64,000 bases of DNA, taken from the NCBI GenBank assembly GCA_030141605.1, contig JAQGDQ010000006.1, positions 999,501-1,063,500 of the forward strand, read 5' to 3'. The stretch is from Tubiluchus corallicola. Its lineage: Eukaryota > Priapulida > Priapulimorpha > Priapulimorphida > Tubiluchidae. Numbering within the stretch: position 1 is the first letter of the stretch; the number at the start of each line of letters is the position of its first letter. The notes below the pieces were generated by a model, which saw only the letters and a list, made by a program, of their open reading frames with translations, made no database searches and was not told the origin of the DNA. Shown here piece after piece: positions 1 to 64,000 of the stretch. Made by a program: the position numbers and the translations under genes.

Positions 1-125
1 ATGTATGTATGTACGTGTATGCGTGTGCGTGTGCGTGTGCGTGTGTGTGTGTGTGTGTGGTGTGCGTGTGCGTGTGCGTGTGCGTGTGCGTGTACGCGTG
101 TATGCGTGTATGTATATATGTTTGT
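1..125. repeat. (GT)n microsatellite
   Basis: Alternating TG/CG dinucleotide tract with occasional TA and GG breaks at the very left edge. The open frames through it are low-complexity artefacts. Confidence 0.95.
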
Positions 126-451
126 ACGAATTCCTCCTAAATCCTCCCTACCCACAGATCTTTATAGGCAAAGAAACTATTAATTTATTTAAACAAAATG
201 CCAAAAAACCTTTTTCACCAATTATTTTGGCTCACCTCAAAACGTGATCAAAATTTGTCAATCAGACATATATCATTATGTTTTTTTGTTTTTGTGAAGT
301 TCCATTTTTTATGCTTATATGCAAACCGGTTGCCACAGGACCATATTGTGAACGAGCATGTTTGAGAGTTCAATGTGTCCATCCAGTATAAATAATCTTT
401 AATAAGTAGATAGAGAGATACATTTAAATAAATAAGTAAATAAATAGATAA

Positions 452-544
452 GATGATGATGATGACGATGATTATGGCGATGACGATGATGCAATACTGA
501 TGGTAAGACTAATTTATTCATTATTACTAAACTGATAATGATGG

Positions 545-602
<58 letters not shown>

Positions 603-663
603 GATGATAATGATAATGATGATGATGATGACGATGATGATTGTGACGATGATTGTGATGATG
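452..663. repeat. (GAT)n trinucleotide microsatellite
   Basis: Two blocks of GAT/GAC repeats (452-491 and 537-663), the second almost perfect over more than 60 bases. The minus strand reads as a long His run, which is a shadow of the repeat and not a protein. Confidence 0.95.
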
Positions 664-3600
664 TTTGCGTATTAGCAAGACTTCTCTGTCATTATTATTA
701 CTGTTGTTGTTGTTATTGATGGTCTGCTTAATCTTCATAAGCACTATGCTCCTACTTTCTCTGGAATGAGCTGCACTACCTACATTACATTAAAAAAATT
801 TTATTATCGATTTTTGTAACAAAAAACAATAGCCAAACCAATATCATCGACATACATTGAAACAATGAGCCTGCAAAATATTTATAAAATAATACAATGA
901 CATATTAAAATACGTGAGCAAAGGACAGAAGTAAATCATTACAGTGGACAGCATTCAGCACTCTGGGGTGAAAACTACTTTAATTGTAATGTACCGTTCG
1001 ACATGATATAGGTCTACATGATCTACAGAAAATTTGACAATGGCTTGCAAAAAGATGCGAACTCTCTGCGCCATTAATTACAGAGCCTAGCTTCATTCAT
1101 TTAACTCATTCGTCATTTTCTTTCACTTGTCATGTTAATGAGACGAGCGCTTCTTCCTGAATTGAAATGGCATCTACTGTATCTTCACGATGTCAGGAGG
1201 ATTTAGCCTCTAGGCCAGTTAAAGCAAATGAGCAAATTGTTTCAGAAGGCTAGCAAAGTAAACTCTATTATGAGATATCCAGCACAAGCAATGAATGTGG
1301 TGTGCGTGCACAAATCGTGTCAAGCATGCACAGGCACTGTACCGTGAGTGTACAAGTAATGAGCCCTGTGTGCACAAGTATTATGCAAGCGTCATGAATA
1401 AAGTTTACAGCAGAAACGTAGGTCTGTTATGTTTTAACCAACAGTTTACTGATAGCTACTGATTTGCTGGCCAGTTAAGCCAACTGGCACTCTAGAGAAT
1501 ACTCAGCGTTTAAAGGGGCCGCGATGATACAATGCAACTAAGACTGCGCAGAACTTGTACAGTCAAGAAGTACTTCGGTCTCTTCTACATAACCTAGTAA
1601 TTTGGTATTTATTTTTTTGCGCGATTTTTTACTAAACTGTAAATATTCATGTTTAACTTACATTGACTATTATAGAAAAGAACGGAGTTCGCATTTGTGT
1701 ATTTTTGTTTTTCACCTGGAACTAATAGGCAATGTGCTTAAAAGCCGTGTCTTTTCAGTTTATTCATTTTTTTAGATTTTTTTTTAAAAATTTCCCTTTA
1801 AGAGTATTTTTAATGTTAGCTTTTCAATTCATCAAATCGCGGAATAATGTCTCAGCAGCACGTGTAACTGATTCCGTCTGATTCCATCTGATTTGCACCT
1901 CTGAATTTTAGGTTCATAGGTATTATACACTGCTAATAGTTTGCACACAAAATCTTCGAAATTGTTTGTACTTATGGCTCAATAATAATTATTATTCTTC
2001 GGTTGATGATCCTTCCTTGTTTTCGCTGCGCTTTTGTTTCAGAATCAATAAACTGGTAAATTGTAACAACACATACGTGCCCGGCAGCTGTGTTGTTAAG
2101 CTAATGCAATCACGAAGCTTACTGGTTACTGAAGCTCCCAAACTTGTTCCTACAATCAGTGCAGTTACTGACTTCATTTCACGTTTGCTACAACACAAAT
2201 TGACCAAATTCATTAATTACGGGAGAGTATTGCAGGAAGGTAGGGATTAACTTATTGTGACAGATATGATTAGCATGTTTTCCGATCTGAGTATAGCTAC
2301 AAAGTCCTGAAAAAAGCTGAGTTATCGCTGAGAAAAAACAGAAACAAGCTGCTCTAGTTAACAAACATAAATTTTATTCATCTAATATACGTGCAATGTG
2401 TAAACTATCTTATACGTTCATGGAACATTGCTGATGGAACTCACAAGCCCCTTGAGTAGTTCTTCGCTTTTACGTGAATTGTCTTCCGATCCATGTTCCA
2501 GTAAATTTATGTGACACAGAGGGCTTTTTCGAACGCTGCTGGCTATAGTAATTAAAAATTAGAGGACACTTATTAGTTACATCCGACGTATTGCCAGAAA
2601 TACTGACCTGTCACAATTTATTGCGAACAGTACTGAAGAACACATTAGATTTTTGTTAACGCAACTAAATTAACGTACACCAAGGAGAAGCCGTTGCGCT
2701 TGTAAAATGCATGCTTTAATTACTCGACTGTACAAATGAGTGGTTATAAGTCGTTTAATAAACTCGTCCGCGAGTTTAGCAGAATATTTATCAAGAATCG
2801 TGCAAAACAGTAAGTTGATATATTAATTACAAACTCATTTTAATTAGAATCGTAATGAAAGAAAACAAAAAGCATCTTTGGTTGTTAAACTTTTTTCTGG
2901 AATTAACCAGGAGATGATTAATTACAAACATTTGATTAATGTTCAACGTTTAGCCGAGGTACGGTTTCGGCAGACGAAGAATTATTAGTTTTAGGTTTGA
3001 AATATATAAGTGAGAAGTTTCCGCTACACTGCATTCTGAGTACATATTATTAATGACATCTAAACAGTAAAATAGATACAATGGTTTACCAAATCATAAA
3101 TGGAGAATCAAGATGGAAGCAATTACGAACGTTGCACAATCATTTGGTTTCCCCGGTAATGGGCTATACTTGATTTCGTTTTCATATGGTCGGCTTCATT
3201 TCCATCAACACGCAACATTCATTACAACATACACTGCGTGGCTGCATTGCGACAAAAGGACTGTTAGAGGAGTGACATGCAGTAATATTGTGAACAATTT
3301 TAACGCGTCCTTAGAGGAACGTCCTTAAAAGTCTTCTGTATTTAATGGTCGTTAGTAAGTAGGCTATAAGTAATGTCATTGAATAAACGTTTAGTTAGAT
3401 AAATACATAACAGACATTTTGCTAAGTGACAAACCTTGGGGAAGAGAAGCGGCCGAAAAAGACGAAGGAACGAGAACAGAATCTACAACCATAATCAGCG
3501 CGATAACGAAGAATTGCTCTTCAGGCCAAATATAGATGCGTTCGGAATTCGTGAAATTATATGTGGAAATAAATCGTTAAAAACTCGCGTTGTTTAAAAA

Positions 3601-5392
3601 TCGTTTAAAAAATCTATACCTCGATTTTGCCAATTTGATTTTCTACATTGACAAAACGAATGATTAATACAATTCGTAAATTAGCTGGGGGTCACCAGTT
3701 TTTAGTGTAAAAAAAGTAACAACGAAATAATTTGATTGCGGTTAACGTACTTTGTAATTTATCTTTCATAGATCTGTTGTACAACATCGTGTATATTATT
3801 TGTCGGGCGATAAACTTATCAAAACGTGTTCGAAACGTTTATATAACAGCAATATGGTTGTTTCCCTTTCGTCGATGTTTCTTTTTTAACGTTGATAATT
3901 TATTTTTAAAATTTTAATATACTGTGCCTTCATTTTGGTCAAATTAAAAAAAAATATTAAAATTTTTATGAAATGGCTATTCATTGCACAAGATCGCGAG
4001 GTTGAAAAACGCAGGTGCCGCCTACAAACAATCAGACATGTTGCCTTTATGCTATCGTCCTATTTTCCTAAAAAGCGTATAAATGATCTCAGTCACCGCC
4101 TGAAAAATTACATTAACGTGTGTCATGTTCCTTTAGTGCTGTGTAATGTGTGTATTACAGTTACCATGGCAAATAAACCACTTTTGATGCTAAAATTACA
4201 TCTAGACACAATTCTGTACTTAATACGATAATGTTATATTTTATACGACATGCACGAACTAAAGTTAATGACAAATTTTGCGTATAAAGAGGAACACGGA
4301 ATTAAATGAAATAATGAAGATGAAATGTAAATGCTTTAATTTAAGGTGGATGACAGGCAGTGATCAGTCAACCATGACACACAGTGGTAGGCACAACCTT
4401 CGTATTGATCATGGCTATATAATTTTACTGTTTACATTTACTCTTGTATAAAATGTATATATTTATTTTGTGCCTAATAAATAATAATAAGCAAATGATC
4501 AGAAAGTGATACTTGAAATGCATCTCACAGACTCAATTAATTAGCAAAATACTATGGATTTTTTGATAAATTGATAAATGATAATGGAAGAGTGCCACAG
4601 AACGCAACCAGGTTTCAACAATTAACAAAATTAAATTTAAGAATGGGATAATTTCAAGTTTGGCTAACAGTCTTCGTATTCAAATATCACTATAAACTAA
4701 AATTGACACCGAGGTGGTAAGATTGCAAAGGCAGGCAGAGGAGTGGTTATGGTGTATGTCTAGTGGGAAAAGTTAAGCAACGCCAATCCTGTCAGTAAAT
4801 TAGATAGATCTTTTATTTGTTTCGCTTATAACTAACTGCGATAATTACAAGAGAATATACAAGGACTAAAAATAACAAAGCCAAATGCGAGGGCAACGTA
4901 CGACCATGGGGTCTTTTACACATTGCCCTCAGTTTAAAGATTAGTGAATTTTCAATGGTTGGGTGATCATGTGAAAAATAGTGCTGTTAACTCTTTAAAT
5001 TGATAAAAGATACAATTTTGCAAATTGATTCGCGATTCCCTGCAAAACTGCTTTTGGGACGCTTCACATGCCGTACTTACCTAGCTGAAAGAGGTTATAC
5101 ACAATCGAACAAGGCGGATACGCCTCTGCTGGTTCAGAACAGAGATCATCTTAGAGCTTTTACTTAAGAATTGTCTCATAGTTCTTAAAAATTTGGCAGA
5201 CAAATGGCAACTCAAAATCGCCACGCACAAGCGCACAATAATACATGTTGGTCATCAGAAGCCAGTATTTTCATGCAGTAGTAGATTAGAAGAAAATGTT
5301 TACTGTTGTGAGTTGTGTGTTACAATTTGTTCTCATTTGGGAAATACTGCAAGGAACGTCCTGCAAAAGTGTATAAAATTATAAACATGCCT
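664..5392. other. Intergenic, no gene recognised
   Basis: About 4.7 kb of AT-rich DNA. The open frames (for example near 1966-2250, 3113-3328 and 3935-4231) are short, AT-driven and show no recognisable domain or consistent splice structure. I see no RNA gene. Confidence 0.6.
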
Positions 5393-6070
5393 TTTCGATG
5401 TTTTAAAACTAAAACTACCCTAGCTTTGATCACAACATATAAGTCGTACGTCCGATCATTGCTTGAATATAACACCCTGTATGCATGAATTGGTGTTATT
5501 GAACGAGTTCAAAGATATTTTACAAGGCGTTTGTGTATTAAATCATCAGTTTATATGTAGCATCATTAATATTTTTCGTGCTACACAAACCGCTTAACAG
5601 CACTAAATTTGAAACCTCTAGAAATTAGATATTAGTGTTTTGAGCTGAAAACGGTGTATCAAATATATAATAATCTCGTCGATTTAAATTTTGATGAATT
5701 TTTATTAATATGTACCGCGGCTAGGCCTTAGAGGCTAAGCGAAAGTTGTATTAAATTTTAAATTATTGCAGGTTGAATAGTGTTATTCTGAAATTTGGAA
5801 CTCTTTGCCACAAGAAATGGTAGCTGTTAACTCTGTAAAAGTATTTGATTCAAAAGTAAAAAAAACAAGTTTAATAATCTATTACAAATTTAGTCACCAC
5901 TAATAATTTTGACGCGCCTGTAAGAACTTCTAGCCTTGGCTGCCTTCTCCATTCAACAATCTGTTAATTTATGTATAATACTGTAATTACGATTTTATAT
6001 TTGTGTAGTTTTTTCTGTAATTGTATTTTTACATTGAAGGAATAAATACGAAATACAAATACAATAATAA
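5393..6070 (+). mobile_element. Decayed LINE, 3' end of reverse transcriptase ORF
   Basis: Frame-interrupted translation resembles the C-terminal part of CR1/jockey-type LINE ORF2 proteins. One stretch reads YKSYVRSLLEYN, followed by IERVQRYFTRRL and later EIWNSLPQEMVAVNSVKVF, the family's usual YK.YVRP.LEY, IE.VQRRFTK and WN.LP....A.S...FK blocks. Stops and frameshifts separate the blocks, so this is an old dead copy. The fragment ends in an A-rich stretch with an AATAAA and an AAATAC-like tail. It is a different, much older copy than the LINE near 53-56 kb. Confidence 0.65.
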
Positions 6071-6316
6071 TTGTGTGACATGTAACGCAAGCGTTAACAG
6101 TTGCCAGGATCACACGAGCGAAAAAAATTGCTATTATTATTCATTCGTAGAGTGCCTATGACTAAGTTGGCTAACTTTAGGCTTTAGCTAGTATTAACTT
6201 ACATATTTGCAATAAGATGGAGCCACCAACTTAGCGTGGCAGTTTCGTAATAAATTTGGTTAGGTTTTTACTTAACAAATTTTGTGTTTTTACTACAAGT
6301 ACATATTGATATTGCG

Positions 6317-6555
6317 ATGTCATTTTATATATGGCCACATAGTAACGTAGTGAAACTACAGTGGCTTGAAAAAAATTGTCTAAAAAGATTGAAGTTTTTG
6401 GCGAAACTTCTAAGTTTAGGCGACTTTGAAGGGACAAATTCGGGCACGTGGATAATGAAGGCGCAAGATTTGTTATCACACGAAAGTACAGCGGAATTAT
6501 CTGATTGCTTGATAGAGGGATCCAAGAAAGACATTATTTCGCATTTTGTTCTTCG
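6317..6555 (+). CDS. PRIM2: PRIM2 exon 1 (first recognised)
   Basis: The ATG at 6317 begins MSFYIWP, aligned with the family's FYLQPP near residue 30, so an upstream exon may supply the usual N-terminal tail. The donor CG|GTATGT leaves phase 2. The exon ends in the conserved ISHFVLR. Confidence 0.8.
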
Positions 6556-9500
6556 GTATGTAGATGGTAGAGTAAACTATACAGGAGGTTATACAGTAGA
6601 ATTCCTTGAGGGCTTATATAGGGTGTCTGATACACATATATTAATGCCATAATACAAAAATTATGTTCAGATATACAGAGTCATAAATCTACAAATTAGA
6701 ATATTTAGATTTTTAAATCTGAATTGGGACAATATTGTTCTAAAACATTTTCTTTAATTACTCACTTATTTAGTTTATTGTGTGCATCAGAGAAAGATCT
6801 GACTGATCTTTTCATAGAAGGAGAGAAAAGATTATTTATTCTGCGACTGAGAAATTTTAACAAGGAGGAGCTTTTTACACTTTGTGATGCATCATTAAGA
6901 GAACTTTGTGGTTTGAGCAGCCTTAGAAATACTTCTCATATATCAGATACAATTCGGATGGTTTTTGACGCTGACAGTAAGAAACGTTCTTTACCAAATG
7001 GTAAGTAATTTTTGCAAAAATGTTACAAAAACATTTGTCGGAATTTGTAATAAGTCAGCTACATGAAAATTTTATTATCTTTCTGAAAATGAAATTCAAA
7101 TTCTCAGTGATTTTTAAAAATTTGATTTGAACAGGGCTTATCAAAAGTTTGATGCTGTCAGTGCTCAGTAGTATTCAATGTTCTATCTTTATTGATTGTG
7201 TATTGATTGCTTATTGATTTGTTGACTGTTACCAAGATACAGAAATAGCCTGCAATTGGGAGGATTACTTTTCAGTTTTATAGTATAAAAAATAATGTTT
7301 TGTATACATAATCATAAATGTTAATAATAATTCTAACCTTATACACTTGTCAAATTCATCAATGGGCCAGTGATTAAGGACTTAGCATATAAAATCGTGT
7401 TCAACAATAAAAGTGAGAATGGTATCATAACCATACAGTGCGAAAAAGTAATTTTTCACATTGCAGATAACCATACAGTGAGTAACAAGTAATTTTTTCA
7501 CATTGCAGATAACCATACAGTGAGTAACAAGTAATTTTTTCACATTGCAGTGACAGCAATAGCCGATAAGTTTTGCTTATGCTCAGAATTTCCAGAATTT
7601 TTATAATTATCATTTTCTGTAACTAACTCAAAAATTGTGTTTTGTCATTTTTTGTATTTTTAATCTTAAAATCCCACATTCTTCTACCAATCCAATCTTT
7701 GGCTACTCTCCAAAATGAAGCATCTTTCAGAATTAGAGGTTTCATTGAACTATTTTGCATTTCATTGATATCCATCCATGTCAGTAATAAACCTCCTTTG
7801 AGTTTCTTTGATGGCTGAACTCATGGAAAGCTTTAGTAAGTGGACTATCTTCTGGTAAACTCTAGGCATACGCTAAAAATTTCTTCTGCTAGTTTAAACC
7901 TTTTTGTCCATTTACCTGCTTCTTTCTTTTTAAAAAATGATCTCTTTGTCTGCTTTAATTAAAAACATCTTTGAGAAGCATTAATCTACAATCTGTTTCC
8001 TTTCAAATTCTGTATGGTTGAAAGACGCAAAATTCTGGAAAATCCTTTGTTTATCGCTTCTTGCTGGAGATATTTCTGAACTTTGAGACGGTACACGGTA
8101 CAAGATTTTTCTTCTGAACCTAAGAGACTGTCTAGATATTTGTATTTTTTCAGATACTTCTGTCCTTGTATTTAATATGAAATCTCTGTTTCATTTTCAT
8201 TTAGTTTTTGTTTTTTTTTACCTGAGCTGACACTATTCTACTTGGTTTTTCCTTTGTATTTCTCAAGAAAGAAATGATATCCGCTTACTGTATGCAGTAC
8301 ACACAGTCTTAGTATTCTGTTTTGGTTTATTTTAGGAGAAGAATGGAAATCTTTGCAGTTGGTTTATCAATGGAAAGACATAGTTACAGCATATATGAGG
8401 CAATCAGCACACACTTGCTTTACTTTGCCATTTCATCTGGTACCTGCACTTGTAGCAGAAAGGCAGGCAAAGTTGTACAGGGGTTTTCTGTACGTTTAAA
8501 TTTTTTCAAGTGCAAGATCACATGTTATTCCTCATAGACTGCATCGAGAATTTATATCACTAAACACAAATACAAAAATGAAGAAACGTGTCTGAATATT
8601 TCCGAGTGAACACTGTTGCATTATTTTTCTGATGGTTCTTATTCTTTGTGGCCAAAATGTTTTGAAATGTGCTGTTTCTATAGTGATGTGCCAAAGACCT
8701 GTTTTCATTTGCTTTTTTATTTTAGGTTTGTTCCCTGCCGTGTTTTAGATGTTGCTTTGTCAAGTATTTTCAAGCAGTTATTGTCTGCCGAAATGAGCAG
8801 GATAAAGTCTTATGCCATCTGCACACTTAAAGAAGACCAGAGGATGAAAGATCTTTCTGTCGACGTTTGGGTATGAATATTACTTTTTTAATTAAATAGA
8901 TCACCTTCCAATATTTGGGGTTGATGATATGATGTAATAGTGACTCCATAGTAATTCGCTGCCTAATGTTTATGATTTTCTTTCTTCTAAATTATATTCA
9001 TGAAGTGATAGACTGAAAATATTGAATAAAGAACTTGTAAAATGATTTCCTCGTCATTCAGTCTTTTCACTGCCAGTCATACCATAAGAGATGTTTTGAT
9101 GACATGCGATGCTTATTAGTTTCTTTGTCTGCAGTATGTTTTGCAGTCCTTCTTGCCAAACTAAGCTTTGCACTTGTAATTATATGATTCTAGGGCGCGA
9201 TTATCATCTGATCTTCATCACTCCTTGTTGTCTTTTAATCTTTTCCTTTTGATCCTTCTTTACCCTGCCTGCTTCTCAAGCTGCTTCTATGCAAAAACAT
9301 AATATCTGGGATGTGATCAAACTCTTCATACTTGGCCAATATGGCACAATAATTATAAGGAACTACATTTAAAAATATGTGTCCATTGGTTTGTTTGCTC
9401 AACAGCCCTTCACTCAGCTAGGCCTCTCTGATACAATAATTGTAATTGTAAGTAAATAATTGCAGAAAACAGTACTTAGTGAAACTGTAGTAGTTCAGTT

Positions 9501-12500
9501 AAAGTGATTTGAATGTCTTAGTGGCAGAAAGACACATGGCTGTACAGTAGGTGTCATTATTCATTTGTGGCTTCTGCATAGATTTCATATTGTATTATAT
9601 GTTTTTTAAGCAAGCAAAATTATATGTAGAATTTATTTAGAGTATCATGGCAACATGCATAATTACACTTACAAAGAAACCTTTTGTGGTGCATCAAACA
9701 ACTTGAAGCAAATCCTCAAACTATATAAAATAAGGTGTAGTAGGAGACTGAATCAGCCTTACTTAAATATCTACTAATATCGCAGCTGCACAAAATTTGA
9801 GAATTAATATACATGCATATCACTTTATTGGAAAAGTTTTTACAAGAGCCACATTATTTCAAAATTATAAATATGAACTGTGCATCTTTCATAGATTATT
9901 GTGTGACGTAATACTATATATGACTAAGTGCGAGAAGCATCTAGAGACCTCAAAGCAGCAAAATAATGATGTAGATCACAAAAATATCACATTATCTTAA
10001 GGCAAAGTCAAATCAAATTTTGCAACATTTCTAAATTGGGCTAATTGCATTTCTGTCAAGTAAAAAACAGGTCTAAATAAAACAGCTTGAAAATGTTTTT
10101 TTCTTTGCCTAGGGGTTAAGAAAAACAGGTTAGGTATTTTTAAATATGATGACTTTCAAACTTTTGTTCCTATCTGCCAAGGTACAATAATTAAAACATA
10201 TCAAGCTCAATGTGTAAATGTAACAAGGTTTTGCTTGCTGTAATTTTGTATTTTCTTTAATATTAGCAGTTAACTTCTATAATATGGTCTTGCTTGTGCT
10301 TCCATCTGTATTAACAGTGCCACGAAGAATTCTCACTTTTCAAATTAAGGATTAACAACTAAACAGAATCCTGACCGAGGGTGATTGCGACTTGGGAATT
10401 GTAAAAATTAGAAGGTTGAGATATAATTATAATTATATGATCCATTGTTTGTGTCTGTGAAAGTTTCCAGCCTTTGATGCATTTTTTCACTCAGGCCTGG
10501 ATACAAATATGTGTTTCTTCAGCCGAATGTAAGTAATGCCTAGTTTAGAACATTTAGTAAAAAGTCCTTGTAAACAAAAAAATGTAGTGTTCGCAGGTAT
10601 ATAAGAAGCAGAAAACATAAAATCTAAATGTTAATTAATTAAAAGAAATTCAAAACAAAATTACCTGCATGGACTGTTTCATGCTAGAGCTGTGTTTGGA
10701 AATCTGATATTCAGCACTTGTCTCATTTTTCTGTTTCTTTCTGGAAACAAGTGTGGTTTGCAATTTGCCACATGTATGTGTAGCATATTTTTTGCCCTCC
10801 TCTTAAGATCTGTGTTTTATTGAGATCTTTCTATATAACGACATCACCTGCTGAGAAGTGCCTTTCATTTTAGTAGCGTACAAATCTACGGGCTTATTGT
10901 ATTATAAAATGAATTATTTTTATAGGAATAGTTTTCCATTCATGCCTGCAGGCACAGCCTGCAGGTGGGTAGCTAATTAGTTTTAGGCACAATGTCGCTG
11001 TTTGACTCTGATATGTTTTGGATGTTGTTATACTAGTATGCGTTTTACTTTATGATAAGCAATGTTCTGTTTTCCTAGCACTTTCCCGGGATGCATTCAG
11101 GTTACGTTTGTCTATTTGATATTTTATTTTCTAGCTTAAAAATAATTTTATTTCATCTCAAAAACTAATTGTTTTCACTCAGTTTGTCACAACAGTCAGT
11201 GTTTCTTTTCAAGACTCAGGAACTTTTTGTTGTTTACTTTTTGACGTAAATTATTGATTTCTATGTTCATTTTTTTCTGTTTTATGTTCCTATTATATGA
11301 AAACTGGAAATTTATTTCAAGCTTTATGTGTCCTTTCTGAAATGATTTATATTAAAATTTTCAGTCATATTTTTATTCAGAGCTGCTAAATTTATGCAGA
11401 CGTGAGTTTGCTATTAACACCTCTTTGAAACAATCTTTACATTTCAGTATGATTAATTTTATCCGTTGTGTTGCAGGCATGGCTGAAATTGTTTGCAAAA
11501 GGCATCAATTTGGAAACGAGGCCAATTCAACACCTCATTGAGATTCATCACAATGAAATTGATTTTTTGCTACTTGCTTTTCCTCCATGCATGTCACACT
11601 TGCATCAACAACTAAGAACTAAACATCGTCTTGGGCATCACGCACGGGTAAGTACAAAAATTCTTTTTTGAATCGTATCAGAGCATTATATTTTTTATGC
11701 ACTTCAGCACACTGCAAGCCAGAATCTAGTATTCAAAGGTAGGGCTTACTCAATGAAATGTTTGTGGCATGACTAGACCAGAACTCTTTGTCAAAGATAT
11801 CCCTTGAAGTCATTTAAATCAGCAGAGGTGTCTTAACCATGTTACCGCCCTGAGCAAGTATCGAGCTCATATCGGCCACTCGCATAAAGTGCATACACTT
11901 ATCCGTTCAGCCACTCAGCATGACTGTGGCGTTGAATCAATGTGGTTCAGTGCTGCGCTAGGGCAATTGTGAAAATCTTGTAGGAATGAGAAATTTACAC
12001 TCAGTTGTGTTTTTTATGTTTAGTAATTCTTTCGTATGTGCTTAGTCCTGCTACAAGCCTTTGGAATTAATCAGTATGTCCCTTTAGTAGACAAAGAACT
12101 GTCTAAGTCCAATTAGGGAATTGTGCATTGCGATATTTGTTATCAATAGTATGTATCTAGAACTTAAAATAATGAGACACATTTCTTGATGAAACCGGTT
12201 TAGTTTGTAACTTAAATTTGTGATTCTGGCTCTCAGGAATCTGCTTCCATTTATTCAGCCTGCTTCATACTGTGGCTAAAAATTAACGTGTGAATATTAA
12301 TAGTGGTTAATTTGATTTTCTTTCAGATTCAGTATACCCTGTTTCTTAAAGAGATTGGCCTTAGTTGTGAGCAAGCCTTACATTTCTGGCAGTCTGAATA
12401 TTCCAGGCCTGAATTAACTGATCTTGCATGCAGTCATAGCTGGAAACCTGATAAAGTTCGTTACACTTACAACATTAAGCACTTGTATGGTTTGGAAGGT

Positions 12501-13523
12501 TCTAGAACAAACTACAGAGCTCACTGTTGTTCTGCAATACAGGTACATTTGCTGATGTTTATGAAGTGCTGTACAGAAACACGTCTCTTAGAACAAATGC
12601 TAACATCATACTGTTTGCATGCTCAGAGTTTTTAACATTTATTTGCCATCCGTAATTTGTTAAGAGATATTGTCTTTTGGAGATATGATTTTAGAGATCA
12701 TGAATATGTATAATTCTGAATATTTATGTACAGTGACGCTTTTTTACACTACTGCCACTGTATCATAAGTTTTTATTACACATAATCATAAATTTTTATT
12801 ACACATAATCATAAATTTTTATTACACATAATTAAGCAATTCCTTTAAGTTTAAGCTCGGTGGCCTTGCTTAAATTTTCTTATTTATTTTTTTTAGGATG
12901 AAATTCTCTCATGTGGGGATGAGGGGGGTTGCCCCTTCGTACATTTTGACATATCGTACTTGTGCAGTCTTTTTTGTGAGCTCAAAGAATTGAAACGACA
13001 AAGAATAATTGACTTGGTAGCAGCTGACTTGCCACTGTCAGCTTGTCAGCTACTCTTCCAGTATAAGCTTAAAAGACTGGTGATGTCAATTAAACAGAAA
13101 ATAAATGCACGTATTTCTGAAAACACGTTATGTGATAGTGACAGTGATATTGTCAAGTTTTTGAGATATGTTACTAAAATGGTGTCACAGACAGAAGTGT
13201 TGGGTGATCGGGTGACTTATAAATCACCTGCCAGGAATTTAATGAAGAGATCAGGTGATTCATCAGACGAGTCTCATGTTTGCAAAAAAGTATTCTGTGA
13301 ACGACAGAAACAAGGGCAGAAAACAGAAGACAGCACCGTAAAAGATATAGAAGATATATCGTTCTGGACCTGTCCAGATCATGACTGTTGTGTGATGCGA
13401 AAAGACCAATTATCAGCATCTATGAATGGTGCTGAAATGGTTCAAACGTTTTTCTTTAAAAAGCCATCACAGTATTATTTTCAGCTTATAACCGAACTTA
13501 AAAGCTTTCCATTCAACTGTTGA
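6317..13523 (+). CDS. PRIM2: DNA primase large subunit, gene span (7 joined exons)
   Basis: Regulatory large subunit of primase, partner of the small catalytic subunit and of DNA polymerase alpha in the nucleus; it helps start and measure RNA primers at replication. Joining 6317-6555, 6774-7000, 8336-8489, 8726-8870, 11477-11647, 12327-12542 and 12897-13523 gives 592 residues with all phases matching. The N-terminal half carries the family landmarks FYIWP, ISHFVLRLLCASE and YRGFLFVP. The C-terminal half is the Fe-S domain: CMSHLHQQLR, then IQYTLFLKEIGL, YNIKHLYGLEGSRTNY and GGCPFVHFD. The cluster cysteines fit residues 293, 379 or 380, 396 and 434, close to human 287, 367, 384 and 424. Human PRIM2 has 509 residues; the excess lies mostly in an insertion of about 120 residues after the last cluster cysteine, before a terminal KKPSQYYF stretch resembling the usual HPNQYF motif. 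The start is uncertain: an upstream coding exon is possible. Confidence 0.93.
6774..7000 (+). CDS. PRIM2: PRIM2 exon 2
   Basis: Acceptor TTATTTAG|T restores Arg and continues LLCASEKDLTDLF, matching the family's LAYC.SEELRRWF. Donor G|GTAAGT leaves phase 1. Confidence 0.88.
7430..7552. repeat. Tandem repeat, about 42 bp x 3
   Basis: Three near-identical units starting CCATACAGTG at 7431, 7471 and 7513, each ending with CACATTGCAG. It lies in PRIM2 intron 2. Confidence 0.9.
8336..8489 (+). CDS. PRIM2: PRIM2 exon 3
   Basis: Acceptor TTTTAG|GA, read in the frame beginning 8338, encodes EEWKSLQLVYQW up to ERQAKLYRGF, the counterpart of the RGRKVYLEDGFAYVP region. Donor CT|GTACGT. A longer open frame over the same bases is a shadow in another phase. 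Confidence 0.82.
8726..8870 (+). CDS. PRIM2: PRIM2 exon 4
   Basis: Acceptor TTTTAG|G completes Leu and continues FVPCRVLDVALSSIF. Donor TGG|GTATGA is in phase 0. Confidence 0.87.
8871..11476. other. PRIM2 intron 4
   Basis: AT-rich intron of 2.6 kb. No coding exon or RNA gene seen. The only sequence of note is a short GC palindrome near 10943-10965. Confidence 0.7.
11477..11647 (+). CDS. PRIM2: PRIM2 exon 5 (first Fe-S cysteine)
   Basis: Acceptor TTGCAG|GCA in phase 0. The exon carries FPPCMSHLHQQLRTKHRL with the first cluster Cys and the His/Arg residues of the template and primer binding loop. Donor CGG|GTAAGT. Confidence 0.93.
11825..11945 (-). mobile_element. Probable tRNA-derived SINE copy
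   Basis: Read on the minus strand this has a type 2 tRNA-like A-box region (GCTGAGTGGCTGAACGG) and, about 40 bases later, a B-box-like GAGCTCGATACTT. No clean cloverleaf or intact acceptor stem is present, so a decayed SINE head fits better than a tRNA gene. It lies in PRIM2 intron 5. Confidence 0.5.
12327..12542 (+). CDS. PRIM2: PRIM2 exon 6 (second Fe-S cysteine)
   Basis: Acceptor TTTCAG|ATT in phase 0; begins IQYTLFLKEIGL and includes YNIKHLYGLEGSRTNY and the CC pair, one of which is the second ligand. Donor CAG|GTACAT. Confidence 0.93.
12766..12833. repeat. Tandem repeat, 24 bp x 3
   Basis: Three units of TTTTTATTACACATAATC with small spacing differences, in PRIM2 intron 6. Confidence 0.88.
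12897..13523 (+). CDS. PRIM2: PRIM2 exon 7 (terminal)
   Basis: Acceptor TTTTAG|GAT in phase 0. It encodes the third and fourth cluster cysteines (GGCPFVHFD and SACQLLF), then about 120 polar residues without a close family counterpart, including a Cys/His-rich patch FWTCPDHDCC, and finally FFFKKPSQYYF. Stop TGA at 13521; AATAAA candidates at 13842 and 13895. Confidence 0.9.
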   Translation, partial: DEILSCGDEGGCPFVHFDISYLCSLFCELKELKRQRIIDLVAADLPLSACQLLFQYKLKRLVMSIKQKINARISENTLCDSDSDIVKFLRYVTKMVSQTEVLGDRVTYKSPARNLMKRSGDSSDESHVCKKVFCERQKQGQKTEDSTVKDIEDISFWTCPDHDCCVMRKDQLSASMNGAEMVQTFFFKKPSQYYFQLITELKSFPFNC

Positions 13524-13980
13524 ATTTATTCTACCAATATTCTATTTTTTGAAGAACTTTGCCGAGTTCATAGGTGTGCTCATGCTTTAAAATGTAGATA
13601 GATATGTTTATAATGAGCCACTGTTTATTGCAGAGCTTGTCGCTTTTGCTGTTATTTTCTCCTTAGAAACTACTGGACACAATCTTGGTAGCTAAGCTGA
13701 ATATCTAAACTGAAATCTCCCTGGAGGAGCTTATAGAAATCAGTGATCACATTAAGAGTGTTCTGTCTTGTCTCACAGAACTGTAAACAAGGTAATTTTC
13801 CTTGGCTTTGCCATGACCTGAATTATAGAAATAATATTTGTAATAAATATTTACTCATTTCTGGTTTTGTAGGATTTGTGCCAGGAATTCAATTAATAAA
13901 GAAGTCATAATATGCATAGTGCATCATAACTGATGTAGACTAAGTGAAGAATGGTGTCGTTATTAATATCAGAAAAACAG

Positions 13981-14150
13981 GTTAGAAATGAGATATGTCC
14001 AACTGAGAAGGACAGGAGATCACTAATAAGGTAGAAATGAGAAATGTCCAACTGAGAAGGACAGGAGATCACTAATAAGGTAGAAATGAGAAATGTCCCA
14101 CTGAGAAGGACAGAAAGTCAGTGACTACTGACTAGTTAAAAATGACAAAT
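13981..14150. repeat. Tandem repeat, 49 bp x 3 plus a decayed unit
   Basis: Units start at 13981, 14030 and 14079 with TAGAAATGAGAAATGTCC and GAGAAGGACAG cores; a weaker fourth follows. It sits between the convergent 3' ends of PRIM2 and the sulfotransferase. Confidence 0.9.
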
Positions 14151-14840
14151 GTTTCGCCAGGAAGGAGAGGTATGAATAACAACTGCATAAGCAATTTCCA
14201 TTTTTGTGAAATGTGTTGATAAAAGTGTGAAATGTTCCATATGGATGTGACTTGCGAAACAGTGATTGAATAGCTACAATCTGTCCACTGATCACTTTTA
14301 TATATTTGGCATTGCAAACTTGGTAAGCAGCATTCCATAGCAGGCCCACTTAATGTACATGGTTGTGGTAACTTCATTATCTTTTGTCGAAGGCTGAGAT
14401 GTTGATCTACCAGCTAGTTTCGTATACAATGCTTCTTCAACAAGATAAATAGTCAGGGCTGTTATGGCTGCTCGTGTTTTACTGATGATCACCCTTCTCA
14501 CCAGCTTTGTTGAAGCTTAAATTCAACTCTAAGAGCACACAGTGACCTTTTTGCTATTGTTATTAGCCCAAATTCTTGTATTTCATTTATAATTTTCTTT
14601 TGGTACATTAAAGGCATTCATTCCATTGACTATAAATATGCCTTCTGCTAAGTGCAAATAAGATCAGACACTTTCTAAGAACACATGCAAAAAGATTTGT
14701 TCGTACAATGAAGAACATGGGCTTCTATTTAAGAATTTTGTTATTAACACATGAATGCTTAGTGGAGTGCTTTGGGGGGTGATTTGAGATTTTAGCAAAT
14801 ATTTCTTGTTAATATCATCAAGTAAATTAACAGTTCAGAG
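14151..14840. other. Intergenic, convergent 3' ends
   Basis: No gene recognised. The overlapping minus-strand open frames around 14125-14501 have no domain or splice support. It probably holds the sulfotransferase 3' UTR. Confidence 0.6.
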
Positions 14841-15911
14841 TTAACTCAAAATTTTATGTGGGACAGATTTATATCCAAGTCGTTTCAATACATCACTACA
14901 TCTCTTTTCAACAATCTTTGCATGTCTCTGTTTCATAACGTTTTTCCACTGTATGGCGGTTGCTGTGGAATTTTTCCTAAAAGTATTCTGCAAGGTCTGT
15001 ACTCTTTTCATTTTCGATGTCTTTTCATTAGTGTTGTTTTCTATAAACTGCAAAACACGAGTATGCATTTTGAGCTTCAAAAATCTGAATATTGCAATTG
15101 CTTCCTCTTTAGTATTAATGGCAAGCTCTTCGTACTTTATTCTATAGTATCTATCAGGATGCTGTACTTTCAGCGCATCACCTGCTATGATGTCGTTTAG
15201 CATTGAATCACAGAGTATTGTAGCTTTTTCATGAAGGTCAGTCACATCATAGATGTCATACTGATACCATGAAAATAGCATTGCACGTGGGTCACGCACC
15301 AAATGTAGTATTGTCAGATCATTATCACCATCTTTTACTAGAGGTACTAGGGCTTCTATAGGCATTCGTATAGTTTTTATTAACATATTTGTGTAAATGT
15401 GACAGGTATCTGTAAATAACTGTTTTCTACCAGCTTGCGATGAATATTTTTGAGAAGCTTTTTGAAATTGCTGTGATTCTATGCACTTCTGTCTTCCATT
15501 TTTAGTTCTGGTGTCAATTTCCTTACATGCATATCGCATAAGATTTCTGGTGAGAGACTTGGCCTTGTAGGAATGCTCTTCATTCTCTGATGGCGTTATT
15601 AGTTTACAACTTATTATGTCTTTTATCATCTTAGTTTTCAGGCTAAAGATATCTTTTTGAGTCCGAGACGTGTTCATGTTTGCACAAAAATTAAAGCCAT
15701 TTGATAACTGATCGATATCTAGGTGATTAAAACAGCCTGACAGTGGTTCATAAACGTACATCATGTCAGGTGTGGAGCTGATCAATTCCCCGGTGAAAGA
15801 AGAACCTGATCTGTAACGTGTGCTTAAAATAATCGCTCTTTTTCTTGCATCCTTTTCACGTGTTTCATTGAAAAGTTTTGTGTCTTGAAAGATGCTACGA
15901 AAGCGAATCTC
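14841..15911 (-). CDS. Sulfotransferase exon 2 (catalytic domain)
   Basis: Single long exon; stop TAA at 14843-14841. The acceptor reads TTATTTAGAG on the minus strand. Using the second AG (exon start 15911) keeps phase 0 with the transmembrane exon, while the first AG (start 15913) would shift the frame. It contains both PAPS-binding motifs. Confidence 0.88.
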   Translation of the reverse strand, partial: EIRFRSIFQDTKLFNETREKDARKRAIILSTRYRSGSSFTGELISSTPDMMYVYEPLSGCFNHLDIDQLSNGFNFCANMNTSRTQKDIFSLKTKMIKDIISCKLITPSENEEHSYKAKSLTRNLMRYACKEIDTRTKNGRQKCIESQQFQKASQKYSSQAGRKQLFTDTCHIYTNMLIKTIRMPIEALVPLVKDGDNDLTILHLVRDPRAMLFSWYQYDIYDVTDLHEKATILCDSMLNDIIAGDALKVQHPDRYYRIKYEELAINTKEEAIAIFRFLKLKMHTRVLQFIENNTNEKTSKMKRVQTLQNTFRKNSTATAIQWKNVMKQRHAKIVEKRCSDVLKRLGYKSVPHKILS

Positions 15912-16443
15912 CTCTAAATAAAAAAGGGAAAAGAAAAATTTGTAGTTTCCAGATCTATGAAAAGAACATTAGGGCATATTCTTTCACTAAAGACATTTCG
16001 AAAACCTATTTTTAACGCGTTGTGAAAGTAAACCTGTACCTTTTTATTTTGGCTACTATATAAAAAGTTTCTTTCTGGCTTGTGCAAAGATTTGCGTCAC
16101 AGTAATGACATTTCCTTGAAATTTTGAGTATCAAGTTTAATGGTATTGCCATAAAAATCTGCCATCAACATTAAGCTAATAGACATTATAGACTTTACTC
16201 TCACTACTACATTCAGACTCTAGTAAACTAGGAAAAGTGCTTTTTCATTTCTGCGAAATAGAATTCTGACCGCCCTGTTTGATTCAAAACCTTAAATCTA
16301 GATATGTGCTCTAAAAATAGGATAAACGACAACCCGACTTTGACCTAATTATATACGTTAGACAACATCAAAAACTGACCCATTAAGTAGAACGTAAGAA
16401 TCCCGCACGTTGTCACTGTAGCTATCAGTGAGTGAGTGCTCAT
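14841..16443 (-). CDS. Carbohydrate (CHST-type) sulfotransferase, gene span
   Basis: Golgi type II membrane enzyme that transfers sulfate from PAPS to a sugar hydroxyl of a glycan. Joining 16443-16357 with 15911-14841 gives 385 residues, in the usual range for the CHST1/2/3/7 group. The first exon supplies a short cytoplasmic tail and a signal-anchor helix (SLIATVTTCGILTFYLMGQF). The second exon begins with a stem, then RSGSSFTGE, the 5'-phosphosulfate binding loop. HLVRDPRAMLFSW follows, the 3'-phosphate binding motif, and then a C-terminal domain with YYRIKYEELA. The acceptor substrate cannot be read from the sequence; galactose, GalNAc and GlcNAc 6-O-sulfotransferases share these motifs. 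An additional 5' exon may exist (see 17630-17674). The gene is tail-to-tail with PRIM2. Confidence 0.88.
16357..16443 (-). CDS. Sulfotransferase exon 1 (signal anchor)
   Basis: ATG at 16443; 29 codons with one hydrophobic helix; donor AAC|GTATAT in phase 0 matches the next exon. The open frame continues 5' of the ATG for six codons to an acceptor TTCTTGCAG, so coding may begin further upstream. Confidence 0.65.
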
Positions 16444-16714
16444 ACCAGATTTGTTGAGCAACTGCAAGAAAAAACATAATAACATTGGTTTTATATAACA
16501 TTTAAATAATAATTTACACATTTCATTAGTTAACATTTCTATGCCGCGGTACAATTACGTTAATACACATTAATACATATAAAACTACAATGAATTACGT
16601 TTCATTGGATTACCCCATTCAGGTAGCTACTCTCACAATAATACTGTAACATACTATTGAGGTTAGATCTACCTGCGTCGTTGTTGTTGGTCGAGGTGAC
16701 TCACCCAAATGGGG

Positions 16715-17248
16715 GATGACCTTTTCGAAAAGCTCAAGGCTCTGCCAGTTTGCAACGGATCATCACGAAACCTTATAGAATTATACTAGAACGAATTCCG
16801 CAATGACTGACGAATCGTATCAATCCATCGTTTTGAATTCAACATAGTGGCGATGACATTTTCTAAAAAAAGCTTAAGGCTCCGCCATGAAACTTTATAG
16901 GAATATACTAGAAACAAAACACGCCACCAAGTTAAATTAACAATTAATTATAGCTATTAATGATATTACGCTATTTCCATTAATGATGGAGTAAGATTTT
17001 GATTTGTCATACGGCAGAATAACATCGTTTTCGAAATAAGGCCAATTGGGCCTCAAAAGCTGACAACATAAACAACTGTAGTGTACACTACATCATATTA
17101 CACACTACACTGTGATATACATCAGTAACACGCTGTTTTGACAAATCACTGACTAGTAGTTGAAAAGAAAGACTTGCATCATTTTCAAAAACAAAACAAG
17201 GCTCCATCAATGCGCATCGGATCATCACAAGACTATAGAATATACTGA
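16715..17248. repeat. Degenerate interspersed repeat units
   Basis: At least three related segments (16715-16790, 16852-16913, 17173-17248) share a TTTTC...AAGGCTC core, GGATCATCAC and a TATACTAGAA-like end, with one internally deleted copy. A fourth weak match is near 17025. The element is unknown. Confidence 0.6.
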
Positions 17249-17629
17249 AAATTCAGCAAAAACGACGAAGTCGGATATTTGATTTGTCGGTTTGAAATAA
17301 TAATGGCGAGATTGGCGTTGTTTTTCAAAAAAATGAAAAATAAAAATCTGTACTTAAACCTAAACCTGTAAACGAATATACTATAATAAATTTTGCATCT
17401 ACTAAGGGAGTCAAATATTTTTATCCATCATCTCGAGCTCAGTGAATCCCTCGACCAATAGTTCGAGTCGAACTTGTTGCGAAACAGCTTATCACATATT
17501 GAATTGTATTTTTGTGATGAGTTGGTGCTATTATGCATTGCAGTTTTACGTTTTATCATAAACTGAGTTAATAGTTCACAATTAATTGGAAGAGCGAATT
17601 AACTAAAAAAACTGCTTATAAATACATAC

Positions 17630-17674
17630 CGTAGATAGATTAATGTGCTCCCAATTGCTTGTATTTTCTGCCAT
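17630..17674 (-). CDS. Possible first coding exon of the sulfotransferase
   Basis: A minus-strand ATG begins 15 codons (MAENTSNWEHINLST) ending at a good donor ACG|GTATGT in phase 0. This would join in frame to the acceptor before the signal-anchor exon and lengthen the cytoplasmic tail. Support is only phase and splice consensus; it may be 5' UTR or chance. Confidence 0.25.
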
Positions 17675-20600
17675 GAGTTCCGCTTCATTATCTGCTTATA
17701 ATTAAAACATAAGCTTGCATAAGTTAAGAATCTGTCCAAAACAGAATTGATCTTGTAATGTTGTAAATTTGTAACTTTCGTCCTTTCTATTGTAAACTTT
17801 TATGATCTGTGCCCGTCCGCTGTAAATGTTTCCATTCGTGCACAGTCATCAGGCTTAAAAAGGAATCTTTAATGCCCCAAGGTAGATTAGACCGGAATAT
17901 CAACTCCTTAAAACGGGTGGTTCGATTGGCGATGGTGACAGAAACTGCAAATTTCTTTAAGGCTCTTTTCACCATGCATATAATTGCTGTCAAAAAACAG
18001 TTCTGAAACGCCTTATCCTGCAGAACAGTAGGGGTTTTAAAATAGTGAATGAATGTATCTAGGAAGAATCACCTGCCTTTGCGCTATTCATTTAAGCGAG
18101 TGCAGGCTTACTATATGGCTGCAGTTGGCTGCATCACATTCCTGGCCACAAAAAATTAGTGTAGCCTACTTTTAGGCGTTAACTGTTATCAATTATAATC
18201 TGGATTTTTTCAATGTCTTATGTAGAATAACACTGAATTGAACACTGGGTTGAATAAGCAATCCGTGATATATCAAGCTACAAGAAAGTGGCACTGCTGC
18301 CTTCGTGGTTTTGACACCTCCTAATCAATATGATCTGACATTTCAATCATGTTGTAGTCTTAGAATTCCAGACATTTGATCACTAAGCTTGGGAAATGCC
18401 CAAATAACATTAATAGTCGTTAATGTTGTTATACGTACATTATACTCTATGCAACCTTAGACACACAACATAAAATATTTATTACAAGTGTCTAATAATA
18501 TCTGCACTTACTAGCTCACAAATTGTTGGCATATTTAAGTGCTTTGTATACACGTAGTTGATCAAATGTATTACACTGTGTGTACGCTACGCGCGGTCTA
18601 TTGCTCCTTTTAAGAGTACAAGAATTTTAACGCAAAGGTATGCGCTTTTCCGCTTTTTTGCATTTACCAGCGTACTACCAATTCTTTCAATAACTAAAGT
18701 TTGCTTGTGTAATTTACAGCACAACATAATCACCAGAAAATTGAGGTAATTATCCTAAAATAAGTTACACGAAACTAACAGGCTTTCTTTGAGTTTTCAA
18801 ATACTTCTGCCTGCCTTTGAGGCATTGACTTGAACATAAATAAATCCAAAAAACAGTAGCGCTTTATCTCTGTGATGAATATAGTCGGTTTTTATGAAAC
18901 ATAGTAGTTGAATGAAGTCCATGGGAAGGAAAAACTCTTGAACAATTCAGTAGTTATACATGTAGAATATTTGAACATACGACAATTGGTTAATCTTTTA
19001 TTAATGCAACTGAAAAAATTACCGTATATTATGCGCGTTGCATTAAGTGATACCATCACGCAGTGCTATTATTATTTATCCATGAAATGATTTATTGAAG
19101 AGGCTAGGCTAACGTAGGCTAACACAGTGGCATCGTTTGCGGTTTAGATAAAGCCCATCTCCTAACAAAGCAAAATTTAATTCTCGTTCTACATTTTTTC
19201 TTTTAGTCTGTTAAAGTTTGCCAGAACATAGATAGCAACACAGTTACTAGTACAGCATCCATGTAGTAAAACTTCCCTAGAAAAAACTAGAAAGACACCA
19301 CGGGTTCATTTAATTCTGTATTTTTGTATAAATTGCCTGTTATATAATTGCTGTGCATTTCTAAAAAGTTTTCAACAATAGTTTCGTGTTGCGGTGTTAC
19401 GCCTTGAATGCCAATGGCACGCTTATCTTCAAGTGACCACCGGCTTGGCCTCCTGTACTTTTCTGTTAACTAACTTAAAGTGACACCAGCGTTGTCGTAC
19501 TACAGACTCTTTAGTGTTTTTGTTATTTCAATAATATATGATCGTGTGAGTTTTAAATTTGCAGTTACAGTTTTTACCCCTATTCAGCAATACCTTTTTT
19601 CATTATACAGATTTGTATAAAGCCTTTAATAATTTCAAGACTGCTTATTTCCCCTCGCTGAGTTGTGATTAAAAACAAACTCGAATCCTTTGTTTAATTA
19701 ACACACTGTATGGTATTTCATGAAATTTGTAAAGTGGTACAGACTGCATTTACGCAACAATAACTATTATATAAGTCTTGTTTAGCTAGCACTGTACTTA
19801 TTGTCGATTCTGATTCTGTGTGCGTTTGACCATGTAGCAATATCATGCGTATGATGTCATGACGAATTACTTCATGCATATTGTAACAACAACATCATTG
19901 TTAGCATCATTATAGGGTACCTTTATATTACTGCTTACGTAGTAAATATATATAGGCATCTATGCTCCATATATTATAACGTCATCATGCAGAAATAGTA
20001 ATAACAAAAACAGCAATAACAACCCTTATTATTAGTATTATGAGCAACAGAAAAAAACAACGCACTTTATTATATAATATTGTTCTAAATAATAAGAAAG
20101 TGCTAACTAAAAATTTAATTACCTGGATAAGATGTTTTGATTTGTTTGCTAAGTCATGTTCTTCAAGCAATTCTTACTTCATAGTTTATGGACAACGTGA
20201 ACTATCAACACAAATCAGCAGTCAACAGTTTGCTAGCAGTTGTGAAGTTGCTACACTTAACCAGTTATTATCATATTATCAGTACACCTCACTACCTGCG
20301 GGTAGTATGGTGAGCGGTCGTTTACCTGACAACGATTTCACAACACCATTTCAGGTGTTCGTTTTACCTGATACTGCTTTCATAACGGCATTTCGGGTAT
20401 TCACGAGTATCAGATCGTGAAATGCAGTTTAAATCCGGAATAAATATTTTATTAATTCTATGTTGTGCAAGTCGGTATCCAGCACCATTGACAGACCTAC
20501 TTAATGTAGAATATTGTGTCGGGACCAGAATCTATCTTATTATAAGGAATAATGCTCTGAGATGAGACACTGAACTGGCAAATCCTAGCCATGCTTATAT

Positions 20601-23588
20601 GCAGCAACTTCCGCCGGTAAGATAACAAGCTGGGGTGTATAATAGTCAAACAGCCCAGAACTAACTTTCTCTCTGGTCACTCATCCTCAGCGTTGCTCAA
20701 CTTACTGTCAACTGCGTGGCCAATATGTACATATATATAAGTGCTCATCAATAATTATTATTATGTGCTGGTTTCTTGCTTCTTCTGCATTAATTCTCTG
20801 CCAGAAAAAAGATTCAAAGACATTCAAAAATAGTAGGCCTAGGCCTTAGCTGTCTACACACAGCGAGCTGTAATTATCTAAAGAATTACGTGTTTGAATC
20901 GTCTAGGGTTCTTGTCTTAATTTGCTACTAATACACTAGCTTAGGTGCCACTATGAAATTACGCAACCGTTACAATCTATGACTCTTCTCTCGCCGCTAT
21001 TTAACCTCAAATTATATTCTGGGAATGAGTACTTAGTCAGAATAAGCTTTATTATTTCTGAAGCCTTACAGGTCTGCGGGTTGGTAAATAATTACTACGA
21101 TCAAGTGTTTAAATCTCGCACAGTATCTGTCACGTTCACATTTCTATAGTCAACACCTTGATTAGCTTGATTAAAGGCAGGTAACTTGCGCAACCTAGTT
21201 TGCTATGCGTGTGTTGTTTTGCTTTTTAATCTTTACTGAACAACTGAATAAGAAGAAAACATTTAGTACTTTATGTTTCCAAGTTTTTTTGTTTGTTTCT
21301 TGTGTGATAATTTTTGCCGTTGACGTATGTTCTTATTTTAATATTGTACTCTTTCTCCTAGGGTAGCCGATGTTTTTGCTCTGAACTATTTTCGCCCACA
21401 TTATTTTAAACCACTCTTTATTATGCTCAAATTGCGTTCCATCTTTTTGGCGTGAATTACATACGAACAAAACAAACTGTGTCTGATATTATATTAATTA
21501 CCATGATACTGTAAAAACTAATCAGCGAAGACTTGCGCCATTATCCTTTGACATTTATGCATGCACTTGCTTGTTAATTTATTTGCAAAAGAAAAAGATT
21601 TATTGCACAGGCGGCTCTCATAGTCTGCCTACAATATGTGTTATCATATCACAATAACTCGCACAGATTTAAGAGTTTTTAAAGGTTTTTCTACTTCTCG
21701 AATTGTCCAACAGTCTTATAGCTACCTGTTATTGAAGTACACAGTTGAATCGCCCGTACAGACGGTCAATGCCCTGTTCCCCGTGTCATCATACCCATTG
21801 CATTTTACGTCCACTATGAATAAAGACAAAACTTCTCCTTTGTTTTATGAGGATCATTAAATTTCTTTCAGTGTTTTTTGTGAAATAAGTTACACACGCT
21901 ATCAACTTTTATGCTTAAAACAATGGTTTAGCATAAGTGCCCAGAAAATAGAAGGTCTAGGGTTTGAGTCCCTGTCGAGTGCAAACTTTTTCAGACTCAA
22001 ATTTAACATGATTGCCATTGCGAAAACTGCTCAACTTATTAAAAAATATTCCCGACTTTCGGGCAATATAAAGTGCAACGAGAAGAGAAATGATTCGTTC
22101 AATTAAGCTTAATTTCACAATCTTAATTAACTAATTAGAGCTAATTAACTGGTCTTAACTCAACAATAGATTTTAGACTGTGTGCCAAAATTTCTAGCCA
22201 GCCAGGATCTAGACCCAGAACGTGCAATTGTGGTAGAGCATTCGACTTCTTCCTTGGCTCATAATTTTCTGGGTTTTCCTGTTTCTTCAATTAATTAAAG
22301 CACCTGTTAGGTTGATTGTTACTAATGTATAAACAGTTAGGCTATGTTAGCTATATGTTGTTAGATTAATTGTTGTTTATACGTAAACATGTACATTCAT
22401 ATGCATTAGTCCTGGCTTATCATGTTGAATTATTTATGATAATTAAGAGCTCTTCTCAGTTGCAGGCGCCGCTGCACTTCGCGGTTTAACTTGATTTGTA
22501 ATTGTGAATGGTAGCACTATATGAAGAAGTTTTTAGTATCTAGTAGTTGCTCATAAAGTGGCTACACGCGCCGGACAACTGTGAATGGTATATGCTATAT
22601 GCTTATAGAGTAGTAACTGAGACAAACAAGAACAACGCGAGAGAAGCCAATAGAAAAGGTCAAATAAATATGACAAAAACATTAATGAGAAGAATGGTAA
22701 AAACGAAATCGAACGGCAATAATAAAGAAAAACAATAGTAAACATAAAAACAGCAGGGCGATGCCAACAATTAAGAAAAGGCGGCAGCAGGAACAGTAAT
22801 AAAAACAACAAAGGTACTACTCTAGATAATAATATTAGTACGGGATTACGTAGTAATGTTATTATCTATGGATACTACGATGTCGATTCTCTAAATTGGA
22901 AAACACTAGGACCAGTCAATATTCAGAAAAAAAATCTTCATTATGAACTATATATGAACTTCAATCCATATACTAAGCGCAAGTAAACAAATAAATCACA
23001 CTATTATTTTTATTGAAAAATTGCAAATTAATGCACAAGTTTACATTTGACACATTTTTAGCTTTTCGTCTGTCCGTATTTGGTGGGCCATTGCTTAGTT
23101 TGACCGCACTCGCACTTAATGTCAGTTTTCAACACCTAAACCCTGTTCACTGACGAAAACCTTCACAATGTTAGCTATTGTTCTCACGTTAGCTGCACTT
23201 TGGCGCTTGTAGCTACTGTTCACACTCGAAGCATTGGCAACTTTTTCTCGTACGTTCACGTCAACATTTCTCCACTGGCGTTCTCACTAGTCTCACTAGT
23301 TAATGAATTCTGTCACTGAAGTACCGACGACAAAAGAACCTATATCACTATTACTGATGTCAAATTTTTAGGCACCGCACTGTTTTGTGAACTCTGTCTA
23401 AAACCCTGTGTGAAGAGAACTGTCGTTGTTTTGTTCAAAAATTGGTTGCTGTTACCGACACTTTTCAAAACGGATGGAAAAAGATCAGCTGCCACTCAGT
23501 TATCTGCTCTGGCGTTGGTTTACAGGTATCTTCTCACCATTTCCTCTTTTGTCGACTTTGCCTTTGCAAGTCTTGCAATTGGTGTAGG
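17675..23588. other. Intergenic, no gene recognised
   Basis: AT-rich DNA between the sulfotransferase 5' end and burs. The open frames are short without domain signal. A hairpin-rich segment lies at 20285-20425. Scattered TGGTAGAGC/GGGTTTGAGTCCC-like boxes near 21950 and 22230 may be SINE debris. A TTTATT (minus-strand AATAAA) at 23009 could serve burs. Confidence 0.55.
20285..20425. repeat. Cluster of short inverted repeats (hairpins)
   Basis: Nested stems: CTACC/GGTAG at 20292-20305, CTCAC/GTGAG around it, AACACC/GGTGTT shortly after, and CTGATACT/AGTATCAG enclosing the last part. Origin unknown. Confidence 0.5.
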
Positions 23589-23954
23589 TTACCTTAGACT
23601 TAGAATACTTTCTCTGCATAAGCAGTCTCGAGGTGCCCTTATTCTTATTACAGCGACATTGCGCTTACGCAGAGGACAGTACAACCTCACACGAGCTTGC
23701 ATTACTCCAACTTCTTGACAACACTTACAAGATCTTTCTAGATAAAATACGTCAACGTCTGACGATACCACTCTTACAGATGATAGGCACACCCCTCTAC
23801 AAGCAAACGACGGGACTCTTCTAGTCCGGCAGCCGGGATAACCGACCTTATGTATGATACGTCGCATTTGGCAGTATTTATGATGATTCAAGCTATTACT
23901 GAATAAGGATACGAGTGTCAAAATTCCTAATATAGTCACCGATCTAGATGCCAT
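23589..23954 (-). CDS. burs: Bursicon alpha subunit
   Basis: Secreted cystine-knot hormone subunit that pairs with partner of bursicon; in insects the heterodimer controls cuticle tanning and wing expansion through an LGR-type receptor and cAMP. The single open exon encodes 121 residues. An N-terminal hydrophobic stretch (VTILGILTLVSLFS) fits a signal peptide. Then come the family's signature blocks: GYPGC, VPSFACRGVC, ERSCKCCQE, RLYCP and APRDCLC, in the order seen in insect bursicon alpha (YPGC...PSFAC.GRC...ERSC.CCQE...FCP...CMC). Ten of the usual eleven cysteines are present: the last one, expected two residues after CLCR, is replaced by Ser (CRES). A donor-like AAG|GTAACC just before the stop leaves room for an unseen 3' exon. 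The ATG at 23954 is the first Met before the signal peptide. It is divergent with pburs. Confidence 0.88.
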   Translation of the reverse strand: MASRSVTILGILTLVSLFSNSLNHHKYCQMRRIIHKVGYPGCRTRRVPSFACRGVCLSSVRVVSSDVDVFYLERSCKCCQEVGVMQARVRLYCPLRKRNVAVIRIRAPRDCLCRESILSLR

Positions 23955-24200
23955 AGTGAACAGTAAGAAAACGAAGTTACGCGATCAACTGGCATTAGTG
24001 CTTATGATATCCTAGATATCACACATATTCATTGTGTGGGATGGTACTATCTCTACTTTATTGAAAAGTTTTGCTCTTGCGCATGTGTATTGCAGTAGTT
24101 TACGCGATGAGAAGCCCACACGCGTAAAGCTTGGTTTGGCAGGAAGCGGAATCGTAAGCACGTAGATTATCTAAAAACAGGAAGCGGGAGAGTTTCTCAG
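23955..24200. promoter_or_regulatory. Presumed shared promoter of burs and pburs
   Basis: The interval between the burs start and a candidate pburs 5' UTR exon. It holds TTACGCGAT at 23977 and 24100 and the inverse CGCGTAA at 24121, plus a near-palindrome GATATCCTAGATATC around 24006. The role is inferred from position only. Confidence 0.35.
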
Positions 24201-25576
24201 GTAAGCGTTTCTTATAGTGATTATATGGCAAGAACAATAATTATGAAGTTACGAATAATAGCAATAGCAACACGTTCATGTAATAATTTTAAGAGTTTCA
24301 TAGATATACTGAGTTAAACATGATTCTTGTAAGGCGAGTTTCTAGTCCGCCCGCGATCGTTGTTCAGTTAATCATTGACAATGTGGCTACGTTATATCAG
24401 TTAAGTTAAGTAATAAAGAATGTAGATTACCTAGCACCTCGAAAGTATTTTTTTAATTTGTTAATGATAGGCCGCAAATTTACGAGGTGGAAAACAGACT
24501 GCTGTCAGGCCCCGGCTTCTTAAAAGTTGACGCAAGCTGATTGGAGGCAGCGGAATTTCTGTTATGTACGTATCTGCACAAAAGCCCTTAAAACCACACC
24601 AGATTTGGCGTAATAAAGGTGGATCAGAGGGCTAAAAAGAGTGGGACAGCGTTCCATAGTTTACCATTTCACGGCAACTTTCTTGGCACTACTTTTCGGC
24701 TTTTCAATTATTTCTGCTATTTTTAAGATTTAATTTTTTTATTTGGCTGGTTTGTATAAATACACATAAAAATATATACATACATTTCGTAATAGCCATA
24801 ACAATATTATGATGGGTAAGCACAAATGGTAAGTACTAAGCACAAACAATCCCGGAATGAGGCTGAGCGCAAGCTTTCGTACCTTACTCTGGGGCTGCGC
24901 CAATTAATTTAATATAAGTATAATTAAACAAATTTTAATGTGTATATAATGTACACAGGTAACATGCAAGTTAAATACAGCTTTTATTTATAATCTTTTG
25001 TTTGTCTGTCATAGATATATTACAACAAACATTGCGTTACATTTTTTTCACTGTAAATTGTAGTCATGCAGTGTGAGCTTACGTTTTTTTAAATAAACGA
25101 TTTAATCAAATTCCAAGTTCGACATACAGTCCTTTTTGCACCTTGCTAGGCCAATGGATACTGTGTGTAATGTACTGGGTGTCAGAATATTATGACGTAT
25201 AGAAATTTATTTAATCAAACTATTGTTTATGAATACTTGTTTCGGATCTAGGTCACTTGTAGGTAACGTGTTCAGAAATCCCACGCTAGCATGCCTATTG
25301 GTTAATATTACTGCCGACAGTGTTTAGCGTGCGAGCCCGCGGGGACACTGCCAACAACAGCAGCGACAATGACAACAGTAGCAACAACAAGAATAACAAC
25401 AGGGAGCACTGAATTTAAACAATTCTCTTTCTTGTCGATAGAATTCAAATGTAATGCATAATAATTGCACGTCTTCTAAAATTATTAAACTAAGAGAACC
25501 TAGTGAACCCTTAAATTTTGCGTCTTTGCGCATATCATGCATGCTAATGAATACAGTACTGATTTACAAATTATAG
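24201..25576 (+). other. Probable 5' UTR intron of pburs
   Basis: A strong donor TCTCAG|GTAAGC at 24200/24201 and an acceptor TTATAG|GTG at 25576/25577 could bound an intron before the first coding exon. No coding exon seen inside. Confidence 0.35.
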
Positions 25577-25609
25577 GTGAACAATTACGACGGCTTTACA
25601 AAGGAAAAG

Positions 25610-25768
25610 ATGCATTCCTCGTCTCTGAACGACTTGAGTCGACAAAGTAGTGGATTTACATTATCGGTTTTTATTATGGCAATGATGACTTTCACTCAAG
25701 CTGCAGGCTTACACATTAATGAAGAAATTTGCGAGACACTGATTTCTAGTGTAAGGTTGACTAAAGAT
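25610..25768 (+). CDS. pburs: pburs exon 1 (signal peptide)
   Basis: ATG at 25610 is the first Met in the frame open from the acceptor at 25576. The exon carries the signal peptide and the first knot cysteine (ICETL); donor GAT|GTAAGT, phase 0. Confidence 0.88.
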
Positions 25769-28171
25769 GTAAGTTTTTAACGTTCTTTTACCCAGTAAAA
25801 GCTTTTTATCCAGTCGGCAGTCCATTAAAACAAAACCAACTTTGCTTTGAAGTAAAACAAGAAAGGTGCGGTTAATATCAGATTACAATCGTTATAATCA
25901 TGGTTGTATCAACGTCATAATATCGACATACAATCGTCAACGGGCCACCGAGTCGACTCTCAATTACTCTCCAAGACGAAGTACATATAAAGACCTCACA
26001 CGACGATTTTTCTGAGTGAAATCCATCTATGTATAGATAACCGATTTTCCTTTATCTTGTTTGCTGACTTACTGTTTCATGAGAAGCTTTTATAAAATAA
26101 AATGTAAGATCAACCAATCATGCTCAGTGGTTAAACAGCTATGACTGTTTAGGCTTAGTTGTCTGTACGAGCATCTTGTCAATCTTTAATTGATGGTTTG
26201 CTTCTGTATTTTGTAGCTGTATAGTTAAGCAATATTGAGGCCTCAGTACGTTTGTCATATATGTATTGATAGGAACGAGCTTGTAAAGCCTTGGTCTATA
26301 ATTTCCATTTATTCTTCCTTAGTATTGTTCTGGTGAAACTAGTCCATAGTAGTAATGATAATATGGTATTATACCTTTCATTCGTCTTTTAGCAATGTGG
26401 TTCTGTAATTTTTGGGTCAGTAGCATGTTCTGTACCTTTGACTAATTGCGGTATTTAACAACTGCTGGGGACTAACATTTTTGCTTTTATAGTATGACTC
26501 AGTAGTTTCTGGTAGCACCTAATAGCATAATTTTTCTCAGTTCCAGGCATCACTACTGCAACATGATTCTCAGTTTTGGCTGCCCTAGGTAAAATAATTC
26601 TAGTGCCTAGTGGGCTCCCGTAACTTTAGTTTTCCCATGATCTTTATACCTGTTTCAATAACAAGGTACTGAAATTTCTGGACCAGTCTGCATTAGTATG
26701 TTTCTATTACTCCTACGTGATCTGATTGATAATGAAATATGATCTCGCCAGCTTTTAGTAGTGCAGCTTCAAACATGGCGTTTGGGTCTGGGGCTCTTGT
26801 GCTTGTCTGCAGCAATGTGTTCTCAAGTAGTATTTGGGAAACATTACAGTGTAGTAGTATGCTTCTGCTTGACAGAACTCCGTAGTATTATTCAATGACT
26901 TAACATCACTCACTAGTATATTTGTAATAATTTCCATTCATTCCTCGGTGGTATTGTTCTAGTTCATATTAAGTAGCCAGCAATGATGATATGATATTGT
27001 AGCTTCTTTCAGCCTTTAGCAATGTTGTCCTGTAATTTTTTATTGAGCCTGTAGTTTTGTTATTCTAGCCAGTTTCCAGTAGAATGGTTCTGTGGCTTAC
27101 TTGTGGCATTTAACAACTTTTGTGAACTAAAGATTTTTTTAACATTTTTGTTTTAGTACTTTAGCTCTGCAGCTTCAGCTACTATTAGCAGTTTAATTAA
27201 ATCGCTTCCAGGCATCGTCATTAACAAGATTCTGGCTGCCAGCAGTAACATGATTCTGGCTAACCCTACGACTTTGGTTTTGTGGCTTTAGACCTGCCTC
27301 AGATATATCGTACAGTAATTTTTTGTCCAGTCTGGATTACAATGTTCACCTTTCTCCGGGTACTTCTGAATGATACCCAAAGTGTGATTTCGCTGGCTGT
27401 TAACAATGTATGTTTAGTTATTTAATTTCTGTGTGTGTAGTAGAGCCTTAGTAGTATTACTCTATGACTCGAATTCACTCATTAGACCTAGTATGTTTTC
27501 AATTTACAGCTGAGACTCATTCTATGCGGCACCGTGATTCTACTACGCGTAACATTAGTTTTTGTTAATTATGGTATTCAACAATTTTCAGGGAGTAAGA
27601 CTTTTTCTTTCTGTACACAGAACTGGCTAACACATAGAGAAATTTTATGACAGCGCAAATATCTAACTTTGTCTTTAGGTTTATAGTGAAACAAATGAGC
27701 ATTTGAAGACTTGTACTGGTATTGTTATCGTCACAAAATGTGAAGGCAAGTGCAAATCAAAAGTCTCGCCAAGTGTTGTGGCTGCAAATGGGTTTCAAAA
27801 GGTTAGATTAAAATTAATTTGAGTTTATATAATATACGAGTTCTTCTATTATCCTATATATATGCTATGTCGCTGTTATGTTAGCAAACACAGATGTCAG
27901 TCTTAATGTCAGCATCGTGCAGTATTTTATTAATGATCATTTGGTAATGCTGTGCCATCATAGAAGTCAACAAAATATCAAGTGCGATGATATACTTTTA
28001 CAGGATTGCAGATGCTGTCGTGAGACAGCTCTCCGTGAAAAACTCGTCACATTAGACACCTGCTACACACCTGACAGAAATGTAATAACATCAGAAAACG
28101 AACTTGGATCTACATACGATATAGAAGTGACTGAACCGCTTAGTTGTGGGTGCCTTTCATGCACAACTTGA
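25610..28171 (+). CDS. pburs: Partner of bursicon (bursicon beta), gene span (3 joined exons)
   Basis: Second subunit of the bursicon heterodimer, secreted and of the cystine-knot fold; beta homodimers are also described in insects. Joining 25610-25768, 27679-27801 and 28004-28171 gives 149 residues, near the usual 140 or so. A hydrophobic N-terminal helix (FTLSVFIMAMMTFTQAAG) fits a signal peptide. The mature part has ICETL, LKTCTGIVIVTKCEGKC, SPSVVAANGFQKDCRCCRE, LVTLDTCYTPD and EPLSCGCLSC. This is the order and spacing of insect pburs (CETL, TC...KCEG.C, QPSV...GF.KEC.CCRE, HCYD.DG, EP.EC.C..C). All eleven cysteines are present. It is transcribed away from burs. AATAAA at 28175, four bases after the stop. 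Confidence 0.93.
26113..26175 (+). mobile_element. Possible SINE remnant
   Basis: TCATGCTCAGTGGTTAAAC followed by a GACTG region resembles a tRNA A-box and the SINE-like copy at 11825-11945. The B-box is not clear. Confidence 0.25.
26290..27545. repeat. Degenerate tandem duplication, about 630 bp unit
   Basis: Two diverged copies in pburs intron 1. Anchors pair at offsets of 627-645 bases: TTTCCATT (26302/26931), AGCAATGT (26391/27018), GATCTCGCCAG with GATTTCGCTGG (26741/27386). GTAGTATTA pairs at 26882/27451, implying a deletion in copy 2. A partial third block follows to about 27600. Confidence 0.75.
27679..27801 (+). CDS. pburs: pburs exon 2
   Basis: Acceptor TCTTTAG|GTT, donor AAG|GTTAGA, 41 codons, phase 0 at both ends. 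Encodes TCTGIVIVTKCEGKC to NGFQK. Confidence 0.92.
28004..28171 (+). CDS. pburs: pburs exon 3
   Basis: Acceptor TTTTACAG|GAT, phase 0. Encodes DCRCCRE to the terminal CGCLSCTT and stop TGA. Confidence 0.92.
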   Translation, partial: DCRCCRETALREKLVTLDTCYTPDRNVITSENELGSTYDIEVTEPLSCGCLSCTT

Positions 28172-28180
28172 GTTAATAAA

Positions 28181-30699
28181 TATAAATTTCTCGTAATTTC
28201 AATTCTACAATTATATGAATCGTATAAGGAAAAATGTTTTCTGCTAAAAGCTAGCTCACAGAAAGTTGATTAAAGTCCACTAGTTTCACTACCAAAATTA
28301 ATATAACATTGACTGTTTTACGATATTTCTTAATCTAGTCAAATAATAACTTGCATGTTTTTTGAGTTTAATATATTCTTACATTTCATTTATGTAGTTT
28401 GTTACTCAGAAGGCGACTGCTTTGTTGTGCACCACGCACACATGCACACGAACTCCATGTTTTTAATTCTGGTGTATTAAATGACATGGATTTAATGTAG
28501 CTATGTGAAAATGACTGAAGCTGCAGTTTTGTCTGCGACTCAGTGATACCACAAACTGCTAGACATGCAGAAAATGGGTGGTGTGTTTATTAATAAATTG
28601 GATCATTGAGGTTGCAAAATTCATTATTTTACACTCGAAATTTCAATTATTCATAATGTAGATGCTGGCTAAACAAATTGACACTTGACGTTTACAACAA
28701 TACTTATTTATATACATTACAATACAAATCTATAATTTTGAGATTATGGTGTAATAAACATTTAACAGTTTCGCATTTTACGAAGCATACTGTGTACAAT
28801 ACTGTAGAATACAAACTATTTACAGGAAAAAAATGTCCGACTCACCACTGACAAATAAATACAAAGCAAAGTAATTGTTCTCCAATAGCTCGCAAATGAT
28901 TTCTGCTGGCCTATTTAATGTCATTTTATTTCAAAAATGGCATATTGGCTGATTAACAAAATATGAAGTTGAACTTTAGTATTTACCAGTCACAAAATGA
29001 CGATCGTAATACGAAAATGTACCATACTTCGCAAATTGCCAGTAGCGCGAATTCACAAATTCTGTGTTGATAAGTCCACTGAAAAGTAACAGCTGAGAGG
29101 CTATAATAAAGGAAACATTGCAAATGCACCATACCAAAACTCAGCTTCATTAAACCAACTTAATTAGCATGTTTTGAGCAAAGAATTAATGTTTCTCTCT
29201 CACTTTTTGTATAATTATACACTAGCGTGATAATGAAAATTGCTAGCCTTAAAATTTGGCAGTGAACTTCCTACATGACTCTTGGTATGATGCATAACCT
29301 GAGACAGTAAAGTTCGACTAATCACTGTTCAAGCAAAAATAAAAGAAATTTTTAGTATTTTAACCAGATAGTGCCATCTATGTGTAAAATAGCAAGCATT
29401 TTGTGACCGGCAACACTATATTCGGCCGAAATTTGGTAAATGGTCAACAATGGCAGAATAAACAATTATATATTTAGACATTATTCTCTTAATATGAAAA
29501 AAGTATGCACAGGCATAACAAATGAAAAACACGAGATATTTGCTAAAAGTCTTTTCATATTTCGTTTAAAAGACAAATAATGCTTAATGATTTGTGCAGG
29601 TTTTGTTAATAGTTTTTTTGCTAAATACTCGTGAACAGTGTGTCCAACATATGTAAAATCCCACCGACGATGTTTGTATTACTGTCAAAGTGCTTAAAAT
29701 GCACTTTAAATTTCAGACACCCAATCCATTTTGCTAATAACTATAACGGATGTCTGGCCTTTTTTTGGTCTTAAGCAAATAAAAACGATGGAAATATGAC
29801 GCATAGTATTAAACAACATTTCTTAATTATCTTCATTTCTTCAAATTGGTAAAGTTAAGATTAGTGAGCAGTGACAAGATCAAAGCCAATGAACACTAAA
29901 AATTAATATCATTATACAAAAAGAACATATATTGTGCCTTATTTACATTTGCAGTATGACTAGTTTTGATAAATTTAGTTGGATAATAAGCTATTAAATA
30001 TTCAAACAAATTTAACAAGCAAAAGATCTACGCTATTTGTTCTGATGATAAATACACAACTTTTTCAAATTGCTTATAGGTGATGAAACTTGAAAAATAA
30101 TTCAAAGAAATGGAAAGCTAAATATTAAGTGTAATCCTAGCTTTTCTAGATTACACCTTTTGCGTTTTACCCTCTAGAATTTGTTTTTAACAGTAATTAA
30201 GTAATAAATACCAAATGTATAAAGCCTAAGAATGTTTTATTGATGCAATGTGTTATGAAACTGCTACCTTAATAATCCATTGTAATAAATGTATTAATGC
30301 ACAGTTTAGCTAATTATTTACATCTTTGTTTTACGCTTGTACAATATTATATATCTGACATGAAACAAAAAGATCAAAGTTTTTAACAAACTTTTGCAAT
30401 ACTGTAGTCGTAAATAATTGCAACCGCTTTTTATTTTAAGTGGTATCATGTCTAATGTTGCAGATAAGTATGAAACTGGCCTTACTACGATCTCTGTGCA
30501 TGAAGCAACAAGTTATTAACATTAATTATTGTCATCACTATTGTTATTAATGATAGAGTAACAAAGTACATTCTCACTGACAGGACATTACACAAGTCCA
30601 TAAATTTTAAGCATAACAAAACAATGTAGATATCAAAATTAAAATGATTTACATTATAACTAATTAGATTGTGCTGATGTCTATATTACTTTCTTTTTA
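28181..30699. other. Convergent 3' flanks of pburs and ADCY
   Basis: 2.5 kb of AT-rich DNA with no supported ORF. Much of it may be cyclase 3' UTR; a minus-strand AATAAA overlaps the cyclase stop and others lie further on. Confidence 0.55.
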
Positions 30700-30825
30700 T
30701 TAGACTGGTCTTTTTCCTTTGAGGAAATAGGTAACCATATCTCCCTTGCCTTTGACAGTTATGGTGCCACGGCATTCAAATTCGTATCCCATTGGTTCCA
30801 ATATTTTATAAGTATCGTGAGTCAC
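30700..30825 (-). CDS. ADCY5: ADCY exon 20 (terminal)
   Basis: [19 protein letters not shown] with the phosphate-binding Lys1111, ending KRPV and stop TAA. The TAA is overlapped by an AATAAA. Confidence 0.95.
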   Translation of the reverse strand: MTHDTYKILEPMGYEFECRGTITVKGKGDMVTYFLKGKRPV

Positions 30826-33800
30826 CTAGCAAAAATATAGAAAAGCAAAAATGTACGTTGGATTCAAACAGTTGATGACCCTGCCACCTAAAGCAGGTTC
30901 AGTGACAGTCACATTGCTCATCATCAGCATTCAGAAAACCTAATGCTGCTTTTAAGATGCAGTATTGTGTTTATAAACGAGGCAAATATTGCAGGACATT
31001 TAAGGACAACTTCAAGTGTTTAAATTTGTCGTTTTGTTGTGTAAATTATAAAATTCTCTAGCATAAAAAACAGTTCAAAATGAAAATCTTAAAGGAATGT
31101 AGAAATAATACTGGTAGTTGATGTATATGCCATTTTCTTCAAATTAACCTGGCTTAATAAGGTGTTCAATAAAGTACATAATAATTTGACTCATCACTAA
31201 ATGTGTGCCTGTTTAATACAGACAGTGGAATAGTGCTCTAACATGTCATCCTTTTCTGTTTTTCACATAATGTCAAACAGGCCTATTACAATTATGCAAT
31301 TCGTTTTATCTATGTAATAATCATATCTGTTTTATGACATTACATAATTCATAAATTCAATTAAATGTAAAGCTAAATTATGTTACTATTTACATGATAA
31401 TTCTTACTAGATTCTTTAATCAACATACAACGATTGTTGTTCGATCATTTCTGAAGGACAAGCTACAAAATAAAACCGCCATCTGCTATCATTTTTTTAA
31501 TTATCAATATTATTTTCGTGTTAAAACTTCAGAAAGTTTATATGGCTTATGATTACTGATTGAGCATTTAGACAATTTGTGCATTTTTTTATTTTGGTAA
31601 GCATAAAGCCAGCACATCTTTTCCCACTTGTGGTCCTTATGCAGTTATTTCAAAAAGGTTTTTATTGACATTTTGGAAAAAACAATCTGGAACACATTCC
31701 GTGTGACTAAATGTGACACCAATAGCAGTTACTGACCTAATAAACCAGAAGTGATATATATGATGTTAGTCTAAAAAACAAACTGATATGCTGAACAGTT
31801 AACAACAGAAAATTAGTTTCAAGATGCAATCATAAGAGAGTATGAATTACAAACTGCCAGATTTAAATTATTATAACTAACTATATTTAAAGGAAAATCT
31901 CTATGAATGTAGCAGCTTTAACACTTACTAGTGAATGTGCATGACAAGAAACACCAAGAATCTGCAACTAAGTCTGCCCATAAACAATAATTGTTTATAA
32001 ATTATTTATAAATTCTACAAAAAATGCTGAGCCAGTGTCATTGCTTAAATAAAATACAAACCTGTATTTTTTCCGGTGTTCCCGTACTATCCATGCGACT
32101 AGCCACATTTACTGTATTTCCCCATATATCATATTGCGGCTTTTTTGCACCAATTACACCAGCAATGACAGGTCCAAAATTTATGCCTGAAAATTAAAAT
32201 GTCATATTAGAAACTAGCATCGCTAGAATTCTTTCACATGTAGTGGTAATAAGTCAGACTACAGATCAAGAATAACGAAAATAATGTGATACAGTAGCTG
32301 AGAAATGATTTAAAGTAGCTGATTTTATTTGGCAACATTGTCTCAATTTCTGGAACATTCTGCACACTTTAATATTGGTATAAAATATCTTACTTCGTAC
32401 ATTAGTTGAACAATTATTGCTCAATTTTTATTAACTTAACACTGTGCACACTAAACATAACTAATCAGTAATCTGCAAAATAATGGCACATGGCTTTGAA
32501 GAAAATATTGCATAAAGAATAAAATAGTAACGATAACAAATTTTTGTTTTTATATTATTTGTTTGTAGTAAAATAATTTATACAATATTACAATTGACAC
32601 AAAAATGATTAAGCAGTTGAATGTATTATATGCTTTTTCAAGCAAAGCAGTTACGAATTAAATCTTGTTGAATAGCAATGATATGTATCACCTTCTAGAG
32701 CCTAGTTGGTCCATTTTTTTACTTTTATTATAGTAGTTAAAATTTTCAACCAATAGTAAACTGCCTTAGAAAGAATGTAAAATCACAGTCACCCAGACTC
32801 TAGAAATTCCTAATATAAACAAAGTATTAGTTAGCAGGTTCCTAAAACTGCTACTGATAAATGAATATATCAGTACCACTTCACTGATAAATAAATGACA
32901 TAAATTTGAACGTCAGCAAATTTAAAACTATGCCACAAACTCGTCTCTCTCATTGGTGTTAACTGTCAACCTTTCAATTTAAGCAAAGCTTTTGGCAAAA
33001 ATAAATACTGAAAAGGACATAATTCAAACAAATAGCGGTTTTTATAAGCATGGAAGTCGATGTTGACAAACTGCTGGCAAAAGTATTACGTACCTATACG
33101 CATTTTGAAATGATTAAACGAATGCTCATTGATATACTTTATTTGGTTGTTAAGATTTAGAGCAAAATCGGCGACGACGGCAACTCGCTGTTCTAACGGC
33201 AAGTCGGTGCCAGTTAAGCCGCTGGCACACATGTAAGTAGAACCAATGGTTTTTATCTTCTCAACGCAACTAAACTGTTGTTGACTAAGAATCTGAAAAT
33301 ATGTGAAGAAATAAGATGCTAACCACAATGACCACCACTTAAAGCAAAATTTAATGAAATAATACACTAAGTTGAAATGACATTTTCCATGGTTGTAACT
33401 TGTACATCGTAATGAAATAATTGTTTGTTAGTTTTCGAAATTGTTTGATGCCCTGTGTGACAAGTAGAGCTCACTTACAACAAAGGAATGGGGTAAAATC
33501 TAATAAATAATTTTAGTGATGTTTCAGCACAAACCTAGACATGATTCAGATTTACTGGTCAGGCTAATACACAGGTTTAAGTAGCCACAAGGTAAAGCAA
33601 GCTGTCCAGAAAATGCCAATTAATTTAGCAAACTTTTCAGAGAGCTGTCTGGAATTTAAGTTTAGATAACAATCGCATCACAATTATTACCCAAAAAAGT
33701 AGTCCATTATCTAAGACTTGAATGACTGAATAACAAAACCATGATGAGTGCAACCCAATGTTTGATTGGTCAATGATTGTTTTATTTTAGTTTTATTACA

Positions 33801-36800
33801 CATGTCAGCAATCGTTCAATAATCAAATTTCAGCAAAACTCTACACCAGTAATTAGCTAATTCTAGCTGTAAGACCAGATTTTCACAAATTATTATGTTA
33901 CAAAAATGAAAGTAACTTATAAGGCAGTAAGGCTTTACTTTTTCATTGAAAAAAGAGTTAGGACAGAAAAATTTATACTAACACTGACCTGATTTTCCAT
34001 TTTCAAACTGACCATCCTATTCTCCTTTTTTCATTTGGTCCAGTAGAAGTTACATTAAAACATTCACCACAAATAATACTGAAGCCAGCTTTCAATAAAT
34101 ATGTCCACTGGATATAAATAATGGGTCAGTTCGTTATCAAAATATGCAACTATGCAGAAAAGCAGACCTTATATTCTACCTTCTAGCAACACTGAGTGTT
34201 ACCTCATCAAAATCCGCAATGATTTCATTGAGAAGTCGGAGGCATTCCACCCCCTCATTATTGCCCTCAAGTTCTATGTAAAAGTCAGAGAAATTAGATA
34301 TGGAAGCAAACATCACACATGCGTGCTCACACCATTCATTGTATAAATCCTGCAAAAACAAAATTTACTGGTAGCTGGATAATACTTTTTGAATGCCAAA
34401 ATAATGAAAATAGATTATTTTGGTTATAATACTCATACTAAAGGTGCTCTCAAATGATACAAGTTTATAATATGAATTTTGTGAAACTTACTAAAAACAC
34501 TGAGTTACATGTTTAGTCTATCAATCAAATTACCTTACTGTTATTATTAGACAAACGCACTTTAAACACGAAACCCAATATAGAACAAAGCTAACTTTAA
34601 GACCAACTACTTCAATATTAAGTGTACAACATACCTCATTGTTTCGCTCCATAGCAAGAAAATGTTCTGCTACATGTACAGGCAGTATATTACCCAGCAG
34701 CTTTTTATTGTAGGCCTGTAAACTTTGTGTTTCTTCTTTCTCTTCTGTTGCCTGCAAAAACAGAAAACTTGATGACTCAAATGTCAATTTAATACATGCA
34801 TTACATTTGATTCTATTAAACTGAAAACATAACAGTCTGCATTTAATTTTTCAACTTTCAGTAGTCTTGTTAAACAACAGATTACATGAAAGCATGTGCT
34901 GATATCATTGTTCCTCAAACTGCATAGCTGTCATTGGCGGACCATAAGAAACCAATAATAAGACATAGCATTACAATGTTGTGCTTGGAGAAGTATTCAC
35001 ATCTGTAAGTTCACTGAATTTGTCTTATTGACTTGGTCTGCGATTTTTAATTTTTCGTTCAAGTTTCAGTTAAGATGTACGAAACTTTGATGTTTCAAAG
35101 GACAGAAAAATGATTTGTGAGATGGAAAATTTAAACACTGCAATGCACTAATTTATTGAATGCTGGACTAACAGATTTTTTAGACTCATTCCCATTATGC
35201 TAACTTACCTACAGCTAACAAACAAAGGAACAATTAGCAATCATGAGCCTAAAAATCCAACTATATTTACAGAACAAAAAACATACACTTACCTGCAACT
35301 TCCAGAGAAAGTCAAGTCTAGACGTAGACTCCACTTGCTGAGCATGTAGAACTAATGCCATCAAGTAAATGACAAGACCAACCACGCAATACCATTTTAA
35401 TCCCAGAGTATGAACACTATCACTTCTGCAATGAAAAACCTGTGCATTTAAAATTTTAGAAAGGTGAACACTAGCATACTACTTACTAAAACATTGAAAA
35501 TATGAGGCTTCCTTAGTGACTAAGCCTCTAAGATACAAAACCTGCCATGTCTTGTTTGTGTCTTAGCTTATAGACACTTTTGTAACTATATTTTTGTGGG
35601 ATATCAGCTTTTTATGCTCTCTGGAAAATATAATCAGTTATTATAACTTTTATGGAGATACACACCTTAACAAGTTGGTTTTAATGTATACGTTACAGGC
35701 CACAATGTACTGATTACAGTTTAGTTGTATAGGTTGATTTTTTATTATATTAAAGGGTGGATCCAGAAAGCAGCCTGTATCACAGAACCAACAGCTCACT
35801 TTCACAAAGCAAACACACCTGTTGCTGCAGTCATGGTTTTCTGCCCCAAATATCTTCAGGTGTAGTGTAACAATTACATAAACTTAAAGCAACGCTATGT
35901 TTTAAATCGGCCTTTATATCGCTAACAAGACTGCACTCAGCAATAGACTGCATTTGTCAAAATATGCAAAGCCAGTATTTTGATGTCACACAACGATCTT
36001 CGAATTGTGCATACTGGGTGTGTCCCAACCTTATTACTCCAGATCAGAATATTCAGGTAGCTCAGAAATTATCACGTGAGCTCTATAATATGAGCAGAGC
36101 TTTCTACAGCTTATTTGATGAATTCACATTAACAAATCGTTGAGTGCTGAGTCTAAACGACAATGCTGGTTTAACAGTAAGCGGGTGAATCGTTTTACCA
36201 CATATGAATGGCTTTCTACTGCATTATGCGCATGATTTATAGGCAGTAGAGTGTCTTGTTTTTGGGTTATGAATTACGAAACACAGTTCAAGCACTGTTG
36301 TGCTAATACTGATGGTGAATAAAATAAACTCAATTAATTGTACATTTATTAATTTTTATTCACATTGGTTCCTCAAAGTTTTTCGCCTGTTTAAATAAAT
36401 GCAGTCATGTATTGCCTAATTTATAAATTTTCTTAATTCCCATACAAGCTGAACAAAAACAGACAAGCAGCTGTTGTGTTCTGTGGAAACATTCTGTCCA
36501 TGCACTGCGTGCGGACCAATCTTTGACTGCAAGACTACTGCTGTAAATGATGTACAAAATTGTCAGTTTTAATCGGAGAAAACTGTCCAAAATTTGAAAA
36601 TACTGCAAAATTTAAGATGGTTTCTACATCATGTGCTTATTTCTTGCCAACATAATGTTAGTATTTGAAAGCGGGATATTATAGTTTTAAAGCTCTGATT
36701 TGGCTTAACATAAATACGACTTCTGAATAAATTGCTTCACCTCGACTACTTGAAAAAAACTATATTAACTCTCACAAAAAATGTCGTCCGTTTAGATAAA

Positions 36801-39800
36801 ATAGAAAGAGAACCATGATCTTCTATCTGGAACAATCACGTTTCGTGTTAGTGAGCATGTACTTGCGCTTCGAGTGCTTTGCATGCTTTGCTTGGCTGTT
36901 TGTTGCAGTAAATGCTCATTAGTGTGAATAAGAATATTACTGTTTGTAGGTGGGCAGTATGGGTTACTTAAATAAATGTGCACCCTGTAAAACACAGTTT
37001 ATTAGTCCTGAGCACCCTGTACACAGCTTATTAGTCCTGTAAAAGTGATATACATACGTGACTTTGTTAAGCAAACAGTGACACATTTAAAGTACAAGTT
37101 TTGGCCTTGTTGAGATTGATAGCACTTGAAAAAAGCATTATTTTGACTTTGAATTAACAAACTGTACCAGTATTTTACTCTATTCAGTTCTGTAAACTAA
37201 ATATCTAAAAATTAACCTGCTAATGTTTTTGAAATCTAAAAACATTTACTAACAAAATTACATACTCAGCCTGAACATAAAGCAGAATGTCTTTATTGTC
37301 AAACAACGGTTGATATGAAGAAAGAATAATGCTGGAATAAATGATTGTAAATGTTCCTAAAATCAACAACTTCAACCAGGCTGCCAAGACAAGAAATACT
37401 GCACAAGCCAACATCACCAGCATCACACTAAAGGTAAAATACTGAAAAAAGATCAATAACATATTTTTTATAAAACAATATTTTCCTTTTCAACATGTTG
37501 TTTCATCTGTTACAAGCAAATATGAATCATATACACAGAAAATATTATCTCAGTCATAGATAACAAGTATTATATCTGTATACATTTATCACATTTACAA
37601 AAACAAAACTGCACTATCGCAAATTTATAAAAAGATATATTATATAGTAACTTGGCTATAAAAATACCCTTCTTCTGATTCTCTGTAAACATCACACATA
37701 AAATTGTCACTAATCAATACACAGCGCCAGTAAATGTCAGTAAACAATACCGTAAAGGTTACTTTTGTCTAATTAGTGCCACAAATTGATACATTACTTT
37801 ACACTTTAATAATAGATCCAATAGTCGTGAAGATAATGAATATACCTCAGGAAAGTGTGTTGTTTGATCTTGGCACATATTTTGTTCTTTGCCAATTACA
37901 ACATCAGTCATGTTGGTGACGAAGTATATGATATTTTGCGTAGAATTGGTGTCGGCCAGACAATCATACAAGCTTGTTTTATCCATTGTAAACTAAAGAA
38001 TGCAACAGAGATTAGTTTAAGATACAGTGCAAATAGACCACCTTAATTAATTAACTTTTACTTATTAACAAAATAAATGTTTTACTGTTTCATTTGTCTG
38101 TAAAAGTAGATAATGAAACTCATTCAATACAGCAGATGGCACATTAAATCCAGTGGTTATGTAAAGCTCAACAAAGTACTAACCACTTAATAATTGTTAA
38201 TTAACATACAGTATCTATACTGCTAAATCCATGCATTACAGCAGATACTACGATATGACTTATAGTACTTACCATATTGCAAATGGCAGCAACGAATATT
38301 TCTACAATGGCAAGACTAGCCAGAACTTGACAGAAATGACGGTTCCTGTTAATTGTTTTAGAGATAGCTTTCAAGGCTGCTGGTGCCAGCTAAAAGTAAA
38401 ATAAGTAAAAAACTGTTTATATTAAAGAAAATCATGGTAACACTTGTAGCAATCTTCAGACGGAAGTCCTAGGCAGTGAAAATAGCAAAAATTATATCTG
38501 CTGCATTAAGGCATTTTTTCACAAAAAGCAAACAAGCAATAATGTACTGAAAGTGACATAGATATTAAACAAAAAAAGCATTCTAAAATTTATAATTTAC
38601 CAAGGAAAGTAGACATTTACCTTATACTAAATAGTAAATAATTAATATATACTTGAACATAATCTCATAGGATGACAATTCAATGGATGAGTGGTACACA
38701 TCTACATATTAATAAGTAAAAGTAAAACAGATAAAAAATTAATTCAAATAGTGATTAAAGAGACCTACTATGGTAGAACTATGATAGTTTATTGATGGAG
38801 ACCTGACTTCACATTCCTTAATAAGCTGCCAACAATTAAAGCATTATTACCATTACTGTATTATAAACTATAACAACAGTCGATCATTTGAATCCTTCAT
38901 CTTCGTGCAATTGGTACCAAAACCTTTTTATTTAAAGTAACGAAAAACTTGACTCCTAGGAACAAAACCACAACACAGTAATTCTGAGCACTCTAGTTTA
39001 ATACCAGTTATGCTACAAGAGCTAAATTGTAAAGCACTCAATAATCTTGCTCTGCACTGCTGAATATAAAATTGGTCAAGATTGTTAACACTTCTAATAT
39101 CCTTTTTTTAAGATCTATACACTCAGCATTAATATGCAAGTATTGTAAAAAACAAGATAAAACTACAAGAAATCACAAGTTCCTTGTAAAGAAACTGCAT
39201 AATAGCAATAATTGGATAATTAAGGGCAATTTAAAATGTTTTTTTCATAATAAAATTGACATACCTTACTTTTCTCTGTACACACAATCACTAGTAAAAT
39301 TATTTGCAGTAGAAGTGCAATGACAAATATAACAATCATCACCATTGTACTGAAAAAGTAAACAAAATATTAATAAGTGCACACATAGAGCTTTTAAGAT
39401 AAAGTATAATAACAATGATTACAATGTTTTGCATCAAGGTAATAAAAATCAAGTACAGTGATATTACATCGGGGCAAACATGTTTCCAATTTCACGTTTT
39501 CTGCATTTCTAAGTGAAAATAAGCAGTTGGTCAAAACTCACCAGTAAAAGATAGTTAATTGAATACTCCACAATAACATTACCAGCAACAAACAGCAGGT
39601 CATGTATGACTTGAACATTCGATCTCTTTCCATGTTGTACTAAAAAAATCAAAAATAAAAGTTAAGCAAAAATATTCTTACTTCCTTGAATCATTGGTAA
39701 ATGGCAAAAAGCATTTCTGAGACACGATGGCACAACTATTCAATGACGTTATTAACAACAAATAAGTAACAAGCTTTATGACTAAAGGACTAATCCTGGC

Positions 39801-42800
39801 ACTTACAGTTCACAGTTGTGTGTTCAGCTTTTGCTCAATTTTTATACTTATACAGACAAGCCATCACAAGGAAGTCATCCATGCAACAAGTTAATCAGTC
39901 AACAAATGGTTAACTAGCCAGTCAACTAATAAAACTATCTGCCGACCACTTAACAGCCCAAACAACCAAATAAATAAACAAATGAACAAACAAACGGATG
40001 ATTGAACAAATAAACAAATCAAAAAACAAAATCCAGAAGAATCTTTGCTTACTTTTTCTTCTATTTCTTTCTTGTTAAAGGTGAGCAAAAATGGACGGCA
40101 GTGTTCTGAACGCAGACGATCAATGGATCGAGCATCGATGGCTCGACTTAGGTATTCATTGACTTCATCATCTGTTTCCCTTTCCTGACCTTCACCTAGC
40201 CCCAGTCTATTAAACATAATAAAAATTAGATAAGTTCTTGAAAGTATGTAATTTTTGAAAGTAACTTCATTAGCAGGTGGCACTGGTTATATGTGTACAT
40301 GTTCACAAAAATTATGCCAACTAACTGAGGTTTATGCAAGATATGTATATGCATAATCTACTTTATCATGTAGCACATGTATAAGATTTAAGATAATTAA
40401 CCTAATTTGCACATTCTTGTGTCCTTTATTGGCCTGATCTTCATCTAAACCCATCTTTTTCAGTACGCCATTCGCTCGCTGCTCACTACTCTTCTCATTG
40501 GTCCTCCTCTTACTCTGTAGAACAGAAAATGAAATTTCCGGTATACAAATCTTAAGAAGTCGCGCTAATAAACTACACAGTGGTATGGACAATTTATGCA
40601 GCTTAAGCATAATCATGCAAGGTTAAATTTCCTAAAAAGTACATTACTCTATTTTGACAAATTAAGCCCAACAGTTTATTAGCAGCCTTTCTTGTCTATA
40701 TATTTTCATATTTTTTAAACAAAACATGGATTTCACTAAAACGTATATTTGTATTAGAATTAAATTACATGTGTGTAAGAAAAATTGATATTTATGTGTC
40801 CAAACTCTTGTTAAAACTTCTCATGTGCACTCTTTAATTAAGATACAATAAAGTTACAAAAACAGATACAGATATTAGTTAAAATGATCTTGTCATATTC
40901 TTCAGTCTCTTAACATTAACAATTGGGCTTTTTTTCACCCTTCTGCCAATAATAATTTAGCCAGGAAAATATGTTGGTGACTGAAGTTAGACAGACTGTT
41001 AAAGCAGAATGGTTGCTATGTGCACTTAATGACCAAAGCTAAAGAACATCAAGCCTAGTAAGTAAATAGATGGGTGATCATGGAGTGCCGTCATTGCCTT
41101 TCACCTGATTTATTGCCAGCGCGTAAGAACCTCACTGATATAGGATGCAGACACATCCAGATGGGGCTAAGATACCTCTGCCGGTCTGATGTCTCATCAA
41201 AAAAGATTATTGTTGATAATGAGTTAGGTTTCACTGCAACCAATTCCACTGAGTAGGGATAAACACCAAGTGCTGGATCAGTGATTACATTACAACTTAA
41301 TTACAGATGCATTTAAATTGGCAAAGATGCATTTTTTTGTATGATAAAAATGCAATGACAAATATGTGCTTTATTTGCAAAATTAGTCACTCATAAAAAC
41401 AAATAAGTATGTATAATTTATTACAAAATCTGCATATTAAACAGGTATCAAAGTTAACATTTACAATAATTAACAATTAAAATGACATTAAAATGAAAAA
41501 ATGCCATGTAAACAGCAGATTGTGTCATTCCCTTGGTACAAATGCCATGTGCAAAACCAAGCAAACGAGCCATATCTAATGTCAAATGCAGATGTAATAC
41601 CTCACCACCGCTTTTCCTTTGTTTACTATTAATTTGCGCCAGCAGGCATAATTCTTGCTAGCACTGCACAAACAGTCAACAAAGCAAAAATTAATAACAA
41701 CAAGCTACTGAGTTGCACAGACGCATAATCGAAATTCGCAATACGGCAACACAAGAGCTAATTTGTGCTTATTGATTGTGACAATATGGTTTGTCTCCCG
41801 GCCAATAGGATCAATATTAAGAAAGTTCACTGATGTAATAAATCATTTTTATCTGTAATAGTCAATAATAATAATAACAGTCTGTAATAATACAATCAAT
41901 CAAATGAAAAGTTTTTGCTCGCTATGAAATTATTAATAATAAAACGGTGACATTTTTGCTGTGACTAAATACTTAATTCACCTAATCAGCAAGTTTCAAA
42001 TCGAAGTGAATCTATACAAACAGTTTTGAAAAACATCTCAGGCATTTTTTTTCAATATTAACAGTTTAAGTTACAGAGACAAATAGGACGAGATAAACGT
42101 CAGATAATGATATGGCAGAAAAAATATATGAATACAATACAATAAAATCATTCACATGAATTTAGTAGTTCAATATAATCTTACAGCATCACCATGGCAT
42201 TTCATGCACTGCCATTTAGAAACATCTGTAGTTATGTGTTCAATTAGTGTAACAGGGCAAGTAGCATTCATTTCTAAACCAATACTGCTATACCACAAGA
42301 TATGATGAAGGCAATTAGTCGTAATGTTAGCAAGGCTAGTCACTTGTTCATAAAGTTATTAGTGATGTTAGTTATGTTAGTAATGGAAAATGACACGTGG
42401 CACTGCAAACCATGCATGTTATGAAGAATAACTGACACTCAAACAAATACGTGGCTAGCACGCTAATTACCGTTCTGCAGCTTGATTCACTGATCTACAT
42501 TGTGAAGATGAAAGCCAATCCCGTCACCTATTAATGTGCACATGTAGGCTATTTTAATCTTACCAACAACATTTCAACATTAACGTGAAAAGAGGTTTCT
42601 TCTGTGGCTGATAATGCTTCCGACTGCAAGTCAAATGTGTCTACCTGACCAGGTAAACTTAAAAGATGAGGAAAAGTGGACTTTCTGCACTGTCAGAAAA
42701 AGTGTAAAGCTTGCTCATTTCATGGTTACACTATATATAAAATAAATGCTACGCAAAACCTTTGCATTATGAGCAAAAGTACAAATAAAGTGTGTAATAG

Positions 42801-45800
42801 TTCAGTATGGTTTCTCCAAATCCCGTACGTATTTTATAGTGATTTTTTAATTATAAGTTTTTTGTAAAAGAGCAGTAGTAACCGTACATGCTTATTATTG
42901 ATTTTGAGATCTTTAGCCAAAAAATGGTTCTTTATTTCTGTCCGCAATAAAAACACGACACTGATGAAAACACGACACTGACGAAACCTAAACCACACAG
43001 CAGAGATCAATTACACTAAGGCCCTGAAGGCCTTTTCCCTTGATTGAGGATGAGAAAATATAATGTTCACTCTTGTATTAAAAATCATTGGGTGTCTTTG
43101 GCACAGTCTGGACCCTCCTAACATCTTTGTAAATAATTGTATTATTTTGTCTTACAAAGTAACACATTAAGAAGAACATAAATGTTCAGACAAAATTTAT
43201 GTGAATAATTAAAATAAATTACTTCAAACTAGTTCCAATAAATTAGCTATGGTGTAGTAAATTCTATGTGATATCATTACAACAAATAACAAATGAGCTT
43301 TACTGCTCTGCAACACTTTTTCGTTCCATACTTCCTGCAATTAATAATATATAAAAAACTGAGGATTCGCATTCACAAGTATGTATGGTATCTAATAGAC
43401 AGTTTCTAACTCCACATAAAAGGTTAACAAAGTGAATATAATTATGTTTAAAACTATCAAATTAAATAAATACTTATGAAGGTATATACCTTGCGTATGT
43501 CGGGGGCCACAACAAAGAAAGTTTTTACGTTTTTCTCGCGTAGGTAGCTGTTTCTTTCCCAACCATTGCCTTGTTCTAGTTCATATTCACCCTTTGGGAT
43601 AAAACTTGCCGTATGTTCAGTTATGTGGACTTTTCTACAACAGCACATAAAACAAATAAAAATTATTTAGACAAAATCATCATGCCAAATATTTGTAGGA
43701 ATAAGAACTGAAGGTACTGGTTATAATTTAAGAAATTTACAGCTTTTATGCATTTTAATAACATTAAAATTAATGGTCACATAAAATTTAACCTTACCCT
43801 GGTACACCACCAGCCTCCATATTGTTGGCAAGTGTCACATCGTTTGACCATACATCAAACTGCCACTTGCGCAAACCGAGTACCCCACAATGAACACGTC
43901 CACTATGGATTCCCACTCTCATGTTCAATGCGTCGACGCCTACCATGTCTCGCACTAACCTGAAATATAATGAACAAATAACATAAAAAGAGATGTGTAA
44001 TATTCCAGTACATTGGGATTAGACCATTGTTATATTTGACATTATTGGGATTAGACCATTGTTATATTTGACATTATGAGGGCTTCAGATAAATAAGCAA
44101 ATTCTTATTGTCCGTGATTTCATGTTCGGGAATGGAAAAGCTCAATTTTATGAATAAACAAGCTCAAATACAATCTAGCTATAATGATAAATAAACGTAC
44201 AAAACTGCAGATTTTCTAATGGTTGCAGTAAAATAAATTCCTTCAACATAGAGAAAAAATTGAGTGTTCACAGCTTACGCAATAGCATCGATGACATCTA
44301 GCCCCATTTCTATACAACACTGAGCATGGTCAGGTCTTGCCTCTGGTATACCACATACACAGTAATAGCAATCTCCTAGAATCTTAATTCGTAAACAATG
44401 GTTTTCCTGTGCCAATTTATCAAATCTAGAAAAAAGTGACAAGCTTATCAAATGTATATGTTAAAGGTTCAAAATTATTACAAATGCCAACTTCTGTTCA
44501 TTGTGTCATTACTATAAAATGTTTAGCCTATTCTCATCTATAAGATAACATACCATTAACTAATGATTCAGTTAATTGGTAACACAAAAACAGTTTATCA
44601 ACATGAAATGGCAAAATTTGTGACTATTTTAGGCAATAAGAGAAAGATGGCGTGGAATAGTTCCCTGCCACGTTTATGCCATTTAACGAGATAAATTACA
44701 ATTAAGCAAAAAAGAACTAATATTACCATTATACCGTTTTGCAAATATTACTTACAATCTATAGTCAGAATAAAATTTTCTTGTGCAACATTTCTTAAAT
44801 TTATTTTATTTTCAGAAATTACTGCTCAATAAAAAACTATTTTTAAGCTGGCAAAACAAACCATTTGAAATTGTATTCAAGTTTAGACATTAGAAAATTT
44901 TACAAACTTAGAATCCATCCAAATGGTATCACCATTCAACAGCTAACTCTGTTTTTTTACAAGTGGTTCAAAAATTTGTTTTTGCTTTACATGGTTACGA
45001 AATACGGAAAAGATTATCTTAAACTTTTAAATATCTGTGACATGAGTTGCAGTGAGTTACAAGATTTGTTGAATTGTGAAGTAGCATATCTGCAGCCTCA
45101 TATTGATCAACACCTGCATCTGACTTAAACAAACAACTTTCCATTACTATGGTCAATATTACGTCTAACTTTATTGATTGGAAAGAAACTGAGACCTACT
45201 TTATCAACATTACATGAAATGTGGTGCGAAATAGCAGAGAAATAATTAATGTTTCAAAAACAACTTTTCTAAATAATATTATCATAGGCTAAAAATAATG
45301 TTAAGTGCAGATGCAGGTTATAACAACGTCTTGAACCTTCTTTAAAATGCCATGTAGTCACAGAGCGATTGTTTGTAACTTACATAGCATACCTACTACT
45401 CAGTAGTATAATGTCTGACAGAATTTTAGAATGTTCTGTCGCACCATTTTCAATACTAATAATAACATGACGATACAAGAATGACCTTTAGCAAAATTGT
45501 GCATTATTGACTAATTCACTTACACACTTACTCTCATTCACTTATTCACTCACTGAAATACTTTTATGTCTTTCCAAGAAAATGCAACACTGAAAACCAT
45601 TAACGAAATAGTCGACACTGAAAAATCTTTAGTGGTGATGCTTTACAAAAAATGTTAGCTACAATATTTTTGTAACAATTAGGTGCAATAATAGTTATAG
45701 TAGTTTGTACAAAAATATTATGTGATTTGAACATGTTGAAGCTTTTGGTAACAGCTTTAATAGTGAAAAATAATAATGTTCAGAGCTTATTGCCAGTCAG

Positions 45801-46815
45801 CTATCTACCTTGTGAATGAATCTGTTAAGTGATGAGCAAGTTCAATACGCCCAGTCAATTTCAGATTTCAGAGTTAAGCACGCTATGTTAATAAAGCTAG
45901 TTTAGCAGTTTCCTTCTTTTAAAATAAAAGATTAAGAGCACACGCAAAACAGTACGATCAATGTCACAAGTATTGATGACTTAGTTAACAAGATATAGGA
46001 TAATAAAATGTAACAGCACTGCAGATAGGCGAATAACGCAATGCAGCCACCATACAAACATGCATGGCAGGCATTAAATGAACAACAATCAATGTCTTTT
46101 AAAACTATTCACTTTCAGTATTTTATAACACCCAGTGAAAGCAGAAACTAAAGTAAAAGTGTAAATTTTTGAAAAAGTACATTAAATCAAATACCATTTG
46201 ATTTCTATAACTATCAGATGATTTTATTTAGTGAAAATGTAAAAATACCTAGCAAACAATTCATTGAGCAACTTCACAAGTTCCTGTGCTGTACACTGAG
46301 AAGATAGCTGTGTGAAACCGCATATGTCAGCAAACAGAATGCTGAAATATGAAACAAAACATCATAATGAAGACAAATACACAAATACTAGTAGATAATA
46401 CAAGTTTTCAGAGGTCCACATATCAGATAATTAGTAGCATAAGTTCATAAAAAAAGGCTATAAATTTATAAAATTTACGTAACATACATACATGTGTATA
46501 AACATTTTGCATAGACACTTATATACACATGCACACCCACACACACGCATTAAAAAACCATTAAAACTATAAAACTGTAATGTATACAGCTAAAAGTTAA
46601 TGTATTGTAATAATATATTGTGAAATTTCAATTTTGTAGGACAATTTCTTCTAATATTATTGTAGTCTGAACTTATATTATATATATATATATATATATA
46701 CTCTATGTAATATTTTTAATATTATCAAGTATATATACACTGCATTCATATACATATATAATTATATGCAGCACATACATATATATATATATATATATGA
46801 CGTTAGATTGTCACA

Positions 46816-46847
<32 letters not shown>

Positions 46848-49376
46848 CACACACTGTCTAACAAATGTTGGTACTGATGATGGTAATAAAGTTTATAAGT
46901 CTTTTTCATTGAATAAACCAAATGAATAAAATTTTCTCATTTCTCACAATGTAGGCCCTGAATCTCCTCTACATATTAAAATTTTCATGTAATAAGTGAA
47001 AATACATTTGGGTAATGTAGGTGGAATGAAGGAAAAAATAGGTTTTCACAGTGAAGGTTTTCGAGTAACTTAAGCAACACATTTCAAAGTTTTTCTGTTC
47101 ACAATACAAGATTCTCATCACGATTTTGTGCAAGTGCAAATGTGTCCGAGTAGTTACAAATGCAGTGCAACCTTGGCAGATAGAAAATAAAAATTGAAAT
47201 TGTTCACTTTACTGGTTAAAAAATTATAATACAAAACCTTGTTTGTGAAAAAAATCTATCATGCAAGTTGCAACTGTAAAATGTTGCTACTGCAGCAAAA
47301 GTTCTAGAAAATTTCTTATTTGAATGCAATTCATTGTCAGTGTATCCAACACAATACAATCAAATAAGCACTCAAACACATGACTCTTCTGTAAAAAACA
47401 CGAGAAGACTATAACAATCATGATTTAGTTTTGCACTTTTCTTGGAGGGCAAAAATCAGCAGAAAAAGGTTGGATGACCATGACAAAGAATTTTTATCCA
47501 ATAGAAATGCTGGATGAAAAAGATCAGTTGAGTGCTTAACTCAATTACTACAACCACAAATTTTCAACTGTGTTCAAAATTGTTAAGCATTGGCTGTACA
47601 TAATGAAAAAGGCAAAAAACAACCAAGAAAAGCTTATTAAACTAATCAGCTTATTTTGTAGTAGTATGTTGGGGAAAGTCATAAAAGAAATTTCTCACAT
47701 TTCATATTCAAAGGTCTAATTACAACTACAGAAAATGTCAATGAACAGAATCAGTTGTGCATTAGAACACAAGGCACCATTAGAAGCCAGAAAAAGCAGC
47801 AATAATCATTACACCTTTCACGCACGACTACCCTTTAATGAGGGTGACAATTATTAGCTTCTACATCACAGGCTTCTGACACGACATCTAGTACCACACA
47901 TGGCTATGAAAAATATGAGTTTTTTCTGCTCACATTGTGGTCTAAGTACTTGATCTATAATATAACGATAAGTATATAATTGGGTAAATCTAGCTATGCA
48001 AGTTATCAAACATAGCACTATACAAAATTCTAAAACTAGTTATTTTTTTAATTGCCGATACAACTTACTTCCTAAAACTACTGCAATATTACTTGACAGA
48101 TTGCAAAATCATACTGACGATCTTGACTGGGTCTGATTTGGGGAGTCAGTATTTATGATCACTGAACTTTCATTGCTACATTAAGCCATTTTTTTTCATA
48201 TTTTAATGAGACATGTTCCTAGAATTTTTTATCATTAGTTCTTAGATGTCGACAAATTGGTCGTAGTGCATTTTGGTGCTACTGATTCTCATATTTTTAC
48301 TTTGGATAATGAGCATTATCACATGCAAAATAACTGCTTATAAAACCAGTTTTTCCTTTCGACCCCCTTATATGTGAAATTCTTTAACAGAAATTGTTTC
48401 TCTTTAACTACACTAACAACACAACTTCACTGCTTCAAAAAAAATTTTGATTTAACTGTCGAATCTAGAGAATCATTTAGTATACAATATACATGTATAA
48501 CGTAACATCAAGACCTGCCTTAGAACCTGTCTATCCAAAGTTATCAGATCTGGCAAACAAATAAAATAATAATTGCTCACATGGAAGAACAGGTTTACTT
48601 CCCTACAAAATTGTCTACTTGAATTCTGTCATTTAAGTGCAGTCTGATTAAAATTGTACAAATGTCATTATTCTCTCAGCATGGCAGCGCTGTAGAATTT
48701 CATGAATACATGAATGTGAAATGAGGCATTATGTATATTTATTGTGTTTAAATAATTGCGTATGTTGAATAATAAAATGCAATAAAGTATAAAAATAGTC
48801 TCCATAAATGTATTTAATCAAGGATTCTGAAAATCAGGTTTATTGTGATGATACTGAAAATTTCACAGCAAAATCTCACTTGTATCAAAACCTGCTATTC
48901 TTGTAAAAAATGGTCTGCCGCACAAATACTTCTAATAAATCATGTTTAAAGGAAAAAGGCAAAAAAGGAGGAGGAGGAGAGAGGGAGAGGGAGAGGGAGA
49001 GGGAGAGGGAGGAGAGGGAGAGGGAGAGGGAGAGGGAGAGGGAGAGGGAGAGGGAGAGGGAGAGGGAGAGGGAGAGGGAGAGGGAGAGAGAGGGAGAGGG
49101 AGAGGGAGAGGGAGAGGGAGAGAGAGGAGAGGGAGGGAGGGAGAGGAGAGGGAGGAGGGAAAAGAGAGGGAAAGAGAGGAGAGGGAGGGAGGGAGAGGAG
49201 AGGGAGGAGGGAGAAGAGAGGGAGAGAGAGGAGAGGGAGGAGGGAGAAGAGAGTGAAAGAGAGGAGAGGGAGAGAGGGAGGCAGGGAGAAGAGAGTGAGA
49301 GAGAGGAGAGGGAGGGAGGGAGAGGAGAGGGAGAGGGAGAAGAGAGTGGAAGAGAGGGGAGGGAGAGGGAGGGGAG

Positions 49377-49424
<48 letters not shown>

Positions 49425-52327
49425 AATAATACAAGCATTTTACACACTTACTGTTCAATAAGTGCAGTAATTTGCTAGAAGTTATTAAATGTAACATGTT
49501 GTAATGCAGTAGTCCTGCATTGGGAAATGGACTGAGTGGATGGGCAATATGATCTCGCTTCACTTGGCTAACAACGTGAGAATAGATTTGTGATGAATGG
49601 ATCCTATTCAATAACAGGATATATTCATTGTACAGAGTATTTAAAGGTAACGACAAGTAATGATATCAGGCATGGCTTACACAAAATAAGTGCAGCATTG
49701 CGGGAAACATGAGCTAAAAGATAAAGTTATTCAAATCATTTAAATGTTGTGTTTTAGATCTGATACTAAAAGACATTCAAAATAACAATAAAAAGAGTTT
49801 AGCATGACAATATGTGTCACCTTTATGCATTTAGAAAATTTAATGTCTAAATTTTAAAACTGTTATCTACTAATTGTTATCAGTGGAAAATGTGAATTTT
49901 GGGCACTGGACTGTGTGCTATCCAATAGACTGCATTTAAGTCATCTACTTAATACATCCATTTAATAATGAATGTCTTTCTGAAAAAAATCAGAAAAACA
50001 CATTAAGAATCGAAAACATTATTTTCAAGCAGACTTTCATAATCCACTTTTCTGCCCTGCAAACCTCAGATTTAGGTGTACATATGTTCAAAAATATACC
50101 CGAGACAAAATCGACTATACCACACACACATTTTAATATGAGGTAATCACACAAACAGTTTCCCTACTCTTTGAAGTGATGCCAGTTGGCCTTTTAATGC
50201 TGGTCACAGAAGGCATTGTTGACAAATTTGTGAACCAGCAACTTCCATTTCTTCAACAAAGGTTTGTGGTTATTACGTTGTGAAGTAAAAACACAGTTTA
50301 ATGTGCGTATACCTTGAGTATGGTACTTTCGTTAACTTCTGATGTTTCTTGAATGGTCCATAGTTAACTCTTGCCTGACTAATGATAATATTTAATCATC
50401 TTTGATAATGACTTAATTGCAAACTCTCCATTGAGGAGAATGTTAGCGAAGCAGTTTGCCAATTATGGATACTCTGCAAGCTAGAATACTACGAAGAAAG
50501 TGAAATTTAAGAAATAAAGCTAATTATAACAAAAGATTATGGCATGATTCATGGGTAGGGGAAAAGTTCATTAAGTAGATTACTATGTATATGCAAATCA
50601 TTAAATTGCATAGTTTTGAAAATTAATTGTTCTCTTTAAAGTGTATTGAAGGAGAATGTGCATTTTGCACTACTGACCTAACATCATCATGACGCTGGAT
50701 GTAGATCTTATGAAACATTGTATCTTTTGGTTTCCCAGCTATGTCTGCTTTCATTTCCATGGCAACATGCCTTGGCAACACCGACAACAACAATCGTTCC
50801 TGGTAACAAAAATGGGATTAGTTAACATACACTCTCAATTTATGGTGCACGATATTAAAGCATTTTAAGTATGTATGTAAGTCAACAGGTTTTCAAGCAC
50901 AAAATCTGCGTGTTAATACCTGATCAAAGTATGACCTGCTAACATACTTAGCCCTAGTTCCAGAAAACAAATGTGATGCCACCTTACCTGCTGATGATTT
51001 TCTTTCTGTGATATTAACCGGGCTTCGATGCATCTTCGCGTTTCCAGAAATGCTTGTCTTTGAGCCACTTCAGTTGGGTAATGAGTGAAGAGTCCAGCCG
51101 CAGAAGCAGCAGCGAAGAGCATAATGTTGGCCACAATCTGTAACATAAATAACGTTTGTGCGTCAGCAGCACGTTAAGACAAAACAAACAAAGAAAAATA
51201 TCCGAAATGAAATTTGGCGATTAAGCAGCTTTAATCAGCACTTGTTCTGTAACCAAATTCTAAAAAACGCAAATGCCTGTGTACATATATTCAGATTATA
51301 CTAAAACTGACACAGGTGTCAAAGCCCCAATTGGTAATCTCTGGACAAATTTGTATATTTTTACCTTGGGTTCTCATTCGTCACCTAACTATCAGCAACT
51401 TAGTACATTTTACAAGTATTGTTTGTAAAATCACTTTAGCTGTAAATTATACATTCTAAATACTGCACTATAAATCATTAAGGGCATCATCATCTTCCTA
51501 ATAAGTTAGAACTTGTTAATTTAAAATCATCTCATCAGAGATAGTGCTATCAACTTGTTAGACAGATTTCTTTTACCATTAATGTTTTCATGAATGGAAG
51601 ATGTCACGTAAGCAGATTGTAAATTTACTAAATTATGTGATATATTATAGCCAAAAGTCACAATTTTCACCTGTGAGAATAATCCTATTACGTGGATATA
51701 ACTGAACACTGTTTCTGGAATTGGTTAACGTACCGAAATATGAGCTTGTGAAATATGCATTTTAATCATGCTGAATCTTAAGGGCAATATTTGACGTAGC
51801 AAGAAGCAGTAATGATCATCCGAAATGGTAATGACCATCGTGTCAGCTGCGTTCAGTTTATTTTGTCAAATGGAATTTTCCTATGGTTGAAGCTGCAAAT
51901 CAGATTCGTGCAAAATCTTTTTATCAAGATAAATTGCCTCCTGAATACCTGGTGAAGATTTTAGCAAAAAGGAAAGTGGAAATTCCCCACCCGTAATGAT
52001 GACAAACTTGGAGAAAACACGTACATAATTGTGAAATCGAGACATAATACTTATATAGAAGCAATTTCATTGAGACAAAGTTAGTTAATGACTTATTGCA
52101 AACATGAATTCTTGATTTTAATTACAAATCCGGTCTATCTGAATTGATTTGATTGCTTCAGTATGGATAAAATATGTTATAGATTGTATGGCATAGATGT
52201 ATATGTGTTGTAAACATAATAATAAGAAATTTTGCCTATAAACAGAAATGGACAATAAGGAACAATCCAGTCATTATATAAATTATAATTATATATAATA
52301 AGTATATAATTATAAAGCCAACAAACT

Positions 52328-52396
<69 letters not shown>

Positions 52397-55300
52397 CAAT
52401 AAATATAATTCAGTAACATAATTTTATGTACTTGGAAAGCTGACACAAAGAAAGCTGATCAGCAAAGTAAACAAGCTAATGCATGGCATTATAACTGGAT
52501 GATCAACGTAATACAATTCACAATAAGCAACAAGGTCAATTAGTCATTTTCAGAGAAGTAAAGTAAAATTCAATTAGTAAGATGTTTTATACTGTGATCT
52601 TTTTTACCCATTAAATGTGAATGAAAAAATAAGAAATTGACTATATTTCATTTAACTGAAAAGCCTGTAAGGTATGTCAGCTCCTTAAGCCCAACGAGCC
52701 ACATTTTTGAGAATATAATATCCGGTCGCTATGCTCTGGCCACTCTCTAAGGACATTCCGATACTATCATTTAAATGTAATATGTACGAATTCAATGTCT
52801 ATACTACCTACAGGTAAACAATACGCTTAATTTCAAAATTTTACTTGGTATAGCTTGGACAGTTGTGTTTTTAAGCCCAATATCAAAGTCATAGTCATAG
52901 TCATAGTCATTTATTTCACCATACACATTTACAGGTTACATATACAATATCAGTGAAAGGGCCTACAATGGATATAATACAAATAAAAAATACTGCACAG
53001 AAAAGCCTCAAGCACTATTTACTTATACACGAATGTAAATGTGTTGTGGGCAATCAAAAAGCAGGGCTTGTTAGATTGTTCCACACAGTGATAGAGAAAA
53101 AAAAGTAATGGAGATAATCTGAAAATTTAAAGTGAATCGTGATAAAAAAAACGTTAGTGCTTAAAATGGAATGATGTAATGAATGAAACTCATATATGGA
53201 ATGATATAAAAGATAGAAAGACTATTATTTTTTAATAGTATGTAAAATTAAAATAACTTGATTAAGTTAACACCACTGTTTTGCAACTACTGTGAGGATG
53301 GATACAGATAGAAATTTTAATTGCTCACTGATACTTACTTAAAATTTGATTTTTTAGCATTATTTTAAATCTAGTAATAGATCTGCTATTTTTTGCAGAT
53401 TGACAAATCTCATTCCAGACTTTTGGTCCTTGATATATTATAAAATGTTTAGCTATGTTGGTTCTACAGAAAGGCACAATGTATTGATTAAATCTTGTAT
53501 TATGTCTCTTAGATGTCAATTAGACAGGAATTGCAAAAAACTTAGGAAATAGTCTATAATTGCATTTATACATGAATACTGCAATATTCAATTTGATTAA
53601 ATCATCTAATTGCATAATTCTACATTCACGGTAAAGAAGTAAAGGTACTTCACTACGTTTCATTAGGCCATACATTAACCTTAAAAATTTTCGTTGCAAC
53701 GTTTTTAAGCATATTAGTTTAGATGGATATGTGGGGCCCCAAATAATGCTGCAGTAATTGAGATAAGGTAAAACCAGACTATTATACAAGATTAGTAAGT
53801 GTTCTTTCGAAAGACTATGTTTAATGTGAGTAATGATGCCTATATTTTTAGCAATTTTAAGTCTGATGTAAGAGATATGTGATTGCCAGTCTAAGTGTTC
53901 ATGTATGACAATACCTAAGAATTTAATCTGTTTTACTTGTTGAATATAACTATTTTCAATTTGTAATGTCAAATTTGGCATTCTCTTGTTTCTTGATCTA
54001 AAAACTACAAATTTAGTTTTGGAAGCATTTAGTGATAATTTATTACTCCTAAACCAGTTTGATATTTGCTGCAATTCATTGTTTATTTCAGCTTCATTAA
54101 CAGTATTGTAATATTTAAATATTAAACTGGTGTCATCAGCAAACTGCAGGATTTTTCCATTATTAATACAATGTTTTATATCATTAATGTACACAAGAAA
54201 CAAGAGTGGGCCAAGTATCGACCCTTGTGGAACACCACAAGATATTAATTTTGAGTTAGATATATAGTTATTATACTTTACTGCTTGTAACCTGCCAGAT
54301 AGGTAACTTACAAACCAATTATTCGCAACACCTCTTATTCCATAGTGGTATAATTTGTTAATTAAAATTTTATGATCAACAGTGTCAAAAGCTTTTGATA
54401 GATCACAGAAAATACTCACAGATAACTTATTATCTTCAATATCTCTGATTATGTTGGTCAGCATATCAATTAAAGCCATTCCTGTAGTACTGCCTTGACG
54501 AAATCCATACTGTGTGTCATTTAATATGCTTTGTTTATGTAAATAATCTGTAAGTTGCAAAGACACACATTTCTCAATAATTTTCGAAAAACATGGCAGT
54601 AATGAAATGGGCCTATAATTATTTATACAGTGTGGATCATCAGCTTTATGAATAGGAACTATTATGGACTGCTTTAGCTTATTAGGGACAATTCCAGAGG
54701 TAAGTGATAAATTAATAATATGGGTTAAAGGTATGGCAATATATTCAATAATATCAAGCATTATTCTGGGAGAGAGCTGATCAATACCGGTACTTTTATT
54801 TGGGTGGAATGACTTGCAGATTCTAATGATTTCATCTTTAGTTACAGGTTGAAAGAAGAAGGAATGTGGGTAATTTCCTTTAAGATAAGAATTTGGGTCA
54901 GTATTTGTAGGTTCAATGTTGTTTGATAATAAAGGGCCAATGTTTACAAAGTAGTCATTAAAAGCATTAGCAATTATATTTTTGTCATTAGTTAAATGGT
55001 CATTTACTTTTATGGAAGCAGGCAAGGATTCACGAGATTTATGCATCAATTCCTTCATTACATTCCAGGTTTTTTTTATATTATTTTGATAAGTTAGTAA
55101 TTTCTGTTGATAATAGTTTTGCTTGGAAATTTTTATCAAATTAGTAAGTTGATTTCTGTACTGTGTATATTGTTCCTTGTTGATTTTGTTTTTAAGCACA
55201 GATCGATAAAGTTTGTTTTTATGTTGAATGCTTTTTAACATAGCTTTAGTTACCCAAGGTTTTTTTATTTTAGGTAGTAATTGGTCAGCTGAAGTTTTAA

Positions 55301-58267
55301 CATGAGTATGGTAAATATTGCTTAACATTTCATGAAATTTTTCATATGCTGAATCCGGATCATTATTATTTAATAGAATTTCGTTCCAACATATGCTTGA
55401 TAAATCTGAAATAATTTTTCCTTTGACGTGTTCATTATATAAATTTTTTTTGATAAACTGTGTATCAGTTAAGTCTAGATTGAAATCAGCAATCATAAAA
55501 TTTGGTAAGTGGTCCGATATATCAGTCAATAAGTTACCAGCTATGTGATTATGTTCCAAGTTATTTATCCATATGTTATCTATGAGAGTGGCTGTGAGAC
55601 TAGTTATTCTTGTTGGTCGAGTAATAACAGGAAAAATAAAACTTGAAATCATTGTGTCTAAAAAGTAATTTGTGTCATTGTGGGTAGCATGATTTAATAA
55701 ATTTATATTGAAATCACCTGTAAGAATTAAGTGTTTAGATTGGCAATTTAATGAATTGAGTATTGTTGTAAGTTTGTCAATAAACGTTACAGGATTTTCA
55801 CCTGGTGGTCGATAAATAACGCCTATTATAATATTTTTAGTTTGAACACAATTAATCTCTATAAATAATGATTCCATATGTTTATCAGAAATGGGAAATA
55901 AATATGGCAACACCACCACCAGCTTTATGTGTACGATTATTGTATGCTAATTTGTAGCCTGGTAAGTTACATAATATGCCATGTTCCTCAGCTGACCATG
56001 TTTCAGTTAATGCAATAATTGAATATTTAATATTGAGTAACTGAAGATAGGCACATAAGTGATCATAATTTTTTTGTAAACTACGCACATTTAAATGTAA
56101 AACGGACAGAGGAGATTTAAATTTTAAATTGTTAATTAGAGAGTTGAATTGTTGGTCATCATAATATTTGCTGGCTTTAATACTATTTAGTCCGTTAAAA
56201 TAATGTTGATCTGGATCCAGATCAGTAATGGGCAGAGAGTCGAATATGTCATTACTTTCAAATAGATTTAAATTAAGTAATTTATTGTCTATTATATATC
56301 CAATATTGGAATACCTAGTGATTAATTTGAATTCGTCGTCATCAGTGATATTGTTAAAGGGGAGAATAGTTTGCAGACAAAAGTGACAGAACCAGTTATT
56401 ATTATTGTTAGTTAAATTGTTGTAATCGGTCAAAGTTAAATTTGTACATTTAAGATGCATCCATTGCTCACAGCAATTGCAAAACAGTCCAAGTTGGTTA
56501 TTTTTAACAGGTTTAGTACATGATGAACATGGAAATTTAGTCATGATGATGATGAAAATGATGTAATATGATAAAAAATAAGAAAAAAAACAACAAATTA
56601 ATGAGTATGGGGTCAGAAGTAAAAAAAATGTAGGCATATGTGATAATCTGGAGTTGAAGTGTTTACATGAAAAAGTAAGGTTCTACGACATGAAAAATGC
56701 TTGTACAGATAGGAGAAACAGGATTTTTCGTAGCAGCTATCAATCCATTTACTGACTAGGCTCAGTGATGGTTAAATCGGTCAATAAGCATGTGCACTCA
56801 GCTATTTCTCCTTACTGTTTAAGTAGGCCTATCCTTTCTGGTATGCATCCAATTATATTTATTCATTTTTGGAACTACGCTGCAAGAATGTAAAAAAATT
56901 CACGAAGTCACTCCGTCAGCATGACTTTGACCTTTTAAGTTTTAGCCTGAAAGGCAAAGTGGTGAACTACAGTATAAACCAAATATATTGTTTGTGAAAA
57001 AGTCCCGTTAGGTTGATAATTGATTTGTGTTAGCCTTCGCATTTCATCTAACCCCAAAATCCGTTCATTCTGTTGGTAGCCCCTCATTAACCTTGAACGA
57101 CTTGTATTTTTTCATTTATGTGGATATAAAGTTTGCACATTTAATTCAAAATCGTGTTTACATTCTAGCAACGGAAAGATAGATGCCCAGGAAGTACATA
57201 TGAAGTGCTTACGTTAGAAGATATCATCCACTTCTTTTAAATGTGGAAAAACGTTACAGTTGACGTAAAAAATGCAAGATCCACTTAGTAACTTTCGTGA
57301 CTTTTGACAATTACTGTTGGATAACTTCAGGGCTATCTGATCAAAGTTTTATCAGTGTTGTAAAATCTTGGGCCTCCTTACAGGTGACTGCTTCACCAAA
57401 ATTTTAGGCTAACAAAAAAAAAACAGTAGCAGAAAAAGCGGAATGCAGAAAGTATGTAAAAACTAAATAACACGCCGAGAGTTCAAAACAATATCGGCCA
57501 TACACGCATGATTAATACTTTACCGGATTGGTAAAACGACACACGCAGCATATAACAGTTTCGTAAATCTGGCATACTCTTAGAAAATTTGCGTTACTTA
57601 TAGAAGAGCATCAGCTTAAATTATATGCTTCATTTTGCTGTCACAGAATTATGTATACATATCATTATTATTTACACGTTGGTGTAGCTGACAGCACATA
57701 TTTTTTACATGTGTAATTAGAATACAACAACGGTTAACGAAGGAAGATTTGTTAGAAGAGTTCGTTTTACGAAAGATTGCAAATATATGTAAACACATTT
57801 CGTGCTGCTGCTCTCAGACAGCAAATTTAGACCTAATCCTTGCAGACCTAATCCACACAGTAACCACAAACCACAAACCAAGCAGGTGCAATCAGCTGTA
57901 AACGAAGCCAGACAACCGATAATCAAATACGTGTGTAGCAAGAGAGTAATTATACTAACGACAAATCTTAATGAAATTTATTCCTAGTTATGGAACAACT
58001 TAACAATCCGTCCCTACATTACTAGCACAATAATTCTTCATTATTTCTCCTTATCTAGAGCATGGACTAGCCTTTCTGAGCTAAAGATTAAGCATGTAGG
58101 TCTTCATAGTTTCCCTCCTAATACAGAAGAAACAGTTCTGAACTAGTGAGTGCAAATGACCGAAAATTGCCTCGAACAAAGAATTTTTTGTTAGTTTGGC
58201 TAGTCCTTCCTATTTTCTCATTCTTGGACATTTGTCCTACTCTCCTAAGCCTGTCTGTCCCTCCCTC

Positions 58268-58324
<57 letters not shown>

Positions 58325-60321
58325 TTCCTCCCTCTCTCCCTCTCCCTTTCCCTCTCTCTCTCTCTGAGAACTCATTTCTACAGTTTATATTCACTGACAA
58401 TCGAATACTCCATAACAAAAAATTCTGAGTGTCACAATAGTTACACTTAATCGTTTAATTATTTAAATCATTACGGATTTCTTGAACTCATAGCTATGAT
58501 TATTCAACATAAATATCTACACAGAAAACTGTGGTGGGCTATATATTAACTATGTATGTTCTGATATTGAATATCAATAAAACTCGTTTCCTTCTGCTCG
58601 TGTGCACGACAAATCTTAATGTCAACTCAGAGAAATTGACTAGCCCCTGCTGAATTATTGCCATGCAAAGGTAAAAAGCTGTCTAGCTAGTTGTTTACTT
58701 TACTTTAGTTTAACACAAAGCCACATTTTCGTTTGTTGACAGCAGCTCTTAAAATGAAAAGTTCTCCTCCTTATGCAGGACAAACATTTTAATTTATTAC
58801 ATTTTAATCCTACAACAGCTAGTCAAACGTTTTGTAGGATTTTGCTGATAGCACAACTAATCAGCATTAAATGCAGCACAATGACTGATGCTTAGACACC
58901 TACGCCACAGTATTTTGAATCATTAAAATTGAACCACCTTCTACAGTTATTTAATTCAGAAATGTCAAAAGTCAAAATTGTAGTATCATGTCCTAGGGAA
59001 CAGTAAACAGTATTTTTATTTCTTCCAGTTTATTCTAAACCAGAATAATGCTAACTAATTGCCACACAAAAAATGTGTGCACAATTTGCTTAAATTTACT
59101 TATGGAAGTCATACAAATCTATAAATGTAATAACAGTGCTTTATTATTAGCTAACTTTAAACACTTAATTGCAGGTACAAAGTTCAAATATTCTTATTAG
59201 TTTCTTTTGAACACGACTTTAGCTGTTATTACTGTAACCATTATGGTTTCTTGACCATTGTGTAATAAAATTATTATTGTGCAACAAAATGCTGCTTGAT
59301 TTTTTTTGTGAGGTTTTCACTTCTAAGTTTTTTATTATTGTCCAAATTTATACTAGTAAGCAGTTACACTGTGCTTCTACTTGCGGCTTGTGATTGATTA
59401 ATGTGGCTACAAACATGCCTGTGAACATAAATTCTTTTTAAACACAACCACTTACCTGTTTCCAAAAAACAGCAGCTGGCTCGGTTGTCACACCAACCAT
59501 GCAGCCTACCTGTGCAGACATAAGAATAACTCCAAATGTGACAGCCATGTACATTTGAACAGGTAATAACGTGTAGCTCATGTAAATAAAAAACATTGTC
59601 TCCCAAACCCCACGTGACGGATGCAACGGGTCATAGGTCATAGTCACAACACAAACTATTACCAACATTACTATAAATAGTACCGAATAACAGATAACCA
59701 ATAAAAGTTCACTGAATGTGTCTCGACTGCAAAACACCTGAAGAACCACCAGGATCAGAAATATGGCACCAAACACACTTCCAATGATGACAGCTGGTGG
59801 TGTGGTACTGTGGTACCTTAAACCGTAATACAGACAAGTCAAACCAATGGTTAAAGCTATAAAAGTTGCCACCAGTGAGGAGAGACTGCTCTGATTCAAT
59901 CGGAGAAAGTAGCGTCTGTACAAGTTCTCAAGATTCTTACTGCGAAACTTTCTAGTTCGGAAAAGCTTGCACATTATTCTGGCAGCATCGCTGCAAGACA
60001 CATCTCCATCACCTAGCATTGATTCACCATCACTTGCTGGCTCTAGTCTCATGTTAACTACACTCCGCCTCTGTCGCACGTTCACCTGATGCTCATGTTG
60101 TAACTTAGCTCTCTCCCAAGCAGAAAGTTTCTTCTGAGGTGGTCCTCCATCAGAATTTTCATCTCCTACAGGAGCGACTCTAGCAGTGTGCTGACCTAAA
60201 GCCATCGGGTCTTGATGTGGTACCAGAGGTTTAAGAACTTTCAGCTCAACTTCCTTCCATGCCTGCTTTTTGGTAGTAACCATGGAGGAGGTGCAGCAAG
60301 GTTGCCAATAGCTCTGTACAT
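30700..60321 (-). CDS. ADCY5: Transmembrane adenylyl cyclase, ADCY5/6 type, gene span (20 joined exons)
   Basis: Plasma-membrane enzyme making cAMP from ATP under G-protein control. Twenty exons join with every phase matching, giving 1127 residues from the Met at 60283. Order: cytoplasmic N-terminus; six transmembrane helices (to about 300); C1a (about 327-549); C1b (550-638); second six-helix bundle (639-860) with two N-glycosylation sites (NST, NMT) in an outer loop; C2 (891-1127). ADCY5/6 signs are [29 protein letters not shown] before C1, and [17 protein letters not shown] in C1b. Catalytic residues are intact: metal Asp 372 and 416 in C1; Lys992, Asp1064, Asn1071, Arg1075 and Lys1111 in C2. 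Mammalian ADCY5/6 have about 1170-1260 residues. Oddity: ADICGF in place of the mammalian ADIEGF beside the first metal Asp. ADCY5 and ADCY6 split within vertebrates, so the symbol means the pre-duplication type. Confidence 0.96.
32062..32186 (-). CDS. ADCY5: ADCY exon 19
   Basis: [20 protein letters not shown] and [12 protein letters not shown] with Asp1064, Asn1071 and Arg1075. Donor CAG|GTTTGT, phase 0. Confidence 0.95.
33094..33292 (-). CDS. ADCY5: ADCY exon 18
   Basis: [16 protein letters not shown] with the ATP-adenine Lys (992), to [14 protein letters not shown]. Donor ATAG|GTACGT, phase 1. Confidence 0.95.
34203..34349 (-). CDS. ADCY5: ADCY exon 17
   Basis: [20 protein letters not shown] and [17 protein letters not shown] of C2. 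Donor GAG|GTAACA, phase 0. Confidence 0.95.
34635..34751 (-). CDS. ADCY5: ADCY exon 16
   Basis: [19 protein letters not shown], start of C2. Donor GAG|GTATGT, phase 0. Confidence 0.94.
35293..35425 (-). CDS. ADCY5: ADCY exon 15 (TM12 and linker)
   Basis: [17 protein letters not shown] helix, then [16 protein letters not shown], the conserved entry to C2. Donor CAG|GTAAGT, phase 0. Confidence 0.94.
37266..37441 (-). CDS. ADCY5: ADCY exon 14 (TM10-11)
   Basis: [20 protein letters not shown] and [16 protein letters not shown] helices. The donor GA|GTATGT was chosen because phase 2 is required by exon 15. Confidence 0.85.
37846..37992 (-). CDS. ADCY5: ADCY exon 13 (outer loop)
   Basis: Polar extracellular loop with N-glycosylation sequons NST and NMT. 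Donor GAG|GTATAT, phase 0. Confidence 0.88.
38273..38389 (-). CDS. ADCY5: ADCY exon 12 (TM9)
   Basis: Begins [16 protein letters not shown], then a helix [18 protein letters not shown]. Donor ATG|GTAAGT, phase 0. Confidence 0.88.
39265..39349 (-). CDS. ADCY5: ADCY exon 11 (TM8)
   Basis: [19 protein letters not shown] helix. Acceptor TTTTTCAG, donor AAG|GTATGT, phase 0. Confidence 0.88.
39542..39639 (-). CDS. ADCY5: ADCY exon 10 (TM7)
   Basis: [20 protein letters not shown]; first helix of the second bundle. Donor CTG|GTGAGT, phase 2. Confidence 0.9.
40053..40206 (-). CDS. ADCY5: ADCY exon 9 (C1b)
   Basis: [20 protein letters not shown] and [11 protein letters not shown], diagnostic of the ADCY5/6 type. 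Donor AAA|GTAAGC, phase 0. Confidence 0.95.
40402..40514 (-). CDS. ADCY5: ADCY exon 8 (C1b)
   Basis: Charged C1b segment with [12 protein letters not shown]. Acceptor TTCTACAG, donor TTAG|GTTAAT, phase 2. Confidence 0.86.
40515..43489. other. ADCY intron 7
   Basis: 3 kb, AT-rich. Open frames near 41074-41256 and 42676-42867 are unsupported. No repeat family recognised apart from a short AAGGCC/GGCCTT hairpin near 43018. Confidence 0.65.
43490..43634 (-). CDS. ADCY5: ADCY exon 7
   Basis: [20 protein letters not shown] to [14 protein letters not shown], end of C1a. Donor AAG|GTATAT, phase 0. Confidence 0.94.
43798..43959 (-). CDS. ADCY5: ADCY exon 6
   Basis: [18 protein letters not shown] and [18 protein letters not shown] of C1a. 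Donor AGG|GTAAGG, phase 2. Confidence 0.95.
44012..44075. repeat. 32 bp tandem duplication
   Basis: Two essentially exact adjacent copies of a 32-base unit beginning ATTGGGATTAGACCATTG, in ADCY intron 5; recent by its identity. Confidence 0.93.
44279..44425 (-). CDS. ADCY5: ADCY exon 5
   Basis: [16 protein letters not shown] with the second metal-binding Asp, then [17 protein letters not shown]. Donor GC|GTAAGC, phase 2. Confidence 0.95.
44426..46248. other. ADCY intron 4
   Basis: 1.8 kb of AT-rich DNA. A plus-strand open frame at 44865-45128 has no recognised domain or family support. Nothing else seen. Confidence 0.6.
46249..46341 (-). CDS. ADCY5: ADCY exon 4
   Basis: [16 protein letters not shown], with the first metal-binding Asp, then [14 protein letters not shown]. 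Acceptor TTTCAG, donor CTAG|GTATTT, phase 2. Confidence 0.94.
46678..46854. repeat. (TA)n and (CACG)n(CA)n microsatellites
   Basis: TA runs near 46678-46700 and 46776-46798, followed by GCAC/CA repeats to 46854, in ADCY intron 3. Confidence 0.92.
48967..49423. repeat. Polypurine (GGGAGA)n / (GA)n tract
   Basis: About 450 bases almost entirely A and G on the plus strand: GGGAGA arrays, then degenerate GGGAGGAGAG blocks and a (GA)n end. All reading frames through it are open only because of composition. In ADCY intron 3. Confidence 0.97.
50678..50799 (-). CDS. ADCY5: ADCY exon 3
   Basis: [20 protein letters not shown] to [12 protein letters not shown], start of C1a. Donor TTAG|GTCAGT, phase 2. 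Confidence 0.93.
50988..51137 (-). CDS. ADCY5: ADCY exon 2
   Basis: [20 protein letters not shown] finishes the first membrane bundle; [15 protein letters not shown] is the linker helix to C1. Donor CAG|GTAAGG, phase 0. Confidence 0.94.
52331..52393. repeat. (AT)n microsatellite
   Basis: Perfect AT alternation of about 63 bases. Confidence 0.97.
53325..53519 (-). pseudogene. LINE ORF, C-terminal tail beyond a premature stop
   Basis: Same frame as the reverse transcriptase, directly after its stop. Encodes the usual LINE tail: [18 protein letters not shown] and [10 protein letters not shown]. This shows that the TAA at 53522-53520 is a nonsense mutation and not the natural end. Confidence 0.9.
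53520..55919 (-). pseudogene. LINE ORF, main part: endonuclease and reverse transcriptase
   Basis: Continues the endonuclease ([38 protein letters not shown]) and a linker of about 200 residues. Then comes a reverse transcriptase with [61 protein letters not shown] and the catalytic FADDT. The thumb region has [15 protein letters not shown]. The frame ends at a TAA just before the expected C-terminal segment. Catalytic residues look intact, so the copy is recent. Confidence 0.95.
55885..56544 (-). pseudogene. LINE ORF, 5' part: PHD finger and start of endonuclease
   Basis: From the Met at 56544 (MTKFPCSSC) the frame encodes a Cys4-His-Cys3 PHD-type finger (CSSC, CNCC, HLKC, CHFC). A linker follows, then the endonuclease start: [11 protein letters not shown] and ALTETW with the catalytic Glu, up to GGGVAIF. 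It runs into a stop after ISHF, while the next frame continues the same domain, so a one-base indel lies near here. The PHD finger may bind chromatin; this is inference. Confidence 0.88.
58268..58365. repeat. (CT)n microsatellite
   Basis: Pyrimidine tract on the plus strand, mostly perfect CT; both overlapping open frames are artefacts. Confidence 0.96.
59456..60321 (-). CDS. ADCY5: ADCY exon 1 (N-terminus, TM1-6)
   Basis: Acceptor-like TATTTCAG precedes 60321, so a further 5' exon is likely; the in-frame Met at 60283 (MVTTKK) is my chosen start. Encodes a polar tail, [14 protein letters not shown] and most of the first membrane bundle. Donor CAG|GTAAGT, phase 0. Confidence 0.88.
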
Positions 60322-62555
60322 CTGAAATACATGCAACAGATAAATTATTTTTTCTTATTAACATTTATATTAGCTTTATTATACGCGATCTCCATGTTTA
60401 TCTCTTAAACAAAAGTTAAACTGTAGCTACATCTCGCAGTTCACACACTTACTTTAACACACTCATAAATCATTATTATTCAATTGATAATATATGTAGC
60501 CCAGTGAACTAGCACAAAATATTATGAAAAAATACCATTCACACTTACTCAGTATTAATGTGAACGTTATTGAGAAAAGAATCAGTTATTTATATAGCAT
60601 CAATTTTCTCAAAATTCTACATTGGGCAAATTTTACTAAATTTGTCACTGCCGTCACTATCAACTACACACGTGATAATTCCAGTGTTTAATATCAATTC
60701 CATCACATCTCAAAGTGGGCTAGACCTGACATTTACACCTCAGCGTTTAATGACTATAGCAATAATAAATTCTGTCAGGCATCAGGAACAAACATTAGAC
60801 CACTTCGGTCCAATTAATCATCCGGCATTATCCGCGTGCGCACGCCTCTGACGTGATGTATTCCAAATTCCAAGCGCAGACAAGCAGTTATTAAAGCGTA
60901 GCATTACCAAGAACCTGGCTTCACTAATCAAGAAGCTGTGACTTTAAAATTTAATCTTCAATAAGACTAAACAAAAGCTTATTCATCTACTAAACACTAG
61001 CGAACAACGTTAACTCACTGGCGAGTTTCAATTTTACTGTTACGGAGCATATTGCTTATTGTGAAGGGACATAACGCTCCCACACAACTATATCAGCCAA
61101 ACAAGTGAAATGAAGCCAAAACCGTAGCAACTGAATAAAAAGTGATTTAGCTAATATAACAGAATTATTGTACATGCAGATCAATAACTAATATTATAAG
61201 CTTTCAATAAAACCAAAAGAATTTACAGACACTTCCAGACTAGACTAAAGTTGAGTTAGGGAAGGGGTGAATTTAACTACATGCATTACATAATATGTAT
61301 GCAAAAGCAAACAAAAGCTAGCAATATTTATCATTGTTCTGAGTTTTGGTGTTGGTGGGGTGGTGCTTTCCGTGATGGTAGCGGCAATAACGGTGACAAC
61401 AATCAGGGACCAGAAAGATGATAGTGAAGATCATGCTTTATGACAATAGAGCTTTTGATGATGATAATAAGAAACCATAACTAAGAGACAATTAAATGAG
61501 TTGACAATGTTACACACAATGCGCATAATAATGTGAATAATTTATAACTTTGTCATTTGTAATTGTTCGAGAGCAATAATTATAATTGGTCATAATAATG
61601 TTTTAATTCTTATCTTTTTTGTTTTGTCAGTCTGACAAAATGGATCAGCGTTATGGTAATGGTCAAAATGAACCATTACATACCATAATTCAACATTTAC
61701 GTCTAACACCTCTATGCATGGCTTTATACATGTATTGTTAATTGTGTTTACAATGATGAGGCCCTGCTATATAAACAATTACATTGCTCGTTCGTTTAAT
61801 AGGAAGTTTTGGAATTATGTCACATGTACATGGTTTAATTCCTAGGAAAAATCTTAGCGGCTAATTGGGTAAATCTTGGTAGACACAGTACACTGAACAA
61901 ATAGAAGGAAGTTAAATTTGCGGTTTTTATTGCTTTTAGCTTCCTCAGCTGCAGACTTAATTAATTATATTCAGCTGTAACTGACAGATCCCGAGAGCAG
62001 GTTGCAGGAAGTCAACACAGCTAATCTGCCACTAGAGGTGTAAACAAGGAGAGCGCAACCGTTTAGTAGAGGAGGGTGATAAGGGACCGAGAGAGAAAGA
62101 AGATACATATAGAGCGGGATGGGAGTAGATATGAATGGAACAAGAATAAAATAAAAGCTATGGCGGTACATATGATGAAATTATGAGCTATTTTTTCCTG
62201 TTAAATGAATTTAATTAAGTACAAAATTCAGCTTTCCAGCTCACTGCGACAAAGAGGCACTAGTGTGGCCATACTTTGAATGATGAACTTTGGTTAGCTA
62301 GTGAACCGCTTCTAGAAGATGCCGGACTTCTGAGATTGATCACGATCTGCATTTGTTAGGGCTCACTAGGTAACATACGGCCCACTATGTAACAATACAG
62401 CATTATATAACAAAAATACTGCATTATTTAAATAACAAACCACATTTGCATTATGCAACTGTCGTCATAATGTAATAACTTTGCATTATTATGTAACAAT
62501 GGTTGTCTATGGTTGGGTCTTATCACGTTATCTAATTACTAGAACCGGTCAATCG
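60322..62555. other. Upstream flank of ADCY, no gene recognised
   Basis: Probably holds further 5' exons or the promoter of the cyclase, but I could not define them. Short open frames (60570-60851, 61971-62171) lack support. Confidence 0.5.
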
Positions 62556-62559
62556 CTTT

Positions 62560-62850
62560 CTGTACTGGCTGTGGGTATGGTCAGTCTGGTCTGTGGCCGG
62601 TCTATCAGGAATCTGATTTAACAGGCTATTAGAGGAGGCCGGTTTGCCTGAAGTATGTCCAAGTATGTGATATCTGCATTGTGGCTGGGGTTAGATCTGT
62701 GGCTGGTCTGTCTGAAATCTGATCTTTCAGAGGTCTGGTTTGTGGCTAATTTGTCCGATATCTGACCTATTAGAGATCTAGCGTGTAACTAGTCTTTGTT
62801 GGGCCTGGTCTGTCTGAGGTCTAACCTGTTAGAGGTTTGATCTGGCAGGA
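62560..62850. repeat. Degenerate minisatellite, unit about 50-60 bp
   Basis: Repeated variants of GGTCTGTCTGA..TCTGA followed by TTAGAGGTCTG and TGTGGCTGGTCTG, four to six diverged units. Confidence 0.7.
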
Positions 62851-64000
62851 TTTGATCCAATTAAACACAAATAAAAAAAAACTGAACCTAAATTAGTCCA
62901 TAGAAATTACACATCTGCGCAAAAACTTCCATTTCCTTTAATGGAAATTGTTTCTAGTGATAGATTTCAGGGATAAATGGGTAAAAGAATGTTCCCAAAA
63001 GCATGACCAAGAACTCCAGATCTGGACCATATCCCAAAAGGTCCTTTTTGGTTTGGGACCATTTGTCAAAAAAATATCTGTCAATTTTTGAATAATCGGA
63101 TACGTTTAAAGAAAATGAAATAGTCAACAACCTTGTAAATCACAGACAAAATAACTCAATCATTCCATTTGCTAATACAGTAAAACAGGTCAAAAAGATT
63201 TAGTAATAGTCAATAGAAATGCAATGGGAATCTAATAGTCAATAGGACCAGAACAATTCCATTTGAACCTAACATACAAAATACACATTCTAATAAAGAA
63301 AACTGGCACGTTTGCATAGAAACAGGATCATGTGGTTTAACTAACAAATCTAATAAAAGTAGATTGAAATGACATAGTAACATAACTAGCATCATATTCT
63401 ATATACATTGCAAGGTTGGAGCCATCATGACTGAGCCCACCTACGCGTCTGCAATAACAATTACCACATATTGGAATTCAAAATTGTATCTTACATACAA
63501 CTGTATTTACAAATTTATAACTCGAATCTATTTTTCCACTATTTTATCCAATTTTTTCCTTTAAATTAATGTCTGTGTAATGTGATTGTTGTACTTGTAA
63601 AGTCTGTGTAATGTGCTTTTTATGTCTTTTGGTTCCAACATGAGATGTGATAAATTTTGTTTAAGCTTTGTTTGAACATTTACATGTTATTTTATGTAGC
63701 ATCTTTATTTCACTCAAATACAGAATGTTTTATCAATCGTCAGTTTCTTACATTGACAAACCCGTCATACCAAACCCAGCTAAACTAAGACCTCTAACAT
63801 ATTTGTGCTCTGATAGACTATAGACTGTTGGAAATGGCATTCGAATTTTAATTAATAGTTAGTCTTTTACTACAACTTAAACGTACTGCAAATTTGAACA
63901 CAATTACAGGTTGTAGTAGAATAATTTAAAGCCATGTAAAAACTATCTTGTTCACTGATTTTACATATAAGGTGCAGGTTTACAGACTATTAAATCTCTT
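62851..64000. other. Right edge, nothing recognised
   Basis: AT-rich sequence with no supported gene, RNA or repeat family. Confidence 0.55.

Follow-up and report, generated by a model that had tools for sequence, protein, structure and literature searches.

The hormone bursicon is formed by two cystine-knot subunits, alpha (burs, CG13419 family) and beta (pburs, CG15284 family), whose products have been described as acting as a heterodimer; the same account reports homodimers with an activity of their own and says that the bursicon genes were lost from chordates (PMC8522476). The fly heterodimer is described as raising cAMP via DLGR2 (PMC2990333), and both subunits are reported with eleven cysteines in honeybee, starfish, sea cucumber and krill (PMC5132263, PMC4772807, PMC6586643, PMC3749230). 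Comparable proteins include GPA2/GPB5 (thyrostimulin-type), likewise a cystine-knot alpha/beta heterodimer from neighbouring genes; norrin (NDP), a disulphide-linked dimer with a CxCC and C-terminal CxCxxC pattern, which served as our structural guide; and the gremlin/DAN proteins, which share the DAN domain. For GPH, gremlin and SOSD genes, Roch and Sherwood argued for tandem duplication, and bursicon is absent from the synteny they describe (PMC4079206). The role of bursicon outside arthropods was called unknown in one 2016 account (PMC4772807), and a small locus whose control region can be mapped would therefore be a practical way in. In the open-access literature on gene arrangement we found no description of bursicon alpha/beta linkage. 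Such linkage bears on the question, posed by glycoprotein-type hormones, of why partner subunits that need to come together within a single cell are in some cases encoded by adjacent genes. A fused bursicon gene was reportedly once proposed for honeybee. This arrangement, which the sequence-only reading had cited, is unsupported as stated, the honeybee account giving each subunit a coding sequence of its own, with four exons for alpha and three for beta (PMC5132263).

In the window, by which we mean the whole 64,000-nt stretch of Tubiluchus corallicola DNA that was analyzed, we identified a divergent, head-to-head bursicon pair, with alpha on the minus strand, beta on the plus strand, and start codons 1,655 bp apart (Table 1). 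We hold with high confidence that these are linked, divergently transcribed genes encoding the two cystine-knot bursicon subunits. Such a pair had been proposed for 23589..28171, and we could confirm it as a complete alpha ORF and a three-exon beta gene in which the quoted motifs are present; its outer limits are exact, the alpha stop codon finishing at base 23589 on the minus strand and the beta stop codon at base 28171 on the plus strand. By our own arithmetic, two unrelated single-copy genes would have start codons no more than 1,655 bp apart in 343.5 Mb with a chance of about 1e-5. Scans of the 64-kb window for tRNAs and for Rfam families (gathering threshold) found nothing.

Table 1. Features of the bursicon alpha/beta locus, in positions of the window.
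Feature	Position	Strand	Basis or remark
AATAAA, candidate alpha poly(A) signal, about 575 bp past the stop codon	23009..23014	-	sequence
Bursicon-alpha-like gene, complete CDS, one exon, 121 aa	23589..23954	-	ORF; Pfam DAN; identity; tree
AGT codon (Ser 116) where the family has its eleventh cysteine	23607..23609	-	codon counted from ATG 23954; alignment
Region between the start codons, 1,655 bp, candidate shared control region	23955..25609	.	CpG observed/expected 1.05 vs 0.61 for the window
Strong splice donor CAG|GTAAGC; a non-coding first exon of beta could end here (24200)	24198..24206	+	splice-site scan
Candidate leader-intron acceptor TTATAG|GTGAAC, exon from 25577	25555..25577	+	weak; tract half pyrimidine
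Beta coding exon 1, N-terminal hydrophobic stretch and CETL block	25610..25768	+	donor GAT|GTAAGT
Beta coding exon 2, KCEGKC block	27679..27801	+	donor AAG|GTTAGA
Beta coding exon 3, DCRCCRE block, CGCLSC, stop; AATAAA at 28175	28004..28171	+	sequence

The alpha gene is a single uninterrupted frame of 121 codons that opens with an ATG at 23954 (A at −3, G at +4), and the other five frames of 23589-23954 all contain stops. Its hydrophobic N-terminus, MASRSVTILGILTLVSLFSNSLN, was spotted by eye as a putative signal peptide, and it is followed by YPGC, PSFACRGVC, ERSCKCCQE, LYCP and APRDCLCR, with an end that reads CLCRES and not CxCRxC. The protein resembles the bursicon alpha family in its shortness, its hydrophobic start, its DAN domain (PF03045; E 2.2e-7, 31.3 bits, cut-off 22), and its YPGC, PSFACxGxC, ERSCxCCQE, CP and CxCR blocks; it differs from the crustacean alphas in lacking their long C-terminal tail, and from the four-exon honeybee alpha in having no coding intron. 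When the fold was predicted without an alignment, the mean pLDDT was 43, too low for the model to be of use. Neither the absent coding introns nor the absent eleventh cysteine of alpha, to which we return below, had been mentioned in the sequence-only reading.

Removal of two phase-0 GT-AG introns, of 1910 and 202 bp, leaves the three beta exons as a single 149-codon frame over 25610-28171 (plus strand), and the number of exons matches the three exons of honeybee beta. All eleven conserved cysteines are present and in register, as are the CETL, KCEGxC and CxCCRE (CRCCRE) blocks, and nothing marked separates this protein from the bursicon beta family besides sequence divergence. No Pfam family was matched at E up to 1; honeybee alpha is likewise described with a DAN domain, and honeybee beta with none of the domains listed in that account (PMC5132263). 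Codon usage trained on two exons of the window failed to discriminate between frames.

Alpha was 43–44% and beta 42–48% identical to crustacean and fly bursicons. As a control, each comparison was shuffled 300 times with every cysteine kept in place. Alpha scored 196–204 against four bursicon alphas (14.5–16.6 SD above these cysteine-fixed shuffles) and beta 238–275 against four bursicon betas (14.5–16.9 SD), as against 3.3–5.7 SD for the cross scores of alpha with betas and beta with alphas. Among other cystine-knot proteins, the highest match of alpha was NBL1 (71), followed by gremlin (65), the beta of the window (64), norrin (57) and GPA2 (54). The highest match of beta was norrin (76, 5.1 SD; best solved chain E 0.11), a score far below those with the bursicon betas; norrin also differs in being a homodimer that acts on Frizzled4. 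Neither subunit was matched in viral contigs, nor in a large protein set at E up to 1 (9 and 22 candidates).

In a tree that included the gremlin and the sclerostin-type gene of this same genome, alpha grouped with the bursicon alphas (84/87) and beta with the betas (93/92), and when norrin was left out the corresponding forks stood at 87/88 and 93/91. Support for these subunit forks is moderate, no branch of the trees was starred, and the alpha branch is long; that of norrin is very long in both trees. The genome's own gremlin, which lies on another contig, forked with mammalian gremlin-2 and the long-branched sclerostin-type gene (94/95), apart from alpha. An earlier tree without this gremlin did not resolve the order within either side, with NDP, NBL1 and gremlin-2 also on the alpha side and CGA and FSHB on the beta side. 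Alpha thus fell with the bursicon alphas, and not with NDP or gremlin, once the genome's own gremlin was included, which supports the proposal that both genes are bursicon subunits; the pairwise scores, the genome search and this tree all place alpha nearer to bursicon alpha than to beta, GPH, gremlin, sclerostin, NBL1 or norrin. From what is known of the family, each subunit would be secreted and would pair alpha with beta, and the dimer would activate a type-B leucine-rich-repeat GPCR (a bursicon receptor of the LGR2/rickets type) and raise cAMP.

The absence of a coding intron from alpha, when introns are described in both honeybee and beetle alpha genes (PMC6585902 for the latter), would also be expected if alpha were a drifting retrocopy of a spliced mRNA that came to lie beside beta while the true alpha resides elsewhere, and the lost cysteine and long branch are in keeping with such an origin. 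We regard this as very improbable: the reading frame is unbroken and keeps ten cysteines in register, a chance landing beside its own partner would be very unlikely, and searches of the 343.5-Mb genome found no other alpha with the window alpha, lobster alpha or the DAN model, with the limit that these searches go exon by exon and a finely split gene could escape them. Lobster alpha (E up to 10) ranked the alpha locus at the top (47% identity, E 3.2e-16), with 0.034 and 0.315 as the following E values, and its three matches were the alpha locus, a DAN-like gene on another contig (C1248), and gremlin (C35). At E up to 1, the window alpha gave one match and the DAN model six. The beta exons were found at this locus only, and a second copy of either subunit was not found in the genome.

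Alpha carries 10 of the 11 cysteines of the family set, with Ser at the last position of the alignment, and we have therefore filed it as a variant orthologue and not as a typical member. The Ser codon lies one base from the Cys codon TGT, so that TGT misread as AGT could account for the loss through sequence error, or the ORF could be silent; we consider either very unlikely, given that the frame is intact and 43–44% identical to the bursicon alpha of distant animals, which argues for purifying selection until recently. We rejected restoration of the cysteine by splicing, a spliced CREC being impossible at the alpha end because there is no GT directly 3′ of the CRE codons and the next codon starts with A. 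A second downstream frame with a CxxC (23500-23664) places no cysteine at the expected position.

Taking alpha as a genuine bursicon subunit, we considered what the missing residue may mean by analogy with norrin, whose interchain bridges are given as Cys93-Cys95, Cys95-Cys93 and Cys131-Cys131 (PMC4497409). On that structure, one of three interchain bridges may be lost along with the terminal cysteine of alpha, in which case two CxC-to-CxC bridges would hold the dimer, the third, C-terminal bridge would be absent, and beta would have its final cysteine left unpaired or in some other bond. The hormone of this animal would then offer a test of which interchain bridges are needed. In the alignment, a terminal cysteine of CxCxxC is missing from gremlin-2 and from the genome's own gremlin as well.

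The sequence-only reading had suggested that one shared control region could serve both genes, and the divergent order agrees with this. The spacing between the start codons is long for a shared promoter: divergent pairs are defined by less than 1 kb between start sites (PMC2670823, PMC2648788), which 1,655 bp between start codons exceeds unless beta has an upstream leader exon. A candidate for the end of such an exon is the donor at 24201, 246 bp from the alpha start codon and pointing to beta, which is the sole plus-strand donor of its score in the 64 kb and, going by the splice-site scan, may mark where a leader exon of beta, lying next to alpha, comes to its end. Chance could also have produced it, since an equally strong donor occurred in 35 of 1000 first-order Markov sequences of equal length and the minus strand has three. 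The candidate acceptor is weak, and no ATG occurs from there to the start codon of beta. Simple core-promoter motifs were scattered over the intergenic stretch, and the raised CpG state is not specific to it, because observed/expected values of 0.68–1.08 extend from 16 kb to 26 kb. A single control region, whether a bidirectional promoter or a shared enhancer, would keep the subunits of a heterodimer in step, although the activity reported for homodimers means that selection for strict subunit balance would not be required (PMC8522476). We judge this reading possible at somewhat below even chances, and shared control of alpha and beta to be plausible but unproven.

Alternatively, the linkage could reflect descent only, the pair being what survives of a tandem duplication, far in the past, of cystine-knot hormone genes, with a separate promoter for each of the two. 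The stretch of 1,655 bp can fit two promoters, and tandem duplication has been argued for related genes, as cited above. The strong plus-strand donor beside the alpha start speaks against this, as does the distance of alpha and beta from each other (score 64, just 3.7–3.9 SD), by which a tandem origin would be very old. We place linkage by descent only near an even chance, just short of it. In the mechanism that we propose, with less certainty for these two steps, the genes would be neighbours through descent from an old pair and not because they met by chance, and both may be driven from the region next to the alpha start codon; beta would then open with a non-coding exon whose 3′ end lies at 24200 and which is joined by splicing to about 25577.

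GPA2 and GPB5 lie next to each other in this genome as well, in convergent (tail-to-tail) order with their stop codons 3.3 kb apart. The likeness to GPA2/GPB5 that had been drawn thus holds for linkage and is weakened as a case for co-expression: partner genes remain linked in this genome without a common promoter, so linkage alone is no proof of a shared one, and this favors the reading by descent only. Because the genes of both hormones are linked, but in opposite orders, this genome helps to tell linkage by descent apart from linkage through a shared promoter. We also entertained, as an unlikely but more far-reaching possibility, that both heterodimeric glycoprotein-type hormones are still encoded by neighbouring alpha/beta genes, relics of one block-duplicated pair, with bursicon now a divergent unit whose beta transcript would begin beside the alpha promoter and whose alpha, without its C-terminal interchain cysteine, would leave two and not three interchain disulphides. 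Block duplication of one ancestral pair was not helped by the alignments, because alpha scored 3.8 SD against the genome's own GPA2 and beta 0.4 SD against its GPB5. The GPA2 and GPB5 genes each have at least one coding intron, a further difference from the uninterrupted alpha gene.

The bursicon alpha and beta genes lie divergently, with 1,655 bp from start codon to start codon, and the three beta exons join into 149 codons across two phase-0 GT-AG introns of 1910 and 202 bp. A divergent bursicon pair had been proposed in the sequence-only reading, and the frames, the orientation and the bursicon similarity of both genes bear it out; the two ends it named (23589 and 28171) proved to be the exact final bases of the two stop codons. 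We are highly confident of what the two genes are and how they are arranged, a statement that leaves their inferred control aside.

Coordinates of the bursicon pair (window positions) and of the GPA2/GPB5 pair (contig C1297 of the same genome)
Feature	Location	Strand	Basis
Alpha coding sequence	23954-23589	-	single open frame, 121 codons, good start context
Beta coding exon 1	25610-25768	+	joined open frame
Beta coding exon 2	27679-27801	+	joined open frame
Beta coding exon 3	28004-28171	+	joined open frame
GPA2 exons	C1297, final exon from 107588, stop ~107680	+	tblastn
GPB5 exons	C1297, stop 110996, first-exon block to 112222	-	tblastn

Subunit identity was assessed by pairwise scores, expressed as standard deviations (SD) above shuffles with every cysteine kept in place. 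Against three crustacean alphas from published sequences and a fly alpha sequence, the window alpha showed 43–44% identity over 90–93 aligned positions (14.5–16.6 SD), and beta showed 42–48% identity with four bursicon betas (14.5–16.9 SD); cross scores, alpha with betas and beta with alphas, were 3.3–5.7 SD. The non-bursicon cystine-knot proteins compared were the genome's gremlin, second gremlin-like protein, sclerostin-type protein, GPA2 and GPB5, together with human norrin and NBL1. Alpha scored 196–204 with bursicons and at best 71 with this set (NBL1, 4.7 SD), and beta 238–275 and at best 76 (norrin, 5.1 SD). Pfam returned DAN for alpha (E 2.2e-7) and no family for beta, in agreement with the honeybee report (PMC5132263). 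Among solved protein chains, none named bursicon matched either protein at E up to 1; chain 8enb, named Bursicon, was matched when NBL1 was the query.

Two trees of 15 rows each were examined. The first comprised four bursicon pairs with the window alpha and beta, plus human norrin, NBL1, CGA, FSHB and gremlin-2. A fork at 79/92 separated its alpha and beta sides, with norrin, NBL1 and gremlin-2 also on the alpha side, CGA and FSHB on the beta side, and the inner forks mostly open. When CGA and FSHB were exchanged for two genes of this genome, its gremlin and its sclerostin-type gene, the window alpha forked with bursicon alphas at 84/87 (87/88 with norrin removed) and the window beta with bursicon betas at 93/92 (93/91). 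Neither tree included the second gremlin-like gene, GPA2, GPB5 or a DAN-like gene on contig C1248. No branch reached the tree tool's star level, the window alpha branch was long, and the norrin and sclerostin-type rows were very long. The trees support the assignment to bursicon alpha and beta, short of proof. A grouping of alpha with NDP or gremlin, named earlier as the competing outcome, was not seen in the second tree, and the first is undecided on it.

We searched the genome (343.5 Mb, 2344 contigs) in six frames, scoring the best candidates of a loose first pass. At E up to 0.001 beta had three matches, each an exon of the window gene itself, and alpha found its own locus alone at E up to 1. 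Lobster alpha, at E up to 10, matched the window alpha (3.2e-16), the C1248 DAN-like gene (0.034) and the gremlin on contig C35 (0.315); a finely split alpha of short exons could escape these searches, and the lobster query showed no sign of one. The DAN model gave six matches at E up to 1: the C35 gremlin, the second gremlin-like gene (C474), the sclerostin-type gene (C2265), the window alpha, GPA2 and C1248:754596, the last a repeat taken as false. Gremlin was labelled by the second tree, GPA2 and GPB5 by tblastn, and all others by motif reading. The lobster query's second-best match, C1248:473130–473767 (minus strand), is another cystine-knot gene with several exons; by eye it resembles DAN/NBL1 (CLGSCLSYS ... 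CFSCCEPTSQ), but its end is a bursicon-like CMCRPC.

By family membership, alpha and beta would be secreted and would pair with each other, the dimer acting on a type-B LGR (cAMP) (PMC2990333, PMC8522476). Both subunits have 11 cysteines in the reports on honeybee, starfish, sea cucumber and krill (PMC5132263, PMC4772807, PMC6586643, PMC3749230), whereas the window alpha has 10: the eleventh position, last in CxCRxC, is Ser, encoded by AGT at 23609–23607 (minus strand), a single base from TGT. Norrin has the CxCC and CxCxxC pattern in common with bursicon, and its interchain bridges are described as Cys93-Cys95, Cys95-Cys93 and Cys131-Cys131 (PMC4497409), Cys131 being its final cysteine as judged from its sequence. 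By this analogy, the window alpha would lack its own half of the third bridge. Alpha also lacks a coding intron, unlike honeybee alpha, with four exons (PMC5132263), and beetle alpha genes, which contain introns (PMC6585902); beta has three exons in honeybee and three coding exons here. Bursicon outside arthropods is already known (PMC6660194); the literature searched, which left most subscription journals outside its scope, yielded no description of a ten-cysteine bursicon alpha or of a linked divergent bursicon pair.

A common control region had been suggested for the pair. CpG observed/expected is 1.05 between the start codons versus 0.61 for the whole window, but we do not take this as a promoter mark because high values extend far past the intergenic stretch (0.68–1.08 across 16–26 kb, and high again at 1–7 kb); the primase and cyclase gene bodies lie mostly at 0.2–0.7. 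Such mosaic depletion across the window is the pattern expected from gene-body methylation. In 64 kb, the intergenic CAG/GTAAGC at 24201 is the sole plus-strand donor with its score, compared with three on the minus strand; among 1000 first-order Markov sequences of equal length, 35 contained a donor equally strong. Plus-strand ATGs are absent between 24107 and 24225 and between a candidate acceptor at 25577 and the beta start; three (25537, 25541, 25547) lie within 100 bp upstream of that acceptor, which is weak, and acceptors with better tracts exist further upstream. A predicted beta leader exon ending at 24200 would place the beta start site adjoining that of alpha.

The pair had also been likened to linked GPA2/GPB5. 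These genes are indeed adjacent in this genome (C1297:103000–112300; GPB5 located with a human query, E 4e-8), but they are convergent, with stop codons 3.3 kb apart, so partner genes can remain linked without a common promoter. GPA/GPB genes are described as tandem in most invertebrates (PMC8522476) and in oyster (PMC4200219). Duplication of the pairs as a block is unsupported by pairwise scores (alpha versus GPA2, 3.8 SD; beta versus GPB5, 0.4 SD). The evidence is compatible with both shared control and old linkage: we regard shared control of the two genes as a tentative reading, and lean slightly towards linkage by descent, itself a little short of an even prospect, because GPA2 and GPB5 are linked but convergent.

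Beta intron 1 (26298–27605) carries degenerate direct repeats, several at 629–667 bp spacing, perhaps an old internal tandem duplication. On the alpha side, DNA primase large subunit exons lie at 6254–13520 (plus strand; PF04104 at 12294–12632; those at 6254 and 12897 are by-eye assignments with no match in Pfam). Between them and the pair, a 375-codon open frame (14844–15968, minus strand) resembles carbohydrate sulfotransferases (PF00685). Downstream of beta, in opposite orientation, is an adenylyl cyclase gene (30700–60400, minus strand; AC_N, Adcy_cons_dom and cyclase motifs), judged by eye to be ADCY2-like, with outer limits likewise set by eye; its span includes a LINE-type element (53523–56682, minus strand) with frames for a PHD finger, an endonuclease and a reverse transcriptase.
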